Assembly (NCBI RefSeq): GCF_039851975.1
Contig: NZ_CP156660.1
Span: 1,803,035 to 1,867,034, forward strand
Length of the DNA stretch: 64,000 nucleotides
Direction of reading: 5' to 3'
Source: Desulfoscipio sp. XC116
Lineage (GTDB): Bacteria; Bacillota; Desulfotomaculia; Desulfotomaculales; Desulfallaceae
The notes below the pieces were generated by a model. That model did not search any database, was not told the DNA's origin, and saw only the letters and a program-made list of their open reading frames with translations. The position numbers and the translations under genes were made by a program. Shown here in pieces: positions 1 to 64,000 of the stretch. Every line of letters begins with the position of its first letter. The first letter of the stretch is position 1.

Positions 1-987
1 ACCCGCCCCTGGGCTGAGCGGTTGGGCTTGGGCGGAAATAATGTCTACACTGATTACCGTCCTATGCTCTGGCGGGGCGACATTAACGTGTTTGACATTA
101 TGGTACCTATTGAACATAATTTTCGTGTTACTGAGGACGTGGCACGGGCAATAGCACACCAGCCAGGTCGGGCCATTATTTGCGAGAAACCGCTGGCTGC
201 CGGTTACGAACAGGCCCGGACCCACGCCGAGCTGCCCCGCCGCTATGGTGTGCCGATTATGATTGCGGAAAATTACCGGTATAGTGAGGAAATCAATATT
301 ATAAGGGATCTGGTCGGGCAGAAGAGAATAGGCGATACCGTTTATTTTATACACAACCGGGTGACTTGTTTTCCTGAGAATATGCAGAAAAATAAATTTG
401 CCCGTGAGGAATGGCGTCAGCATCCGGTGTTCGCGGGAGGCGTGATCATGGATACCGGGGTACACGATGTTGCCGCCCTGCGTCATATATTCGGCGCCAT
501 TGATAAGCTGCAGTCTTTCGGGGTTCCTCAGTCTGATGACTTTGCTCCCTATGCCGTGATCAACGTGAATATGCGCTTTAAAAACGGTGTAACCGGCCAG
601 TTCAGCTTTTACTGTGCAGGCAAGGAAATGCAGCGCCCGCTTACCGGACTGCGCATATTTGGCACTGCCGGAATGATTTATCTTGAGGAAAGAGATTGCG
701 GTACTATAAATTTAGCGTATAATGACGGCCGGGCGGAACAAATCCAATACCGCCCGCAGCGTGGCTATTATAATGAGCTGTTAAACCTTTATAATGCAAT
801 GACGGGTCGGGAAACTATCTCTGTTACCCCGGAAATGGAGTACGGAGACGCCAAGACAATTTTAGATATGCTGCGCTCAGTTAAAGAAGGCAGCACTATT
901 GCGGTAGACAGTGAAGCAAACTACATCCCCGCCTACCGCTCGGTCCATCAGCCACAGTTTGAGTTTCATCAATTAAACTGGCATTAG
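1..987 (+). CDS. Gfo/Idh/MocA-family NAD(P)-dependent dehydrogenase, 5' end missing
   Basis: The reading frame is open from the first base, so this is the 3' part of a gene that begins upstream. The translated part shows the Gfo/Idh/MocA pattern: a CEKPLA motif near the end of the Rossmann domain, where the Lys normally binds or catalyses, followed by the alpha/beta C-terminal domain with GGVIMDTGVHDV, the usual metal- or substrate-site His region. The nucleotide-binding GxGxxG loop would lie upstream of the window. Such enzymes oxidise sugars, inositols or related polyols with NAD(P); the substrate cannot be told from sequence. A TTG at 22 is the first in-frame start-like codon but has no convincing ribosome-binding site, which fits a truncated gene. 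The neighbour on the right is convergent. Confidence 0.85.
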   Translation, partial: TRPWAERLGLGGNNVYTDYRPMLWRGDINVFDIMVPIEHNFRVTEDVARAIAHQPGRAIICEKPLAAGYEQARTHAELPRRYGVPIMIAENYRYSEEINIIRDLVGQKRIGDTVYFIHNRVTCFPENMQKNKFAREEWRQHPVFAGGVIMDTGVHDVAALRHIFGAIDKLQSFGVPQSDDFAPYAVINVNMRFKNGVTGQFSFYCAGKEMQRPLTGLRIFGTAGMIYLEERDCGTINLAYNDGRAEQIQYRPQRGYYNELLNLYNAMTGRETISVTPEMEYGDAKTILDMLRSVKEGSTIAVDSEANYIPAYRSVHQPQFEFHQLNWH

Positions 988-1009
988 GGACTTTAAGCAA
1001 ACTATTACA

Positions 1010-1702
1010 CTAATTTGCCTGCGATTTAGCACCGGCCTTAATTAGTTCACCGTCGCGGGTCAGCGGCACACTTACATCCAGGTGTCCGGCAATGGATTCA
1101 ACAACCCGTCCGGCTACCAGTATTTGTACTTGCTCGACGCTGCTGAACTGGGTTAATGTATTCACTATTGAATAAACCGTAACGTTTTCCGCTCCTGACC
1201 CGCCACTATGGTTGGAAACGAGCTCCTGATTGAAATTTACGGTACACAGGCCATCTTGGATGTTAATATCCAGCAAACGGGTGCCTTCGGGGATAGTGGC
1301 TGACAACGCCCGGTTACTTGGGCCAAGGCATAATTCCCGCATGGTCTGACGGGCAATGCCGGCAGTCTTGTTTATAGACCGCCGCTCCGCTTGTAAATAA
1401 CCGTCTGCATCAGCAAAATAAAGTACTATTGTGTCAGTTGCCGCCCGCGTTGTATTTGGTGCAGCCATTGTTGCGGGCCCGGCTTTATTCGTCGTAACAT
1501 TGTGATTGTCGGACTGTTCCGCTTTATTACCGACAACCGTTGTCTGACTGCCGTCATCATCCTTTGGTTGCGTTAGCTTTGCAGTATCATCTTGACTTGC
1601 ATGATTATTGTATAAATTTGCCGCGTTGCCGGCGCATCCGGAGGAATACATGACCAGCATTATCAGTCCCATGTAGACAAAAAACTTGATGACCGCTTTC
1701 AT
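1010..1702 (-). CDS. GerMN-domain lipoprotein (GerM-like)
   Basis: A 230-residue secreted protein. The N-terminus is a lipoprotein signal peptide with lipobox SSGC and the modified Cys at about residue 23, so it should be anchored on the outer face of the membrane. A low-complexity Asn/Thr/Gln-rich linker covers residues 25-85. The rest (about 90-215) matches the GerMN domain, with VLYFADADG at the start, a TIPEGTRLLDI segment and a VNFNQELV strand. In Bacillus, GerM is a sporulation and germination lipoprotein. This gene stands alone, convergent to the dehydrogenase and divergent from the L,D-transpeptidase, so a shared role in the spore or cell envelope is plausible but inferred. Confidence 0.8.
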   Translation of the reverse strand: MKAVIKFFVYMGLIMLVMYSSGCAGNAANLYNNHASQDDTAKLTQPKDDDGSQTTVVGNKAEQSDNHNVTTNKAGPATMAAPNTTRAATDTIVLYFADADGYLQAERRSINKTAGIARQTMRELCLGPSNRALSATIPEGTRLLDINIQDGLCTVNFNQELVSNHSGGSGAENVTVYSIVNTLTQFSSVEQVQILVAGRVVESIAGHLDVSVPLTRDGELIKAGAKSQAN

Positions 1703-1926
1703 ATAAATAGCCTTCTTTCGTGTAAAGTTTGTCCATTTATACTTATGGGTCCGGTTACCGGTTTATGACAAAAAATAAAGGAATATGCACGGCACGGCAG
1801 GGAGAAATTAAAACACAGTTTGTTATTATTGCGCCGGCAAGTAAAGCTTGAATCAATTGATGACGTAGCAGCAGAGGATATGTCTGTATTAAGAATTCAA
1901 GTTTAAGTCTGACCATGGAGGGGAAA

Positions 1927-2913
1927 ATGGCCAAGAAATTCAAGACTATCTGTGCCGCCATGTTTTTTATAATACGCGTATTCACTGCAATAATAGTAAT
2001 GACGATAGTTTGGGGCACCGGTTCGGTCTGCGCGGCACAAGATACTATACCCGGCTGTCCGTATTACGATCCGTCATTGGAAGTAAAACGCGATTTAACA
2101 GCCGGCGAACCGGCTATGGCGGGCAAGGATGTAGTACAATTGCAGGAACGGCTTAAGGAATTAAACTTTTACCGGGAACCTGTCGATGGTATATACGGAC
2201 CGTCTACAATAAAATCTGTAAAAGAGTTTCAAAAATCTCGAGGCCTTGATTTAGACGGTGTGGTGGACGAATTTTTCTGGCAGGAACTTGATGAGGTTCA
2301 ATTTGCTTGGGGAACGCAAAATAAAATACCGCCGCCTGCAGGTGCGGTGAGTATAGTTGTAGATACCTACCGGCGCAAGTTAACAGTGTTTTCAGATGGT
2401 GAACCATATAAGCAATACCCGGTGGCGGTTGGCAAATATGAAACTCCCTCGCCCATAGGTACCTTTAAAGTGTTGCGTAAGGGGGCCCACTGGGGTACCG
2501 GTTTCGGTACCCGCTGGATCGGTCTTACGGTGCCCTGGGGCGTCTATGGCATTCATGGCACCAACAAGCCCCATGCTATCGGCAGTTATGCCAGCCACGG
2601 CTGTATCCGTATGAACAACCATAATGTTGAGGAGATCTACCCCTGGGTCAAACCCGGCACTCCGGTAACTATTATTGGCAACCAGTTTAGCTATCAGCCA
2701 AGCCAATACCGAACTATGCGGCGGGATGAACGGGGCGGCGATGTTATGGAAGTACAAATACGTCTGCAACGGCTGGGTTTCTATAGCGGTCCTATTGATG
2801 GTATCTGGGGCGGCGGCATGGAAAAGGCCGTGATGCAATTTCGCCAAAGCCGGGGATTGACCCCGGATAACTCGGTGAACTCGGAAGTATACCACCTGCT
2901 CGGTTTAGAGTAG
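1927..2913 (+). CDS. L,D-transpeptidase with two peptidoglycan-binding domains
   Basis: Secreted cell-wall enzyme of 328 residues. An N-terminal hydrophobic signal (about 5-35) is followed by a PG_binding_1 repeat (about 55-110, with DVVQLQERLKELNFY and DGIYGP), a YkuD-type L,D-transpeptidase domain (about 135-240) and a second PG_binding_1 repeat (about 265-325). The catalytic signature SHGCIRM is complete, with Cys at about residue 226 and the upstream His in GIHGT. The enzyme forms 3-3 peptide crosslinks through a Cys acyl-enzyme. I chose ATG 1927 because GGAGGGG at 1917-1923 precedes it; an in-frame ATG at 1915 overlaps that site. Binding modules on both sides of the catalytic domain are typical of Firmicute enzymes of this class. 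Confidence 0.92.
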   Translation: MAKKFKTICAAMFFIIRVFTAIIVMTIVWGTGSVCAAQDTIPGCPYYDPSLEVKRDLTAGEPAMAGKDVVQLQERLKELNFYREPVDGIYGPSTIKSVKEFQKSRGLDLDGVVDEFFWQELDEVQFAWGTQNKIPPPAGAVSIVVDTYRRKLTVFSDGEPYKQYPVAVGKYETPSPIGTFKVLRKGAHWGTGFGTRWIGLTVPWGVYGIHGTNKPHAIGSYASHGCIRMNNHNVEEIYPWVKPGTPVTIIGNQFSYQPSQYRTMRRDERGGDVMEVQIRLQRLGFYSGPIDGIWGGGMEKAVMQFRQSRGLTPDNSVNSEVYHLLGLE

Positions 2914-3139
2914 TCGACACTATAAGGCAATATATTACAGACAACAGTTTTAATAATTCTGCCGTATCATTTAATATGTCTGTTTTTCAGTATAGTAGTA
3001 TGCACCGGGCTTGTTATAATAAATGTGCAGTAAGAAATAATGTTAGATAAAATAATTGTTATGTCAGGTTTGAGAACAGGCGCCAGAGTCTGCCTTTTAG
3101 AACATACACATGCAGTGTGTTTTATAAAGATATAATGTA

Positions 3140-4498
3140 TTAATCTCCGGTTTTGTTTGCCTGGCTTACCGGTCGCCTGCGCTGCCTTTTAGCCTTATTT
3201 TGAGACTGGTGCCGGCGCTTCAGCTCGGGTACCACTATCCTTACATACCAGGTACAGAGCAGCAGGCCCAGGCCGATATACAACAGCACCATAGGGAAGC
3301 TGACGAATACAGCCAATGCCAGGCCGGTGAACACCACCGCGCAGATACCCGGTATAATATAACCGCCCGGTATGCGGTGGGGGCGGGGAATGTCGGGCAT
3401 CTTTTGACGCAGCACAATTACCGCCAACCCCACCATGGCATATATAATACTTTCCATTGCCGCGGCCATATTTACCAGCACGAGGTACCGGTGCGTCAAA
3501 AGTACCGCTGTGGAAATAACAAGGCCTATGACAAATATAGTCAGTATTGCAACCCACGGTGTAAAAAAGCGCATGCTCACTTTGCTGAATACCGGCGGCA
3601 GCACATGTTCCCGGGCTGAAGCGTAAATAAAGCGGGATATGCTGATAAGACCCGCGTTAAAAGTAGTAATGGAAGCCGCCAGGGTGACAACCGCCATCCA
3701 GGTCGCCCCCGTATTGCCCAATATGCTTCGGGCGAAAATTAGCTGGGGTATGGGCGAGCCGGTCAGTGCTTCACGAGGTGCCGCTGCGGTCATAGCTACA
3801 GTAAAAAGGGCGTAAATAATGCTTAAAACACCAATAGACAACAGCATGCCCCGGGATATCAACCGGTGGTGGGTCACCTCTTCAGCCAGCGGGGTCACCC
3901 ACTCGAATCCGACAAACAGAAAGACCCCTACCGCTATCGCGTTAATTAACCCAACCGCACCGCCCGTAACAAAAGGGGCGGTAATCTGAAAGTCTACTTT
4001 AACCAAGGCGATAAAAGCCAAAGCCACCAGAGATAGCATGAGACCGTAGGTAACCACATCCTGAAAGCCGCCGGCTATTTTAACGCCTACAACATTCAAT
4101 ACCGTAACGGTGGAGAACATGATTAGAATCCAAATTAGTGCCGGTACGGAAGGCCAGATTTCGTTCAATACCTGGGATAGCACATAGCTTTCCGCCCCAA
4201 TCACCCCCATGATAACCAGCATATACAGCATGGACACAATGAGGGCCAGCCGGTCGTTAAAAGCCCGGCTGAAATACAGGCGGATACCGGCTGCTGAAGG
4301 GGTCATACCGTTTAATTCACTAAAACAAAGGGCCGCTGTCATACACAGCAGCCCACCGGTGAGAATAGCCAGCCAGGCGGCATCGCCCGCCAAAAATCCG
4401 GCCACCTGCACCGCCGCCACAAAAGTTGAACTGGATAATGTTAGACCGGCGCTGGTGGCCACTATGGTACGCAGGGTGAGTACTTTTTTCAGCTGCAA
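3140..4498 (-). CDS. APC-superfamily amino acid/polyamine permease
   Basis: A polytopic membrane protein of about 452 residues with roughly twelve hydrophobic segments. The N-terminus has the APC hallmark: a glycine/serine-rich unwound first helix (TSAGLTLSSSTFVAA), a second helix and an ELNGMTPSAAGI motif like the ELG-x-x-P-x-x-G of amino acid permeases. A basic tail of Lys/Arg/Gln residues ends the protein. It probably imports or exchanges an amino acid or polyamine with protons; substrate unknown. The start is uncertain: GTG 4507 overlaps the GGGG ribosome-binding site, while TTG 4498 is correctly spaced and begins just after the stop of the SCP2-domain gene, so translation of the two is probably coupled. 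Confidence 0.85.
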   Translation of the reverse strand: MQLKKVLTLRTIVATSAGLTLSSSTFVAAVQVAGFLAGDAAWLAILTGGLLCMTAALCFSELNGMTPSAAGIRLYFSRAFNDRLALIVSMLYMLVIMGVIGAESYVLSQVLNEIWPSVPALIWILIMFSTVTVLNVVGVKIAGGFQDVVTYGLMLSLVALAFIALVKVDFQITAPFVTGGAVGLINAIAVGVFLFVGFEWVTPLAEEVTHHRLISRGMLLSIGVLSIIYALFTVAMTAAAPREALTGSPIPQLIFARSILGNTGATWMAVVTLAASITTFNAGLISISRFIYASAREHVLPPVFSKVSMRFFTPWVAILTIFVIGLVISTAVLLTHRYLVLVNMAAAMESIIYAMVGLAVIVLRQKMPDIPRPHRIPGGYIIPGICAVVFTGLALAVFVSFPMVLLYIGLGLLLCTWYVRIVVPELKRRHQSQNKAKRQRRRPVSQANKTGD

Positions 4499-4499
4499 G

Positions 4500-4856
4500 T
4501 CACTCACCCCAGATCATCAGTGAAATAAAGTCCAGGCGTACAATATCATCCTCGGTGCCCTGAATCAGCAGGGTGCCGTTCATGTAAGGCTCGGTGGGGG
4601 TGATATCGCCATAAAATAAATCCGCCAGTGTTTCGCTGTCCGATGTGACCACCAAATCCGCATTTTGTTCCGGTGTGCCCTGAGCCACTGACAGTTCACC
4701 GTTTTGTAAAGTCAGAGTATGCTGGGACTCCACGTCGTTGGCTTTAATTACAATGACCCGGTTCCAGTCCCGGTTCATTATTTTAAGTTTTTTATTGTTC
4801 TGATAACCTTCGTAAAATGCCTGTAAGCTGGCGCTTATTTCGTCATGTGTAGCCAT
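4500..4856 (-). CDS. SCP2 sterol-binding-domain protein
   Basis: A small soluble protein (118 residues) that matches the SCP-2/sterol-transfer fold over its whole length, with alternating strands such as HTLTLQNGELSV, a DLVVTSDSETLADL segment and a C-terminal LLIQGTEDDIVRL helix. Proteins of this family bind lipids or acyl-CoAs in a hydrophobic tunnel; bacterial single-domain members have no defined job. GGAGG lies seven bases before the ATG. It is the first gene of a two-gene unit with the APC permease. Confidence 0.8.
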   Translation of the reverse strand: MATHDEISASLQAFYEGYQNNKKLKIMNRDWNRVIVIKANDVESQHTLTLQNGELSVAQGTPEQNADLVVTSDSETLADLFYGDITPTEPYMNGTLLIQGTEDDIVRLDFISLMIWGE

Positions 4857-4934
4857 AAAACATCCTCCACTTGCTGGAATAATGGTGTTTCTCGGTGATG
4901 TGATGTTAAAGATACCGGTGGTATTTAAGGTTAA

Positions 4935-5852
4935 TTAATTCACCATTTCAATAATACGTGGTTTAAAATCCAGCTTCTCAATAATCTCCAGATATTCATC
5001 GGGGGTGATATTCGCCCAGGGTTTACCTAATAGAGCAACCAGTACGCCCTCGATTACATTGGTGCCAAAAGAGCGTCCTTCAAATACCGGGGTGGTGGTT
5101 ACCAGTCGACTGGCACCGCATTGCCGCAAAAAGTCTATGTCTGCGGCGGTGGTGGTATTGGTAATAATTATTTGACCATCCAGCTTGTCCGGCAAATAGC
5201 GTTTGATAAAGTGGAAATCACCGGCAATAATCTCGGCATCTCTGTAGTACTGATCAAATTTTTTTGTTTTGTCCTCGTCCCGGGATTCCTGTTTCTTGCC
5301 AGTGGGGTAGAGCATATTAAAAGGAAGCTTGGACATTTCCGGCAGCAGCTTGGCAGCCATTTCCTCCAGTTCTTGCAAAGATTTAATAGGATAAGGTATA
5401 CCGGCGGCAAAAATTAAATCGCCATAGGTAACGTCGCATTGGGCTTTTGCAAAAGCTTCGGCCATGCCAAACCGGTCCACCGCGCTGACCATAAGCACCC
5501 GGGTGCCTTCTTTAATGTAATCGGTATTCTGCAGCAAGTAGGTAACCGTTTCCCGTTCCAAAGTGTTTTTCAAACCGCTGCCGTCTACCACTGGAGTGGT
5601 TTTTACTGCTTCCATCAATTTCAGCCCGTCTTTAAAGGCGTATCTTTTATTACCTGCGTATACATATACATCAATACCGCCCAGGCCGATGGCGTCCACC
5701 TGCCCGTCCAACTGCTGCAGTTTGGCCAGGGCTAGGTCAAAATCGCCGTCCATACCCAGGCGGCTGATCTCAAATTGTTCGCCCAACAGTTCCACCTGCA
5801 CTTGGTGATCCCGCCTGGACGACCCCAGGCTGACACTGACCACGCGTTTCAA
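4935..5852 (-). CDS. conserved protein of the Peptococcaceae 'quinate 5-dehydrogenase'-named family
   Basis: A soluble protein of 305 residues starting at TTG 5852 behind a well-placed TTGGAGG. No classical catalytic signature can be named with certainty. It has an N-terminal beta-alpha segment (VVSVSLGSSRRDH), a GLGGIDVYVYAG glycine motif at about 57-68 and a Rossmann-like middle (GTRVLMVSAVDRFGMAEA), then a C-terminal segment with NTTTAADIDFLRQCGA. I recall similar proteins in clostridial genomes carrying the name quinate 5-dehydrogenase, but the sequence gives no independent proof of that reaction. It stands alone on the minus strand upstream of the SCP2/permease pair. Confidence 0.5.
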   Translation of the reverse strand: MKRVVSVSLGSSRRDHQVQVELLGEQFEISRLGMDGDFDLALAKLQQLDGQVDAIGLGGIDVYVYAGNKRYAFKDGLKLMEAVKTTPVVDGSGLKNTLERETVTYLLQNTDYIKEGTRVLMVSAVDRFGMAEAFAKAQCDVTYGDLIFAAGIPYPIKSLQELEEMAAKLLPEMSKLPFNMLYPTGKKQESRDEDKTKKFDQYYRDAEIIAGDFHFIKRYLPDKLDGQIIITNTTTAADIDFLRQCGASRLVTTTPVFEGRSFGTNVIEGVLVALLGKPWANITPDEYLEIIEKLDFKPRIIEMVN

Positions 5853-6081
5853 ACCGCAAGACCTCCAATCATCTGCTCCGGTACTTTCTTTTGTCTTTTA
5901 AAGGTATTATTCTAAAGCACCTTTCCATTGTAACCAAAAAAAGCAAAAAAAACAAGCTAACCGGGGTTTGTTAGCAAGTAGTGTCGTTTGAGTGCTATTA
6001 TAAAATCAGTCCCCGGGCAGATATATCGACAAAGGGGACTGGTTCCGGTGGCAGCAAACAGTTTAACTTTGCCCGTGTCCA

Positions 6082-6288
6082 TTACTTAATATAACGCGCG
6101 GACTGATCCTCCAGAACATCCATCGCATTTATTTGCTGGGCATCTTCCAGCACATCCAGGGCATCATCAAAGGTGTTGATATATTCGGATTCCAGCACAT
6201 TAAGCCACCTGGGCGAAAGTATCGGCACCTCCTGCTCCTCTTGCAATTTTTCTGTGTAAAGAGATTTGCCGTAATGTTCGTCCGGCAT
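6082..6288 (-). CDS. small protein of unknown function (68 aa)
   Basis: An acidic 68-residue protein that I do not recognise. AGAAGGAGGG lies seven bases before ATG 6288 and decides this start; the frame extends further to a TTG at 6330 without support. The sequence is rich in Glu, Asp and Leu with a likely amphipathic helix at the C-terminus (DDALDVLEDAQQINAMDVLED), where a DVLED motif occurs twice. It lies 55 bases behind the 131-residue protein to its right and is probably co-transcribed with it. Confidence 0.5.
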   Translation of the reverse strand: MPDEHYGKSLYTEKLQEEQEVPILSPRWLNVLESEYINTFDDALDVLEDAQQINAMDVLEDQSARYIK

Positions 6289-6343
6289 GTTTAAAGCCCT
6301 CCTTCTGCTTTGTTCTAAGCCGATATACAATACAGCATTCGGG

Positions 6344-6739
6344 TTAAATCTGGCCTCCGTTATTTTTTAGTATTTCCTCCGCTTGCTTAACATAGTTATC
6401 TGTAGTTACCACAGTGACCATAAAGGCGCTGCCGCCTGCCACTCCGTAATTGTGATTGCCGTACCCGCTGACCGACGGGTCGGCACCCAACAGAACCCGG
6501 TTATCGTTATCAATAGAACTATCGGTGCCGGCGGAATATAGGGTTAGACCGGTGATAGTTTCCGCCCCTCCCGTTAGAGCATTATTTATTGTTGCGTCAT
6601 TGGTGGTCCCGTACCGGCTTACCCGGTCCACCTGCACAGTATCGTAACCATTCTTTTTTAATTTTTCCGCCGCCGACTCCGCCGCACCGCTGCTGGGGAA
6701 ATAAGCCAACAAGGACCGCTCACCTGGTGATAATTGCAT
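6344..6739 (-). CDS. unknown small protein with ACT/ferredoxin-like appearance
   Basis: A protein of about 131 residues. The first third (SLLAYFPSSGAAESAAEKLKKNGYDTVQVDRV) looks like a beta-alpha-beta unit of the kind found in general-stress or heat-induced small proteins, and the C-terminus closes with a strand and helix (FMVTVVTTDNYVKQAEEILKNNGG). The middle is Gly/Asn/Thr-rich. There is no recognisable active site. AAGGAG lies eleven bases before ATG 6739; an upstream GTG at 6751 overlaps that site and is rejected. I do not assign a function. Confidence 0.55.
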   Translation of the reverse strand: MQLSPGERSLLAYFPSSGAAESAAEKLKKNGYDTVQVDRVSRYGTTNDATINNALTGGAETITGLTLYSAGTDSSIDNDNRVLLGADPSVSGYGNHNYGVAGGSAFMVTVVTTDNYVKQAEEILKNNGGQI

Positions 6740-6899
6740 GGTGTCTGTCACTCCTTAAATCCGACATGTCTTGCGATGAGTTATGTGTGTGTCTATTAAG
6801 TAGCATATCCAGATAGGGTGCCCGGCACACCTTCATCTCGATAAATTTTTCGCGGCTTGATATAAATACTCGAAAGGTTTAAGCGAATTGTTGTTTCAA

Positions 6900-7009
6900 G
6901 TGAACTCGTTCAGCTAAAGCTGAACATCGGGATTTCAGATGGGGATTTTACCCCACCTGAAGTAGAAATAGGAACTCCCACTAAATAGAAGTGGGAGTCT
7001 TGGAATTTA
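6900..7009 (-). mobile_element. IS200/IS605-like right-end remnant, copy A
   Basis: This 354-base gap between genes holds a 110-bp structured sequence that recurs, inverted, at 13619-13723. It contains a perfect palindrome GTTCAGCTAAAGCTGAAC at 6908-6925, a GGGG/CCCC hairpin near 6940-6956 and an 8-bp stem ACTCCCAC/GTGGGAGT at 6973-6998. Read on the minus strand it ends GAGTTCAC. Subterminal hairpins with a TTCAC-like end are typical of IS200/IS605 right ends, which also encode the end of the TnpB guide RNA. No transposase remains here. Confidence 0.5.
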
Positions 7010-7028
7010 ATAAATCACCTGTAAACTA

Positions 7029-7058
7029 CAAAAGGCAGCCGCTGTAATGGCGGTTGCC
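7029..7058 (-). terminator. rho-independent terminator of acuA
   Basis: On the minus strand GGCAACCGCC pairs with GCGGCTGCC across a six-base loop and is followed by TTTTGTAG. It lies 36 bases past the stop codon of the acetyltransferase gene. Confidence 0.65.
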
Positions 7059-7093
7059 AGGTGAATGTATCTTTATGTTATAAATAATATCTA

Positions 7094-7714
7094 TTACCAA
7101 AACATTGACTTTTTAAAGGCCATTTCCTCAAAAAGCATTAATTCGTCATAGTTGACTTCCGAGCCGCAGCGGGCCATTAATACATTGACCGGGTGTTCAA
7201 GAATATCCGGGTCGTCCGTGGGCTTGGACATAAATCCTACCTTGCCGAATAGCCGGTCTAACATCTTCCTGTATTCCCAAATGTTCATTTGGTTGCCTTT
7301 TGTATCCCAGTGCCGAAAATACTCGGTGGTAATCACAATATTTTTTTCCATCAGTCTGCTGTTGAAAGCTATATCCAATAATTCAGAGCCTAACCGGTTC
7401 TGCCGATATTTATTGGCTACCTCAATACCGCCTAGTTCCAGTACAGCAGGGTGTTTAAACCATCTGCTGTACTCATCCGGATAGTGGAAAGTTACATAGC
7501 CAACAATTGTTTGAGCGTTGCGAGCAATAAATACCATACCCTCGGGTAAATCTGCAATTATGTTCAGCGCAGCCTTTTGCAGTTCCGGTTGTCGAAAATT
7601 GCTTAATTCTGTATGTATGACACAATTAGCTAATAATGCTCCATCGACCGGCCCTTCATATACCAATAGGCCTAATTCCGTTTTAACAGTTTTTGATGTA
7701 AGCAAATTAGACAA
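7094..7714 (-). CDS. acuA: AcuA-like GNAT protein acetyltransferase
   Basis: Closely resembles Bacillus AcuA, the lysine acetyltransferase that inactivates acetyl-CoA synthetase. Shared landmarks are YEGPVDGALLANCVIH, LPEGMVFIARNAQTIVGYV, LELGGIEVANKYRQNRLG (the acetyl-CoA-binding R/Q-x-x-G loop), ITTEYFRHWD and the C-terminal HPVNVLMARCG. Length, about 206 residues, is the family norm. The start is ambiguous: TTG 7714, directly after the stop of the upstream gene, is eleven bases from a GGAG; GTG 7726 overlaps that GGAG and ATG 7759 has no site. Unlike Bacillus, no acuB, acuC or acsA is adjacent; the partner is a MinD-like ATPase. A role in controlling acyl-CoA synthesis fits the fatty-acid catabolism nearby but is inferred. 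Confidence 0.85.
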   Translation of the reverse strand: MSNLLTSKTVKTELGLLVYEGPVDGALLANCVIHTELSNFRQPELQKAALNIIADLPEGMVFIARNAQTIVGYVTFHYPDEYSRWFKHPAVLELGGIEVANKYRQNRLGSELLDIAFNSRLMEKNIVITTEYFRHWDTKGNQMNIWEYRKMLDRLFGKVGFMSKPTDDPDILEHPVNVLMARCGSEVNYDELMLFEEMAFKKSMFW

Positions 7715-7715
7715 A

Positions 7716-8471
7716 TTAATCTTCACTCCATATTTTATCAGCAATTTTGCCCGCTTCATCTGTAAAGCGATTACTGCGATCCATTGTAAAAATTCTGGCG
7801 TAACCCTTTTTACCGGTTAAATCCGGATAATTGGGCAATACCCCGTAAAGGGGGATTCCCAGTGCCCGGCTTATTTCCAGGGGATCTTCCTCGGCATAAG
7901 TAGGGTATCGGTTCAACACCAGCCCGAATCGGTCCATGCTGAGACCCTCATCTACCAGCAAGCGCACAAAAGCTTCCGCATTTGGTAAAGAAAAACCAAA
8001 TGGCTCTGCCACTAGAAGCACCTGATCCATTCTGAGCAGCATATTCAGTGTATAATCACGCACTTCGCCATTCGTATCAAATATCAGCACATCAAATGAT
8101 GTTTCCAGCAGACTGCGCAATAAAATATCTACACCGTTTAGTAACATTGGGGAACCGGCTAAGTTATCTTCAGTGTTACCGGCCAGTACCGATAAACCGT
8201 CAAATGTTTGGACGTATGGTTTTATTTCATCCTGGGTATATTTTATTTTCCAGCAAGGTGAGCTATCCAGGCGTTTAAATATATCCTTTAGCCATATGCC
8301 TATGTTGATTGAACTGTTTAGGCCCAGCCTTTCACTCAGGCCGCCTTTTACCAGATCCATATCCACCAACATTGTACTGTGGCCCTGTAGATGAAAAAAA
8401 CCGGCTAATTCCTTAGCTACGGAGGACTTACCCGTACTGGCAGTGAAACCGTAAACTGCCATCGTTTTCAT
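7716..8471 (-). CDS. MinD/ParA-like P-loop ATPase
   Basis: A 251-residue ATPase with a deviant Walker A loop near the N-terminus (TASTGKSSVAKELA, replacing the usual KGGVGKT), a Walker A' (LVDMDLVKGGLSERLG), a Walker B-like LIFDTNGE and a base-recognition segment LVLNRYP. This is the CpaE/MinD-like branch of the SIMIBI NTPases, which position proteins at the membrane or nucleoid, or mature enzymes. GGGAGGGG lies just ahead of ATG 8471. The downstream acuA begins within a few bases of its stop, so the two are probably translated together. No MinC, MinE or pilus gene is nearby, so the cargo is unknown. Confidence 0.75.
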   Translation of the reverse strand: MKTMAVYGFTASTGKSSVAKELAGFFHLQGHSTMLVDMDLVKGGLSERLGLNSSINIGIWLKDIFKRLDSSPCWKIKYTQDEIKPYVQTFDGLSVLAGNTEDNLAGSPMLLNGVDILLRSLLETSFDVLIFDTNGEVRDYTLNMLLRMDQVLLVAEPFGFSLPNAEAFVRLLVDEGLSMDRFGLVLNRYPTYAEEDPLEISRALGIPLYGVLPNYPDLTGKKGYARIFTMDRSNRFTDEAGKIADKIWSED

Positions 8472-8718
8472 ACTACCCCTCCCTTACACTAAATTTCACC
8501 GGTAACCAGCCTTTTCCCTTTTACAAAATGACCAAAGCTTGAAAATATTTTCAAGATGCTACGTCGTAAAACGAACTAAAATTTGCTTGATAAAAATATG
8601 ACTGGTTTTGAAGCATTATTTTAAGGAAAGTGCGTTAGCTTATGATAGTAACATTTATACCAGCTCTAACATATTCTGTTTTAAATTGGTTAAAAAAAAT
8701 GTGGCTTTGGAGGTATGT

Positions 8719-9165
8719 GTGTTGAGTAATAAAGATGATAGAAAACCGGATCAAATTAAGTCACAAGCTAAACACAAAGAAACCGATGCCGCGACATCAA
8801 TCGGTACGGAGCCGGTTCATGGTCAGGCGGGCCCGGTGGATCCGCATCAACCTCTTCACCCCGTTGACCCGATGTATACACCATTTGACCCGGCACAGTC
8901 TGACGGCTTGCCGCCGTATCCGGACCAAGCAAATTTCGGCCCCGGATATCAGACAGGTCACCCTGCTTACCCCGGTTACTCCGATCAAGCTGGTTGCCCG
9001 GAGCCCGGTTGCCCCGAGTACCCCGGTCCACCAGGCGTTTGCCCGGGTACGGAACTGGCCAGGGCTTACATTCCCATACAAAGATTGGGAAAAGTAAACA
9101 CCCCTGCCCGGGCATTGGAAACAGGCACACTGTTTCCCGAATTATATAGACCTTGCCCGTGCTAA
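8719..9165 (+). CDS. cotJA: CotJA-like spore coat protein with long Pro/Gly/Tyr-rich N-terminus
   Basis: The C-terminal part carries the CotJA signature: LARAYIPIQRLGK, then ARALETGTLFPELYRP. The preceding ninety or so residues are a low-complexity Pro/Gly/Tyr/Asp/Cys-rich extension (YPGYSDQAGCPEPGCPEY and similar), absent from the short Bacillus CotJA of about 80 residues. GGAGG at 8709-8713 supports GTG 8719 or TTG 8722 as start; the frame stays open back to an unsupported ATG at 8608. The gene is followed in order by cotJB and cotJC, as in other spore formers, so it should be made in the mother cell and deposited in the coat. Confidence 0.85.
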   Translation: MLSNKDDRKPDQIKSQAKHKETDAATSIGTEPVHGQAGPVDPHQPLHPVDPMYTPFDPAQSDGLPPYPDQANFGPGYQTGHPAYPGYSDQAGCPEPGCPEYPGPPGVCPGTELARAYIPIQRLGKVNTPARALETGTLFPELYRPCPC

Positions 9166-9200
9166 GGTCTACAACACATAAGTAGCGGAGGTGAATTATT

Positions 9201-9464
9201 GTGAATCATCGTAATCAGGTACAAATGTTATTACAAATACAACGATTGTCATTTGCAGCCACGGAGCTTAACTTGTTTTTGGATACTCATCCCAATGATC
9301 AGCGGGCGCTGAGCATGTTTAACCAGGTACACAAAGATTTATGGCAAGCTGTGCGCAACTATGAAAAAATTTACGGCCCGCTGCTCAATTACGGCTATTC
9401 TCCGGCTATGCAGAATTGTTGGAAGTGGATCGATAGCCCGTGGCCTTGGGAAATTAGGTATTGA
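9201..9464 (+). CDS. cotJB: CotJB spore coat protein
   Basis: An 87-residue protein that matches CotJB along its length: LLQIQRLSFAATELNLFLDTHP, an ALSMFNQ helix, YGPLLNYGYS and the C-terminal WKWIDSPWPWE. It starts at GTG 9201, eight bases behind GGAGG. It sits between cotJA and cotJC and belongs to the same sporulation transcript; its partners in the coat are CotJA and CotJC. Confidence 0.92.
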   Translation: MNHRNQVQMLLQIQRLSFAATELNLFLDTHPNDQRALSMFNQVHKDLWQAVRNYEKIYGPLLNYGYSPAMQNCWKWIDSPWPWEIRY

Positions 9465-9487
9465 TTAAATAGAAAGGATATGTGAAT

Positions 9488-10060
9488 ATGTGGGTATACG
9501 AAAAGAAGCTGCAAGTGCCCGTTCGGGTGAGTGCTCCTAACCCCCGGCTGGCTAAATATATCATTACTCAATACGGCGGGCCGGAGGGAGAACTTTCAGC
9601 CGCCCTGCGCTACTTGAATATGCGCTACACCATGCCCACCGGTATGGCCAAGGGGGTACTTACCGATATTGGTACCGAGGAGCTGGCGCATATGGAGATA
9701 GTGGCCACCCTGGTGTATAAGCTAATCGAGGGTGCCTCCATCGAAGCCATTAAAGCTGCCGACCTGGGTGCGCACTATGCGGATCACGATCGCGCCCTGT
9801 ACTGGGAAAATGCCGCCGGAGTACCCTGGGTGGCCGCGTATGTTTCAGCTACCGGTGACCCGGTGGCCGACTTGCACGAAAATCTGGCCGCTGAACAAAA
9901 GGCCCGGGCTGTGTATGAAAACTTAATTCATTTAACTGATGACCCGCAGGTAAAAGACGTTTTGTGCTTTTTGCGGGAGCGGGAAATAGTACACTTCCAA
10001 CGCTTTGGTGAAACACTGATGCATGTGGAAGAGTATATGTGTAAGAAGAAGGTGTTTTGA
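9488..10060 (+). CDS. cotJC: CotJC manganese-catalase-family spore coat protein
   Basis: A 190-residue ferritin-like protein of the Mn-catalase family. Visible metal-ligand motifs are EGELSAALRYL, GTEELAHMEIV (E-x-x-H), NLAAEQKARAVYENLI and REREIVHFQRF (E-x-x-H), which together make a di-manganese four-helix bundle. In the coat it may remove peroxide. ATG 9488 is nine bases from AAAGGA; a GTG at 9482 is too close. It is the last gene of cotJABC and is followed by a strong terminator. Confidence 0.92.
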   Translation: MWVYEKKLQVPVRVSAPNPRLAKYIITQYGGPEGELSAALRYLNMRYTMPTGMAKGVLTDIGTEELAHMEIVATLVYKLIEGASIEAIKAADLGAHYADHDRALYWENAAGVPWVAAYVSATGDPVADLHENLAAEQKARAVYENLIHLTDDPQVKDVLCFLREREIVHFQRFGETLMHVEEYMCKKKVF

Positions 10061-10073
10061 TTGCATTTGTTGA

Positions 10074-10108
10074 AGACTGCTTGCCTTTAAAGCAAGCGGT
10101 CTTTTCTG
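10074..10108 (+). terminator. terminator of the cotJABC operon
   Basis: AGACTGCTTGC at 10074-10084 pairs with GCAAGCGGTCT at 10092-10102 (one G-T pair) across a seven-base loop and runs into TTTCTGGTTTT. Confidence 0.8.
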
Positions 10109-10186
10109 GTTTTATGAAATAATCACATATTTTAATGCATTTTTACATAAAATCTTAGCAGATGAGAAATAAGGAGGTTTTATGCA

Positions 10187-10498
10187 ATGCCCGACTTTGG
10201 AAACTCATTTGCTGGCCTGGCAGCGGGGCGTATATTAAATCATGAAGAACTTGTCCGGGCTATCAGGTTTATGGTAGCCGCTGAGTATGAAGCCGTCCAG
10301 TTATACATGCAGCTGGCCGAATCTACAAATAATGAGCTGGCCCGGAAAGTTTTGAAGGATATAGCTGATGAGGAACGGGTGCACGCCGGTGAGTTTTTAA
10401 GACTCCTTTATGAATTAGCACCCGATGAGGCGAAATTATATGAAGAAGGGGCCGGTGAGGTGGAAGAGCTAATTAAGAATATGAAAAAGATTGATTAA
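10187..10498 (+). CDS. ferritin-like di-iron protein of the encapsulin-cargo type
   Basis: A 103-residue four-helix protein. One helix carries EYEAVQLYMQLAE and the next DEERVHAGEFLRLL, giving the paired Glu and E-x-x-H ligands of a ferritin-like di-iron site. Its layout closely resembles the ferritin-like domain that is fused to or packaged by encapsulins in Pyrococcus and Thermotoga. No encapsulin gene is in the window, and the C-terminus (LIKNMKKID) lacks an obvious encapsulation peptide. AAGGAGG lies nine bases before ATG 10187. A role in iron storage or oxidative stress is likely. Confidence 0.75.
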   Translation: MPDFGNSFAGLAAGRILNHEELVRAIRFMVAAEYEAVQLYMQLAESTNNELARKVLKDIADEERVHAGEFLRLLYELAPDEAKLYEEGAGEVEELIKNMKKID

Positions 10499-10572
10499 TA
10501 TTTATCGTTGTTGGTTTGTTGGTGCTATGGTGGGAAAACACAATAGCCGTACGGTAGGATCTCAAAAAAAAA

Positions 10573-10647
10573 TGGAGCGGAAGACGGGATTCGAACCCGC
10601 GACCCTCGCCTTGGCAAGGCGATGCTCTACCACTGAGCTACTTCCGC
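10573..10647 (-). tRNA. tRNA-Gly (anticodon GCC)
   Basis: A full cloverleaf can be drawn on the minus strand: acceptor GCGGAAG/CTTCCGC, D-arm GCTCAGTGGTAGAGC, anticodon arm TCGCC-TTGCCAA-GGCGA, T-arm with TTCGAAT, discriminator T and an encoded CCA. The anticodon GCC reads glycine. Confidence 0.95.
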
Positions 10648-10679
10648 ATAATACTTCCGCATAAATAAATTAAGTTTTT

Positions 10680-10756
10680 TGGCGGAGCTGACGGGAATCG
10701 AACCCGCGATCTTCGGCGTGACAGGCCGACATGTTAGACCGCTACACCACAGCTCC
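10680..10756 (-). tRNA. tRNA-Asp (anticodon GTC)
   Basis: Minus-strand cloverleaf: acceptor GGAGCTG/CAGCTCC, the anticodon loop CTGTCAC inside a GTCGGC-type stem, T-arm GCGGGTTCGATTCCCGT, discriminator G and encoded CCA. It lies 32 bases upstream of tRNA-Gly and is probably co-transcribed with it. Confidence 0.95.
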
Positions 10757-10969
10757 GCAGTTTTAATTAATGCTTGCCTCATTAGCGACAATAACTATTA
10801 TAGCTGACCGGTGGGAATGTGTCAAAGGTTTTTTCAAGAGAAACAAAAGGTTTGGTAGCCGGCAGCATAAGGAATGAGATTTGCGAGGTCTATATCTTAA
10901 ATATTAACATATTATATGGCCGGGCATTATACAAATAATTGATCATATATCCGCACAAAAGTTTAAGGG

Positions 10970-11014
10970 AAAATCCGCTGCCCATACTTTTGTCTACAGC
11001 GGGAGCGGATTTTT
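10970..11014 (-). terminator. hairpin in the gap downstream of cadA
   Basis: AAAATCCGCT at 10970-10979 pairs with AGCGGATTTT at 11005-11014. The AT flanks make it able to act in both directions; it lies about 170 bases past the cadA stop. The rest of the 428-base gap (10757-11184) shows no gene. Confidence 0.5.
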
Positions 11015-11184
11015 CCAAACACGAAAGTAAATCTTACTTTCATACAACTATCTATTTTAATACTATTATTATTTATTACCACCATATAGACCACCATGCC
11101 GCCAACACGGCACCATCAGAGGATGAAATTACCTAACGCTATTTAGGATAGGTGAAGATTCTTCTCTTGCCTATGGTTGCCCCT

Positions 11185-13509
11185 CTACGCCGCCACGGGG
11201 TCATCCTGTACTCGCATCAATCGCATGCTGTTGGCGATCACAATCATGGCGGCTCCGGTGTCGGCAAAAACCGCCATCCAGAGGTTGGTGAATCCCCAGA
11301 ATGTGCCCACGATAAACAATGCTTTTACCAGCAGTGCGAATGTGATATTCTGCTTAATTATGCTCAGCGTACGGCGGCCCAATTTCATGGTGTAGGGTAG
11401 TTTGGACAAATCATCGGCCATCAGGGCAATATCCGCTGTTTCCAGCGCGGTGTCGGTGCCTGCGCCCCCCATAGCAATGCCGATGTCGGCGGCGGCCAGG
11501 GCCGGCGCGTCGTTGACCCCGTCACCCACCATAGCTACCTTGCCGTAGCGTGACTGCAATTGCTTAATAGTGGATAGTTTGTCTTGGGGCAATAATTCAG
11601 CTTTGTATTCCAGCCCGCCCAGGTGATCGGCAATGGTACTGGCGGTGGCGGTATTATCTCCGGTGAGCATCATCAGTCTTTTGGTACCGGCTGAACGTAA
11701 TTTCTGCAAAACAGTTGCAATGTTGGGGCGCACTTGGTCGGCAACAGCGATAATGCCCATTAGCTGTTCCGCCGTGCCCACCAGCATGGCGGTTTTGCCT
11801 TGTTTCTGTAATGCGGCCAGCTGATCTTGTACTTCGGATAATTTAGTACTCGGATCTAAATATTTATATGCGGAATCAGGGCCAATTGACATTGACATTT
11901 TGGCTAAGTCAATGCCTAAACCTTGGAATAATTTTTCATTTCCTATATAATAGTTACGTCCGTTAACCACAGCTGTGACTCCCCGACCGGTAATTGATTG
12001 GAATTGCCGGCCAGCCGGCGCTGTTGCTCCTAAACGATCGGCATATTGGAGGATGGCCCGGGCCACCGGGTGCTGAGAGCGGCTTTCCAGCGCCGCAGCT
12101 ATGCTAAGCAGGAACTCCTTTTGATTGCCGGGCAGGGCTATTACATCTGTCACCTCGGGACGCCCCTCGGTGAGGGTGCCGGTCTTATCAAAAGCTATTG
12201 CATTTAATGCTCCCAACTTTTCCAGGTAGGCACCGCCTTTAATCAATACTCCCCGCCGGGCGGCACTGCCGATGGCTGATACAATGGCTACCGGGGTTGA
12301 TATCACCAGTGCGCAGGGGCAGGCTATTACCAGCAGTATCAGTGCTTTCTCCAGCCAGGATTTAAAAGGTAGACCCAGGGCAAGGAAGGGAATGGTGGCC
12401 ATGGCCAGCGCCACGGCAATTACCGCCGGAGTGTAATATTTGGCGAACACGTCTACAAATTGCTGAGAGGGTGCTCGCTGGGCTTGAGCTTCTTCCACCA
12501 GGTTAATAATTTTAGCCAGAGTAGTATCCTGTGCCAGTCTGGTTACTTTTATTTCCAAGGCTCCATCTTCATTAGCAGTACCGGCAAACACTTCTGCCCC
12601 GGCGTTCTTTTCTACGGGCAGCGATTCACCGGTAATAGATGCCTGGTTGACCAGAGAAGTGCCTATAAGCACCGTGCCGTCCATAGCTATGTGTTCACCG
12701 GGTTTGACGATGATTATATCTCCCACCGCAATTTGTTCCACGGGCAGCATTGCCTCAATGCCGTTGCGCCGCACCAGTGCTTCCCGGGGAGTCAGTTCCA
12801 TCAATGCCCTAATGGATGACCTGGTTCTAGCCATGCTATAAGTCTGTAAGGTGTTCCCCAGGGAAAAAAGAAAGACCACGGTGGCTCCCTCAAACCATTC
12901 CCCGATGGCAACGGCCCCAATGGCGGCCACGCTCATGAGCACATTCATGTCCAGGCTGAGAGCCCTGATAGAATAAAAAGCGCTTTTTACCACAAAGAAA
13001 CCGCCGGACAGCATGGCCGCCAGCAGTAGACCTATAACCAGCCGGTCAGCTGTGGTAAATAATGACGCTGCCGTACCTCCGGCTAAAAATAAGCCGGATA
13101 AGGCCGTTGATATTAGTTTGGGATCTTGCCAAACCGTCTTGCTCATACCAATAGCCGCTGTGCCGGCGGGTGTGGCTTCGTAACCGACTTCCTTAATAGT
13201 CCGCAGTATTTGCAACATACTGCAGGTGTGCTTAACGCTCATTTTGGAGGCTCCGAAATTAATTACCGCTTTTTCCACACCCGGTAAACCGGCAATTCTT
13301 TTTTCTAATTTAGCTGCGCAATCAGCGCAATCCAAGCCTTGTAAAACAAGAATTGTATTTTGCACACCTTTTTTTTGTTCAGTTGGATTTTTTACTTTTG
13401 TGCCATCCGGCTCCGCTGCATTTGCCTGTTGGCGAAGCATTCCCGGTGTTAATTCTTCCATTATATCAGGTTTTACACAATTGCAATTATGTCCCGAACG
13501 TTGTGTCAT
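11185..13509 (-). CDS. cadA: P1B-type heavy-metal-transporting ATPase (Cd/Zn/Pb type)
   Basis: A 774-residue membrane pump. An N-terminal Cys/His cluster (HNCNC) precedes one heavy-metal-associated domain with LDCADCAAKLEK (metal Cys at about 58 and 61). Eight membrane segments are expected, including the ion site CPC (in ACPCALVIS, about residue 396), a TGES actuator loop, the phosphorylation motif DKTGTLTEG (about 440), the SEHPLA-like HPVA and the hinge GDGVNDAPAL. The CPC plus C-D-x-C type HMA domain points to Cd2+, Zn2+ or Pb2+ export (P1B-2). GGAGG lies eight bases before ATG 13509; the frame runs further to 13557 without a site. It follows cadC on the same strand, but an IS605-like end lies between them. 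Confidence 0.93.
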   Translation of the reverse strand: MTQRSGHNCNCVKPDIMEELTPGMLRQQANAAEPDGTKVKNPTEQKKGVQNTILVLQGLDCADCAAKLEKRIAGLPGVEKAVINFGASKMSVKHTCSMLQILRTIKEVGYEATPAGTAAIGMSKTVWQDPKLISTALSGLFLAGGTAASLFTTADRLVIGLLLAAMLSGGFFVVKSAFYSIRALSLDMNVLMSVAAIGAVAIGEWFEGATVVFLFSLGNTLQTYSMARTRSSIRALMELTPREALVRRNGIEAMLPVEQIAVGDIIIVKPGEHIAMDGTVLIGTSLVNQASITGESLPVEKNAGAEVFAGTANEDGALEIKVTRLAQDTTLAKIINLVEEAQAQRAPSQQFVDVFAKYYTPAVIAVALAMATIPFLALGLPFKSWLEKALILLVIACPCALVISTPVAIVSAIGSAARRGVLIKGGAYLEKLGALNAIAFDKTGTLTEGRPEVTDVIALPGNQKEFLLSIAAALESRSQHPVARAILQYADRLGATAPAGRQFQSITGRGVTAVVNGRNYYIGNEKLFQGLGIDLAKMSMSIGPDSAYKYLDPSTKLSEVQDQLAALQKQGKTAMLVGTAEQLMGIIAVADQVRPNIATVLQKLRSAGTKRLMMLTGDNTATASTIADHLGGLEYKAELLPQDKLSTIKQLQSRYGKVAMVGDGVNDAPALAAADIGIAMGGAGTDTALETADIALMADDLSKLPYTMKLGRRTLSIIKQNITFALLVKALFIVGTFWGFTNLWMAVFADTGAAMIVIANSMRLMRVQDDPVAA

Positions 13510-13618
13510 TGAATAAACCTCCAAATGCGTTAACTTTATTTTATGCCAGAAATACATATTGCATAAGCGCGTACCACAGTGAGGTACATATTACTTTTTA
13601 GAAGGATGATTTTTACCA

Positions 13619-13723
13619 AATTCCAAGACTTCCGCTTCTATAGGTGGGGGGCCTATTTTTACTTCAGGTGGGGTAGAATCCTCACCAGAAGCCCTGATGC
13701 TCAGCTTTAGCTGAGGAGTTCAC
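13619..13723 (-). mobile_element. IS200/IS605-like right-end remnant, copy B
   Basis: This is the inverted homologue of the repeat at 6900-7009 and lies in the gap between cadC and cadA. In plus orientation it runs from a degenerate stem (ACTTCCGCTTCTATAGG) through a GGTGGGG/CCTCACC hairpin to CTCAGCTTTAGCTGAG at about 13700-13715 and ends GGAGTTCAC at 13723. The palindrome has matching compensatory changes relative to copy A (GTTC/GAAC becomes CTC/GAG), so the hairpin rather than the exact bases is kept. Confidence 0.5.
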
Positions 13724-13747
13724 TAATTAGCTGATATTACAGACGGG

Positions 13748-14119
13748 TTACCCGTTGATATAGTGTTTTTTATGTTGTAAGGCCACATCGATAATAGTTT
13801 TGACACATGCGTCAGTTAAATAATAAAACACCATTTTACCCTGTTTCCTGCTCCTGGCCAGGCCCATGTTTTTAAGCAGCCGTAAATGGTGGGAAGCCGC
13901 TGCCACACTGGATTCAATTATCTGGGAGATATCACAAACGCACAGTTCTTCCCGGGCCAGGGCATAAATAATCTTTATCCTTGTTTCATCAGCCAGCGCT
14001 TTAAATATTTGACTTAAGCCCTCAGTATTTGCCACTTGTTGTTTCATACGATTTACTTTTTCCTCATCATAACAAAATATGTCGCAAACCTGGTTTTGTT
14101 CCGGTGTTTCCATTATCAT
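13748..14119 (-). CDS. cadC: ArsR/SmtB-family metal sensor (CadC type)
   Basis: A 123-residue winged-helix repressor. The N-terminal Cys pair in CDIFCYDEEKVNR and the ELCVCDIS motif at the start of the recognition helix region form the CadC-type metal site. The DNA-binding part follows (VAAASHHLRLLKNMGLARSRKQG), with the wing and a C-terminal helix containing DACVKTII. Metal binding should release the repressor and turn on itself and cadA. The ATG at 14119 lies just behind AAAGGGTGAT; starts at 14113 and 14146 are possible. Confidence 0.9.
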   Translation of the reverse strand: MIMETPEQNQVCDIFCYDEEKVNRMKQQVANTEGLSQIFKALADETRIKIIYALAREELCVCDISQIIESSVAAASHHLRLLKNMGLARSRKQGKMVFYYLTDACVKTIIDVALQHKKHYING

Positions 14120-14158
14120 TATCACCCTTTTTAATATGATATTCAAACATTAAAACAA

Positions 14159-14183
14159 CTGCTTTAATATTATATTAAAACAG
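14159..14183. promoter_or_regulatory. probable CadC operator
   Basis: An inverted repeat of 11+3+11 bases, CTGCTTTAATA and TATTAAAACAG with one mismatch, lies 40 bases upstream of cadC. Size, AT content and place fit an ArsR/SmtB operator. Confidence 0.65.
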
Positions 14184-14352
14184 TTCGCTATTTTTGTAAA
14201 CATTATTTTAGGCAATTGATTTAATTCATGCTAAGTGTTAAAAATTAAATAGGCGCGGGTAAATATCCCATGCGGGATGATCATGGCGGATCGCCCGCCT
14301 AATTCCGGCTTATTTGCCGGTTTAGAAAAAAAATAAGAAAGGAATAATTTAG

Positions 14353-14835
14353 ATGGCTAAAAATAAGACTCCCATCACTCCCGCCATACGAATGCTGCGT
14401 AATGAAAAGGTTAAATTTGAGGAGCATATATACGCTTATGAGGATAAGGGCGGAACCGCCGTTTCATCGAGAGAGCTTGGCGTTGATGAGCATTATATGA
14501 TTAAAACACTAATTATGGAGGACGAAAATAAAAAACCTTTAATTGTCCTAATGCACGGCGACCTGCAAGTTTCCACTAAAAAACTGGCCCGGCTGCTTGG
14601 TGTAAAAAGTATATTCCCCTGTTCTCCCGATACAGCCAATAGGTATACGGGGTACATGGTAGGTGGTACTTCGCCCTTTGGTACCCGCAAGCCGATGCCT
14701 GTGTATATGGAACAAACTATTGCCGAACTGCCTGAAATATATATTAACGGGGGTAAACGTGGCTTTGCGATCAGTCTTGATCCTCGGGAAGCGATGCGTA
14801 TTTTAAAACCAACTCTTGTGCAAGTGGGTATATGA
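14353..14835 (+). CDS. ybaK: YbaK/EbsC-family aminoacyl-tRNA deacylase (Cys-tRNA(Pro) type)
   Basis: A 160-residue soluble protein of the YbaK/ProX editing family. Landmarks are the N-terminal KTPITPAIRML, a KTLIM segment carrying the invariant Lys, LARLLGVKSIF, and the glycine motif VGGTSPFGTRK near residue 115. YbaK hydrolyses Cys mischarged on tRNA-Pro. Length and motif order match the family. It is divergent from cadC and ends before the convergent histidine kinase; AAGAAAGGA precedes the ATG. Confidence 0.88.
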   Translation: MAKNKTPITPAIRMLRNEKVKFEEHIYAYEDKGGTAVSSRELGVDEHYMIKTLIMEDENKKPLIVLMHGDLQVSTKKLARLLGVKSIFPCSPDTANRYTGYMVGGTSPFGTRKPMPVYMEQTIAELPEIYINGGKRGFAISLDPREAMRILKPTLVQVGI

Positions 14836-14883
14836 CGCGTTCTTAAAAATTGTCCCCGCGGGAGCTATCGGCGAGCCTCGGCA

Positions 14884-16305
14884 TTAACTACCCTTGCTAT
14901 TGTGAATGGGAAGCCGTACTGTAAAAACGCCGCCGCCCTCCGGCCGGTTTGCAGCGCTAATAAAGCCGCCGTGCCGGTTCACAATCCAACGGGCAATGGA
15001 TAGTCCCAGCCCGGACCCCTCTTGTCCCCGAGTGTTTTCACTGCGGTAGAAGCGGTCAAAAATGCGATCCTCTTCCCCGGGCGTCAAACCGGGTCCCTGG
15101 TCAGTCACGGTAATCTCCACCCACTGACGCGGAAGCACAGTGGCCGTTAACCCTATCGTACTGCACGGGGGTGAATATTTAAAGGCATTGTCCAACAATA
15201 TGAACATTAACTGGCTGAAGTAATCGCGGTTTACCAGCACCCGGGCTTCGGGTGAATAGTGTTCCTCATAAACAAACTCCCGATCACCGGCTAAAAAACG
15301 AGCTTTTCTAGCAACTCCCTGCAGTAGTTCTGTCAAAAGAACAGATTCCTTTTCCGGCATAAAGCCGGCATCAGCCCGGGCCAATATCAAAAGGTCTTCC
15401 ACCAGCCGGGTCAGGCGGCGGGCCTCGTCGGTGATATCATTTAGCGCCTCTGATATCAGTGCCGGGTCGGCAGCTTGCATTTTTAACAGCAGTTCGGCAT
15501 TGCCCCTGATGGTGGTCAGTGGTGTGCGCAGTTCGTGGGAGGCGTCGGAAACAAACCGGCGCTGCAGGTCATAGCTTTGCTGCAAGCGGTGGTACATAGT
15601 TTCCAGCCGTTCAAACATGGCGTTTAAAGTGACTACCAGCCGTCCCAGCTCGTCAGACGGGCCGGTATAATCGATACGTCTGCTCAAATCACTGCCGCTT
15701 TCTATGGAAGCTGCTGTGCCGGTGATTTTATCCAGAGGCTTTAAAGCTGTTCGGGCTAAAAGCCAACCCAGCAGTGCGGCCAGGATGATCGAAACCGTAC
15801 CCACAAGGGCGATAAAAAACCGCAGCCGGTTTAAGAGCGTGTGTACTGTGGACAGTGCCCGTCCCACTTGCAGCAGTCCCACCAGTTGCCCCTCAACCAC
15901 CAGCGGCACATTATACACCCGTATTTGTTGTCCGCCGGCCTGTACGGTTTCGTAAAAGCCTTTTCCTTTTAGTGCATATTTCAGCGTGTATTCTCCCAAG
16001 GGCAGATATTGTCCCCCCAGGTTGTTGGATCGGGATACCACCCGACCCCGGGTATCCACCGCTTGCAGGTAGGTATCGGGTGTAGCAAAAACATCCACGT
16101 TGGGCAGTGCTACTTCGAGCAGCGAAAAAGGGCTGCCTGTAACCCTAATTGATTTGACCAGCGATGCAGCCCTGGCGGCGATGCCTTCATCCACTTCTCT
16201 ATATAACGTGTGGGAAGTGGCTAGAAGCAGTGCCGTAGTTAATATAAACAGTACCAGGACGAGCACTCCGGTATAGAGCAGGGTTAGTTTGGTGCGCAGG
16301 TGCAT
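14884..16305 (-). CDS. sensor histidine kinase of an envelope-stress-type two-component system
   Basis: A 473-residue membrane kinase. It has a first membrane helix (LLYTGVLVLVLFILTTALLL), an extracellular domain of about 150 residues, a second helix (about 165-190), a HAMP linker (LKPLDKITGTAASIESGSDL), the HisKA box DASHELRTPLTTIRGN with His near 258, then N, G1 (DQGPGLTPGEEDRIFDRF) and G2 (GSGLGLSIARWI) boxes. ATG 16305 is ten bases from GGAGGAG; the frame upstream lacks a site. It follows the response regulator and HtrA on the same strand and is probably co-transcribed with both. Confidence 0.93.
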   Translation of the reverse strand: MHLRTKLTLLYTGVLVLVLFILTTALLLATSHTLYREVDEGIAARAASLVKSIRVTGSPFSLLEVALPNVDVFATPDTYLQAVDTRGRVVSRSNNLGGQYLPLGEYTLKYALKGKGFYETVQAGGQQIRVYNVPLVVEGQLVGLLQVGRALSTVHTLLNRLRFFIALVGTVSIILAALLGWLLARTALKPLDKITGTAASIESGSDLSRRIDYTGPSDELGRLVVTLNAMFERLETMYHRLQQSYDLQRRFVSDASHELRTPLTTIRGNAELLLKMQAADPALISEALNDITDEARRLTRLVEDLLILARADAGFMPEKESVLLTELLQGVARKARFLAGDREFVYEEHYSPEARVLVNRDYFSQLMFILLDNAFKYSPPCSTIGLTATVLPRQWVEITVTDQGPGLTPGEEDRIFDRFYRSENTRGQEGSGLGLSIARWIVNRHGGFISAANRPEGGGVFTVRLPIHNSKGS

Positions 16306-16435
16306 TTGATGATCACTCCTCCTGGAACGGCGGTCTTGGAAATATCGGCATTTATTTATCGCATATCCGCCAGGGCCGCCTGACCGTGAAGCTGGCTGAG
16401 AACCCCTCAACACCCGGCACCAAAATTGCCGGCTG

Positions 16436-17113
16436 TCACTGATCCTTTAAAGTATACCCCACACCTCGCACGGTATGGATTAATTTCGGTGCTTGAGGGG
16501 ATCCCAGTTTCTGACGTAAACTGCCTATGTAAACCTCCAGTACATTGGATTCACCGGAAAAATCATAGCCCCAGATCCGTTCCATGATTTGGTTGCGTGT
16601 TAAAACCTGACGAGGGTGCTGCATAAAAAGCTTGAGCAGTTCAAACTCCCGAGTGGTCAGGGGAATAACCCCGCTGCCCCGCCGGGCCTCCCTTTTTCCC
16701 AGGTCCAGAGTTAAATCGGCAAAGGTCAGCATATGCCCATCCTCACGGCCAAACCGGCGTACCCGGCGCAAAAGCGCCCTAACCCGGGCCAGCAGTTCCT
16801 CCAGGGCAAATGGTTTCACCAGATAGTCATCGGCCCCCACGTCCAGCCCACGCACCCGATCGGCTACTTCATCCCGGGCGGTGAGCATTAAAATGGGTAC
16901 ATCACTTTGCATTCTTAGGTGCCGACACACCTCCCAGCCGTCCAAGCCCGGCATCATTATATCCAGTATTACCAAGTCGGGCTTGGATTGTTCAGCCTGC
17001 TGCAGCCCTTCCACGCCATTATAGGCTATAAATGTTTCATGGCCTTCAAATGTCAGCACCCTTTGCATCATACTGGTGATTTTTTTATCGTCGTCTACAA
17101 CCAGTATTCTCAA
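16436..17113 (-). CDS. OmpR/PhoB-family response regulator
   Basis: A 225-residue regulator: receiver domain with the acidic pocket VVDDD, phospho-acceptor Asp in LVILDIMMPG, Thr in MLTARDE and Lys in YLVKPF, followed by a winged-helix DNA-binding domain (LTTREFELLKLFMQHPRQ and IHTVRGVGYTL). TTG 17113 is well spaced from GGAG; a GTG at 17125 overlaps that site. It lies between htrA and the kinase and should be the kinase's partner. Confidence 0.93.
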   Translation of the reverse strand: MRILVVDDDKKITSMMQRVLTFEGHETFIAYNGVEGLQQAEQSKPDLVILDIMMPGLDGWEVCRHLRMQSDVPILMLTARDEVADRVRGLDVGADDYLVKPFALEELLARVRALLRRVRRFGREDGHMLTFADLTLDLGKREARRGSGVIPLTTREFELLKLFMQHPRQVLTRNQIMERIWGYDFSGESNVLEVYIGSLRQKLGSPQAPKLIHTVRGVGYTLKDQ

Positions 17114-17136
17114 AACCGGTCCCACTCCTATACCAG

Positions 17137-18291
17137 CTATTTTTCCGCCAGGGTAATGGTCACATTTTTCTTGGTTCCGCTTCTTTCGATCACCAAGACA
17201 ATCTTATCGCCTATTTTGCTTTTTTCAATGATGCTGGTGATATCACCGGCGGCCGTGATCTTTTGTCCATTGATGGATAAAATGGCGTCGCCCTGCGCCA
17301 ATCCCGCTTTTTCCGCGGGCGACCCGGGCATTACACCGGACAGCACGGCTCCCTCGCTGCTTTGCAGGCCCAGTTGTTTAGCTAGGTCGGCGTTTAAAGT
17401 CTGGATATATACTCCCATATAAGGGCGGGATACCTTACCATTTTCTATCAATGTATCCAGTACGGATTTAACCGTATTGACCGGGATGGCAAAACCAATA
17501 CCCTGAGCGCCGGCATTTACGGCGGTGTTGATACCGATTACCCGGCCGGACAGGTTTAAAAGCGGTCCGCCGCTGTTGCCCGGGTTAATGGAAGCGTCAG
17601 TTTGGAGCAGGTTTTTGTACTGCCGGTCTTCTACCTGCACAGGCCGACCTTTGGCGCTGATGACGCCGGTAGTGACGGTATGGTCGAGTCCGTATGGATT
17701 GCCGATGGCAATAACCCATTCGCCCACCTTGATGTTGTCATCGTTACCCAGCTCCAGGTAGGGCAGTTCTTTATTTGCACTAATTTTAAGAACTGCCAAA
17801 TCCAGCTCGGCATCTGAGCCAATTATTTTTGCAGTCAACGGTTTCTCCTGATCATTGATATATACTTTGATTTCTGTAGCTCCGCTGATTACGTGTTCGT
17901 TGGTCAATACATAACCATCATCACTGATAATAAATCCGGATCCCATACCCTGGCGCACGTCCGGTTCTATTTTATAAGGTCCGGGAGTGCCGAAAAATTC
18001 ACGGAAAAACGGGTCGTTAAAGAAAGGGTCAATACGCTGGGTATTGCTTTTTTGCAAGGTCTCAATTTTTACCACCGCAGGGCTGGTTTTAGCCACAGTG
18101 TTCGCAATTATGTCCGTGCCCACCGGTGATACGGCGGTCTTTACGTTTTGTGCCGCGCTGGTTGCCGCAAGTGCGGGGTTAAAACCATCCCTGGGGAAAT
18201 ACAAAAACACTCCCCCCAGCAAAGCGGCTTCCAGTACCAGCGCCGCCAAAATGCCAATTAATGTAGTACGGAAAGATTTGTCCCTGGTCAT
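17137..18291 (-). CDS. HtrA/DegP-like S1C serine protease with PDZ domain
   Basis: A membrane-anchored protease of 384 residues. One N-terminal signal anchor (about 10-32) is followed by the trypsin-like domain with catalytic His in LTNEHVIS, Asp in ELDLAVLKI and Ser in NPGNSGGPLL, then one PDZ domain (about 290-380). Such proteins degrade misfolded exported proteins. GGGGGATT precedes ATG 18291. The gene begins a cluster htrA-regulator-kinase, so the two-component system probably senses envelope stress and controls this protease. Confidence 0.93.
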   Translation of the reverse strand: MTRDKSFRTTLIGILAALVLEAALLGGVFLYFPRDGFNPALAATSAAQNVKTAVSPVGTDIIANTVAKTSPAVVKIETLQKSNTQRIDPFFNDPFFREFFGTPGPYKIEPDVRQGMGSGFIISDDGYVLTNEHVISGATEIKVYINDQEKPLTAKIIGSDAELDLAVLKISANKELPYLELGNDDNIKVGEWVIAIGNPYGLDHTVTTGVISAKGRPVQVEDRQYKNLLQTDASINPGNSGGPLLNLSGRVIGINTAVNAGAQGIGFAIPVNTVKSVLDTLIENGKVSRPYMGVYIQTLNADLAKQLGLQSSEGAVLSGVMPGSPAEKAGLAQGDAILSINGQKITAAGDITSIIEKSKIGDKIVLVIERSGTKKNVTITLAEK

Positions 18292-18359
18292 TATTAATCC
18301 CCCTTGCTTGTTTTTTCCCGACAACCTAATAATGACAGGGTAAGCTGAAAAAGGCATGA

Positions 18360-18389
18360 ATAAAAGATTAAAATTTTTTAATCTTTTAT
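18360..18389 (-). terminator. terminator of the nitroreductase gene
   Basis: A perfect 14-bp AT-rich stem (ATAAAAGATTAAAA with its complement) and a two-base loop, with T runs on both sides. It lies 37 bases past the nitroreductase stop and ahead of htrA. Confidence 0.6.
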
Positions 18390-18425
18390 TTTTGTGCAAC
18401 TTATCCCGACTAAAGCACTTAAGCA

Positions 18426-19031
18426 CTAAACCTCCTGCATCAAGTCGTCTATCGGCAGCCTGGGCCTCGGTGCCGGTTTCTGGTCCGCATATCCGAGCGG
18501 AACCAGTGCCACCACCTGTATATTTTCGCCCAGTTCCAATACTCTCCTGACACCGCTTTGTTTAAACATCATAATCCAGCAAGTACCCAGCCCAAGATCG
18601 GTGGCCCGTAAAATTAAATGTTCAATGGCAATGGCGCAGTTAGTCGAAGCATAGGCCCGAAGAGCTTTTTCGTCCATGGCCTGGCGCCGTTTCATGTATT
18701 CATCGCCGCTGATGTTCTCTAAATCCGTACCGGTAAAGGCCCCTGCCTCAACCAGCTCCTTAATGCGCTGCGGGGTATGCTTGTAGGCGGTAAGGTCTAT
18801 GCAGCAGGCCACAACCACCGGTGCGCTAGTGACAAATTTTAATGTGTGCTCGGCCAGCTGTTGGCGTTTTTCCGCACTTTTGACCAGCACGAACCGCCAG
18901 GGCTGCAGGTTGGTGCCCGATGGAGCAAGCCGGGCCGCCTCCAGTATTTCATGGATATATTCGTCAGGTACCGGTTCAGGCTTGTATTTGCGGATACTTC
19001 TTCGTTTGCGAATTACTTCCATAAATTCCAT
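18426..19031 (-). CDS. nitroreductase-family FMN oxidoreductase
   Basis: A 201-residue flavoprotein of the NfsA/NfsB-like fold. The N-terminus has IRKRRSIRKYKPEPVPDEYI, whose Arg and Lys residues hold FMN phosphate, followed by LEAARLAPSGTNLQPWRF, and the C-terminal part has the IEHLILRATDLGLGTCWI dimer/FMN segment. It reduces nitroaromatics, quinones or similar electrophiles with NAD(P)H; physiological substrate unknown. GGGGAGG lies seven bases before the ATG. It is a single-gene unit between perR/fur and htrA. Confidence 0.88.
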   Translation of the reverse strand: MEFMEVIRKRRSIRKYKPEPVPDEYIHEILEAARLAPSGTNLQPWRFVLVKSAEKRQQLAEHTLKFVTSAPVVVACCIDLTAYKHTPQRIKELVEAGAFTGTDLENISGDEYMKRRQAMDEKALRAYASTNCAIAIEHLILRATDLGLGTCWIMMFKQSGVRRVLELGENIQVVALVPLGYADQKPAPRPRLPIDDLMQEV

Positions 19032-19222
19032 AGGTCAGCCTCCCCACTGAGTATTTGCTTAAGTATGTGCAGTAGTACAAGAACTAATAAAGGTAGGTAC
19101 TACTTGCTATTATGTCAGTAATTGGCATATTTTACCCATTAAGATCCATTAAGATAAAGAGTCTATTAATAAAAAAAAGCAGAGATGAAATGATTCGACT
19201 TGCATATCTTCCCCGGGTTTAT

Positions 19223-19639
19223 TTAGTTAGATTTACCGTACTTCGTGCTGCTGCAGTATTTGCACTTTCCGTACAGGTACAGAGAAAAGCTGTCAATGTT
19301 AAAACCATCCACTTGGTTGGGGACAGGTAGATCCTCCAGAGCGATATCCAAATCGTAAACTCTCTGGCACTGGTGACAAAGGAAGTGGCAATGTGGACGG
19401 GGGTTGGGGTCAAAACGACGTCTCTGGGGGTCAATACTTATCTCCTGAATTTCACCGGCTCTGGCCAGTGCCTCCAGGGTGTTGTATACGGTGGCCGCAG
19501 AAAGCGAAGGGTATTCCGGCTTTAATTCCCGGTATATTTCCTCAGCCGACGGGTGGCTTGTATTGCCGTCAAGCAAGTGCATGATTGCCATGCGCTGCGG
19601 TGTAGCCCTTAGGCCGAGTTTTTTGAGTTTTTTAATCAT
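19223..19639 (-). CDS. Fur-family regulator, PerR-like
   Basis: A 138-residue metalloregulator: winged helix with LRATPQRMAIMHLLD and SAATVYNTLEALARAGEI, a RRRFDPNPRPHCHFLC metal loop, and two CxxC zinc motifs (CHQC and CKYC). Short length, Asp in the FDPNP loop and an Asp after RVY favour a PerR-type peroxide sensor over Fur or Zur, but this is not certain. It may control nearby oxidative-stress genes such as the nitroreductase. Confidence 0.85.
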   Translation of the reverse strand: MIKKLKKLGLRATPQRMAIMHLLDGNTSHPSAEEIYRELKPEYPSLSAATVYNTLEALARAGEIQEISIDPQRRRFDPNPRPHCHFLCHQCQRVYDLDIALEDLPVPNQVDGFNIDSFSLYLYGKCKYCSSTKYGKSN

Positions 19640-19859
19640 AGCTTTAATCCCTCAGCAATTTTATTTTTAGTTTAGCATGCTATGTTATAACAATAGCACG
19701 CTTGTATGCAATCCTTCTTTTGTATTTTTTAATATATTATATTAGTTTATAAATAAAATAAGATAGATTTTATTATTTGTCAATAACATAGTTTTAACTT
19801 ATGATTATTATGCAACAAAAAAGCGTGAGTAAATACTATAAGGCTTGCCTATATTAGAA

Positions 19860-19988
19860 CACCATCCAGGGTGTCGGCATCACATCAAAGCCCCTGTGGC
19901 CGGCAAGGAATACCGGAGGCCGGTTGAGAAATCGTTAATGCTCCATTTGTAGTCCCGATGTTCAGCTTTAGCTGAACAAGTTCGCCGC
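19860..19988 (+). mobile_element. possible TnpB 3' end plus IS605-like right end, copy C
   Basis: In a 508-base gap, plus-strand frame near 19868-19945 reads GCRHHIKAPVAGKEYRRPVE before a stop, which resembles the degenerate C-terminus of IS1341/TnpB proteins. It is followed at 19949-19987 by the same palindrome found in copies A and B (TGTTCAGCTTTAGCTGAACA) and an AAGTTC end. The order coding end then hairpin is that of an IS605 right end with its guide RNA. The rest of the gap (19640-19860) is AT-rich and shows no gene. Confidence 0.4.
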
Positions 19989-20147
19989 CAATTTTAAATA
20001 TTCTAAATTATTAATAATAAAATAAAGGGATTTGTCCTACCGGTGTTTAATCAATTTAAAAAGAACAGGAGGTGAGTGCTGTTTCGCTGCCATAATCTTA
20101 GTCGACTTTTATATTTCGGCTATTAGGCGGCAGAACAGTCAAGTAAT

Positions 20148-20933
20148 ATGTCATTTGAATATCTATTATATGATCAAAAAGATAAAATAGGTTATATAAG
20201 TCTCAATCGACCTGAGAAACGCAATGCATTATCCAAAGGGTTATTGGAAGAATTGGCTGGACTTTTAGCTGTTGTTGGTGCCGAAATAATAACTGAAAAG
20301 AGAGTTAATGTGATCGTTATCAAGGGCATAGGCCAAGCATTTTCTGCCGGACACGATCTTAAAGAAGTGTATGAAAGTAATCCCCAAGAACTGCTGCAGC
20401 TTTTCCAGGCATGCTACAAAACCATGCAGGCTATCCGGGATACTGGGCAGCCGGTAATTGCCCAGGTGCGCGGTATAGCTACCGCGGCCGGCTGTCAGCT
20501 GGCCGCCGCATGTGACCTGGCGGTAGCCTCCGAGGATGCCATGTTTGGTACGCCAGGGGTGAAAATTGGTCTTTTCTGCAGTACCCCGGCTGTTTTTTTA
20601 AGCAGAAATATCGGTCGAAAAAAAGCTATGGAAATGCTCTTGACCGGTGCCTTAATGCCCGCCCGGGAGGCTTTGATCTATGGGCTGGTGAATAAAGTAG
20701 TGCCGACAGAAGAATTGGACCGTGCCACTGAACAGATGGCGGCCACTATAGCTGATTATAGCACTTCGGCCATCGCTATAGGGAAAAAGGCATTCTACCG
20801 TCAAATTAACATGGAGGACTTCCAGGCTTTAAACTACGCCAGTGAAGTAATCACCTTGAACAGTACTACCAAAGACGCTCGTGAGGGTATTAGTGCATTT
20901 ATAGAAAAAAGACATCCTAAGTGGACAGATTAA
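20148..20933 (+). CDS. enoyl-CoA hydratase/isomerase-family protein (ECHDC3-like)
   Basis: A 261-residue crotonase-fold protein beginning with the usual NRPEKRNALS strand and the oxyanion segment FSAGHDLKE. The two acidic residues needed for hydration are not conserved: GIATAAGCQLAA has Gln where hydratases carry Glu, and FGTPGVKIGLFCS replaces the PE-V-x-L-G Glu. That pattern is the one of ECHDC3-like proteins, so a standard enoyl-CoA hydratase reaction is unlikely; it may bind or rearrange another acyl-CoA. It is the only plus-strand gene in the fatty-acid island and has no clear ribosome-binding site ahead of ATG 20148. Confidence 0.8.
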   Translation: MSFEYLLYDQKDKIGYISLNRPEKRNALSKGLLEELAGLLAVVGAEIITEKRVNVIVIKGIGQAFSAGHDLKEVYESNPQELLQLFQACYKTMQAIRDTGQPVIAQVRGIATAAGCQLAAACDLAVASEDAMFGTPGVKIGLFCSTPAVFLSRNIGRKKAMEMLLTGALMPAREALIYGLVNKVVPTEELDRATEQMAATIADYSTSAIAIGKKAFYRQINMEDFQALNYASEVITLNSTTKDAREGISAFIEKRHPKWTD

Positions 20934-21000
20934 GATGGAATAATTAGACTCATTGCCTGACATTTAGTAGCCCGGGATTTGTTAGAAGAAGATGATTGAA

Positions 21001-21038
21001 ATCAAGCCCCGGCGAAATAACGTTGGGGCTTGATTTAT
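21001..21038 (+). terminator. terminator of the ECHDC3-like gene
   Basis: ATCAAGCCCC at 21001-21010 pairs with GGGGCTTGAT at 21025-21034 across a 14-base loop and runs into TTATCTT. Confidence 0.75.
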
Positions 21039-21085
21039 CTTAGTTGTGCCCGGCATGGGCATAGTCTGGCGGGTGAAAATCACGA

Positions 21086-21410
21086 GTGCGGGTTGATAGT
21101 GCCAAACACACAGCCAAAGGCAAGGGTGTTCATCGCGAGGTGAAGGCGTGGTGCTATAAAGGGGATTTTATCAAAATCCCTATGACGTGGTGGCGTAATT
21201 CAGCCAGCCAATTTGTAAATATGGCATTGTCTAGCGGTTGGTTTGATGAGATTGGATTAGTTAGCTTAGTTTTGTACAAGGTCGGCATTTTGCATCATTT
21301 CCGAGAGGGGGTGACTGGAGTTTATCAGTAGCCGTATACGAGGCCCGTACGTGCTGGTTTCGTGAGGTGGATAACGCTGCAGTAATCACTGCGGCGCTAC
21401 CCTAGTCGAT
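21086..21410 (+). mobile_element. degenerate group II intron remnant
   Basis: The 5' end reads GTGCGGG, matching the GUGYG start of group II introns, and the following 230 bases resemble domain I. At 21331-21366 a domain V-like sequence (AGCCGTATACGAGGCCCGTA) appears, then a domain VI-like hairpin with CTGCAGTAATCACTGCGG and a tail CTACCCTAGTCGAT. The reverse transcriptase and most of the core are missing, so splicing is not expected. An open frame inside (81 codons) is not regarded as a gene. Confidence 0.45.
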
Positions 21411-21415
21411 TAAGC

Positions 21416-21835
21416 CTATATAGCCGGAATAAATTTAAAACCGTACCTGGTTACTCCTTCTTCTTCATATATCTTTCTGAATACGGCCTTCACCGGCATA
21501 CCGATGGTAAGTCCCTCTTCAGGGGGATTAACCACCTGGGCTATCACCCGGGGGCCTTCTTCCAATTGCACAATAGCCACGGGATAGCTGCCTTTGCAGT
21601 GTGCTTCGGCGGCAAACTCCGGCGGAGCCCCGCCACCGGCAATGATGGTGTATGAATATATTGTACCCCTGCCGCTGAGCTGCACATTTTCAAAGGTTGT
21701 ACCCTGAGAACAGTATTTACATACCGCTTTGGAAGGGAAATTAACCTTGCCGCAGGACCGGCAGCGCTGGCCGATCAGCCGGTAGCGCTGGGGAACCGCC
21801 CTTTGGTACATGGGAATGGATATATGAGCGCCCAT
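21416..21835 (-). CDS. zinc-ribbon/OB-fold (DUF35) acyl-CoA-binding partner protein
   Basis: A 139-residue protein with an N-terminal rubredoxin-like zinc ribbon (CRSCG...CKYC at about 27-45) and a C-terminal OB fold (GTIYSYTII, YPVAIVQLEEGPRVIAQV). Proteins of this type form complexes with thiolases and HMG-CoA-synthase-like proteins and channel or hold CoA esters, as seen in archaeal HMG-CoA synthesis and in BbsA of toluene degradation. It is the last gene of a four-gene unit with exactly such partners. GAGGTGATTAA precedes the ATG. Confidence 0.85.
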   Translation of the reverse strand: MGAHISIPMYQRAVPQRYRLIGQRCRSCGKVNFPSKAVCKYCSQGTTFENVQLSGRGTIYSYTIIAGGGAPPEFAAEAHCKGSYPVAIVQLEEGPRVIAQVVNPPEEGLTIGMPVKAVFRKIYEEEGVTRYGFKFIPAI

Positions 21836-21844
21836 TTAATCACC

Positions 21845-22852
21845 TCAGATACTTTTTTTCAGTTTAAGATATTGAACGTAGCTGATATATTTTTTATATT
21901 CCAGCGCTGCCCGCCAGGGATTCGTTTCTGTCGTTACTGCTTGATTTAAGTTAAAACTCAGCGCCTGACTGCCCGAACCGGAACCATATGAACAAACTAT
22001 TATGCTGTCTCCGGCGGCGGCTGCTTCCAGTACCCGGCAAAGTGCCAACAGCGGTGATGCGGCCCCGGTATCACCCAGTTGGGCGTAAACTTGGCTTTCT
22101 TTTAATTGCTCCTCGCTGCAGCCCATTTTTTTGCCCAGTGCCGCAGCAGTTTTAGCGTCGCTCTGGTGTAATATAACGTGGTTATAATCGGCCAGGCCCC
22201 GGCCGGTTTTACTTACCAGGCCCGTCACCGCTGCTTTGACTGTTGCATTATAATCCTTTGCGGCATAAGCTTTGACACCGATATCACGGATATCCGTTTC
22301 ACCCGGCAGCCGGTAGCGCAGTCCCATAGCTTCATTTGAGCAGGCATAAACTGCCTCAAAAGTCAGCCCCGGCTTATTCTTGGCCAGCACGAATGCACAG
22401 GCACCGGCACCAAAGCCATGTTCTATATCCATATCTGCTCCTGAGGCGGGCGCATCGGATATGATCACCAGTGCGTAAGGCCGGTCCGTCTGCTCCATGA
22501 GACCCAGGGCTGATAGTATAGCTTGTGTACCTGCTGTAGTGGAATTGGCATGTTGGGCGGTTAAAACGTTATTATTCAAGCCCAGCGCTTCCACTACGGT
22601 GCCCGACATTTCTTTTTCCTGGTAGGGAAAATGCGTAGAAGCCAGGGTCAGCACGCCCACGCATGATATATCCAAGCCCGCCAGCGCATTCCGGGCCGCT
22701 TCCACGGCCATAGTGGTAACGTCCTCATCTATGTCCAGCACTGTTTTTTCCCGCATACCGGCAGAGCAGCCGCCCAGGGCATTTAGATATTCGTCTCTTT
22801 TAATGCGCAGGTACGGCAGGTAAACTCCGTAAGACATGATACTCTTAGCCAT
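21845..22852 (-). CDS. HMG-CoA synthase/KAS III-like protein without the expected catalytic Cys
   Basis: A 335-residue thiolase-fold protein of the archaeal HMG-CoA synthase type. It starts SYGVYLPYLRIKRDE and contains DEDVTTMAVEAARNAL, FGAGACAFVLA and a C-terminal SYGSGSGSQALSF. Where active synthases have Cys (A-C-x-A-G-T), this protein reads NSTTAGTQA, with Thr or Ser instead, so acyl transfer by the normal mechanism looks impossible. A structural or CoA-binding role with the thiolase and DUF35 protein is therefore likely. Its ATG overlaps the thiolase stop (TGATG), showing translational coupling. Confidence 0.78.
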   Translation of the reverse strand: MAKSIMSYGVYLPYLRIKRDEYLNALGGCSAGMREKTVLDIDEDVTTMAVEAARNALAGLDISCVGVLTLASTHFPYQEKEMSGTVVEALGLNNNVLTAQHANSTTAGTQAILSALGLMEQTDRPYALVIISDAPASGADMDIEHGFGAGACAFVLAKNKPGLTFEAVYACSNEAMGLRYRLPGETDIRDIGVKAYAAKDYNATVKAAVTGLVSKTGRGLADYNHVILHQSDAKTAAALGKKMGCSEEQLKESQVYAQLGDTGAASPLLALCRVLEAAAAGDSIIVCSYGSGSGSQALSFNLNQAVTTETNPWRAALEYKKYISYVQYLKLKKSI

Positions 22853-24030
22853 CAGGCATCCCCCCTCTGGTAGATGAATACCGCGGCTGTTCCACCGGAA
22901 CCACCTACATTGTGGGATAAAGCGTACCTGGCGTTTTTAATCTGTCTGCCGGGCTCTTTGGCCTCGCCACGCAGCTGCTTAAATATTTCAACCGCCATAC
23001 CGCAGCCGGTGGCGCCAATGGGGTGTCCCTTGGCCTTCAGCCCACCGCTGTTGTTAACCGGCAATTTGCCGTCCCGCTGGGTAATGCCTTCTTCCAGCAG
23101 GTATTGGGCCCGGCCTTCTTCGGCAAAGCCCAGGTCGGCATAAGCCAATATCTCGGCAATGGTAAAGCAATCATGCACCTCGGCAAAATCTATGTCATTG
23201 GGCCCTACACCGGCTTGCTGATAGGCTTCCGCGGCGGCCTTACGGGTAGCTGACAGCCTGGTCATACTGTCCCTGTCGTGAATAGCCAGGAAGTCGCTGG
23301 CTGCCCCGAAACCTTTTAAATAAACCGGTTTATCAGTAAACTCACGGGCTATTTGGGCATTGCAGAGCAGCACGGCTGCAGCGCCGTCAGTGGTTGGACT
23401 GCAGTCCCATACGTTAAACGGATAGGCCACGGGCACGCCTTTCACAGCCTGCTCTACAGTAATCTCTTTACGGAATTGTGCTTTGGGGTTGGCCACTGCG
23501 TGGCGGTGGTTTTTCACCGCCACCATCGACAGGTGTTCTCTTTTTAGCCCGTAGTCATGCATATATCGGGCCGCCATTAAGGCATAAATTCCGGCAAATG
23601 TAGACCCGGCCAGGCGCTCGAATTCCGTATCTCCGGATACGCCCAGCCAGTAGCGGCCTTTACTGGAGGATACATCCCGCATTTTTTCCACGCCCGCGGC
23701 CAGCACCAGGTCAACCTTACCCGAGGCCACGGCACAGGCGGCATTATACAAAGCATACCCGCCCGAGGCACAGGCGTTTTCAATTCTCACGGCGTTTACA
23801 TGGGGCAGGCCCACGTGGCCCATAAGCAACGGGGCCAGCTGTCCCAGCTGAAATCCGCTGCCTGCGCTCAAGCTGCCTATATAAGCAGCCCCAATTCTTT
23901 GCTGATCCAGGCCCCGGTCCACGCTTTGCAGCATTTCCAGATAGGCTTCCGCAAACAATTCTTTAACACCCTTGCCGGGAAAATCGCCGTAACGGGTTTG
24001 CCCGGCGCCAATAATGGCTACACTTTCCAC
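22852..24030 (-). CDS. SCP-x-type thiolase
   Basis: A 392-residue thiolase of the SCP-x/archaeal branch. The acylated Cys is in RIENACASGGYAL (about residue 88), and the two other catalytic motifs are EVHDCF and KGHPIGATGCG near the C-terminus, with a final HNVGGSGGTAAVF. It should split or form a beta-ketoacyl-CoA. It begins at GTG 24030 behind AAGGTGAG and is coupled to the HMG-CoA-synthase-like gene. With the DUF35 protein it resembles BbsAB-type thiolase complexes that act on unusual substituted acyl-CoAs. Confidence 0.88.
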   Translation of the reverse strand: MESVAIIGAGQTRYGDFPGKGVKELFAEAYLEMLQSVDRGLDQQRIGAAYIGSLSAGSGFQLGQLAPLLMGHVGLPHVNAVRIENACASGGYALYNAACAVASGKVDLVLAAGVEKMRDVSSSKGRYWLGVSGDTEFERLAGSTFAGIYALMAARYMHDYGLKREHLSMVAVKNHRHAVANPKAQFRKEITVEQAVKGVPVAYPFNVWDCSPTTDGAAAVLLCNAQIAREFTDKPVYLKGFGAASDFLAIHDRDSMTRLSATRKAAAEAYQQAGVGPNDIDFAEVHDCFTIAEILAYADLGFAEEGRAQYLLEEGITQRDGKLPVNNSGGLKAKGHPIGATGCGMAVEIFKQLRGEAKEPGRQIKNARYALSHNVGGSGGTAAVFIYQRGDA

Positions 24031-24060
24031 CCGGTCTCACCTTCTTTCTCACTGAAGAGA

Positions 24061-25215
24061 TTATATTTCCAATTCTTTAAGCAGTCTGCCGGCTATGACC
24101 ATACGCTGTATTTCGTTGGTCCCTTCGTATATACGGGTAAGCCTGGCGTCCCGGTAAAAACGTTCTACCGGAAATTCCTTCATGTAACCCATGCCGCCGT
24201 GTATCTGGACTGCTTTATCGACCACTCTGCCCAGGGCTTCCGAAGCAAATAGTTTGACCATTGGTCCTTCTTTAATCACGGGCATGTTTTGGTCCACCAT
24301 CCAGGCCACTCTGTAGGTCAGCGCCCGGGCAGCTTCGGTATCGGTGGCCATTTCCGCCAGCATCCACTGGATAGCCTGGAAACCGGCAATTGGTCTGCCG
24401 AACTGCACTCGCTGCTGGGCATATTTGGCCGACAGCTCAATTAATTTATCACAGGCGCCTACACAGCGAGCCCCCAGAGCCACCCGGCCTTTGCTTAAGA
24501 TTCGCAGGGCACTGGCATAGCCTTTGCCAACAATCCCCAATACATTTTCTTTGGGCACTTCACAATCTTCAAAGATGATTTCCGAAGTATGTGAACCGCG
24601 CAGGCCCATTTTCTTTTCAATGGTGCCAATGGAAAAGCCGGGAAAGTCTTTTTCCACGATAAAGGCGGTATAGCCTCCCCGGGCTCCTTTTTCTTTATCC
24701 GTTACGGCGATCACGGTAAATACCCTTGCCTCCGGGGCATTGGTGATAAAGTGTTTCATACCGTTTAAAATCCATTTATCGCCCTTTAAAACGGCGGTAG
24801 TTTTCATATTGGCCGCATCCGATCCGGAATCAGGCTCGGTGAGGCCAAAGGCCCCTATTTTATCACCGCTGGCCAGGCCAGGCAGGTATTTTTTCTTTAA
24901 TTCATCGTTGGCCAGCTCCACAATACCGGTAGTACCGATGCCCGTATGAGCGCCGATAAGAGTGGTAAAGCTCATATTGGCCCGGCCCAGTTCCTCCAGC
25001 AGCAGGCATTTTTCCAGCATGTTGATGCCCAGGCCACCGTACTGCTCGGGTATGCTCATCCCAAACAAGCCCATTTCCTTGGCCTGGTCGATGAGGTGCC
25101 GGGGGATATGGTCTTCTTCTTCAATTTGTTGGGCACAGGGCTCAACTTCGTTATCCACAAAATCGCGGATAGTACGCTTCATATCTTTTATTTCATCAGA
25201 TAAGCTAAAATCCAT
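24061..25215 (-). CDS. acyl-CoA dehydrogenase (short/medium-chain type)
   Basis: A 384-residue flavoenzyme of standard length. Signature one GAFGLTEPDSGSDAAN and signature two IHGGMGYMKEFPVERFYRD are present; the catalytic base is the Glu in YEGTNEIQRMVIAGRLL near the C-terminus. It oxidises an acyl-CoA to the 2-enoyl-CoA and passes electrons to ETF (no etf gene is in the window). AAGGAGG precedes ATG 25215. It heads the unit with the thiolase, HMG-CoA-synthase-like and DUF35 genes, 163 bases behind the crotonase gene. Confidence 0.93.
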   Translation of the reverse strand: MDFSLSDEIKDMKRTIRDFVDNEVEPCAQQIEEEDHIPRHLIDQAKEMGLFGMSIPEQYGGLGINMLEKCLLLEELGRANMSFTTLIGAHTGIGTTGIVELANDELKKKYLPGLASGDKIGAFGLTEPDSGSDAANMKTTAVLKGDKWILNGMKHFITNAPEARVFTVIAVTDKEKGARGGYTAFIVEKDFPGFSIGTIEKKMGLRGSHTSEIIFEDCEVPKENVLGIVGKGYASALRILSKGRVALGARCVGACDKLIELSAKYAQQRVQFGRPIAGFQAIQWMLAEMATDTEAARALTYRVAWMVDQNMPVIKEGPMVKLFASEALGRVVDKAVQIHGGMGYMKEFPVERFYRDARLTRIYEGTNEIQRMVIAGRLLKELEI

Positions 25216-25280
25216 GATTACAGCCCTCCTTTTTATCATTTCATTGATTAAGTGCTCTACCAATAAAATATAAGTAAATA

Positions 25281-25345
25281 AGGCAAGCGATGCCTTCGCT
25301 GTATAACGTATAACGGACAGGCACCGCGCTGCTTTGCCTTATGTT
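25281..25345. repeat. imperfect long inverted repeat upstream of the acyl-CoA dehydrogenase gene
   Basis: TAAGGCAAGC at about 25279 faces GCTTTGCCTTA at about 25335 around a 45-base centre with a tandem TATAACG. It could be a terminator/attenuator between two parts of the operon or an operator. Confidence 0.35.
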
Positions 25346-25378
25346 ATTTTGTATGTTCGTGACCACAATTCTTTGCTT

Positions 25379-26158
25379 TTATCTGCCTTGAAAGTCAGGC
25401 TTGCGTTTTTCTAAAAAGGCTGTGGTACCTTCAACGCGATCTTCGGTGGAAAAGGCAATCACCTGAGCGAACTTTTCAAACAGCAGCCCCGAATTAATAT
25501 CGGTATTGGCACCCACATTAATGGCTGTTTTGGCCAGGCTGACTGCCATCGGGCCTTTGGCAATTATCTTCTGCGCCATTTCTTTGGCGGCAGGCAGTAG
25601 ATCTTCGGATTGCTTGACTACTTTATTAACCAGACCAATTTCTCTGGCCTCCTGGGCGCTGATGATATCACCGGTAAAAATCAGCTCTTTCGCCTTACCA
25701 ACGCCCACCACTCTTTGCAACCTCTGGGTGCCGCCGGCTCCGGGAATGATGCCCAGGTTTACCTCGGGCTGCCCTAGTTGGGAGCGGCTGGTGGCAATTC
25801 TGATATCACAGGCCAAGGCCAACTCACATCCACCACCCAGGGCAAAGCCATCAATAGCGGCGATCACAGGCTTATCCAGGTTCTCTACCTCATTTAGTGA
25901 ATCCTGAGCTTCGCTTTTCAATACTTCCAAAGTTTCACGCTCTCTTAAGGAGCGAATATCCGCCCCGGATGCAAAAGCTTTGCCGCCCGCACCAGTGATA
26001 ATAAGCACCCGTACGTCTTTATCAAAACGGCATTCCCTTGCGGCGCCACGAATCTCTGCCCAGGTGCGAGGATCCAGGGCATTGCGCACTTCGGGACGAT
26101 TCAAGGTGATTATGGCAATGTGACCGTCCTTCTCTAATAACAAGTTTTGAAATTCCAT
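25379..26158 (-). CDS. enoyl-CoA hydratase (crotonase)
   Basis: A 259-residue crotonase with both catalytic glutamates in place: ALGGGCELALACD and GQPEVNLGIIPGAGGTQRL. The oxyanion hole is formed by AFASGADI and the GGG segment. It hydrates short-chain 2-enoyl-CoA to 3-hydroxyacyl-CoA. AAGGAAGGG precedes the ATG. It sits between thiolase and acyl-CoA dehydrogenase in the catabolic operon, 51 bases after the thiolase stop. Confidence 0.93.
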   Translation of the reverse strand: MEFQNLLLEKDGHIAIITLNRPEVRNALDPRTWAEIRGAARECRFDKDVRVLIITGAGGKAFASGADIRSLRERETLEVLKSEAQDSLNEVENLDKPVIAAIDGFALGGGCELALACDIRIATSRSQLGQPEVNLGIIPGAGGTQRLQRVVGVGKAKELIFTGDIISAQEAREIGLVNKVVKQSEDLLPAAKEMAQKIIAKGPMAVSLAKTAINVGANTDINSGLLFEKFAQVIAFSTEDRVEGTTAFLEKRKPDFQGR

Positions 26159-26209
26159 ATTGGTCCCTTCCTTATTAAAAAAATTTTAATTATTTGAAGA
26201 GGCGGCTAG

Positions 26210-27394
26210 CTAACCAACCCATTCCCAGATAGCCGCAGAACCCTGCCCATGACCGATGCACATGCTCTCCACTGCATATTTGGCGTTGTAATAAGTCATT
26301 TCATGCATTAGTGTGGTGGCAATTCGTGCTCCGGTGCAGCCCAGGGGGTGCCCTAGAGCAATGCCGCCGCCCCGCGGGTTAAGCAGCGGGTGGTTTCTAA
26401 TGCCTAATTCCTCTGTGCAGTATATGGCCTGAGAAGCGAAAGCTTCGTTAACTTCCCACAGGTCAATTTGATCAACGGTCATACCTGCTTGTTTTAGCAC
26501 TTTGGGAATCGCCAGGGCGGGTCCAATACCCATGACTGCGGGATCCACACCAATCACAGCATAGGCCACCAGCTTCATTTTGGGCTTTAACCCCAGCTCT
26601 TGTACTTTTTCCTTGCTGGCTACAAGCACGGCGGCGGCGGCATCATTCGTTTGGCTGGAATTACCGGCTGTAACGGTAGCCGATTTATCATTCATAAATA
26701 CAGGCTTTAGCTTGGCCAGTGCCTCCATATTAGTGCCCGGTCTAATACCCTGGTCCCGGGTGACCAGCATTTTTTGGATGCCTCCGTCCTCAGTGGGAAC
26801 ATCCGCTTCAATGGGTAATATTTCATCTTTAAACAGACCTTCTTCGGTGGTCTTATGGGCCTTGGCATGGCTTTCTACCGCCATCTGGTCCTGTTCTTCC
26901 CTGCTGATGTTGTACCGTCTGGCCACCATTTCAGCCGTGTAGCCCATCCTTACCATGTTGGGGTCGGTAAATTCCCCCAATCTGGGGTTAGGCTTGGTGC
27001 CTGTTGCCATTGGCACATGAGTCATATGTTGAACACCGCCGGCAATAATTAAATCCGCCCAACCCATTGCTATGGAAGAAACAGCAAAGGCAATGGTCTG
27101 CAGACCGGACCCGCATAGGCGGTCCACCGTACACCCGGATACACTAAACGGCATGCCTGCCATTATTGTAGCGTAGCGACCAATATTTGAACCCATATCC
27201 TGCATTAAGTAGGTGCCGCCCAGCATAACATCGTCCACTTGTTCCTTCTTTTTACCTGTGATGTCCGCCCGGTTCAAGACTTCATTAATTATCGCAGCAG
27301 CCAAATCGTCCGCCCGGACATTAATAAACCAGGATTTTTTGCCCGATTTGGCTATAGGCGTACGCACTCCCTCAACCAGGTAAACTTCTCTCAT
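26210..27394 (-). CDS. acetyl-CoA acyltransferase (beta-ketothiolase)
   Basis: A 394-residue thiolase of the FadA/AtoB branch. The nucleophile lies in VDRLCGSGLQT (Cys about 91), followed by NEAFA and the terminal GGGIALGHPLGCTGAR plus CIGHGQGSAAIWE, giving the Cys-His-Cys triad. It cleaves 3-ketoacyl-CoA with CoA, or condenses two acetyl-CoA. AAAGGGG precedes the ATG. It is placed directly after 3-hydroxyacyl-CoA dehydrogenase, as expected for the last step of beta-oxidation. Confidence 0.94.
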   Translation of the reverse strand: MREVYLVEGVRTPIAKSGKKSWFINVRADDLAAAIINEVLNRADITGKKKEQVDDVMLGGTYLMQDMGSNIGRYATIMAGMPFSVSGCTVDRLCGSGLQTIAFAVSSIAMGWADLIIAGGVQHMTHVPMATGTKPNPRLGEFTDPNMVRMGYTAEMVARRYNISREEQDQMAVESHAKAHKTTEEGLFKDEILPIEADVPTEDGGIQKMLVTRDQGIRPGTNMEALAKLKPVFMNDKSATVTAGNSSQTNDAAAAVLVASKEKVQELGLKPKMKLVAYAVIGVDPAVMGIGPALAIPKVLKQAGMTVDQIDLWEVNEAFASQAIYCTEELGIRNHPLLNPRGGGIALGHPLGCTGARIATTLMHEMTYYNAKYAVESMCIGHGQGSAAIWEWVG

Positions 27395-27460
27395 TTATAT
27401 TTAGCCCCTTTCTTTCGGCAAGTTATCCGAAGCCTATGGAATGACTCATTGGTGTCAATT

Positions 27461-28330
27461 TTATTTACAATACTCGTAGAATCCCTTACCGGTTTTACGC
27501 CCCCATTCTTTTTTTACAAACTTTTCCACAATAATGGGGGAGGGCTTGTATTGGGGATCACCTGTTTCTTGGTAACGCTCTGTACTGATGTAGTAGGTCA
27601 GGTCAACTCCGGTGAGATCCAGTAGTCTAAACGGGCCCATTGGGTGTCCCAGCGCATGTACAACTGCAGTGTCAATATCTTGGGGTGTGGCCACTCCCAT
27701 ATCATAGATATATAGAGCTTCGTTTTTAATGGCCGATACTATCCGGTTGACTAAAAAGCCGTATATTTCCTTTTGCAGCATGACGGGTATCTTACCCATT
27801 TTTTTGCATGTCTCCATTACTATCTCTACAGTGTCATCAGATACATGAGGTCCCCTGACAACTTCCACAAGTTTCATTACCAGCGCCGGATTAAAGAAGT
27901 GCATGTTGCATACCTTGGATGGACGGCTGGTTGCATCGGCAATTTTGGAGCTGACGATGTAGGAGCTATTAGTGGCTAAAATAGCATGCGGAGGACAAGT
28001 CTTATCCAAATCGACAAATATTTTGCGTTTAAGTTCTAATTTTTCGATAGCTGCCTCGATTACCAGATCGACATCCTTACACGCTTCCGCTAAATCATCG
28101 GTAAAAGATAACCTGTCCCGAGCCGCTTTAGCCTCATCCTTGGTTAATTTGCCTTTGACCACTCGCTCGGGCAGGTAGGTGTCGGCGAAATTTTCAGCCT
28201 TTTGTAAAATTTCCTGATTAATGTCGGTGCATGACACTTTATAACCTGCCAGTGCCGCGGATACGGAAATCTGGTGTCCCATGTTCCCCGCACCAATAAC
28301 GCAAATATTTTTCACTTCGAAACTCGCCAT
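27461..28330 (-). CDS. 3-hydroxyacyl-CoA dehydrogenase (3-hydroxybutyryl-CoA type)
   Basis: A 289-residue NAD(P)-dependent enzyme. The Rossmann loop CVIGAGNMGHQIS is at the N-terminus, followed by the dyad segment with NTSSY(I) and HFFNPALVMKLVEVV (catalytic His in HFFNP) and Glu/Asn partners; the C-terminal helical domain has HPMGPFRLLDLTGVD. It converts (S)-3-hydroxyacyl-CoA to 3-ketoacyl-CoA. ATG 28330 is better spaced from GGGG than the GTG nine bases upstream. Confidence 0.94.
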   Translation of the reverse strand: MASFEVKNICVIGAGNMGHQISVSAALAGYKVSCTDINQEILQKAENFADTYLPERVVKGKLTKDEAKAARDRLSFTDDLAEACKDVDLVIEAAIEKLELKRKIFVDLDKTCPPHAILATNSSYIVSSKIADATSRPSKVCNMHFFNPALVMKLVEVVRGPHVSDDTVEIVMETCKKMGKIPVMLQKEIYGFLVNRIVSAIKNEALYIYDMGVATPQDIDTAVVHALGHPMGPFRLLDLTGVDLTYYISTERYQETGDPQYKPSPIIVEKFVKKEWGRKTGKGFYEYCK

Positions 28331-28386
28331 AAATTTCACACCCCTTTAAAAGATTTTAGATTATATTCAAATTTTAATTTTGGCGC

Positions 28387-29733
28387 TTAAATCCGCTTAT
28401 TTGTTGTGCTCCAAATCTTCATTTTTTCGGCTTCTTTAATTAAATCGTCCTGAAAATTCGGGTGAGCAAGATTAATCAGCATTTCCGCCCGCTGCCAGGT
28501 TGGTTTGCCCTTTAAATTGGCCTTACCGTACTCGGTAGCTACATAATGGACCACTGATCTGGGCACCGTTACCGCGCTGCCGTTGGTTATAGTGGGCACA
28601 ATCCTGGAAATTTGCTTATCCCTTATTTCTCTGGTAGAGCTTAAGCAAATGAATGCTTTACCACTCTTGGAGCGAAAAGCGCCATAGGTAAAATCAAACT
28701 GCCCGCCGGTTCCGGAAATTTGCCGGGAACCCACTGATTCAGAGCTTACCTGGCCGTACAAATCAATTTCAATAGCGTTATTAATAGAAATTTGGTTATC
28801 GTTTTGGGCAATATTTTCGGGCGCATTGATGTAATCCACAGGATATATGGCACAAGCCGGGTTATTATGTATAAATTCATATAACTTGGCATCCCCCATG
28901 GCAAAGGTATACGCCATTTTAAAGCGGTCTATTGTTTTTCTGGCCCCGGTAATAATGCCTTTTTCGTATAAGTCAACAAAAGAGCCGCACAGCATTTCAC
29001 TGTGTACGCCAAGATCTTTTAAATCAGATTCGGCAAGCATTTGGCCAATGGTGTTGGGCATACCGCCAATACCCAGCTGCAAACAGGCTCCGTCTTTAAT
29101 TTCCTCCACTATTAAGGCAGCAATTTTTTTATCCACCTCAGTGGGCGGGTGAACAGGTATTGCAAACAGCGGATCGTTCCTTCCCTCGACGATATAGTCA
29201 ACTTCGGAAATGTGCACACATTCTTGATCGCCACCCAGGCAGCGAGGTGCATTTTGGTTTACTTCTACAATGACAATTTGAGCTGTTTCACACAGCGCCC
29301 GCTCGTATGAACTGGATACACTGAAATTGAAATAGCCTTGTTCATCCATAGGAGTGGTTACAATCATGGCCACATTGATGGCCGGGGAATTACCCGATCG
29401 GATATGCACTGGTGACTCAGCATACAAACCGGGTATATGAAAGGACAGGTAATCGTCTTGTAATTTCCGATCCACCCCGCTAAAAAATCCACTGTTGTAG
29501 ATAAAGTGTTCTTGGTCCGGGTCAGCCAGGGCAACATTAACCGGGTAAAGGGAGCAAACTCCTCTTATGTTAACGTTAGTTAGCTCGTCTTTGCGCCGGG
29601 CCAGTGCCTCATCAAGTACCCTCGGGGTGGTTGCAAAATGGCTGTAAGCCACCCAATCGTCCGATTTAACTGCTTTGACCGCTTCATCGGCAGTAACCAG
29701 CTTGCCTTGATACTCTTTTGTATAATTGCTCAC
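28387..29733 (-). CDS. acetyl-CoA hydrolase/CoA-transferase (butyryl-CoA:acetate or 4-hydroxybutyrate CoA-transferase type)
   Basis: A 448-residue class I CoA-transferase of the Cat1/Cat2/Ach1 group. It has a GIGGMPNTIGQML motif and the catalytic Glu region VSSESVGSRQISGTGGQFDF, where the Glu forms a thioester with CoA. It would move CoA between acetate or a similar acid and an acyl-CoA, activating the substrate or conserving the thioester energy. Start at GTG 29733 is set by GAGGGAG nine bases upstream; the frame extends to 29790 without support. It lies between the long acyl-CoA dehydrogenase and hydroxyacyl-CoA dehydrogenase genes. Confidence 0.9.
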   Translation of the reverse strand: MSNYTKEYQGKLVTADEAVKAVKSDDWVAYSHFATTPRVLDEALARRKDELTNVNIRGVCSLYPVNVALADPDQEHFIYNSGFFSGVDRKLQDDYLSFHIPGLYAESPVHIRSGNSPAINVAMIVTTPMDEQGYFNFSVSSSYERALCETAQIVIVEVNQNAPRCLGGDQECVHISEVDYIVEGRNDPLFAIPVHPPTEVDKKIAALIVEEIKDGACLQLGIGGMPNTIGQMLAESDLKDLGVHSEMLCGSFVDLYEKGIITGARKTIDRFKMAYTFAMGDAKLYEFIHNNPACAIYPVDYINAPENIAQNDNQISINNAIEIDLYGQVSSESVGSRQISGTGGQFDFTYGAFRSKSGKAFICLSSTREIRDKQISRIVPTITNGSAVTVPRSVVHYVATEYGKANLKGKPTWQRAEMLINLAHPNFQDDLIKEAEKMKIWSTTNKRI

Positions 29734-29901
29734 GTTACAAAACTCCCTCGTCAATACGTGTAATTGTTTTTCTATATTCACCTGCAGCATCTTTTAGGTT
29801 TTCCCGATAACCCGGGCTCATTTACCAATTTGGTAATATAGATGGCCCGGACACCGTTAAAACCGCAGGGGGTTGCAGGCAGCGTTGTTAAAGAAAACTT
29901 A

Positions 29902-31740
29902 CTAACTTATGACCAGCGCCTCTTCCGGGCATTGGATAGCAGATTTATCAGCATTTTTAATTAAATCGGTAAGCATATATACATTAGGCAAAATGTTGTT
30001 GATAAAATACCGGGCGGTTGCAATTTTACCCATGTAGTAGTTATAATCATGGTGATCCAACCCCAGCTCAGCTATTTTGCGGCCGGCTAACAGCGCCTGA
30101 TCCAAGATAGCCTCTCCGGCAAACAGCTGGGCGCAGCAGATAAGCACCCTTGGGGCGTAAAGGGGTATTAATTCGCCCATTTCAGCCTTGTTGGCGTAAT
30201 AAGAGGCACATAAATCTTTGATTTCAGCAACGCAATTATACGCTTTTCCCAGTTTGTTAAATTCTACGGTAAAATCCGGGTTTTCTTTATTTTCTTTAAT
30301 GAATTTTTTACGGTCATTCATCCAGTCGGCAAACGGCCGGCCGTCTTTCATGCGCATTTTTCTGCCCACCAAATCCATAGCGTGGATAAATGAGGTTCCC
30401 TCCCAGATGGAAAGTATCTTCACATCACGGGCGTACTGAGAAACAGGATATTCCTCGGTATATCCAACTCCACCGTATACCTGAATGGCCTGACCAATCA
30501 TTTGCCAGGCAGTTTCGGCGGAATAAGTTTTAATTAGCGGAGTTAGTATCTCGGCCAGCCCCTGGCACCGGGCGGATTTTTTTTTGTCGTTGCTATGTTC
30601 GGCAATATCCAGGTAATAAAAGCCCTTGAATATCATGGCCCGAATGGCTTCCACCTGGGCCTTGATTTCTAGCAGCATTCGTTTTATATCTTCGTGTTTA
30701 ATCAACGGCACCCGGCCAATCCGGGGATTGGTGAACGGTCGGCCCTGAATACGCTCGGTAGCGTAACGTGCTGCATAACAATAAGCGGCGGCCATTTGGG
30801 CCAGAGCGTTATGGCCCGTACCAATACGGGATTCATTCATCATATGAAACATCATGGCCAGGCCCTTGGAAGCACCCTCGCTATCCGGTGGGCTGCCCAC
30901 CAGTATTCCGCGGCAGTTGTCATTCTCACCAAAATTCAACATGGCTGTGGCGGATGCCTTGAGCCCCATCTTATGCTCAACGCCGGTGCAAATAACATCG
31001 TTGGGGTCGCTGAGGCTTCCGTCGTCATTGACCCATATCTTGGGCACAATATACAGCCCTAAACCTTTTGATCCCGGAGCACCACCTTCGGGTCGGGCTA
31101 GTATCATATGAATAATGTTTTCGCTCAAATCAACTTCCCCACCGGTAATAAACATTTTAGTGCCCTTAATTTTGTATATCCTCGGATCATCAGTTGGATA
31201 GGCCCTGGTGGTGGAATCCCCCACGTCAGAGCCGGCATTTGGCTCAGTCAGACACATAGTGCCGCTCCACATACCGTTTAGCATGTTTTCGATGAACATT
31301 TCCCGGTCTTTATCAGTGCCAAACCGATGAATTAAATTAGCTGCACCAGTGGTCAGCTTGATATAGGACGAAAGCGCCGGGCTGGCCGCCATAATCATCT
31401 CATTATAGGCACGGTATAATGTTAACGGCATCAAGGTGTCTGATCCCAACGATTCGTTGGCTGATCCCCAACCGTTCTCTTGCAAAAATTTAAATGCCTG
31501 TATGTACGGCGCCGGCAAATTAACACGACCATTTTCAAATTTAATACCTGTTTCGTCACCTTCTTTATTAATAGGCGCTATTACTTCTCTGGCAATTTTA
31601 TAAACTTCATTTAAGATAAAATCTACATCATTTAATTCATAATTCTCTTTAAACCTATCTAGATTAAACACTTCCTCCATGTCCAGCCATTCGTCCAAGA
31701 TAAACTTAAGATCCCGGATATCATAAATAAATTCCGCCAT
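29902..31740 (-). CDS. long acyl-CoA dehydrogenase (about 610 aa, C-terminally extended)
   Basis: A 612-residue acyl-CoA dehydrogenase. The core has TMCLTEPNAGSDVGDSTT, FITGGEVDL, the flavin-site helix YGGVGYTEEYPVSQYARD and the catalytic Glu in IWEGTSFIHAMDLVGRKM; the N-terminus carries an extra helical segment and about 130 residues extend beyond the core, as in the AidB/FadE-like long family. It catalyses the first oxidation of a fatty or branched acyl-CoA. GGGAGG precedes ATG 31740. It is the promoter-proximal gene of the catabolic operon and lies behind a sigma-54 promoter. Confidence 0.92.
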   Translation of the reverse strand: MAEFIYDIRDLKFILDEWLDMEEVFNLDRFKENYELNDVDFILNEVYKIAREVIAPINKEGDETGIKFENGRVNLPAPYIQAFKFLQENGWGSANESLGSDTLMPLTLYRAYNEMIMAASPALSSYIKLTTGAANLIHRFGTDKDREMFIENMLNGMWSGTMCLTEPNAGSDVGDSTTRAYPTDDPRIYKIKGTKMFITGGEVDLSENIIHMILARPEGGAPGSKGLGLYIVPKIWVNDDGSLSDPNDVICTGVEHKMGLKASATAMLNFGENDNCRGILVGSPPDSEGASKGLAMMFHMMNESRIGTGHNALAQMAAAYCYAARYATERIQGRPFTNPRIGRVPLIKHEDIKRMLLEIKAQVEAIRAMIFKGFYYLDIAEHSNDKKKSARCQGLAEILTPLIKTYSAETAWQMIGQAIQVYGGVGYTEEYPVSQYARDVKILSIWEGTSFIHAMDLVGRKMRMKDGRPFADWMNDRKKFIKENKENPDFTVEFNKLGKAYNCVAEIKDLCASYYANKAEMGELIPLYAPRVLICCAQLFAGEAILDQALLAGRKIAELGLDHHDYNYYMGKIATARYFINNILPNVYMLTDLIKNADKSAIQCPEEALVIS

Positions 31741-31812
31741 GATTAAACCTCCCTGGTTCGATAATGAAATTGATGTATTAATAGTTGCACAATTTTTATA
31801 ATTTTTAAAAAG

Positions 31813-31828
31813 AGCAAAATATGTGCCA
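31813..31828 (-). promoter_or_regulatory. sigma-54 promoter of the beta-oxidation operon
   Basis: On the minus strand TGGCAC-ATATT-TTGCT matches the -24/-12 consensus TGGCAC-N5-TTGCW fully and lies 73 bases before the start codon of the long acyl-CoA dehydrogenase. Confidence 0.8.
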
Positions 31829-31991
31829 ATGTTCCAACAACTATTCATTTTAATTTTAAAAAAGCCGTAAACTCAGTAAAGACAATATAGTTATCAAACC
31901 ATAAAAAAGCTTTGAAGTTTTTCATCTATAATCACGGTTTCAATATGCAACAAAAAAGTTGCTTATTAAAACTTGAAGTATTGCACGGTAA

Positions 31992-32020
31992 GAAAAAAAA
32001 GACCACCCACAACAGGTGGT
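31992..32020 (-). terminator. terminator of the TRAP/CoA-transferase operon
   Basis: Minus strand: ACCACC and GGGTGGT form a stem around TGTTGT, followed by CTTTTTTTT. It lies 23 bases after the stop of the CoA-transferase beta subunit and separates the two operons. Confidence 0.8.
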
Positions 32021-32042
32021 TTCGCCCGGAAGGTATTCAAAT

Positions 32043-32900
32043 TTATATCAATAAAGCTATGGATTCGTAACATTCTTTCATTATTCGATAATAATCCTCA
32101 AAAGACTGTTCTTCTTGCCTGCTTTTACTTCCTAAAACCACGCCTAACGGATCTATTCTGTGCATTATTTCAATTTCTTCTTTAGTAGGCGGAGCGACTT
32201 GTTTTAAATTGGATCCTACCTTTAAATCCCATCCCACAACTGCTTTAATCTCATTAACTGTAACCCCGGGAAACAATTCATCCAAGTACATTTCCTTGGT
32301 TAAAGAATCGAATCTAAAGATACATTTATTAGTTATTACAGCTTGCGGCCCCCCGCCTTTTAGACCAACTTTTTTCCTTTCCCCGGGGCCGGCAATAAAT
32401 CCGGGACTTGTTATGTAGTCCAATTTTTCTACAAATTTTCTATTCTCCATACGCATGATAATAAGTACCCTTTTAGCTGAAGAAGCCAGGTCATTGCCAC
32501 CGCCTGAACCTGGTAATCTTATAGTTGGGTGTTGGTATGTCTTACCATCACCTATTATTGCAGTGGTGTTTAAATTACCGTATTTATCTATTTGGGCTCC
32601 CCCAATAACAGCTACATCAACAAAACCACGCTGAACATCGCCAAGCACTCTCCATAATTCAGTGGCCATAAGAGCATTGTCAGTAGTAGCATTATCTGAA
32701 ATACTCCAGGGCAGTCTGCGGCTGTTAGACCCTACTCCTCCGGCTTCGTAAATCAGCACCGAATTGGGTGCGTGAATCTTACTTGCCACCACTCCGGCCA
32801 ATAAAGGAATACCAACACCTATAAAAACACATTCATTATCGTTTATTAAGCGGGAGCAAGCGGAAACCATAAATTCTTGTGTAGTATAATTCATTTGCAC
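32043..32900 (-). CDS. CoA-transferase, beta subunit (GctB-like)
   Basis: A 285-residue class I CoA-transferase subunit. Glycine-rich ADP/CoA segments are visible: FIGVGIPLLAG, YEAGGVGSNSRR, VIGGAQIDKYGNLN, RLPGSGGGNDLAS. The last matches the beta-subunit G-S-G-G-N-D motif of glutaconate-type transferases. It starts at GTG 32900 (or ATG 32894) behind AAGGGGG, inside the end of the alpha-subunit gene region, so the two are coupled. With the alpha subunit it should activate a carboxylic acid brought in by the adjacent TRAP transporter. Confidence 0.86.
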   Translation of the reverse strand: MQMNYTTQEFMVSACSRLINDNECVFIGVGIPLLAGVVASKIHAPNSVLIYEAGGVGSNSRRLPWSISDNATTDNALMATELWRVLGDVQRGFVDVAVIGGAQIDKYGNLNTTAIIGDGKTYQHPTIRLPGSGGGNDLASSAKRVLIIMRMENRKFVEKLDYITSPGFIAGPGERKKVGLKGGGPQAVITNKCIFRFDSLTKEMYLDELFPGVTVNEIKAVVGWDLKVGSNLKQVAPPTKEEIEIMHRIDPLGVVLGSKSRQEEQSFEDYYRIMKECYESIALLI

Positions 32901-32910
32901 AAAAACCCCC

Positions 32911-33831
32911 TTAATAAGTCTCAATTCTGGGAATTTGATAGTTGTCTCTTTCCAATTTCCGCAGCTTTGCCAATCTGTCTGAACCTAACTTCTGTAAGTA
33001 TTCTTCAAATGTATCCCAGCTCAATACCCATTCCTCTATCCAGGTGTTAAAACCTTCCTGAGTTTTTGATGCATTTAACCAAATTTTTCTAAAGGGCATA
33101 TCCAGCCAATAATACCCCGCCACCCCAAGTGGGTGTGCTCCAAAAGGCATTTCCACAACTGCGTCTACACAATAATGAGGTATTTGGGTCATATTGGGTA
33201 TCTTCCTGATTTCAGACGTTGGAATAATTTCCTCACAGGTAAGAATAACTTTTTTAGCCGCCCGGGCTATATTTACATCGTTGGCCAGCATACCCCAAAT
33301 CTGGGCATTGCCCATTTTATCCGCCCGCTGCACATGTATAAAGGCAACATCAGGCTCAGCGGCTGGCACAAGATTAACCGCCTGACCTTTGTACGGATCC
33401 TGCATGCGTATAATTTTGTCATTATATTTGGGGATATCTGATCCGGACATGGACAGCACGGGGAGAAAAGGTACGCCTAAAGCTCCGGCTAAAAAGCGCA
33501 TACCTATGGCTAAGTTGGTATAGTCTTCGACCTCTACATGCCTGGGGATTCCCTTTTCAACGGCTCTTCTAAAGTTAAGCCCGCTGCCAATTACACCTAT
33601 CCATACATAAGCTGACTCAACTTTTTTAACCAGGCCGGCTCCCAGGAGCAGCTCGACCGATTCGTCATGGCTGTCGACTATAAGAGTCAGGTCTTTTTTG
33701 TTTTGTCTAATCAGTTCATAACTGCAGGCTACCGGTTCACGAGCAAGTATGCCCCCGAGGGCAACTGTATCATGGTCACGGACAAGCCCCTGAACCGCTT
33801 TTGCCAGAGATGTCACTTTATTGACTGACAA
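32911..33831 (-). CDS. CoA-transferase, alpha subunit (GctA-like)
   Basis: A 306-residue class I CoA-transferase alpha subunit. It has the start VTSLAKAVQGLVRDHDTVALGG, the segment NLVPAAEPDVAFIHVQRADKMGNAQIWG and CEEIIPTSEIRK, as in glutaconate CoA-transferase and its IpdA-type relatives; IpdAB homologues can hydrolyse rings rather than transfer CoA, so the reaction is not settled. TTG 33831 is set by a run of seven G six bases upstream. The gene follows dctM by 24 bases and is translated with the beta subunit. Confidence 0.86.
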   Translation of the reverse strand: MSVNKVTSLAKAVQGLVRDHDTVALGGILAREPVACSYELIRQNKKDLTLIVDSHDESVELLLGAGLVKKVESAYVWIGVIGSGLNFRRAVEKGIPRHVEVEDYTNLAIGMRFLAGALGVPFLPVLSMSGSDIPKYNDKIIRMQDPYKGQAVNLVPAAEPDVAFIHVQRADKMGNAQIWGMLANDVNIARAAKKVILTCEEIIPTSEIRKIPNMTQIPHYCVDAVVEMPFGAHPLGVAGYYWLDMPFRKIWLNASKTQEGFNTWIEEWVLSWDTFEEYLQKLGSDRLAKLRKLERDNYQIPRIETY

Positions 33832-33855
33832 TTTTGTCCCCCCCAAGTATAATAA

Positions 33856-35166
33856 TTATTTGATAAGTAGACTAGGCAACCAGGTAACAGTTTGCGGGAA
33901 TAGAGCAATTATTAGCAGGGTAAGGGCCATAAGAGCGACAAACGGCCAGATAGCTGCATAAACCTCGCCTATGGTTAACCCTGCGGGAGCAACCGCTCTG
34001 ATCACAAATAAGTTGAATCCAAAAGGAGGTGTAATATAAGCCATGCATATGTTAACCACAAACATTACGCCATACCAGAGGGGGTCAAAGCCAAGAGCAC
34101 CCACAACAGGCAGGAAAAAGGGCCCGGTGATCAATATAATGCCGGCAGGGTCTAAAAACATGCCCAGCACAAAGAATATCGCCTGCATACCCAATAAGAT
34201 TATCCATCTGTTTACATCCATACCCGTGACTAGCCCGCTGAACCATTCTCCAACGCCGGTCATGGTGACAAGCCTCGAATAAGCAACGGCACCAAGGATA
34301 ATCCAAAAGACCATGGCGTTAACCCCAACGCCCATAACCATCATCTTTTTAATATTCTCCAGATCTATTGCCCGCTTGATAGCAGCGCATATTATCGAAC
34401 CCACCAGGCCAATGGCCGCTGCTTCGGTTGTTGTGGCAATACCGGTATAGATGACGCCCAGTACCAGTAAAATAATAAACATCGGCAGCATTACTGCTCT
34501 AAGCGATTCCATCTTTTGCGACAAAGTAAAGTTTTCTTCCACCGGTGGCCCGTAAGAGGGGTATTTTATGCACAATAAAGCGATATATATCATAAATAAT
34601 ATGGCCATGATAATACCGGGAATGACACCGCCAAAAAACATCTGACCAGCCGATACTTCGGCTTCAGCGGCATAAATGATCATAATTACGCTGGGCGGTA
34701 TAATGATGCCCAAGGCACCGCCGGCGCAGATTGCCCCGGCCACCAATTTTCTATTGTATCCCCTTTTAAACATCGCCGGCATTGCGGTCAAACCCAGGGT
34801 AGCGGTAGCCACCGTGCTGATACCTACCATAGCCGCGAAAATAGAAGAAATAACCACTGTCCCTAGAGCCAGCCCGCCTTTTATCTTACCCATCCAGCGA
34901 TTGATCATTTCATACATGTCATCAGCCATCCCGGTAAAGCGTAAAACAGCCGCCATCATCAAAAAAAGAGGTATTGCAGTCAGAGTAAAACTGGCGGACT
35001 TGCCCAGTGCCCCTAGAACAACCGCATAAAAACCACCGGTGCCTCCCCATATAAAAAAGCCAATGGCTAATGAAAGACCCCCCAGAGAAAATGCAACTGG
35101 CAGACCTAAGCCCATAACCAGCAACAACGAGCCTGCCAGAATAAGCGCTAGTATAGACGGTTCCAT
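33856..35166 (-). CDS. dctM: TRAP transporter large membrane subunit
   Basis: A 436-residue polytopic protein of the DctM family with about twelve hydrophobic segments. Landmarks are LGLPVAFSLGGLSLAIGF near the N-terminus, GGALGIIIPPSVIMIIYA with the conserved double Pro, and FLDPAGIILITGPFFLPV. It forms the sodium-coupled channel of a tripartite carboxylate transporter. Its ATG overlaps the dctQ stop (TAATG). The genes dctP, dctQ, dctM run in this order and are followed by the CoA-transferase. Confidence 0.94.
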   Translation of the reverse strand: MEPSILALILAGSLLLVMGLGLPVAFSLGGLSLAIGFFIWGGTGGFYAVVLGALGKSASFTLTAIPLFLMMAAVLRFTGMADDMYEMINRWMGKIKGGLALGTVVISSIFAAMVGISTVATATLGLTAMPAMFKRGYNRKLVAGAICAGGALGIIIPPSVIMIIYAAEAEVSAGQMFFGGVIPGIIMAILFMIYIALLCIKYPSYGPPVEENFTLSQKMESLRAVMLPMFIILLVLGVIYTGIATTTEAAAIGLVGSIICAAIKRAIDLENIKKMMVMGVGVNAMVFWIILGAVAYSRLVTMTGVGEWFSGLVTGMDVNRWIILLGMQAIFFVLGMFLDPAGIILITGPFFLPVVGALGFDPLWYGVMFVVNICMAYITPPFGFNLFVIRAVAPAGLTIGEVYAAIWPFVALMALTLLIIALFPQTVTWLPSLLIK

Positions 35167-35684
35167 TATGATGAGCCCTCCTTGTCAACTGTTTCTATAC
35201 CCAAAGCGAGTTTGATATCATTGTGCGATGCAGTTAACGCCTGCAAGCCCAGCAATAGCCCCCCTAATGGTATGAGCATTTGGGGAATGTAAGAGGGTAT
35301 GTTAATAACACCACCAGTCATGGAGCCTGCAGTAAAAGATTCAATGCATAAAACACCACCAGTCCACATAAAAACCCCACAAAGAAGATATGTCAGTGAA
35401 GAAGTGCAAAGATCAACAATGCCTCTTATTCTAGGGGAAAATTTATTATAGAAAATATCCACTCTCACATGTTGTTTTTCCAGTAATGCATACCCCCCGG
35501 CCAATAAGGCAACTGTAGAACTTATATAACAGTTAAGAGCAAAAGCCCACTGGACCGAATAGTTTATTGTGGAACGCAAAATTACATCAACGGTAATCAA
35601 GAAACCCATAAATAAAATTAAGGCACCGCATATCCACATAGCACAATGGTTTATTTCGGAGATCATTTTTGCAAAAAGGTTCAT
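35166..35684 (-). CDS. dctQ: TRAP transporter small membrane subunit
   Basis: A 172-residue protein with four hydrophobic helices (about 15-35, 50-72, 90-112 and 130-152) and the DctQ motifs DVILRSTINYSVQWA and EKQHVRVDIFYN. It pairs with DctM in the membrane. GAGGAGG precedes the ATG. Position between dctP and dctM is standard. Confidence 0.92.
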   Translation of the reverse strand: MNLFAKMISEINHCAMWICGALILFMGFLITVDVILRSTINYSVQWAFALNCYISSTVALLAGGYALLEKQHVRVDIFYNKFSPRIRGIVDLCTSSLTYLLCGVFMWTGGVLCIESFTAGSMTGGVINIPSYIPQMLIPLGGLLLGLQALTASHNDIKLALGIETVDKEGSS

Positions 35685-35751
35685 TAGCTTTCCTCCTCTT
35701 TTGTGAAGAGACAGGGCCGAAACCCTGTCTCTTCATGCGGACTTGCATTTA

Positions 35752-36849
35752 CTATTGGGCCAGCCATCTTTCTTCCCATGCTTTCGATTCGGGATTTTCG
35801 GTTTCCCACTGTTCAAGGTCTTCTTTTAAGATCTTGACCATTTCCGCGGTAGTTGCGTTTCTGGCAGCGTACTCATTCCATAGAGGCGTGGCTGATGCTC
35901 TAAATTTCTCGAATTCCTCTTTCTTTAGCTTAGTTACTGTTACACCTTTTTCATTGCAAATATCCAATATTGAATCGGTGAGTCTTTCGGAACCTTGAAT
36001 GGCTTCCTTTTCGATTTCCATCGCTATTTCTTCAATAGCCTTCTGATATTCCTCCGGTAACTTATTCCATGCTTCTTCGTTAACTAAAACATAGCACAGG
36101 AATGGGTCGATAAATCCTGGCAAAGTTAAATGCTTTGCCACCTCGTAAAATTTATAAGTATCAATGCTGTATAACACATAAATAGTTCCGTCCATAGTGC
36201 CCCTCATCATAGCTTCATATTGCTCGGAGGGCGCAACATTGATGGGTGTAACTCCCATTTCCTTGAACCAGGTTGGCCACATGGTAGACCCCATGCGCAA
36301 TTTGGTGCCTTTCATGTCGTCAAATGTTTTAATTGGTTCAGTAGAAATTAGGCCTTCAATGCTAACCGGCCAGTAAAATAATAATTTTGCTCCCTGTTTA
36401 TGATAAGCCTCTTCAAACATATCGCCGATCTTAGTTTCACGCATCACGTGTATGGCATGTTTGTGACCTTTACTCCAGAAGGGCAGCCAGATAACATCGG
36501 ATTCGGGAACAGTTCCTCCCCAATAAGAAGTTGAGCTTTCCATATCGCTAACGCCCCTCTTTAATGAATCCAAGGCCTGCTCAGTGGAAGACAACTGGCT
36601 ATTATAATAAATTTTAATATTTACCTGCCCGTTCGTGGCTTCTTTAACGCGCTCTGCAAATTTTTCATGGGCTATATACTTTGATTCCCACTCATATGCA
36701 GGCGGAGGATAAGGGCAATTTAAATTAAGGGTATAGGTTTTGCCGGTTGCCTTATCACCGTCGACATTTTCATTGGAACCACCGCAACCTGTTGTGAACA
36801 GGGCAGCCACCATCAATACGATAATTGCAAGCATTAATCTTTTATGCAC
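35752..36849 (-). CDS. dctP: TRAP transporter solute-binding lipoprotein
   Basis: A 365-residue extracytoplasmic binding protein. A lipoprotein signal ends in TTGCGG (Cys about 22). The body is of the DctP fold with HEKFAERVKEATNGQVNIKIYYNSQL, DMKGTKLRMG (the conserved Arg that holds the substrate carboxylate) and WPTWFKEMGVTPI. Ligand unknown, but an organic acid is expected. Start GTG 36849 lies nine bases behind AGGAGG. First gene of an operon that continues with dctQ, dctM and the CoA-transferase; a sigma-54 promoter lies upstream. Confidence 0.94.
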   Translation of the reverse strand: MHKRLMLAIIVLMVAALFTTGCGGSNENVDGDKATGKTYTLNLNCPYPPPAYEWESKYIAHEKFAERVKEATNGQVNIKIYYNSQLSSTEQALDSLKRGVSDMESSTSYWGGTVPESDVIWLPFWSKGHKHAIHVMRETKIGDMFEEAYHKQGAKLLFYWPVSIEGLISTEPIKTFDDMKGTKLRMGSTMWPTWFKEMGVTPINVAPSEQYEAMMRGTMDGTIYVLYSIDTYKFYEVAKHLTLPGFIDPFLCYVLVNEEAWNKLPEEYQKAIEEIAMEIEKEAIQGSERLTDSILDICNEKGVTVTKLKKEEFEKFRASATPLWNEYAARNATTAEMVKILKEDLEQWETENPESKAWEERWLAQ

Positions 36850-36961
36850 TTACTTAGGCCTCCTTTACTAATAAAAATTTTTCTTGATCAATTCAACCAA
36901 ATAAAGTACCCTATTGACCTCCTCCCCCTGCCCGAATTATAGTACTTACCCGAAGAATAAA

Positions 36962-36977
36962 AGCAATTATCATGCCA
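36962..36977 (-). promoter_or_regulatory. sigma-54 promoter of the TRAP/CoA-transferase operon
   Basis: Minus strand TGGCAT-GATAA-TTGCT matches the -24/-12 consensus with one difference and lies about 113 bases before the dctP start. Further upstream, near 37070-37087, an ATTGCAATTTGCAAC palindrome and another TTGCAA at 37042 could be activator sites. Confidence 0.75.
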
Positions 36978-37097
36978 TTATTTTTAAATTTTTATATTTA
37001 CAAAAATCCTCAGAAAACTTAAACAAAGGGTTGATTTAATCTTGCAAATAATCTGATATTGATAAAAAATATTGCAATTTGCAACATATAAAGTTGT

Positions 37098-39023
37098 CTA
37101 TCGAAACACAGTCTCATCTATATCTTTTAATTTTCTCCATAAAGTAGTGCGGTGGGTACCGGTAATTTGAGAAATTTCTTTAATGCTGGCACCGGTGGAA
37201 AGCAAGTATTCAAGAATATCCCGTTCCATATCTTCCATTTTTCCTATCTTTATGGTAATGTTATTTTCATCCCCCGATGGGGCAGCATAGGTTTTTTTAA
37301 TTTTTTCATTGATTAACTGGATGATCAGCTCTTCTGCGCTTTGATTTCCCTCCATTAAAAGTATATATTTTTGTATTACGTTTTGCAGCTCTCTGACGTT
37401 GCCTGGCCAATCATACTTTTTTAATTTTTCTATAGCCATTGTAGTTAAAGGCGATACTTGTTTTTTCTCTTCATAACTAAACTGTTCAACCAAAAATTCC
37501 GCCAGTTGTTCTATATCGTCCTTCCTTTTGCGCAGTGGAGGTATATCCAGATTTAATACCTCCAGGCGGTGGAACAGATCGCTTCGAAACGTACCCCCTT
37601 TAACTGCTAAGCTCAATTCGTAGTTGGTGGCAGAAATAATTCTAACATCCACTGGGATAACTCTATCGCTGCCCAGCCGCATAATTTCCCGCTCTTGCAA
37701 AACACGCAACAGGCGGGCCTGGACAGGTAAAGTCATTTCGCCAATTTCGTCAAGGAATATGGTACCCCCATGCGCCATCTCAAATAATCCTGTTTTACCA
37801 CCTTTTTTAGCTCCTGTAAAGGCACCTTCCTCGTAGCCAAATAACTCGCTTTCCAATAAATTTTCAGGCAAAGCGGCGCAGTTTACAGCTACAAAAGGAC
37901 CGTCTCGCCTGGCACTGGCATTATGAATGCTTTGGGCAAATAATTCTTTGCCCGTGCCGCTCTCCCCGTATATCAGAACGGTAGCGTTAACGTTAGAATA
38001 TTTTTTAGCTCTGGCTATAGTTTGTAAAAGTTGATTGCTGTTGCCAATAAGATCTTCAAAGGTATGCTTGGCAAAAAGTCCTTTTTTAAATAACTGCCGT
38101 CTTAGATTTTGCTCCAATACCTGAATTCTATCTGCACCTTGGAATATTGTAACAGTACCCCTTGCTTTGTTTTCTAAAAATATGGGCATGCTGTTTATCC
38201 AAAATTGTTTACGTCCCACTTCTTTAAAAACCTCTGCATTATTTTTATCCCCATTACACAAAAGGCCTAACACAACAGATTCTCTTATGTTATTCAAATG
38301 ACGTCCCACAACAGTGCGGGCATCCATCTCTAAAAGGCTTTCGGCGGCATTATTCATAAAGACAATACGCTTATGCTCATCCATTATCAACACACCGTCG
38401 TTGGTTGATGCTAATACTGCCTTATAACGTTTGGAACGTTCTTGGTCCTGGCGTATACTCTGTACTAATTCCAAGGCATGTCTAATAGATCCATTAATGG
38501 CATCGTTGCCGGATTGCACCAATACGGCGTTTACACCGGATCTTTTAGCCATTTCGTAAACACATAAACCGGTGCTAACCACTACCTCGATATCCGACTT
38601 TAATATTATTGCCATCTGCTCATCCATCTCGTATATGTTGGTGTAAGGATAGCAATCTACTTGTATGTCCAGTATATTAGTTATGGTTTTAAATTCTGAA
38701 CTAAAATCTTGAGTCATATGGCCTAGAAAAGCAATTTTGCGTCCTATACCTTTGGCGATGTACAAAGCTTGCAATATATCAAATGAAGTTATTTCTATTA
38801 GAACAACAGGTAAGGATAGTGCTTTTTTAATTTTTTTACCCGTTACTCCCCGACTAATAATCACATCTACACCTTCATGTTCAAATTGGTAGGCAATGGA
38901 TACCCCTTCCTCTAGAATTCCCTCCCTGACCTCTAAATCAAGCCCCATTTCATTCGCTGCTCTGGTTATTAGCTCGGACATTTCCGGATAAGTGGAAACC
39001 ACCCCTATTTTGATATCCTTCAT
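37098..39023 (-). CDS. PrpR-like sigma-54-dependent transcriptional activator
   Basis: A 641-residue enhancer-binding protein. Residues 1-200 form a PrpR_N sensor domain (VDVIISRGVTGKKI, GRKIAFLGHM), which in propionate regulators binds the inducer. A PAS domain follows (about 205-310, DGVLIMDEHKRIVFMNNAAE), then the AAA+ domain with Walker A GESGTGKE (about 354), the sigma-54 contact loop GAFTGA (about 402) and FLDEIGE, and a C-terminal Fis-type helix-turn-helix (IKEISQITGTHRTTLWRKL). It lies next to two sigma-54 promoters that drive acid uptake and beta-oxidation and is their likely activator. Confidence 0.93.
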   Translation of the reverse strand: MKDIKIGVVSTYPEMSELITRAANEMGLDLEVREGILEEGVSIAYQFEHEGVDVIISRGVTGKKIKKALSLPVVLIEITSFDILQALYIAKGIGRKIAFLGHMTQDFSSEFKTITNILDIQVDCYPYTNIYEMDEQMAIILKSDIEVVVSTGLCVYEMAKRSGVNAVLVQSGNDAINGSIRHALELVQSIRQDQERSKRYKAVLASTNDGVLIMDEHKRIVFMNNAAESLLEMDARTVVGRHLNNIRESVVLGLLCNGDKNNAEVFKEVGRKQFWINSMPIFLENKARGTVTIFQGADRIQVLEQNLRRQLFKKGLFAKHTFEDLIGNSNQLLQTIARAKKYSNVNATVLIYGESGTGKELFAQSIHNASARRDGPFVAVNCAALPENLLESELFGYEEGAFTGAKKGGKTGLFEMAHGGTIFLDEIGEMTLPVQARLLRVLQEREIMRLGSDRVIPVDVRIISATNYELSLAVKGGTFRSDLFHRLEVLNLDIPPLRKRKDDIEQLAEFLVEQFSYEEKKQVSPLTTMAIEKLKKYDWPGNVRELQNVIQKYILLMEGNQSAEELIIQLINEKIKKTYAAPSGDENNITIKIGKMEDMERDILEYLLSTGASIKEISQITGTHRTTLWRKLKDIDETVFR

Positions 39024-39159
39024 AAAGATAAAATCCCCCCAGTTTTTAAATTATAGATAACATTAATTTAGATGTTGACGTTTTTTTAATTTTTCTAAAC
39101 TTTCTATAATTCTAGCATTAAGTAATTGCTGGGACAATATTAGATAAATCAGACTTATT

Positions 39160-40560
39160 CTAACTATAAAAAATATTTAACAATAAGGGTAATGCCGCAA
39201 TTAACAGTGCCATTATTCCAGTAAACAACCAGTTGGCACGTGCTATTTCAAATGATGACTTTTGCGCTAGTCCGGACATAATTAAAGTAACACCCGTAAA
39301 CGGTGATATAATCACGCTGGTGGCCCATCCACCCACCAGTACCAGGGCGAGCTGGATTGGGGTGAGGCCCAACATGTCAGGCTTTAATGAAGCACAGTAG
39401 GCCATCACAGTTACCATAGGGGTAACCCCTAAAACAGCTAAAAATACTATGGACGCCAGTATGCCCAAACATAAAAAATACTCATTGTGAAAACCGATCC
39501 CACTTATAAACATGGACATTTTATCTCCGGCATCGGAACTTAAAAGCGCTGTGGCCAAAAACCCCGCTCCCATGAAAATAATTATTTCCGAAGTGAACCT
39601 GGGCAAAATATTATCCCCGTAGTCCAGGTAAGCTTTAGGTATTGCTTTCACCCGACCCAGCATGCTCAACCATAACATGGGATATACAAACGCCAGCAAA
39701 GGCACGGCATCCAGTACGGGTATCGATGTCCGAGTAGCAATGTAAATTATGATGCCGATAAAGGTTATACAGAAGATGATCAGCTCTAATAATTTTTTAG
39801 TGTCTATATCATTGCCCCTGGAAGAATTATCTGTCGTGATGCCGTTACTTTTATTATAGAAAAGAATATGTACCAACCAGCCCACCAGCAGGCTAAAAAT
39901 GGTCAGGAAAATACCGTAACGGGCAAATTCCGTCCAGGAAAGTCCCAGGTAATAAGTTACAACACCAACCGAAACCATATTGGGTGACCAGTAGATAGAA
40001 GAAGAAAAACCTTTCAGAATGGACGCAGGAACGGAATTAAATACCTGTGGCAATTTGCCGCGCACAATTAACTGGTATACAACAGGCATTGCACCCATGT
40101 TCATCAACGCTCCAAAAAAATGAGTGAGTAGTGCGGGAACCCAATAGATCCGGTGCCAACCGTTCATATACCGGCTTGCTAATGAATCCAGCACACCGTA
40201 ATAATCGCCGTATTTAAGGGGCATACCAAAGACTGGCACCAGCAATAGCAATGCAATCAAATTACAATTATTAATTAAGCCTGTTTTCCAAATTGCCAAA
40301 CCAGCCCCGTTGGATGCCATAATACCAGCCCCGACTAAAAACAATACTGAAGCTACTACCCGGGCATTACCCTTTATAAATGGGAGACAGACCGTTAGGC
40401 AGGTTAAACAAATAATGCTTAATATATCGTTCTTAAAAGATAGATCAATAAACGCACTAATCAGATAAACAAATGCCACGCTTGCGCACAGTATAGTCCT
40501 GAACCTTAATAAATGGAAATTATTTTTTGGTTGCATTTTCCTTATGGTAACTGCTTTCAT
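39160..40560 (-). CDS. polytopic membrane protein, probable transporter of unknown substrate
   Basis: A protein of 466 residues with ten or more hydrophobic helices and short loops. I see no diagnostic family signature, but the symmetrical arrangement with GAGIMASNGAGLAIW in the first half and GGWATSVIISPFTGVTLIM in the second resembles ion-transporter-superfamily carriers for di- and tricarboxylates (GATS-like hairpin segments). GGAG AAAATA ATG sets start 40560; an ATG at 40572 overlaps the site. It lies between the sigma-54 activator and a chemoreceptor-like gene, so a role in handling organic acids is plausible. Confidence 0.6.
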   Translation of the reverse strand: MKAVTIRKMQPKNNFHLLRFRTILCASVAFVYLISAFIDLSFKNDILSIICLTCLTVCLPFIKGNARVVASVLFLVGAGIMASNGAGLAIWKTGLINNCNLIALLLLVPVFGMPLKYGDYYGVLDSLASRYMNGWHRIYWVPALLTHFFGALMNMGAMPVVYQLIVRGKLPQVFNSVPASILKGFSSSIYWSPNMVSVGVVTYYLGLSWTEFARYGIFLTIFSLLVGWLVHILFYNKSNGITTDNSSRGNDIDTKKLLELIIFCITFIGIIIYIATRTSIPVLDAVPLLAFVYPMLWLSMLGRVKAIPKAYLDYGDNILPRFTSEIIIFMGAGFLATALLSSDAGDKMSMFISGIGFHNEYFLCLGILASIVFLAVLGVTPMVTVMAYCASLKPDMLGLTPIQLALVLVGGWATSVIISPFTGVTLIMSGLAQKSSFEIARANWLFTGIMALLIAALPLLLNIFYS

Positions 40561-40742
40561 TATTTTCTCCATGTTTTATGTATTGCATATTTTAGGTAGC
40601 ATTACTTTTAATATACAGGCTATTGAAAATATTGAAACATTTATTGATGCAAAAAGCTACATTTAAGGTTTCATTTTTCAACCAATTTCCAGTTTCCATC
40701 CACTCTTCTATAATTGAAGGTATCCAAGGTTGTGCTCAGATT

Positions 40743-41693
40743 TTAGTTCACATCATAATCCTTGGCCACGTCACTTAATTCCTTGGCGGTTTTCTGTATG
40801 TTATGCAATGATCTATTTATGCTTTCAATTGATTCCACATGAGACTCTGAAACTGTTAAGATTTCTTCCGAGTGGCTGGATAAAAGATCAATCTTTTCTT
40901 GTATGCTCTTTAGTTTATTATTTATTTCCTTTAATGAACCAGATGTTTTGGCCGCCAATTTCCTGATCTCCTCTGCCACTACATTGAACCCCTTGCCCAT
41001 ATCTCCCGCTCTGGCTGCTTCTATGGCTGCGTTTAAACCCAATAAGTGTGTTTGTTTTGTTACCTCATCAAGCAGTTCCAAAATATCATCCATGTTTATA
41101 GCTTCCTTGTTAATTATATCAGTATTCTCAGCCAGTTCTGAGGCACCGGCCGCTAACTGCTGCGAGGCCGCCACCATATTTGTTGTATTACCGACAATTC
41201 CCTTAATCGCATCGTTTAATTCAGCAGACATCTTTTCGAGCTTTTCTTGCCGAATGGTTAAAGTTATGGTTACCATTGAACCAATAACTTCGCCCCCGGG
41301 ATTTTTGATTGGTATAGCCACGGCGAGATATGGCTGGCCGTACAATGAAGACGGAATTAGCATAGCCACCCTTCTTCCCTCTTTCATGGCCCTGTCGGTG
41401 GAACTCCCGGGTCTAACCGGATCCCCGATTTTCACACCTAACTTGGATACATTACTAGGTATCACGAAAATAAATTTTTCCTTGGCGGTAATAGCCCTGC
41501 TAACATTGGCCCCGTATAAATCAAAAAAGTAAGGAGCAGCTTTTATTAACTCATTTAACAGTTGTTGATTAACAGTTTTACTATCCACCTGTGGTGACTT
41601 GGTAAATTCCTTTGCATTCCGAACCGTATCAGGATTATTACCCGTGGTATAGTGTTGTTGCTTTTCAGTATTTTTCTTTAAATTAAAAAACAT
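40743..41693 (-). CDS. soluble methyl-accepting chemotaxis-like protein
   Basis: A 316-residue protein without membrane helices. An N-terminal sensory region (about 40-150) resembles a cache/PAS-like fold with [23 protein letters not shown]. It is followed by a short coiled coil and a trimmed MCP signalling hairpin whose tip reads [41 protein letters not shown]. The signalling domain is shorter than that of full receptors and has no clear methylation helices. It could couple to CheA/CheW or act as an independent signal protein. No other chemotaxis gene is in the window. Confidence 0.8.
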
Positions 41694-41757
41694 ATGTTAT
41701 ACCACCTTTAACTTTTTGTATTTACCTATTATTTGCCTATTATTTACCTGTATTAAT

Positions 41758-41773
41758 AGCAAAAGATATTCCA
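41758..41773 (-). promoter_or_regulatory. possible weak sigma-54 promoter of the chemoreceptor-like gene
   Basis: TGGAAT-ATCTT-TTGCT on the minus strand keeps the GG and GC pairs at correct spacing but deviates in the -24 box. It lies 65 bases before the start codon. Confidence 0.35.
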
Positions 41774-41968
41774 GTTGTTGTTTTAGTTTTTGATAAGATA
41801 AAAAAAGATAATAGCAGTTTTTGGTAACTGCCACGGCGCGTTTGCATCGGCAAGTGGCAAAAGCCGACAATTCCATTCATAGGAGTTCAGATTTCATGGC
41901 TCGTATTAGCCCAAAATTAACTTTTTCGGGTCATATTTTTCATAAAAATCAACTCCACCCCTAAACAC

Positions 41969-42009
41969 AAAAAGCCCGCCACCCTAATGTTTTCAAGGGC
42001 TGCGGGCCT
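41969..42009 (-). terminator. terminator of the toxin-antitoxin operon
   Basis: Minus strand: GCCCGC-AGCCCT pairs with AGGGTGGCGGGC around a 10-base loop and continues into TTTTTGTG. It lies about 75 bases after the toxin stop. The remaining gap 41694-42083 contains no supported gene. Confidence 0.7.
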
Positions 42010-42083
42010 TATTGCAAAAATGAAATATGTGTTATTAGTACAAAATAGATGCACGTCTTTAGAAATCAAAGAAAGTACAACCG

Positions 42084-42398
42084 TCATAGAATATGTCTCC
42101 AATTGCGTCTTGCATAGAGAATTCTCTCTATATCAACGATTTTTAATTTTTCGTCTATGGTGAAAAAAACAATATAATTTTTAACGAGCAACTTGTGATA
42201 TCCTAGCATGGCAAGCCGTTCATCAACTACGCAAGGGCATTTTTGCGGCATGACCACTAACCCACCGATGGCTTCTTCAATGATCTCCATCATTTTCAAT
42301 GCAGTTATGGGCGCCGCTAGTTGTGCGGAAATATATTGAACAATGTTGCGCAGGTCATTCTCAGCAGGTTCTGATACGTCAACCCTATATCTTTCCAT
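42084..42398 (-). CDS. RelE/ParE-family toxin
   Basis: A 104-residue protein of the ParE/RelE fold: MERYRVDVSEPAENDLRNIVQYI, then a central hairpin and LVKNYIVFFTIDEKLKIVDIERILYARRNW with the typical C-terminal strand and Arg residues. The family either poisons DNA gyrase (ParE) or cleaves mRNA on ribosomes (RelE); sequence alone does not decide. It overlaps the antitoxin gene by 14 bases, as in type II toxin-antitoxin operons. Confidence 0.88.
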   Translation of the reverse strand: MERYRVDVSEPAENDLRNIVQYISAQLAAPITALKMMEIIEEAIGGLVVMPQKCPCVVDERLAMLGYHKLLVKNYIVFFTIDEKLKIVDIERILYARRNWRHIL

Positions 42399-42657
42399 CA
42401 GCTATCTCCTGCCGAATGTCTTTTATGACATCTTCAAGCGGACGCTTCCTGCCCTCTATTATGGCTGCTTTTCCCTCATCAAGCAGGCGGTAAAGTTCAA
42501 GTTTGCCATTGAGCATTTCATATGTCTCAATGCTCATAACGGCCAAATCACCCCGCCCGTTTTTGGTAATATAGACAGGCTCTCTGTTTTCATGACAGAA
42601 TGTTGAAATTTCGTTATAATTATTCCTTAAATCCGTGCTGGATTTAATATTTGGCAT
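42385..42657 (-). CDS. Phd/YefM-family antitoxin
   Basis: A 90-residue antitoxin. The N-terminal Phd/YefM DNA-binding part reads IKSSTDLRNNYNEISTFCHENREPVYITKNGRGD, with a following VMSIETYEML helix; the C-terminus is a charged toxin-binding tail. GAGGAGG lies eight bases before ATG 42657. The IS66 insertion at 42685 begins only 27 bases upstream, so the native promoter (found at 45566-45594) is now 2.9 kb away. Expression must come through the IS or from a promoter in its end. Confidence 0.88.
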   Translation of the reverse strand: MPNIKSSTDLRNNYNEISTFCHENREPVYITKNGRGDLAVMSIETYEMLNGKLELYRLLDEGKAAIIEGRKRPLEDVIKDIRQEIADGKI

Positions 42658-42736
42658 AAAATCAGCCTCCTCATCTAACCTAAAGTAAGCGTCAAACCAA
42701 TTGACGCCTTGACCAATGCCGACTCGTATTAAGCGG

Positions 42737-43018
42737 TTACAGGAACCCTTCATCACTGATGTCAACGACATCCAGAAACTGCTTCCGAATGTGTCTTCGG
42801 AATGCTTCATCGCTGAGGCGCTCGCCTTTATAAACACCGTCTTCCACCAGGCGATCGTCAATCAATCTTGCAAATTCCTCGTCTTCACGGGCCATTTTTT
42901 GGTAGCGCTGTTGTACTTCATGGGGGAAATCCAGTTGGAAATCCAGACGACTTATGTTGCCTTTGAGGAACGCTTCGACCATATCGAGAACCATGTCAAT
43001 GTTACTTCGTTTTTTCAT
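42737..43018 (-). CDS. IS66 accessory protein (93 aa), copy 1
   Basis: A small charged protein encoded at the end of the IS, overlapping the tnpC stop. It begins MKKRSNIDMVLDMVEAFLKG and is helical, with a DEEFARLIDDRLVEDGVYKG segment. A GAGAGGAG site precedes its ATG. It is present in both copies of the IS, so it belongs to the element; its function in transposition is unknown to me. Confidence 0.7.
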   Translation of the reverse strand: MKKRSNIDMVLDMVEAFLKGNISRLDFQLDFPHEVQQRYQKMAREDEEFARLIDDRLVEDGVYKGERLSDEAFRRHIRKQFLDVVDISDEGFL

Positions 43019-44627
43019 GGTAACTCCTCTCGTTTAAGCCTGGCGGGACTTTGCACGTCTCCGGCGCGTTCCAGGGCAGCAGCAGCTCTAACTGTTTCGG
43101 GTCGCCGAGATCCATGTTAGGTGCCGCGTCAAAAACATAGCTCAGAAAGCGGTGGGGATCCAATCCGTTTTCCTTCGCCGTCTCAATGAGGCTGAACATG
43201 ACGGCGCTGCCTTGCGCCCCTTTCGGTGTATTGGCAAACAAAAAGTTCTTCCGGTCAATGACAAACGGTTTGATGCTGCGTTCCGCTCGGTTGTTGCTGA
43301 ACTCCAGCCGCCCGTCCAGGAGATAATTTGTTAGCCAGGACCACTGCTCCTGCAGGTAATAGATGGCTTTGCCAATCGCGGATTTCGGTGCGGTTTTATG
43401 GGCTCTCAGCCACGCCGAAAAGGCTTCAAGCATTGGTTTTGCCAGTTCCTGACGTTTCTCATAGCGTCTTTCCGTCGGGCAGGCCGCCAATTGTTTTTCA
43501 AGGTCAAACAGTGCGTCGCAATAGCGTTTTCCGCGCAGGGCTAAAGACCCCCCCCGGTCTTTTTCCGGGAGAGCTTTCAGGGCTTCATTAAATTTTCGTC
43601 GGGCATGAGCCCAGCAGCCTACCACAGTGATCGAACCCGGCAGATTGTGATAGCCGCTGTACCCGTCCGTATGCAAATATCCGGAGAAACCTTTTAGAAA
43701 CTCGGCCGGGCGGCGGGCTTTTCGATCCGGTTGGTATTCATACAGGATAATCGGCTGTCCGGTATCTCCGCTGGTCCGGTATAGCCACATGTAGCTCTTG
43801 GACTGAGCGGATTTCCCCGGCTCCCGCAGCACTTGCAGAGTGGTTTCATCACCATGCAGCACTTGCCGGGCGCAAAGCCTGCGATGCAGTTCATGGTAGA
43901 TGGGCTCCAGCCAATCTGCAGTGCTTTTCAGCACCCAGTTGGATAACGTTTGGCGCGACAGTGTTATCCCCTGGCGCTGAAAAGATTTCTCTTGCCGGTA
44001 TAGCGGGGCTCCCATGACAAATTTCTGCGTGATGATGTGCGCTACCGCCTCCGGTGAGGCAAAGCTCCCTTTGATGACGTTGTTTCTTTGGGGCGTTCTG
44101 AGCACGGGGACTTCTGTGCCGGTTTTTTCGCAGGTTCGGCAGGCGTAGGTATAATAGATATCTTCCAGGATCACCGCGCTGGCCGGAATGATTTTTAGCC
44201 TCCGCTGCACGGTCTTTCCAATAATTTGCAGTTCGTCGTTGCAGACCGGGCAGGTGCGCTCTTGATCCGGCAGAAAATGCTCGGTGGTTTCGACGGGCAG
44301 GTTCTCAGGCAGGCTGTCCTTCGTTTCCCGTCGCTTCTTGCGAACGTGGGGTTTTACATCGGTTAACTCCGGTTCCGGCACAGCTTCGTCCGCGAAGAGT
44401 TCCGCTTCATTAAATAGGTTCGGCTGCTCCCAGCCGTCATATTGGCTCTGTTCGGACGAAGACCCAAAACGTTTTTGCCGGGCCAGGCGCAGTTGCTCCA
44501 GAAACCATTCTACTTGACGTGACAATTCGGCGTTTTGGGTCTTTAGTGCAAGATATTCATTGTATTCTGTGCGCGAAATCGTCACGATTTCGGCGCTGTC
44601 TTTAACGGTTTCAGGCACGTTTTTCAT
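43002..44627 (-). CDS. tnpC: IS66 transposase TnpC, copy 1
   Basis: A 541-residue DDE transposase of the IS66 family. N-terminal leucine-zipper-like region (LALKTQNAELSRQVEWFLEQL), a zinc-finger region with CPVCN and CRTC, then the catalytic domain with GDETTLQVL, HTDGYSGYHNL and WAHARRKF, and the C-terminal SNNRAERSIKPFVIDRKNF carrying the Glu. All parts are intact, so the element should be active. Confidence 0.95.
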   Translation of the reverse strand: MKNVPETVKDSAEIVTISRTEYNEYLALKTQNAELSRQVEWFLEQLRLARQKRFGSSSEQSQYDGWEQPNLFNEAELFADEAVPEPELTDVKPHVRKKRRETKDSLPENLPVETTEHFLPDQERTCPVCNDELQIIGKTVQRRLKIIPASAVILEDIYYTYACRTCEKTGTEVPVLRTPQRNNVIKGSFASPEAVAHIITQKFVMGAPLYRQEKSFQRQGITLSRQTLSNWVLKSTADWLEPIYHELHRRLCARQVLHGDETTLQVLREPGKSAQSKSYMWLYRTSGDTGQPIILYEYQPDRKARRPAEFLKGFSGYLHTDGYSGYHNLPGSITVVGCWAHARRKFNEALKALPEKDRGGSLALRGKRYCDALFDLEKQLAACPTERRYEKRQELAKPMLEAFSAWLRAHKTAPKSAIGKAIYYLQEQWSWLTNYLLDGRLEFSNNRAERSIKPFVIDRKNFLFANTPKGAQGSAVMFSLIETAKENGLDPHRFLSYVFDAAPNMDLGDPKQLELLLPWNAPETCKVPPGLNERSYHEKTK

Positions 44628-44695
44628 GCTTGAATTATACCATATTTTGCTGCGAAAAACAATGAAAAACCCCGTATTTTCAAGGCTTCCCGGCT

Positions 44696-45049
44696 TTAAA
44701 CAATACTTAAATTATTCACCGGACGCAGGGCTTTAGGTTGGTCAATGGAGAGCCCTTCCATGAGCCAGCGGAATTGCTGTTCCGTGAGTGCCCGGACGTC
44801 TTCCGGGGTTCTCGGCCATTGGAAACGCCCGCTTTCCAACCGCTTATACAGAAGTACGAATCCGTTTCTCTCCCAGTAGAGCGCTTTAATCCGATCAGTT
44901 CGCCGGCCGCAGAACAGAAACAGACTGTCGGAGAAGGGGTCAAGCTGAAAGCGCTGCTGAACCATAGCGGCCAGCCCGTCAATACCCCGGCGCAGGTCTG
45001 TGTAGCCGCAGGCCAGATACACGTGCGCAGCGCGTGTGACATCTAACAC
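44696..45049 (-). CDS. tnpB: IS66 protein TnpB, copy 1
   Basis: The 117-residue IS66 Orf2 protein, recognisable from YLACGYTDLRRGIDGLAAMV and FLFCGRRTDRIKALYWERNGF. It is required for transposition of IS66-type elements. GTG start overlapping the tnpA stop by seven bases indicates coupled translation. It is unrelated to the IS605 TnpB nuclease. Confidence 0.94.
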   Translation of the reverse strand: MLDVTRAAHVYLACGYTDLRRGIDGLAAMVQQRFQLDPFSDSLFLFCGRRTDRIKALYWERNGFVLLYKRLESGRFQWPRTPEDVRALTEQQFRWLMEGLSIDQPKALRPVNNLSIV

Positions 45050-45417
45050 AGCGCCTTCACCGCTCTGAGGATCGTTTCCACGGTTTCTGAGTGCACACCG
45101 TTTTGAAATTCCAGTGTGACGTTACCAAAATGAAGGGTGACGACCGCCGCTGGCACGCTCTGAACCGGGGCCGGTATCCGGCACTCGGTAAATACAGCTG
45201 TTTCAGCCCGCGTCATGATCGGTTGCTGATTTGACTCTGCAAGAAGGTTTTGTGTCCCTGCGTCCCAAACCGCACGCTGCCATCGGTAATAGGTCTGCGG
45301 GGAGATATGGCGCTCTTTGCACCAGGTGCAAATTGTTTGGCCGCTGGTCCGACATTCATAGATAAGCCTGCGCCATTCCTCCACTTTAAGCTCATGTTTT
45401 ACTTTTTGCAGTTCCAT
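45043..45417 (-). CDS. tnpA: IS66 protein TnpA, copy 1
   Basis: The 124-residue IS66 Orf1, with an N-terminal helix-turn-helix (WRRLIYECRTSGQTICTWCKERHISPQTYYRW) for end binding. GCAGGAGG precedes the ATG. First gene of the IS and therefore the first to be read from the interrupted toxin-antitoxin promoter just upstream. Confidence 0.92.
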   Translation of the reverse strand: MELQKVKHELKVEEWRRLIYECRTSGQTICTWCKERHISPQTYYRWQRAVWDAGTQNLLAESNQQPIMTRAETAVFTECRIPAPVQSVPAAVVTLHFGNVTLEFQNGVHSETVETILRAVKALC

Positions 45418-45554
45418 TGTAATCCTCCTGCGAGGCAGTATTAAAAACTATTGAGAGCTCTCGCAATATCTCGCGTTCTCTCAGGATACTCTCGCTACTA
45501 TACTCTCTCACAGAAAGGGCGGGGAAGGTAGGTGTCGTTAGATTTGACGCTTAC

Positions 45555-45594
45555 AACCTAAAGATATTATACACTAATTTCTTTAGGTTATCAA
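45555..45594 (-). promoter_or_regulatory. promoter and operator of the interrupted toxin-antitoxin operon
   Basis: Minus strand: -35 TTGATA (45589-45594), 17-base spacer, -10 TATAAT (45566-45571). The box is bracketed by a perfect 9-bp inverted repeat, CTTTAGGTT/AACCTAAAG (45555-45563 and 45581-45589), a likely autoregulatory operator. The IS66 duplication AACCTAAA is its proximal half, so the IS jumped right between promoter and antitoxin leader. Confidence 0.75.
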
Positions 45595-45661
45595 GCCAAA
45601 CTGTATATGAAAAAGCTACATCTTCATTGGTTTACTACCAACAAAAATGTAGCTTATAACT

Positions 45662-45686
45662 TGGAAAGTTAGGTCAAAAAAGATGC
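45662..45686. repeat. 25-bp direct repeat, left copy
   Basis: The sequence starting TGGAAAGTTAGGTCAAAA is found again, identical and in the same orientation, at 56360-56384. It lies in the noncoding stretch 45595-45981, which also holds a hairpin AAGCTACAT/ATGTAGCTT (45610-45656), an inverted repeat CTATCATG/CATGATAG (about 45773-45805) and a 34-codon minus-strand fragment without a start. Confidence 0.7.
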
Positions 45687-45981
45687 AACTTGCATTGCCT
45701 ATTTTTAGCATATTATATGGATTATACGAAGTTTATCAATCAACTAATGTAGTTCTATCAGAAAATTTCTTCTATCATGCGGCTTTCGTCCTATCACATG
45801 ATAGAAATCTGGCTCATCATTATCAACATCATATTTTGTAATCCTTTTGCTTTAAGTTGCAAAGCCGTTCAACCCTTGCATAGCTCTTATGCTAAATGGA
45901 ATGGTTTAGGTCAGAGCGCTGGAATTATTAGATCCATTTCAAACCGTCGCTGAATCTGTAACTCTTTGTTATCGGGTTTTT

Positions 45982-46437
45982 TTATTTTCTAAAATCCTTT
46001 AATGCTCCTAATAATACTTTTTCTTTCCATTCAGGATTATTTTTTGTAATAATATCGAAATTCATAGGAATCCAAACTTGTCTTCGTTTCAAAGTGTTAC
46101 ATTTTTGGCAAGCATAAACCAGGTTATATGGCTTAGCAACACCCCTTTCATATGCAGGAATTATATGCTCAACAATACCATTGATTTTTGTTATAACCCC
46201 ACAGTATTGACAAGTGTAACAATCTCTTTCACGTATAAATTTACGAATACTTTTATTCTGAAAAATAGTTTCAGATAAGCCCCTAGTACGAAAATATATA
46301 ACGTCTGCATGTATGGCACTTTTGGAACAATTAAACTCCATAGAAAGTTGTTTCTTAATTTCAGAATAAGTTAATTCTCCTTCGTCCAGTAACAATTCAA
46401 CCTTTGATTGTCTTTCAAAAATATTTTTATGTGCCAT
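45982..46437 (-). CDS. HNH endonuclease
   Basis: A 151-residue protein. Residues 10-55 resemble a winged helix (LTYSEIKKQLSMEFNCSKSAIHADVIYF); residues 70-120 form an HNH domain with zinc Cys pairs C76/C79 (TCQYCG) and C110/C113 (CQKC), the metal-site VEHIIPAYERG (His 91) and the N of PYNLVYAC. The ribosome-binding site is weak. It is the last gene of a group with two HEPN-motif proteins; a nuclease with a DNA-binding domain next to candidate RNases suggests a defence role, which is inference. Confidence 0.82.
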   Translation of the reverse strand: MAHKNIFERQSKVELLLDEGELTYSEIKKQLSMEFNCSKSAIHADVIYFRTRGLSETIFQNKSIRKFIRERDCYTCQYCGVITKINGIVEHIIPAYERGVAKPYNLVYACQKCNTLKRRQVWIPMNFDIITKNNPEWKEKVLLGALKDFRK

Positions 46438-46470
46438 GATAATTTTCTACTAGAATCACTATAAATCTAT

Positions 46471-47028
46471 TCAAACAATGTATCGATCTATCGGTACATA
46501 ATAAGAATCTGCTTTTATTATGGCTTTGTCCAATAATTCTTTATTATTTTCAATCAGTTTAAAAAATTCATGTGTTCCATCCATAAAACTACTTACTAAA
46601 TCGCCAATATGTATAATAACAAACTTTGTTCCTTCAGATATCTTCTCAATTTCCGGTAAGCTTTGAATACTTTTATTCAGGATTTCTTTATCTCCCACTA
46701 CATAAGCAACTACTCTTGTATTATTTTGTTTTTTTGCAATAGCCGAAAAAGTGTGCAATTGACTACACCTTGCTAAATATAATTCTGTTGCTGTACACTC
46801 ATAGTCGTGTTTTTTCATCTTAGGAATAAGAAAATCATTGACCCATTTTTCATACTCTTTTTTGACTTCCCTTTTTTTTAAATCCATCTGTTCAGAATAT
46901 AGCCATGAAAGAGAATCTATAGCAGAGTAAAGCAGCCTTAAAGCAGGTTCAAAGCATTTATTATCCCCGCATAATAAAATAGCCTTTATAGTTTGAACGT
47001 ATTTTTCTGCAATCCCGTTAAAATCCAT
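46471..47028 (-). CDS. HEPN-motif protein of unknown function (candidate RNase)
   Basis: An alpha-helical protein of 185 residues. It has a helical first half with ALRLLYSAIDSLSWLY and an R-x4-H motif, RCSQLH at 87-92, set in a helix (ELYLARCSQLHTF). That arrangement is typical of HEPN ribonucleases and of HEPN-like proteins in defence islands. The C-terminal half has beta segments (RVVAYVVGD, FVIIHIGDLV). ATG 47028 is eight bases behind AGGTGG. The base composition is AT-rich compared with the core genome to the left. Confidence 0.55.
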   Translation of the reverse strand: MDFNGIAEKYVQTIKAILLCGDNKCFEPALRLLYSAIDSLSWLYSEQMDLKKREVKKEYEKWVNDFLIPKMKKHDYECTATELYLARCSQLHTFSAIAKKQNNTRVVAYVVGDKEILNKSIQSLPEIEKISEGTKFVIIHIGDLVSSFMDGTHEFFKLIENNKELLDKAIIKADSYYVPIDRYIV

Positions 47029-47062
47029 CACATTACCCACCTATCATTAAGTATTACTGAAT

Positions 47063-47611
47063 TTATCCTACTGCATATTCGTTTCTAAGCTTATTTGTAG
47101 CTATTTTAATTATTTCTTTTATATATACATTTTGTTCTTCAATTAATTGAGAAATATTAATATTTGTAAAAACAGCTTTCTCATTAGCATTTTCTGTTAT
47201 TAATTGAAATCCATATTGGGCCATTGTAATTCGTGATACAAAGGCATAAGTTATTGGTTTTGCCTTTGTTGCATTTATTTTCGTTGGGTGTCCAACAGAG
47301 TTATTTCTTATTGTTCTTATCTCTCTCAGTTTTTCATATTCCCAGATGTTTATTTTTATATTTAAAACTTCACATAAATTAACTGCCGCATCTTGTTGCA
47401 AAAATAAAGCTTGTAACAAACCGTAAATCGCTAAATACAACATTCCGTCATCTTTATAATCATTTGCTTGATAAGCATCTATGGCTAATTCCGTATCACT
47501 GATAACATCCATAGAAGTACAAAGCTGTAACCACATACTCTTATTCGTAATCAATTTTGTCTTGATTTTTGGCGTATTAACTAAGTCTCTAAACTCGTTG
47601 ATAACTGGCAT
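47063..47611 (-). CDS. second HEPN-motif protein (candidate RNase or partner)
   Basis: A helical 182-residue protein. The strongest feature is IRNNSVGHPT, an R-x5-H motif at 102-108 preceded by EYEKLREIRT, which is how many HEPN-like Abi proteins look. A helix AIYGLLQALFLQQDAAVNL comes before it. GGAGG lies nine bases before the ATG. The stop is 34 bases ahead of the first HEPN-motif gene's start on the same strand, and the HNH gene follows, so the three probably form one transcript. Confidence 0.55.
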   Translation of the reverse strand: MPVINEFRDLVNTPKIKTKLITNKSMWLQLCTSMDVISDTELAIDAYQANDYKDDGMLYLAIYGLLQALFLQQDAAVNLCEVLNIKINIWEYEKLREIRTIRNNSVGHPTKINATKAKPITYAFVSRITMAQYGFQLITENANEKAVFTNINISQLIEEQNVYIKEIIKIATNKLRNEYAVG

Positions 47612-47825
47612 GGCTTAATTCCTCCAACTGCTTGTTATAGACATAACTGGAATCCGAATTCTTCATTCGCTTTTATCATGTCTGAGGATTTTATTATTAC
47701 CAACGTTTATATCACTGGCAGAAACTGCCGCATAGCCAGCTCCTGCCGCCACTTAGTCATCACATAATGGGAAAACGCATATTGCTATTTAAACCGTTTG
47801 ACAGCTGGCGGTATACTTTTTTGAG

Positions 47826-48770
47826 TCACATAGAAAACTGCTGTCCCTGGTTTTCCAATCCCTCTTGCTCCGGTTCCTGTCTTTCCAACTTCATGAGTTG
47901 TTCCATACTGTAATCAAGAATTTTTACCTTTCGCTCTGAAATGATCACCGTGTAGAATTCCTTTTGTATTGGAAGCAGTGTCGGTGTTTTATTAATGAGC
48001 GCCCGTATTCTCTCCATATCAATCCGCGCAGAAACTCTTTTAAGCGCCGCCGTGCAGTCCGGATTTTTCAGAGAAGAGATAAATTCAAAGTAGGATATTT
48101 TCTTTCCGTTTTCCTCAATAGATGAAGCAGGAAAGACATAGATGCGCTTGTCGAGCTCATCTTCACTATTCAGGACAGCTTCCATATGGCTGGCAGCAAG
48201 CTGCGGGTAGAGGCAGGAGCCGCAATCGTAAACCGGAGCAATTTCAGCCGTCTTAGACTGCTCATCCACAAGAATACCCCAATTGCCATTGTGCCTGTCA
48301 AAATTGCCGAGCAGTGCATCGGCAATAAACATATCCCAGAAAAAATCCCGAAGCTGATCCTGTGGCAGAAGAGTCTGTTCGTCAATTGCCTGCTGGATGG
48401 AGGAGAGTTCCTTTCCATATCCATTCTGTTCACTACTGATACAGGTATTCTTCAGATGGGCAAACTCCATGAGTTTTTTGCCGCCCTCGGTAAAATCGCC
48501 GCAGGCTACGACTACTTTTTCTTTTCCGCGCGAATCAGTATAGGTTCCCAGCAGGGTTTCCTGGGTCCTAAATCCGAGGCAGGCAAAGATATGGCAGGCG
48601 AGGTATTCACTGATACAGCCGTTAGTGTAGCTCATTGCTTTATTACGGCTGGGAACAGGAGGAAATTTCAGCATGTAGCTGCTGCCCTTATACAAAATAT
48701 TGATTTTATTTCCGTTTGCCCCGCCGTAGGCTCTGAATTTATTTACTTCACATGAGGTAAAATCAATCAT
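47826..48770 (-). CDS. HipA/CtkA-like protein kinase
   Basis: A 314-residue kinase-like protein. It has a Gly-rich start (YGGANGNKINILYKG), a nucleotide-site Lys in YMLKFPPVP (about 35), a catalytic loop LLGNFDRHNGNWGIL (Asp about 158) and a metal-binding YDCGSCLYP (Asp about 182) in place of DFG. Length and layout fit the compact CtkA branch rather than full HipA. ATG 48770 lies nine bases behind GGAGG. The gene overlaps the XRE regulator stop by eight bases, so the pair resembles a hipBA toxin-antitoxin unit. Confidence 0.82.
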   Translation of the reverse strand: MIDFTSCEVNKFRAYGGANGNKINILYKGSSYMLKFPPVPSRNKAMSYTNGCISEYLACHIFACLGFRTQETLLGTYTDSRGKEKVVVACGDFTEGGKKLMEFAHLKNTCISSEQNGYGKELSSIQQAIDEQTLLPQDQLRDFFWDMFIADALLGNFDRHNGNWGILVDEQSKTAEIAPVYDCGSCLYPQLAASHMEAVLNSEDELDKRIYVFPASSIEENGKKISYFEFISSLKNPDCTAALKRVSARIDMERIRALINKTPTLLPIQKEFYTVIISERKVKILDYSMEQLMKLERQEPEQEGLENQGQQFSM

Positions 48771-49221
48771 AAATACCATCCTCCTTTCCGCCTAAACCAA
48801 GATATTTCTCACGCAGGTAGCCTGCCTGTTCCTCCGTAATTAAGTCTGACCAAAGGTCGGCATTAATGGCTCCATATAACTCATCCCATAGGCAGTCAAT
48901 GTGCAGCACCTGCTCCTTCTCACCTTGCAAGTATTCTTTAATTGCTTTTTGGATACTCCCGGACAATTCGGTTTCCAGATACGTTTTGCTATTCGGTTTC
49001 CCATCTGCCATGCTTTTTGTCGGCTCTGTTTCGAGTGCCAACAGTTCTTCAATGGAAAGGCCGAGTGCTTTGGACAGCTTGAAAAGCGTCCCCGCACCGC
49101 AACGATCCAGATGGGTTTTTCCAGAATAAATATCTGCAAGCGTTGCCCACGGAATTGCGCTGATTTTTGATAAACGGTAGCGGGATATCTGCATATCCTG
49201 CATAATCTGTTGTATTGTCAT
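48763..49221 (-). CDS. XRE-family regulator/antitoxin (HipB-like)
   Basis: A 152-residue protein with an N-terminal helix-turn-helix (IQQIMQDMQISRYRLSKISAIPWATLADIYSG and FKLSKALGLSIEELL) and a C-terminal acidic region. It probably represses its own operon and neutralises the kinase encoded by the overlapping gene. Three start codons are clustered; ATG 49221 fits AGGTGA best. It lies next to the end of a mobile-element gene. Confidence 0.8.
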   Translation of the reverse strand: MTIQQIMQDMQISRYRLSKISAIPWATLADIYSGKTHLDRCGAGTLFKLSKALGLSIEELLALETEPTKSMADGKPNSKTYLETELSGSIQKAIKEYLQGEKEQVLHIDCLWDELYGAINADLWSDLITEEQAGYLREKYLGLGGKEDGIYD

Positions 49222-49226
49222 TTTCA

Positions 49227-49850
49227 TCACCTATACTCATTATATCGGCATTCCGATATAACGTCAAGGTATGCCAAGATATCCGACGCTCGATCATCGC
49301 ATATAACCTCCTGCCTGATGGCGTTGCCCACTGTGGCGGCATCCGGCAGAAAATCATAGCCGTGCAGGTTTTGTGAGATATCCAGCGCAAAGTCCAAACG
49401 GTCGCAGCCTTCATACTCCATCGCCGCTTGAAATTGTTTCATGGCGTGAGGCTTTCCTTGCCATTGTTCGCCCAGAACATAGCCGAGGTTGCTGCCATCC
49501 CACACTAGATTGTCAAGTGAGTCGTCTTGCTCTAACAGGTTCTGAATGTTCGGCAGCACACAAACCGCTTCAAGTGTCCGGCACTCCTGCAGAGAGGATA
49601 CGCCCAGCGTATTGAGCACGCTCCGAAGCTCGTCAGGCCTGCCTCCGTTTACCTCTGCATAATCGGGCAGGCGGAGCCAGACGCTGTTTTTGTTTGAAGC
49701 GGACGCCAATTTCAGCTTAGCGCTGTAACCGTCATCCTTTAGCTCTAACAGATTGGCACCGTCATATACCATCTGGATGGTTTGGCCTGTCGGAAATATA
49801 TAAGCGCCGCCCATAAAACACCCAGACTCTGCCAGATACGGTAATGCCAC
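49227..49850 (-). pseudogene. mobile-element protein fragment (ArdA/YodL-like region)
   Basis: A 207-codon frame without a supported start. The second half reads QFQAAMEYEGCDRLDFALDI and then HGYDFLPD, which resembles antirestriction ArdA-like or YodL-type proteins encoded on clostridial conjugative elements. The first part (SVWLRLPDYAEVNGGRPDELR) also fits such proteins. No ribosome-binding site is found near the GTG at 49850 and the ATG at 49814 is unsupported; I consider it a relic or a misread start. It suggests that the segment came with an integrative element. Confidence 0.45.
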
Positions 49851-50059
49851 CCCAGCTTTTCTTTATCACCTAAATTCCCGGATAAAATATCACCTACAAT
49901 TTCCTATTTAAAGTGATTATGCAGACTTTTCTCAACATCGCTTGATGACAATCCCAAATTTTATAGAACCAAGCGTTGCTTTTTTGTAACTGGATTTAAT
50001 AGAGATGTTCCATTAGAAAGATTAACGACCCTACATAACGCAATATCAAATGAATATAC

Positions 50060-50279
50060 TGGTGCGGCGGAGCCGCAGTTCCGGAGAATCGGAAACCAGT
50101 TATCCGGAACAGGAAACCAAGTAAGCGTTTATGCCGCGAAAGCCTATTGACAATGAGTAAGGCGGCGTGTTAGCGTACAAGCCAGGCATCAGCCTCTCCA
50201 GAGCTCTGCCCCTTGTTCAGGGAGGGTGATGCCGATAGATGCCTGCAAACATGCCGCCAGAGGCTCATTGTCAATAGGA
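50060..50279. repeat. MITE-like structured noncoding repeat left of IS66 copy 2
   Basis: The 441-base stretch 49851-50291 has no gene. It contains a perfect 15-bp inverted repeat, CCTATTGACAATGAG near 50147 and its complement near 50264, around about 100 bases that can fold further (GGCGGC/GCCGCC, GGCATC/GATGCC). To the left, near 50080-50120, two copies of a CCGG/GGAAACC motif occur; inverted copies lie right of the IS at 53180-53215. The IS may have landed in an older small element. Confidence 0.4.
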
Positions 50280-50428
50280 CCGTGGAATAAAGTAAGCGTC
50301 AAATCTAACGACACCTACCTTCCCCGCCCTTTCTGTGAGAGAGTATAGTAGCGAGAGTATCCTGAGAGAACGCGAGATATTGCGAGAGCTCTCAATAGTT
50401 TTTAATACTGCCTCGCAGGAGGATTACA

Positions 50429-50803
50429 ATGGAACTGCAAAAAGTAAAACATGAGCTTAAAGTGGAGGAATGGCGCAGGCTTATCTATGAATGTCGGACC
50501 AGCGGCCAAACAATTTGCACCTGGTGCAAAGAGCGCCATATCTCCCCGCAGACCTATTACCGATGGCAGCGTGCGGTTTGGGACGCAGGGACACAAAACC
50601 TTCTTGCAGAGTCAAATCAGCAACCGATCATGACGCGGGCTGAAACAGCTGTATTTACCGAGTGCCGGATACCGGCCCCGGTTCAGAGCGTGCCAGCGGC
50701 GGTCGTCACCCTTCATTTTGGTAACGTCACACTGGAATTTCAAAACGGTGTGCACTCAGAAACCGTGGAAACGATCCTCAGAGCGGTGAAGGCGCTGTGT
50801 TAG
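50429..50803 (+). CDS. tnpA: IS66 protein TnpA, copy 2
   Basis: Identical in protein sequence to the copy-1 product: 124 residues with the N-terminal helix-turn-helix. It follows AGGAGG and is the first gene of the second IS. Confidence 0.92.
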   Translation: MELQKVKHELKVEEWRRLIYECRTSGQTICTWCKERHISPQTYYRWQRAVWDAGTQNLLAESNQQPIMTRAETAVFTECRIPAPVQSVPAAVVTLHFGNVTLEFQNGVHSETVETILRAVKALC

Positions 50804-51150
50804 ATGTCACACGCGCTGCGCACGTGTATCTGGCCTGCGGCTACACAGACCTGCGCCGGGGTATTGACGGGCTGGCCGCTATGGTTCAGCAGCGCTTTCA
50901 GCTTGACCCCTTCTCCGACAGTCTGTTTCTGTTCTGCGGCCGGCGAACTGATCGGATTAAAGCGCTCTACTGGGAGAGAAACGGATTCGTACTTCTGTAT
51001 AAGCGGTTGGAAAGCGGGCGTTTCCAATGGCCGAGAACCCCGGAAGACGTCCGGGCACTCACGGAACAGCAATTCCGCTGGCTCATGGAAGGGCTCTCCA
51101 TTGACCAACCTAAAGCCCTGCGTCCGGTGAATAATTTAAGTATTGTTTAA
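50797..51150 (+). CDS. tnpB: IS66 protein TnpB, copy 2
   Basis: Identical 117-residue Orf2 protein. GTG start, seven-base overlap with tnpA. Confidence 0.94.
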   Translation: MLDVTRAAHVYLACGYTDLRRGIDGLAAMVQQRFQLDPFSDSLFLFCGRRTDRIKALYWERNGFVLLYKRLESGRFQWPRTPEDVRALTEQQFRWLMEGLSIDQPKALRPVNNLSIV

Positions 51151-51218
51151 AGCCGGGAAGCCTTGAAAATACGGGGTTTTTCATTGTTTTTCGCAGCAAA
51201 ATATGGTATAATTCAAGC

Positions 51219-52844
51219 ATGAAAAACGTGCCTGAAACCGTTAAAGACAGCGCCGAAATCGTGACGATTTCGCGCACAGAATACAATGAATATCTTGCAC
51301 TAAAGACCCAAAACGCCGAATTGTCACGTCAAGTAGAATGGTTTCTGGAGCAACTGCGCCTGGCCCGGCAAAAACGTTTTGGGTCTTCGTCCGAACAGAG
51401 CCAATATGACGGCTGGGAGCAGCCGAACCTATTTAATGAAGCGGAACTCTTCGCGGACGAAGCTGTGCCGGAACCGGAGTTAACCGATGTAAAACCCCAC
51501 GTTCGCAAGAAGCGACGGGAAACGAAGGACAGCCTGCCTGAGAACCTGCCCGTCGAAACCACCGAGCATTTTCTGCCGGATCAAGAGCGCACCTGCCCGG
51601 TCTGCAACGACGAACTGCAAATTATTGGAAAGACCGTGCAGCGGAGGCTAAAAATCATTCCGGCCAGCGCGGTGATCCTGGAAGATATCTATTATACCTA
51701 CGCCTGCCGAACCTGCGAAAAAACCGGCACAGAAGTCCCCGTGCTCAGAACGCCCCAAAGAAACAACGTCATCAAAGGGAGCTTTGCCTCACCGGAGGCG
51801 GTAGCGCACATCATCACGCAGAAATTTGTCATGGGAGCCCCGCTATACCGGCAAGAGAAATCTTTTCAGCGCCAGGGGATAACACTGTCGCGCCAAACGT
51901 TATCCAACTGGGTGCTGAAAAGCACTGCAGATTGGCTGGAGCCCATCTACCATGAACTGCATCGCAGGCTTTGCGCCCGGCAAGTGCTGCATGGTGATGA
52001 AACCACTCTGCAAGTGCTGCGGGAGCCGGGGAAATCCGCTCAGTCCAAGAGCTACATGTGGCTATACCGGACCAGCGGAGATACCGGACAGCCGATTATC
52101 CTGTATGAATACCAACCGGATCGAAAAGCCCGCCGCCCGGCCGAGTTTCTAAAAGGTTTCTCCGGATATTTGCATACGGACGGGTACAGCGGCTATCACA
52201 ATCTGCCGGGTTCGATCACTGTGGTAGGCTGCTGGGCTCATGCCCGACGAAAATTTAATGAAGCCCTGAAAGCTCTCCCGGAAAAAGACCGGGGGGGGTC
52301 TTTAGCCCTGCGCGGAAAACGCTATTGCGACGCACTGTTTGACCTTGAAAAACAATTGGCGGCCTGCCCGACGGAAAGACGCTATGAGAAACGTCAGGAA
52401 CTGGCAAAACCAATGCTTGAAGCCTTTTCGGCGTGGCTGAGAGCCCATAAAACCGCACCGAAATCCGCGATTGGCAAAGCCATCTATTACCTGCAGGAGC
52501 AGTGGTCCTGGCTAACAAATTATCTCCTGGACGGGCGGCTGGAGTTCAGCAACAACCGAGCGGAACGCAGCATCAAACCGTTTGTCATTGACCGGAAGAA
52601 CTTTTTGTTTGCCAATACACCGAAAGGGGCGCAAGGCAGCGCCGTCATGTTCAGCCTCATTGAGACGGCGAAGGAAAACGGATTGGATCCCCACCGCTTT
52701 CTGAGCTATGTTTTTGACGCGGCACCTAACATGGATCTCGGCGACCCGAAACAGTTAGAGCTGCTGCTGCCCTGGAACGCGCCGGAGACGTGCAAAGTCC
52801 CGCCAGGCTTAAACGAGAGGAGTTACCATGAAAAAACGAAGTAA
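51219..52844 (+). CDS. tnpC: IS66 transposase TnpC, copy 2
   Basis: Identical 541-residue transposase with intact zinc-finger and DDE regions. Since both copies are intact and unchanged, the duplication is recent. Confidence 0.95.
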   Translation: MKNVPETVKDSAEIVTISRTEYNEYLALKTQNAELSRQVEWFLEQLRLARQKRFGSSSEQSQYDGWEQPNLFNEAELFADEAVPEPELTDVKPHVRKKRRETKDSLPENLPVETTEHFLPDQERTCPVCNDELQIIGKTVQRRLKIIPASAVILEDIYYTYACRTCEKTGTEVPVLRTPQRNNVIKGSFASPEAVAHIITQKFVMGAPLYRQEKSFQRQGITLSRQTLSNWVLKSTADWLEPIYHELHRRLCARQVLHGDETTLQVLREPGKSAQSKSYMWLYRTSGDTGQPIILYEYQPDRKARRPAEFLKGFSGYLHTDGYSGYHNLPGSITVVGCWAHARRKFNEALKALPEKDRGGSLALRGKRYCDALFDLEKQLAACPTERRYEKRQELAKPMLEAFSAWLRAHKTAPKSAIGKAIYYLQEQWSWLTNYLLDGRLEFSNNRAERSIKPFVIDRKNFLFANTPKGAQGSAVMFSLIETAKENGLDPHRFLSYVFDAAPNMDLGDPKQLELLLPWNAPETCKVPPGLNERSYHEKTK

Positions 52845-53109
52845 CATTGACATGGTTCTCGATATGGTCGAAGCGTTCCTCAAAGGCAACATAAGTCGTC
52901 TGGATTTCCAACTGGATTTCCCCCATGAAGTACAACAGCGCTACCAAAAAATGGCCCGTGAAGACGAGGAATTTGCAAGATTGATTGACGATCGCCTGGT
53001 GGAAGACGGTGTTTATAAAGGCGAGCGCCTCAGCGATGAAGCATTCCGAAGACACATTCGGAAGCAGTTTCTGGATGTCGTTGACATCAGTGATGAAGGG
53101 TTCCTGTAA
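52828..53109 (+). CDS. IS66 accessory protein (93 aa), copy 2
   Basis: Identical to the small protein of copy 1. It overlaps the tnpC end by 17 bases and ends about 50 bases inside the IS terminus. Confidence 0.7.
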   Translation: MKKRSNIDMVLDMVEAFLKGNISRLDFQLDFPHEVQQRYQKMAREDEEFARLIDDRLVEDGVYKGERLSDEAFRRHIRKQFLDVVDISDEGFL

Positions 53110-53334
53110 CCGCTTAATACGAGTCGGCATTGGTCAAGGCGTCAATTGGTTTGACGCTTACCTAATAAATGCGAATACAGATAAGGAGTTTCCTTTAACC
53201 GGAACATCGGTTTCCAAACACCGGACAGCCGGTGTAATTTATTGTTACTGACGATCTGTAACGTCCAGCAATAGACGGTGTTAGTTGTCCGTGAATTGAC
53301 GGACTTAGTGCCCACCGGCCCGGGGAAGGGAGAA

Positions 53335-54135
53335 TTATAACAATTCTCCCTGGATAACCAACTTCACCATGTGATCATCAATAATCCGACGACCGTTTTG
53401 AGCTCCATAGAGCAAGCAATGGGTGCAGACTTTGTTAACAAGCCTGACTGCACCGCTGGAATACCGGAACACCTGATCAACCGCATTATCTGAAAAGATA
53501 TCGTGTTCGGCGCCGGCATAAGCCAGGTGCCGATTAATATATTCCCCGACTTGGGAACGGTCCAGGTGCGGCAGTTTACACTGCAGGTCGATCCGTTGGC
53601 GGATGGCGGCGTACGCTTGAAGCTGGAACTTATCCCACAGTTCGCTCTGACCCACCAAGATCAGGGCCATAGGACTTTGGGCATCCATTTTAAAGTTCAA
53701 CAAGAATCGTACCTCTTCCAGCATTTCTTTGTCCAAAAGATGCGCTTCGTCTACGATAACAACCGGCTGCAGTTGCTGAATACCGCGCATGAGTTCGACT
53801 TCCCGGTGCAACTGGCGCTTGGCGTCGCCGCGATAAAACTTGGCTTCACAGCCTAGCTGTTCCAATAGGCCCTTGTAGAAATGCCGGGGGGTAAGTTTGG
53901 AGTCCGCCAGATACATCACCATGAACATGGCCGGATTTAAAGAGGCCTTGAACAGGCGGATGGTGGTTGTTTTACCGGTACCGCAGTCACCGGTAACCAC
54001 GGCGAAAAGTTGCCTACGGGCGGCATATTCCAATCGGCCCAGTGTCTCATCTAGCATCAGCGATTGGTACAACTGATCCGTTGGGATGTCCCGGGAGAAC
54101 GGTGTTTTAGACAGGCCGTAGAAGGATTCAAACAT
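53335..54135 (-). CDS. TniB/ExeA-like AAA ATPase of a transposition module
   Basis: A 266-residue ATPase that starts MFESFYGLSKTPFSRDIPTD, as ExeA-type proteins do. Walker A is GDCGTGKTT, Walker B VVIVDEAHLL, and a sensor segment ILVGQSEL follows. In TniA/TniB and IS21-like systems such a protein chooses or presents the target DNA to the transposase. It overlaps the transposase gene by eight bases and is the last gene of the module. Confidence 0.88.
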   Translation of the reverse strand: MFESFYGLSKTPFSRDIPTDQLYQSLMLDETLGRLEYAARRQLFAVVTGDCGTGKTTTIRLFKASLNPAMFMVMYLADSKLTPRHFYKGLLEQLGCEAKFYRGDAKRQLHREVELMRGIQQLQPVVIVDEAHLLDKEMLEEVRFLLNFKMDAQSPMALILVGQSELWDKFQLQAYAAIRQRIDLQCKLPHLDRSQVGEYINRHLAYAGAEHDIFSDNAVDQVFRYSSGAVRLVNKVCTHCLLYGAQNGRRIIDDHMVKLVIQGELL

Positions 54136-55480
54136 GACTGTTATCCTCCTTGTTCACGGCTCTAAAAGAAATGGCTGGAGCCTGCTGCTCTTTACGCTGC
54201 TGGTTTTTCAGGGCGGCTGCAGCCAGGAGTCGCGACGATTCGGCGGGCTTGGGCTGCAGGTGTTCCGGCAGCGGGGGGCGTTTCCCGGCTCGCTGGCCGA
54301 TTACTAACTGCCTAGCTGTCCAGGGTGCGTGCCCTTCATATTCAATAGTCAGTTCAGTGATGTTAGCGGGGTCGTAGATGACTTGCACTTTACACCCGAT
54401 AAACGGCAGCCCGACTTCGTACTTATTGCCGTTAAAGCTGATGCAGCCAGCCTTGTCCACTTTCCGTTTTTCACAGTGCAAAAAGGCGTTAGCGATGGTT
54501 TGTGGATCCAAATACCTTAGTGCCTTGTTGTCACTGCGGTAGGCAGCATGCGGGCTGGCGCTACCATCTAGCCCGGAATGCGGCTTGTTGTGGTAGCACT
54601 CCTCCAGCCAGACCCAAAACAGCTCATTTAACTTGTCCAGCGATTGTGGTTTTTCCAGTTTGGCCTCGCCTAAGAAGGCGTCCACCACCCGGTTAAACCT
54701 TTCTACTTTACCGGTTGCCTCCGGAGAGTACGGTTTTGCAAATACTAGCCGGGTGCCTAATTTGCTGCAGGTGCGATGCATCCATTTAGTGCGATACTGG
54801 CTACCGTTGTCGAAATATACCGCTTCGGGAACTCCGTATTTGTGAATCGCTTTACGGAAGCAATCTTCTACAATGACCTGATCCAGCGTCGGGTAGAACT
54901 CGCCGTGCAGCACAAAGCGGGTGGCATCGTCGATGAAGGTGACCAGGTAGACCTGCTTTTTAGCGCCATCCTTGCCGATTGGCAGGTAGGGGCCGTATTT
55001 GATGTCGGAATGTACGAGCTGGTTGCGGTGCTTCTTTTGGAATCGCCGAGCCGCCACGCCGCTGTCGGAGTACATGCGCATCTGTCTTGTGCTGTAGCCT
55101 TTCTCGGCCAACTTCTCCTGCAGGGTGCTGCGTTTAATCCGCCCTTCCTGGATCAGCCCTTCCCATTCCATAATCTGAATGATCTGAGCGATGCTGCGAC
55201 CGGGCACCTCACGACGCAACAGGATGGCCTGAGTTAGGATATTTGATGGTATAGCTTCTTCGGTTTGCCGGCCTTTGCCTTTAGGTTTTAGTCCCCTAAA
55301 GCCGACTGCCCGGTACTGGGCCAGGTATCTGCGCAGCGTACGCTCGGATAGTCCGGTCTGCTGGCAGATATCTTTCTTAATTTCCCTGATTTTGGCCGCA
55401 TCAAGCCCGTCCGCTAGCAGCGGGGATAGTAGTTGCATCCGCTGAGCGGCAATCTCTTCGGCCTTTTGTTGGTCTTTCAT
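54128..55480 (-). CDS. DDE integrase-type transposase (TniA/Mu-like)
   Basis: A 450-residue transposase. The N-terminal helix-turn-helix part (QQTGLSERTLRRYLAQY) is followed by an RNase H-like rve domain with the three catalytic acids in HSDIKYGPY, YFDNGSQY and GKVERFNR, and by a Mu-type beta-barrel (ISFNGNKYEVGLPFIGCKVQV). It should cut and join element ends together with the adjacent ATPase. No disruption is visible. Terminal repeats of the element could not be identified with confidence. Confidence 0.92.
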   Translation of the reverse strand: MKDQQKAEEIAAQRMQLLSPLLADGLDAAKIREIKKDICQQTGLSERTLRRYLAQYRAVGFRGLKPKGKGRQTEEAIPSNILTQAILLRREVPGRSIAQIIQIMEWEGLIQEGRIKRSTLQEKLAEKGYSTRQMRMYSDSGVAARRFQKKHRNQLVHSDIKYGPYLPIGKDGAKKQVYLVTFIDDATRFVLHGEFYPTLDQVIVEDCFRKAIHKYGVPEAVYFDNGSQYRTKWMHRTCSKLGTRLVFAKPYSPEATGKVERFNRVVDAFLGEAKLEKPQSLDKLNELFWVWLEECYHNKPHSGLDGSASPHAAYRSDNKALRYLDPQTIANAFLHCEKRKVDKAGCISFNGNKYEVGLPFIGCKVQVIYDPANITELTIEYEGHAPWTARQLVIGQRAGKRPPLPEHLQPKPAESSRLLAAAALKNQQRKEQQAPAISFRAVNKEDNSHV

Positions 55481-55529
55481 GCTAAAACCCCCTAATTTTT
55501 AGGCTTAGCATGAGTTTATATCCTGACCG

Positions 55530-56051
55530 TCAGGACGGGAATGCAGAACGGGTATGTACCCAACAATTTGTGTTTGCCACTGATCGGACAACTCTGGCCA
55601 GCCAGCCGGTGGCGTTGCCAACATAGTCCCAAATCCTTGTGAGCGCAGACTGGGAAAGACAGGACGATTCTTTCACAGATTGGTTACCGAGTAAGGTAGC
55701 GATGGAGGCCAGGCAACCCAGGAAGTGATAATACATTTCACTAAACCAACTGCGCCAACGGCCTAATGTGGATTCGTCAGCGGTGACGGTCAGTGCGGTG
55801 TCTCCGGCTATGACCGCCTCAATGCTTTTTCTGCTGTGGCGTTTGTACGGGACGAGTATATCCGGAAGTTCGTGATGGATCCGACGGCAGTGTTCACAAC
55901 GGAGCCGGCGAATGATGAGCACGATCTGATCGCCAAGGCCATTTATGTACTTGCGTTGCCGGCTGCCGATGACATCCAGTGGCCCGTTACAACAGGGACA
56001 GGGAATCTGCTCCGCGCTCTTTACAAAAAACACTTTTTTCAAGGTTTTCAA
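55530..56051 (-). CDS. DUF6431-type zinc-ribbon protein of the transposition module
   Basis: A 173-residue protein with an N-terminal zinc ribbon (CPCCNGPLDVIG and CEHC), an HHELPDILVPYKRHS segment and a helical C-terminus. This combination is often found next to ExeA/transposase pairs in Desulfotomaculum-like genomes. It may help recognise element ends, but no function is established. The stop lies 49 bases before the transposase start. Confidence 0.7.
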   Translation of the reverse strand: MKTLKKVFFVKSAEQIPCPCCNGPLDVIGSRQRKYINGLGDQIVLIIRRLRCEHCRRIHHELPDILVPYKRHSRKSIEAVIAGDTALTVTADESTLGRWRSWFSEMYYHFLGCLASIATLLGNQSVKESSCLSQSALTRIWDYVGNATGWLARVVRSVANTNCWVHTRSAFPS

Positions 56052-56070
56052 TTAGCTCATATTCTGTTAA

Positions 56071-56164
56071 AATGACCATACGTGGTGGCGCCCCTGGTAT
56101 TGCTGTTGCTGCAGCAGTACACCAAAAAAAGGGGCGTCTTTCCTTTCTTCATGATATGGTCATT
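56071..56164. repeat. nested inverted repeat upstream of the DUF6431 gene
   Basis: AATGACCATA at 56071-56080 is the exact complement of TATGGTCATT at 56155-56164. Inside, GGCGCCCC near 56087 faces GGGGCGTC near 56130, giving a two-level hairpin. It may be an element end or a regulatory structure. Confidence 0.5.
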
Positions 56165-56359
56165 ATATATGGCAACTTCTGGACAGGCAACACCATCAGC
56201 TTTCGGGCATTACAGGGCGGCAGGAACAATTTATGCCGGAATACTCAATCAAATAATACGCAGCCTATAAGTAGTAAGTAGTCTCCATTTTATTATATGG
56301 ACATAGACGCAAAGAAGTCCATCACTTTGCAGCAATCGACTTCTTTCGACAAAAAATTA

Positions 56360-56384
56360 TGGAAAGTTAGGTCAAAAAAGATGC
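56360..56384. repeat. 25-bp direct repeat, right copy
   Basis: Identical to 45662-45686. The stretch 56165-56426 around it has no other recognisable feature. Confidence 0.7.
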
Positions 56385-56426
56385 CCCCGCAACACATGCA
56401 ATGGAATCCCGGCAAGCCATACGGCT

Positions 56427-56591
56427 TTACCGGGAAGAGGAGGAGGGAAGCATGCTCCAACTCGGCTTCCAAATTTTCTTTTTGTGATTCAATTTTGCAA
56501 AGTACTCTCTTATTTCTCCAATCGTTATAACTTTTACATAAGGAACAAGTTTCATTACTCTGCCATATTCAATAGGCGGAGCAAAATACAT
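56427..56591 (-). pseudogene. fragment of an MGMT-like (methylated-DNA methyltransferase fold) protein
   Basis: A 54-codon minus-strand frame begins MYFAPPIEYGRVMK and continues VPYVKVITIGEIREYF, then loses resemblance and ends in Ser/Arg codons. The first 35 residues look like the start of clostridial MGMT/Ada-like proteins of the EYxxxMKLVPxGKV type; the active-site region is absent. A GGCGGGG site precedes the ATG. I regard it as the broken 5' end of a gene cut by a past rearrangement. Confidence 0.4.
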
Positions 56592-56646
56592 TTTTCCCCG
56601 CCGTATTTTTCAATGCTTTTTTATCTGTATTTTGGGGCATATATAT

Positions 56647-57603
56647 TTAAGAACATTGAGCGAATTCTTTTATGTAGTACATATATGTACGTTCAATAAA
56701 CTCGTTTAAAGAACAGGGCGTTTTTGAACGGGGGCCAAGATCCTGTATAGCATACTTCTCGCTTAATTCCCTGTATCCGGTGATAGGCTTGTCCATACTG
56801 GGAATAATTTCATTGCAAGTACAGCAAAACGAATTTATGAATTTAATAAAATACCACATAAGGTATTTACCTCTGACATACTTATAACCTTTATTTTTCT
56901 CAGAAAAATCCTCTTGTATTTCTTTAATACATAGCTCGTCATAATCGTAACACCATTTTGTTTTAATGTATCTCTTAATGGCCTCTAATGATTTTACATC
57001 CACTATGCATTTGTTAACTCGAATTATTTCACTAATATCTATATCTCCAAGACTGGGGGTTAATCCCTTTTTTCTTAAAAACAAATAGTAGCATGTTATT
57101 ATTTCTGCTACATATGCTATCTTTTGAATCCCCTGTTCAAAAAATTTAACAACAATGTCAAACTCATAATCAACAAGATGAATATTAAACAATTCTATCA
57201 ATGCTCTTTTGAGCGTATGTACTGTAACAATATTATTTTCTATTGAATACTCATCGGTAATGTACAGGTTATCATTTTGAGGTAAGTCATCTAGAAAATC
57301 GCTTAAATCTCGATCAACAAAAAAAGTAGTTTGTTTTGGCGAGAATCTGTTCCAGTCAATTATGTTCAGCAGTCGCAAAACTCGATTTTTATTTCCTTTG
57401 GGATGTCCAGCTTCAATCAGAATAACTTCCCACTCATCATTGCGAATTTGTGAGATAATTCGACCTTGATAATATGAGGGGTCATCTTTCCCTTCCACAA
57501 ATCCATATAATCTTTTTTTAGATTTTGACTGGGACATTAAAAAAGTGTGGTATGGTACGATTACTTCTTCTAAGGCTGAACGTTGAATTTCCAACATAGA
57601 CAT
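56647..57603 (-). CDS. DUF4435/TOPRIM-like effector (AriB-like, PARIS type)
   Basis: A 318-residue protein with the DUF4435 pattern: FVEGKDDPSYY (Glu about 37) and FFVDRDLSDFL (Asp 97 and 99), the acidic residues of a TOPRIM-like metal site. The rest is helical with a Cys-rich stretch near the C-terminus (NSFCCTCNE). In PARIS, AriB of this family is the toxic nuclease held by the AriA ATPase until a phage anti-restriction protein is sensed. The start lies four bases after the AAA ATPase stop, so the two are made together. Last gene of the operon. Confidence 0.8.
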   Translation of the reverse strand: MSMLEIQRSALEEVIVPYHTFLMSQSKSKKRLYGFVEGKDDPSYYQGRIISQIRNDEWEVILIEAGHPKGNKNRVLRLLNIIDWNRFSPKQTTFFVDRDLSDFLDDLPQNDNLYITDEYSIENNIVTVHTLKRALIELFNIHLVDYEFDIVVKFFEQGIQKIAYVAEIITCYYLFLRKKGLTPSLGDIDISEIIRVNKCIVDVKSLEAIKRYIKTKWCYDYDELCIKEIQEDFSEKNKGYKYVRGKYLMWYFIKFINSFCCTCNEIIPSMDKPITGYRELSEKYAIQDLGPRSKTPCSLNEFIERTYMYYIKEFAQCS

Positions 57604-57607
57604 GACT

Positions 57608-58999
57608 TTATTCAACCTCCTCAATACATTCAGCTAAACTATGAGTATACTCTAATAGATCATTATCATAAATAAATGGAGAATGAGTTGCTGCAATTAA
57701 TCCCATGCATAATGCACTTTTTCTTATATCCTTCAAAAAATGTTTTTGCCAGAGAACCGATAGAGACAACTCGGGTTCGTCGATAATAACGAAGAAATTC
57801 TTATGTTCTGCTAAAAATAAATGGCTGAATAACGAGACTATTTGCTTTTCACCTGAGGATAAATCGCTCATGTCTATCGGGTCACATTTATGACTGCGTT
57901 CTTTTAAAACCTGTACCTTAAATGTTGATATATCATAGCAAACTTTTTTGTCTGAAGACTCAAAATAATTATTACACATATTACAAAAATTAATAATGCT
58001 CTGTTCCTTATTCTCTAAATCACTTTGCAGCAATAACAAATTTTTGAAATAATACAGTAAAATTTGACTATGGGTATCTTCTGAATTAAAGTCACCCTTA
58101 GATATAATCTTAATCAAAGTACTTACTTGTTTTTCCGAAAGCATTTCCTTACTATTTCTTGAAAGGCAAAGCTCGAATTTCTTAATATCGGCCTCAGTGA
58201 TAGAATCAGTAGTATAGTTGGAGGAGAGATATTTTTTATCTATTACATCTCCAAGATTCATATATGCCAAATCCTTAAATCTGCTTTCTGAAAACCTACT
58301 CAATTCCGAGCATCTTTTCTCTATTTTATCCTTGACATCCTGCATTCCAAATTCAACTAGCTCAATATAACTATTGGATTCAATGTCACTATATTCTTCG
58401 TATAAATATCTTTTTTCGTTTCCCTCTTTTGTAAATGAGTATCTACCCTTTATTACATGAGGTAAGTCTTCTTCAATTCTTCTATAAGTCGGCAAATATA
58501 ATACTCTAGCATCTAATGCTTCCGGAATCTTTGTTAATAATTCTTGCTTTTCATCAAACAGACTTGCCTGCTCTGTTTGTAATTGCCTGTTTAACCGATC
58601 AAGAATTTTTTCAGCAGGATATCCAATTCTTTGGCAAGCATAAATAATATCTTGCTTTGTGACAATAGAGCGATTTGCCTTTAAATCCATCAATTCATGC
58701 CTTATTGGTGGCGGTAAAACTCTAATAATTTGAGAATTGAATTCAATATTATCATTCGTGTGTACTTCGTCGTATGACAACTCGTAATCTCTATTATCAA
58801 TAGTAACAATTATCTTTTCAAACTCATGGGGTGGTAACTGAAAATAGGCTCCTGACAAAACAGTAAACATATATTTAAGCAGTGTTGTTTTGCCAAGTCC
58901 ATTTTCACCTACAAAAATGAAAGTATTATCTTTTATGGGGATATCAATATTTCTAAAGCCATATAATCCAATGAGCTGAAACCTATTTAAAGTACTCAT
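57608..58999 (-). CDS. AAA/ABC-type ATPase (AriA-like, PARIS type)
   Basis: A 463-residue ATPase of the AAA_15/OLD-like ABC class. Walker A is GENGLGKTT (31-39), an ABC-like signature DLSSGEKQIVSL occurs near 378, Walker B is VIIDEPELSLS near 405, and a final His-containing AATHSPFIYDND follows. The middle is a long insertion of mixed helices. Its direct coupling to a DUF4435 gene is the defining arrangement of PARIS AriA/AriB. A GGGGAG site precedes the ATG. It follows the Rad50-like gene by 38 bases, so it belongs to the longer operon. Confidence 0.82.
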   Translation of the reverse strand: MSTLNRFQLIGLYGFRNIDIPIKDNTFIFVGENGLGKTTLLKYMFTVLSGAYFQLPPHEFEKIIVTIDNRDYELSYDEVHTNDNIEFNSQIIRVLPPPIRHELMDLKANRSIVTKQDIIYACQRIGYPAEKILDRLNRQLQTEQASLFDEKQELLTKIPEALDARVLYLPTYRRIEEDLPHVIKGRYSFTKEGNEKRYLYEEYSDIESNSYIELVEFGMQDVKDKIEKRCSELSRFSESRFKDLAYMNLGDVIDKKYLSSNYTTDSITEADIKKFELCLSRNSKEMLSEKQVSTLIKIISKGDFNSEDTHSQILLYYFKNLLLLQSDLENKEQSIINFCNMCNNYFESSDKKVCYDISTFKVQVLKERSHKCDPIDMSDLSSGEKQIVSLFSHLFLAEHKNFFVIIDEPELSLSVLWQKHFLKDIRKSALCMGLIAATHSPFIYDNDLLEYTHSLAECIEEVE

Positions 59000-59037
59000 T
59001 CTATAATTCTCCCCTTATTTAGAAAATTTGGTAAGCT

Positions 59038-61083
59038 TTATACTATCTTGTTATCTGCCTTTGGCAGTATCGGAGCAAAGGCTTTGTTTGCTATCTTGAT
59101 TAGCTTATAGTATTCTTTATCTAAATGCTCGATGGCAGTTCTAGTATCCGTGTCTTTGATCGTAATGCCAATAATTACTTGTTTCCATCCTTCTATGGCA
59201 TATATATCTTTAAAAAAGGCTTCCATATTTGTGATAATAATGCTATGCTGATCTGGCTCATCAAGTATCAGAACACCAGGATGATTTCCCAAATGTTTAT
59301 TGGAGGTTTGGAGTAAAGACATAGTAAAAGCCCATATAGCTCGTATGTTATCACTTGCTGATGAATCGAATTTCATATCAAAGTTATTTATAACAGGTAA
59401 ATAAGTATCACGCGATATCGAAATCTCTTCTATATTTGAAACACTTTTATATCCATATATCCGTAGATCGCGCTTAAAGTTACTTTCAAAAGAAGCTAGC
59501 TTTATCTTATCTTCCGGTGTAAATTTTTCTTTAGACAAACTGGTTTTGCCTTCTAAGTATTTTTTCCAACGCTCTGATAGTTCAACTAACTTATTAATTT
59601 CCTCACTGAATTTGCTTTTAAACTCTTCTAAAGATTGAATATCATTGGCAACTTTCAGCTTTTTATATACAATTGATTCAGATAATTCATCATCAACTGA
59701 ATATAGATCGTTTCGCAATGAAACTGCCAAACGCCTAAGTGTGAATAGTTTAGCCTCATTGCTTGTAATTAAAGTTTTCAATTCTTCTTTCGATGCATGA
59801 TGTCCGTCTAATGCAAATTGAAATATTTCTCTTTGAGCATTTAAGTGCTTTATATTCTCTTCTATGCTCATAACATGAAATTCATTTATAGATGGTAACA
59901 GAGTATCCGGTATCTCCTGATTACAAATAGGGCAAAGACCTTTCATTATTTCAGATCCTACTTGGGCACCAAGATTTTTTAATCTTGCTGCATCCTTATT
60001 GTTGACAATATCTATGTTAATAGTATCTAAATTCTCACGGAGTTTTTTGATACTAGCATCTTCCATAACAAGCTTAGCCCTTGCGTCGCTAATCTTATTG
60101 GTTATTAACTCTATTTGCTTTTCTGTTTCCTCAAGTTCACTATGTAAAGCTTCAAAATTATCAACTATTTTTGGCTTTAATGAAGATAATTTTCCCAGTT
60201 CACTTTTAAGATATGCTATATATTCGTCTATTCCTTGTCCAGTTATATACTCTATAAAAATTTTAGCTTTTACAGTATCATCAATAATTCTTGGGGCAGT
60301 AGGAATGTTATATATATTGCATTGTGCATTGCGGCTTTCGGTGGAAAACAATTGTAAAATGGCATTCCATTCATGTTCTATATTACCTTTTTCATCAGAA
60401 AGCATTATTTTCTTTTTTTCATTTTCGATTGTATTTAAAGCAAGCGTATATTCTACAACACGTTGCTTGGCTTCTTTTATTCCTAAATTCGGCATTCCTG
60501 AAAAAATATCTGCCCATCCGCGTTTCTGTTCAATAAACATACTGGAAAGAAGAAGCTGCAAATATAATTTGCTTTCCGAATCATTGTAGTTATTTACGTA
60601 TGGCAACTCCAATCCCAAGTATCTTTCTAAAAATGTATGGAATCCTTTTTCGTTTGTTGCTGAGTTAGGCATATGTACATACATATCTTCAAAATCGGTG
60701 ACTCCGGATTTTATATCAGCAATTCCAGAGAAATGAACTGTGATTAATCGAGAATCTCTGTTGTCCATTTTGGCAGTACGATATAAAGTAATAACATCTG
60801 CTCCATTAAATAATTCCAAATATACTTCTGATTCAAGCGTGTTATAAGTTTTTCCATCATATTCTATAGCACTCTTATATACAGAAGTTAAAACTTTTTC
60901 ACCTCTACCTCCTATAATTTCTTCAAAACCAAGTGCATAGTATATACCCTCGATAACTGAACTCTTTCCACAAGTATTGTCGTCACTGGCAATGAAATTA
61001 AGGCCTTGTTTAAATGTTTGATCAAACCCAAACTCCTGCTCAGTAGTTCTTATGGTGATCTTAAGCCTATTTATTTGCAACAT
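59038..61083 (-). CDS. Rad50/SMC-like ATPase of an ABC-three-component-type system
   Basis: A 681-residue ATPase with head-coil-hook layout. The P-loop is unusual, ASDDNTCGKSS (Lys about 40), and Walker B is GVLILDEPDQHS near 608, after an SSASDNIRAIWAF helix that stands for the ABC signature. The middle (about 270-550) is coiled coil interrupted near 384 by CPICNQE, a single zinc-hook-like CxxC. In ABC-three-component systems such an ATPase acts with a small middle protein and a separate effector, both encoded just upstream. GGAGG lies seven bases before the ATG, which overlaps the middle gene by 17 bases. Confidence 0.82.
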   Translation of the reverse strand: MLQINRLKITIRTTEQEFGFDQTFKQGLNFIASDDNTCGKSSVIEGIYYALGFEEIIGGRGEKVLTSVYKSAIEYDGKTYNTLESEVYLELFNGADVITLYRTAKMDNRDSRLITVHFSGIADIKSGVTDFEDMYVHMPNSATNEKGFHTFLERYLGLELPYVNNYNDSESKLYLQLLLSSMFIEQKRGWADIFSGMPNLGIKEAKQRVVEYTLALNTIENEKKKIMLSDEKGNIEHEWNAILQLFSTESRNAQCNIYNIPTAPRIIDDTVKAKIFIEYITGQGIDEYIAYLKSELGKLSSLKPKIVDNFEALHSELEETEKQIELITNKISDARAKLVMEDASIKKLRENLDTINIDIVNNKDAARLKNLGAQVGSEIMKGLCPICNQEIPDTLLPSINEFHVMSIEENIKHLNAQREIFQFALDGHHASKEELKTLITSNEAKLFTLRRLAVSLRNDLYSVDDELSESIVYKKLKVANDIQSLEEFKSKFSEEINKLVELSERWKKYLEGKTSLSKEKFTPEDKIKLASFESNFKRDLRIYGYKSVSNIEEISISRDTYLPVINNFDMKFDSSASDNIRAIWAFTMSLLQTSNKHLGNHPGVLILDEPDQHSIIITNMEAFFKDIYAIEGWKQVIIGITIKDTDTRTAIEHLDKEYYKLIKIANKAFAPILPKADNKIV

Positions 61084-61555
61084 CAGAATACCTCCATGAC
61101 GACATTAAGTCTTTAATTTTTCCCTCTGTTAGCTTGTTTGACAGTTCATTTAATTGTAATTTTTCTCTTGCCATCAAATCATATTCTTTATCGATTTCGG
61201 AAACAAAATTTTTCCCTTTATCAGTAATCCGATAAAGGCCATTAACTTGCTGTAGGAACATACCATCTGCCAAACCATAGTTTAAGGCTCTATTTACAGC
61301 TGGGTCAAATCTGATAGGAGTATTTTCATGAATTCTATCATTCACATAATCAATGAGTTTTTGCATTTCACTTCTGGACATCAAAGCTAAAGAAATCATA
61401 TGTAGTTTAAGAACTGAACAACCGCCGCGTCCACATGATCGTGCTAAAATAAGGCATAATTGTGCAACCTTATAACTTATCCTATAGTTATAAGGTACCG
61501 CTTCAGGCCGTTCGGTAAACAAAATCTCATTGGCTTCAACAAATAACATATTCAT
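61067..61555 (-). CDS. middle component of an ABC-three-component-type system
   Basis: A 162-residue helical protein. Its layout (YNYRISYKVAQLCLILARSCGRGGCSVLKLHMI, then SRSEMQKLIDYV and a winged-helix-like FDPAVNRALNYGLADGMF and LYRITDKGKNFV) is that of the small middle proteins that lie between effector and SMC-like ATPase in ABC-3C systems. No enzymatic motif is visible. AGGTGA precedes the ATG, and the gene is bracketed tightly by its neighbours. Confidence 0.7.
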   Translation of the reverse strand: MNMLFVEANEILFTERPEAVPYNYRISYKVAQLCLILARSCGRGGCSVLKLHMISLALMSRSEMQKLIDYVNDRIHENTPIRFDPAVNRALNYGLADGMFLQQVNGLYRITDKGKNFVSEIDKEYDLMAREKLQLNELSNKLTEGKIKDLMSSWRYSDVANK

Positions 61556-61565
61556 GGCAGTTCAC

Positions 61566-62525
61566 CTATTTTCTGAATTCCATTGGGCAATCAGCTAACC
61601 ATGCTCCCACCATATCATGTTTTAATTCGATAATAGAGGCAGCAGTGAAATACTTTTCAAATTCCCTCCGTAATTTTTGTTCAAAGTCACTTAAAATGTC
61701 ATTAAAAATACTAATATTTAAAGAACGATCTTGATTCATCCTTGTTTTAATACTAACTTCACTTTTACATGCCTGTCCAAGCGCATATACTTGTTCATAA
61801 ATTTCGGGGAAATCAGTCTGTAACATCCTAAATATTTCAATACCCTTAATGTAGTACGAAACGTACATGCCTACTATCTCATTAATATCATCATCGCTAG
61901 CGTCATTTGCATGGTTCATTACGGCTTTAATCTTACGGCGGATATTATTAACTTTATCAGAAGGACATTTATCCCAAGGTATTACTTCAAACTCTTTGGT
62001 GATAGCATTTAATCTTGTATCGGTAAGAGTCTCTCGAATAATCCTTGATAGCTCAACTTTGAAATCTTCTGCTATTTTAATTATGATATTAAAACCACCA
62101 TCTAAATGATCATATTCGCTTGGCTTTGCATCCTTACTTTTAAGAATCTCATTACGTTTCACAGTAGCATGCTGTAGTATACGACTATCTTTGTAGCAAG
62201 GAACCACAAAATGCCATTGCTTTATTACCGGAACACCTAAATTGTATAAACGTTTTTTATATTCTTGGTTAATCAATTTATTAATATCTCGGGTAAGCTT
62301 GTCCCTTTGATGTTCATATAGTGTATTATCATCATATTCTCGCTCTGGGTAATAGCATTGATATACAATTCCGGTTTGGGTAAAGCCTTCTATACCTGCA
62401 TCACCTTTATAAGTAGCGGGAATCTTTTGATAATTATCTGCTTGATAGCGCATACGATAACACTGATCACATAGTTCCTCCCAAGCGTTTCCACTGAGAG
62501 GAGAGGCAATAAAATCTAAAATCAT
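61566..62525 (-). CDS. Mrr-like nuclease/effector of an ABC-three-component-type system
   Basis: A 319-residue protein. Residues 10-60 look like a PD-(D/E)xK/Mrr-type nuclease core: AWEELCDQCYRMRY helix, then KGDAGIEGFTQTGIVYQCY with Asp 42 and Glu 46; the usual Q-x-K is Q-C-Y, so a key Lys is absent or displaced. A DxxxL-rich helical middle and a C-terminal region with IVGMYVSYYIKGIEIFRML and FEQKLRREFEKYF follow, comparable to ABC-3C C-terminal domains. ATG 62525 is nine bases behind GGAGG, which overlaps the end of the preceding small gene. Confidence 0.7.
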   Translation of the reverse strand: MILDFIASPLSGNAWEELCDQCYRMRYQADNYQKIPATYKGDAGIEGFTQTGIVYQCYYPEREYDDNTLYEHQRDKLTRDINKLINQEYKKRLYNLGVPVIKQWHFVVPCYKDSRILQHATVKRNEILKSKDAKPSEYDHLDGGFNIIIKIAEDFKVELSRIIRETLTDTRLNAITKEFEVIPWDKCPSDKVNNIRRKIKAVMNHANDASDDDINEIVGMYVSYYIKGIEIFRMLQTDFPEIYEQVYALGQACKSEVSIKTRMNQDRSLNISIFNDILSDFEQKLRREFEKYFTAASIIELKHDMVGAWLADCPMEFRK

Positions 62526-62531
62526 TTCCAA

Positions 62532-62732
62532 TCACCTCCATATACCTAAAGAAATCGAGTTTGCTAAATCAGGATTCGATCTTAAACAATTCAAATCAAC
62601 TATCATTTCAGAAGCGTCTTCAATCAACTTTATCTTTGCGAAACATAATGGATCGTAAATCTTTAATATTACTACCTCTTTATCTATAAAAAACACCTTT
62701 TCACTAAAATCATAATATTTTCCCTCATACAC
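62532..62732 (-). CDS. 66-residue protein at the head of the defence operon
   Basis: A small beta-rich protein beginning VYEGKYYDFSEKVFFIDKEVV with GTG 62732 eight bases behind AGGAG. The frame is also open upstream, without a start, to a stop near 62790. Its end contains the GGAGG of the nuclease/effector gene, so translation is coupled. I do not recognise a family; it could be a further component or an inhibitor. Confidence 0.5.
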   Translation of the reverse strand: MYEGKYYDFSEKVFFIDKEVVILKIYDPLCFAKIKLIEDASEMIVDLNCLRSNPDLANSISLGIWR

Positions 62733-62865
62733 AACAATTTCTCCTGTAGCATTGATATATATGAAAGCCCTAAGAATTCCCCATATGCAGTCGCATCATT
62801 ATGAGCCATGTATAAAATTGATAAACAAAAACTAGGGTTATCTTCGGTTTTATCAAGTTTAAAAC

Positions 62866-63036
62866 TTACTCCTTCTTATATCTACCATCCTTCGGCTTAA
62901 CAGCACTTTTAGGTATTGCCCAAGAGTTGCCAAACTGGACAGCACCGGGTATCTTCCCTTGAGCGCATAAAACTTGCACTCTGCGCTGCGTGACACCCCA
63001 TTTTTCAGATGCTTCTCTCGCGGCCATATAGTCCAT
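62866..63036 (-). CDS. small helix-turn-helix protein (excisionase/MerR-like)
   Basis: A 56-residue DNA-binding protein: REASEKWGVTQRRVQVLCAQ is the helix-turn-helix and GKIPGAVQFGNSWAIPKSA the wing, as in excisionase-like regulators common in clostridial mobile elements. ATG 63036 follows GAAGGATT. First gene behind the promoter at 63074-63102 and possibly the regulator of the defence operon. Confidence 0.8.
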   Translation of the reverse strand: MDYMAAREASEKWGVTQRRVQVLCAQGKIPGAVQFGNSWAIPKSAVKPKDGRYKKE

Positions 63037-63073
63037 AACAGCAATCCTTCGCAGGAAAATATTACATATTTTT

Positions 63074-63102
63074 ATTATATATCTATAACACGAATAATAC
63101 AA
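63074..63102 (-). promoter_or_regulatory. sigma-A promoter of the HTH/defence operon
   Basis: Minus strand -35 TTGTAT (63097-63102), 17-base spacer, -10 TATAAT (63074-63079), about 38 bases before the HTH start. A GTAC-ATTT-GTAC palindrome at about 63119-63130, just upstream of -35, could be an operator. Confidence 0.6.
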
Positions 63103-63214
63103 TGACTATCGAAAATGTGTACATTTGTACGAAATATGATAATATATAGCAGAAAATTCTTGGATATACAATCTCCTCTGTGCCTTAGTCCATTGCGATA
63201 CCGGGCGCTCACCA

Positions 63215-64000
63215 TTAGCGGCAGATATTTTTCTTCAGCCCGATTTCTACCAGTGTCTTACCATGGAAGAGCTTCTCTACGATGATTTGATGCTGGCTTT
63301 CATTTACTGCGCTCAGCAGAAAGTCGGCTGCCTGTTCACTTTCCTATTGAGCGAAATCATCCCGCCCCTCATACCGTTTCCACTCAAAGTATTCCATCGA
63401 TATTTCGCAGGAATATCTCCTGATATTTTTAATTATACGGCAGAACTCATGATATGCGATCATCTTCAGCCACGCCCAAAACCGGTAGTTGCCGTTATAG
63501 GAGGCAATGCATTGGATAGATTTAAGCGCTGTGTTTTGGATCACATCCTCCTTATCTTCCTCTTTCAGAAATGACCGGTGGCTGATATGGAAAACATATC
63601 TTATCAGAAGTGGATAATTCCACTCAAATAAGTATTCCAATGCTTTTGTATCACCAGACAGATACGCCTGGCAAAGCTGATATTCCTGCCTGCGCAGGAA
63701 TATGGATCTGGTTATATCGTCCATCTCAGCCAGGCCAACGCGTAAATCATCCGGTGTGACCGTTATCTGTTGAACCACCTTTCGGAGCAATTCGTGATCC
63801 GGCGGGAATACGCCAAACGCTTTAAATAAAACATTCTCCAACTGTTGTTGTGAAACTGTCGGAGAGTTTTTGCAGTATTTCTTTCCATGCTCCACACGGC
63901 TTGCACAGCGCCAGACAATTTCTTTCCCTTCAAAGGTGTTACGGGTAATCCTCCTGTATGAGCTGCCGCATTCCGAACAAACTAGCAATCCGGAAATAGG
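63215..64000 (-). pseudogene. serine-recombinase zinc ribbon joined to an interrupted sigma-70-family factor
   Basis: The frame enters from beyond the window edge. It starts with the zinc-ribbon tail of a large serine recombinase (LLVCSECGSSYRRI and YCKNSPTVSQQQLENVLFKAFG), then runs without a break into a sigma-70 region 2 (ALEYLFEWNYPLLIRY, DKEDVIQNTALKSIQCI, AWLKMIAYHEFCRI). It stops at TAG (63344-63346). In the same frame 42 codons after the stop read LLSAVNESQHQIIVEKLFHG, a sigma region 4, before a final stop at 63215. So the sigma part is split by one stop codon and its very end is missing. Probably a relic of an integrative element. Confidence 0.65.

Follow-up and report, generated by a model that had tools for sequence, protein, structure and literature searches.

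Three adjacent genes lie on the minus strand of the window, the 64,000-nucleotide stretch of Desulfoscipio sp. XC116 DNA that was analyzed here. In order of transcription they encode a 182 aa protein with a predicted HEPN domain (P3, 47611..47063), a 189 aa HEPN-like protein with an R-x4-H motif (P2, 47040..46471) and a 151 aa HNH endonuclease with a possible N-terminal helix-turn-helix (46437..45982). The ORF calls agree with a first-pass annotation of this DNA on the coordinates and common strand of the genes, and the two motifs that it reported are present, RCSQLH at residues 91–96 of P2 and RNNSVGH at residues 102–108 of P3 (R102-N-x4-H108). The intergenic gaps are 22 bp (P3–P2) and 33 bp (P2–HNH), and the GC contents are 0.295, 0.312 and 0.303, respectively, versus 0.45 for the window. 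P3 has a GGAGG ribosome-binding site ahead of its ATG. For P2, the ATG at 47028, four codons downstream of the ORF start, has by eye the better ribosome-binding site (AGGTGG) and is probably the true start. Given the tight spacing and uniform composition, the three genes are likely co-transcribed. A pattern scan placed a terminator-like hairpin of 19 pairs, followed by a T-rich tail, at 45613..45655 on the minus strand, some 330 bp past the end of the HNH gene. Three terminator-like sites were found versus 1.0 expected in shuffles, which is not evidence of function, and the 17 promoter-like sites (11.9 in shuffles, sd 3.5) are a weak hint. The hairpin stretch (45605-45665) has an 87% identical copy at G000:C1:3283808-3283869.

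As had been noted from the sequence at first pass, the genes lie between insertion sequence copies. These belong to the IS66 family: the left copy is at 42685..45554 on the minus strand (TnpB_IS66, 1.5e-42), and the right copy is inverted, at 50292..53161 on the plus strand, and 100% identical to the left over 2870 bp. Outside the window, the genome has two further sites with the IS66 end sequence. Within the flanked interval, upstream of P3 and also on the minus strand, are a HipA-like kinase (47826..48779; PF07804, 3.9e-9; PADLOC PDC-M03A, 3e-28) and a Cro/C1-type HTH gene that overlaps it (48763..49230; PF13443, 2.8e-10). The HipA-like gene has a GC content of 0.45 and is therefore probably of a different origin from the three-gene run, the composition of which (0.295–0.312) resembles that of the PARIS-like and Lamassu genes of the window (0.32–0.34). 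Together with a 207 aa protein that has no convincing family match, the kinase (PDC-M03A is a PADLOC candidate) and the HTH gene occupy 47826-49850, with overlapping reading frames and GC contents of 0.45–0.52.

The PARIS-like and Lamassu genes are 9–15 kb from the three-gene run, all on the minus strand. They comprise AriB (56647-57624; PADLOC, 1.2e-19) and AriA (57608-58999; PADLOC, 1.6e-29), with DUF4435 and AAA_15/AAA_21 as the Pfam families of the pair (56647..58999), and LmuB (59038-61083; PADLOC, 3.4e-98), LmuC (61067-61555; PADLOC, 2.1e-26) and LmuA (61566-62531; PADLOC, 3.8e-29). Judged by its gene content, the window is an ordinary defence island. The defence setting has independent support from these genes and from the restriction genes beside P3 relatives that are described below. 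Two further groups of genes on the minus strand are a three-gene transposon core (53335-56051), consisting of an AAA_22/TnsC-like ATPase, an rve/Mu-C transposase and a DUF6431 gene, and a Phd/YefM antitoxin (PF02604, 1.3e-10) with a small downstream ORF that by eye resembles RelE/ParE toxins (42084-42861).

The presence of R-x4-6-H motifs is by itself not beyond chance. Of the 56 non-overlapping ORFs in the window that reach 120 aa, 21 contain the pattern, and in 5000 shuffles it arose in 28% of cases for P2 and 9% for P3. The motifs exceed chance by their conservation across relatives. As a single sequence, P3 retrieved almost nothing in a first scan of genome contigs, in viral contigs or in phages. 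An alignment was seeded with a Marinobacter plasmid match (38% identity) and a weak match in genome G201. The P3 profile identified 26 loci from genome contigs (gammaproteobacteria, Fibrobacter, Patescibacteria and others) and had no match in viral contigs. In the resulting 28-row alignment (A3), which includes window P3 and leaves out locus L030, where the P3 relative is split into two ORFs, the relatives are 21–43% identical to window P3. H108, G107 and R99 are each kept in all 28 rows, and R102 and D74 each in 27. The motif spacing is R-x5-H, and the residue after R is N in 26 rows, H in one and R in one.

With the own genome counted, P3 turned up in one genome out of 113 in the class and in two out of 398 in the phylum. 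Neither P3 nor P2 is named as HEPN by Pfam, PADLOC or NCBIfam, and the P3 family matches none of the curated HEPN models above cut-off. The AbiU2 model (HEPN_AbiU2, PF18734) weakly matches two of the 28 members at E up to 1. The better match, at residues 92-136 of the relative in L026, has an E-value of 0.003 and 17.5 bits versus a cut-off of 26.8, and window P3 has no match. Searches of PDB sequences gave no match for P3 and only chance matches for profiles A3, A4 and A8 (the latter two of P2), and a comparison of A3 with A4 by hhalign indicated no relation between P3 and P2. No description of either family was found in the open-licence literature.

An AlphaFold2 model of P3, built with 26 sequences, has a mean pLDDT of 91.4 and a pTM of 0.86. 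In this model R102 and N103 end the helix formed by residues 93-105, H108 is in the loop that starts at 106, and three strands lie between the motif and the last helix. D74 falls in the long helix 55-82 that precedes the motif helix, and which we read as HEPN helix 2. The model agrees with the account of the HEPN superfamily in Anantharaman et al. (2013; PMC3710099), which places the motif at the end of helix 3, with N, D or H after R, and the acidic residue, when present, in helix 2. When the model was searched with VIA-align, 7 of the first 14 rows were HEPN or HepT chains (2hsb, 5yep, 6m6u, 8xdj, 8yuf, 8xeh and 3o10; Z 6.4–6.9), but the tool cautions that for helical bundles Z values below about 13 may reflect just a common arrangement, and the absence of a family from the list was not taken as exclusion. 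Because helical bundles of no known relation reach similar or better scores (Z up to 8.1), and because Foldseek returned no match at E 0.001 or better, the structural search supports the HEPN assignment without proving it. Based on the conservation of the family, the position of the motif in a confident model and the HEPN structural neighbours, P3 very probably constitutes an active HEPN ribonuclease domain, in agreement with the first-pass reading of this protein. The family as a whole is well supported, by alignment and model, as a convincing HEPN-type family that is uncatalogued in the curated libraries searched.

Full-length relatives of P3 are about 316 aa long and have two domains. Of the 28 aligned rows, 23 continue for 141–153 residues past residue 165. 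The five without the C-terminal half are window P3, which matches profile positions 14-186 of 316, two relatives at contig ends (L014 and L025), one that is interrupted (L028) and one that is short (L048). A six-frame search near window P3 found no remnant of the C-terminal domain. By alignment, then, window P3 is the HEPN half of a two-domain family, and the loss of the other half could mean that the protein is damaged or unregulated. The C-terminal domain also distinguishes the full-length relatives from known HEPN superfamily RNases. In the relative at L009 (6950-7891), residues 206-307 match only phrog_36524 (4.7e-15), a 116-position phage family of unknown function.

At five or more loci, P3 relatives adjoin genes of restriction systems or of Shedu. 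This count is no unbiased rate, since the neighbours were picked by eye (Pfam was run on 10 proteins from five loci). In Fibrobacter, one relative is inside a type I R-M operon with HsdR, specificity and HsdM genes (L029, 6980-7921), and another is in such an operon as judged by gene clusters common to both loci (L024, 1603-2544). Elsewhere, an Eco57I-like enzyme ends 3 bp upstream of the P3 relative (L011), an EcoRI methylase overlaps it by one base (L025), and in L031 it adjoins a ResIII helicase and the SduA_C gene of Shedu. Many other relatives are in neighbourhoods that look ordinary by eye, with for example nuo-like or ftsZ-like genes. Directly upstream of the relatives in L024 and L029 are related 318 aa genes, with no Pfam family in the L029 copy, which was scanned. 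In L003, a SIR2_2 protein is encoded a few genes from the P3 relative.

According to section 10 of PMC3710099, the HEPN RNases of R-M loci form a second line, kept inactive and set free once the DNA arm is overwhelmed. By analogy, the P3 family fits this pattern. Like the HEPN RNases of R-M operons, for which PrrC-type coupling is the example, P3 has R-x4-6-H with N after R, and its model places the motif at the end of helix 3 and an acidic residue in helix 2; the family is also alike in its setting beside R-M genes. It differs from PrrC-type HEPN proteins in having no fused ABC-ATPase or other known sensor domain. HepT chains are among the structural neighbours of P3. In HEPN–MNT (HepT–MntA) systems the partner is a nucleotidyltransferase, whereas a Pfam scan found no nucleotidyltransferase family in eight window proteins, among them those of both downstream and the three upstream genes.

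P2 belongs to a more diverged family. The window protein matches phrog_12390 (2.8e-8) and phrog_18591 (9.9e-5), both of unknown function, and as a single sequence it found almost nothing in viral contigs or plasmids and only chance matches in the PDB. Its relatives include an Acinetobacter phage protein, 16 viral contigs that form two groups of near copies, a further viral contig (L080), an acidobacterial genome (L078), a genome from the phylum of the window, where the setting is prophage-like (L096/L097), a plasmid protein from Pseudomonas (L070; profile E-value 3.2e-13) and L099. P2 turned up in one genome out of 113 in the class, in one out of 398 in the phylum and, with another profile, in two out of 299; in the class to which G503 belongs, it was present in one genome out of 185. 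In the A8 alignment, from which redundant Acinetobacter phage copies were omitted, R91 and H96 are present in all six rows at 19–24% identity to window P2, and R-x4-H is also kept in L070 and L099. An acidic residue at D42, in the preceding helix, is present in five of the six rows.

Whether P2 is an RNase is less clear than for P3. It may instead be a small phage-associated helical protein in which R-x4-H serves binding or structure, an alternative that we consider possible but somewhat doubtful. Consistent with it, relatives lie in phage late-gene regions (Acinetobacter phage R3177, L080 and L097), and the residue after R is C in four of the six aligned sequences, window P2 included. Fold support for a HEPN assignment is absent: because the P2 model is poor (pLDDT 53.9), the VIA-align search was uninformative, and a HepT-like profile matched P2 relatives weakly (best 0.096). 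Against this alternative are the invariance of R91 and H96 at such low identity, the conserved acidic residue, and the N after R, which two of the six rows have and which is seen in the phage and L070 members. On our best reading, P2 probably represents a diverged HEPN-like family of phages, prophages and a plasmid. The earlier assignment of P2 to HEPN is plausible. The phage relative belongs to phrog_12390 (1.5e-120), and its late-gene region contains neither P3 nor the HNH protein of the window.

The product of the third gene is, by its family matches, a generic HNH DNase. It matches PF01844 at 4.8e-7 (30.3 bits versus a cut-off of 21.4) and PHROG HNH families at up to 1.1e-12. It had been described as a winged helix-turn-helix fused to HNH; the HNH part is confirmed, and for the N-terminus there are sub-threshold matches only (HTH_Mga, 0.027; DUF2551, 0.049). 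A single-sequence search of plasmids returned almost nothing. Matches occur in 25 of 299 genomes of the phylum (own genome counted), but nearly all cover the HNH core only and so say little about partnership. The similarity to Septu PtuB and PDC-M01B of PADLOC reaches 9.3e-9, over the HNH core only. Unlike Septu (PtuAB), the three-gene run has no PtuA-type ATPase, and P2 and P3 match no ATPase family.

The first-pass annotation had put the three genes forward as a system and suggested a gene-neighbourhood search. Within 28 P3-homologue loci, phmmer (E up to 10) linked none of the ORFs to P2 or the HNH protein, and the P2 profile has no match in these loci at E below 1. The loci span 6.5–17 kb each, several ended by contig ends; the count includes L030 and omits L004, which is the same place as L048, and L001 and L002, which are the place of the window itself. 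A P2 relative is present in just one of the 24 genomes that carry P3, and the two are never neighbours: in that genome the P2 relative is on a 29,167-base contig and the split P3 relative on a 59,032-base contig. A generic HNH protein beside a P3 relative could escape the search, and by eye L003 encodes an HNH-like protein at 4556-5233. A conserved three-gene system is not supported by these results, and the trio is a single case. Since the searches did not find the three genes together elsewhere, the run has the look of chance neighbours or of a single local combination, and not of a new system that is established.

Our preferred reading, which we hold to be reasonably probable, is that the run is mobile defence-island cargo. 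It would comprise a HEPN metal-independent RNase domain present as the HEPN half alone (P3), probably a second HEPN-like RNase (P2) and a generic HNH DNase. This is cargo of a known kind, HEPN RNase effectors beside a DNase, and possibly a locally assembled unit. A genuine three-gene, or P3–P2 two-gene, defence unit seems unlikely. Such a unit could use P2 in place of the lost C-terminal domain of P3, with the HEPN pair forming a mixed dimer with a composite active site, and the HNH protein would bind or cut invading DNA and hold or release the RNase. The common strand, short gaps and matching GC favour a unit, as does the position of P2, which starts at the point that the C-terminal domain takes up in other P3 proteins. 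There is also precedent in PMC3710099 for a HEPN pair or a HEPN gene beside HNH: Table 1 lists the HEPN gene Bxe_C0808 in an operon with AbiU2, and Abi2-type HEPN genes are accompanied by a protein that combines ParB with an HNH DNase domain. In three of seven distinct settings of the P2 family that were inspected by eye, a further gene of HEPN or HEPN-like type is nearby (P3 here, a plasmid 'Abi family protein' with RNLRNRVFHH in L070, and a RHLLMH protein in L080). That count is small and was picked by eye, however, and accessory regions are rich in such genes; the lack of co-occurrence in P3 loci and genomes weighs further against a unit. In its most specific form, P3 and P2 would be a mixed RNase of two unrelated HEPN families, with a phage-derived P2 replacing the P3 C-terminal domain and the HNH protein as a DNA-sensing or DNA-cutting arm, and this we think very unlikely. 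If true, P2-family proteins would be general partners of HEPN RNases, which would explain the HEPN or HEPN-like gene in three of the seven settings. The L080 protein (3292-3939) is encoded in a phage region about 1 kb upstream of the P2 relative; it carries RHLLMHPK, is HEPN-like by eye, and has no match in the PDB or in phages.

It is quite unlikely that the genes are unrelated cargo joined by transposition, with no joint function and P3 a truncated remnant. The length of P3 (182 aa, versus a C-terminal half present in most relatives), the two identical IS66 copies, which point to recent rearrangement, and the mixed GC of the interval between them are in line with this explanation. On the other hand, the HEPN core of P3 is intact in a high-confidence model and ends cleanly at the domain border, the three AT-rich genes have stayed tightly spaced, and the ORFs are open, P3 with a good ribosome-binding site.

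Returning to the reading of the run as HEPN effectors beside a DNase, the analysis shows the sequences, the conserved motifs, the predicted fold of P3 and a setting rich in defence genes, and from there we infer the RNase activity, its trigger and any coupling among the three genes. The likeliest mode of action, on the pattern of PrrC next to PrrI and of the HEPN genes found within R-M operons, is a back-up that would be set off once the DNA-targeting arm breaks down or the cell senses infection. One or both HEPN proteins would then cut host or phage RNA, and growth would stop. P3 retains only its HEPN half, and P2 or the HNH protein may control it, or control may be absent.

The analysis adds a well-supported HEPN family of about 316 aa and two domains, whose members range from gammaproteobacteria to Fibrobacter and Patescibacteria and in several cases lie beside restriction genes, and a probable phage-linked HEPN-like family in P2; the curated libraries searched name neither. 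Both families are candidates for roles in toxicity and phage defence. If P2 and P3 act as a pair, this would be a case of RNase effectors rebuilt by domain swapping with phage genes. HEPN domains also occur in four validated systems of the DefensePredictor study, as given in excerpts of PMC13092281, which describe a single-protein CBS–HEPN system. An integron entry in the excerpted part of PMC3710099 gave us the idea that the marine P3 relatives might have an integron-cassette origin.
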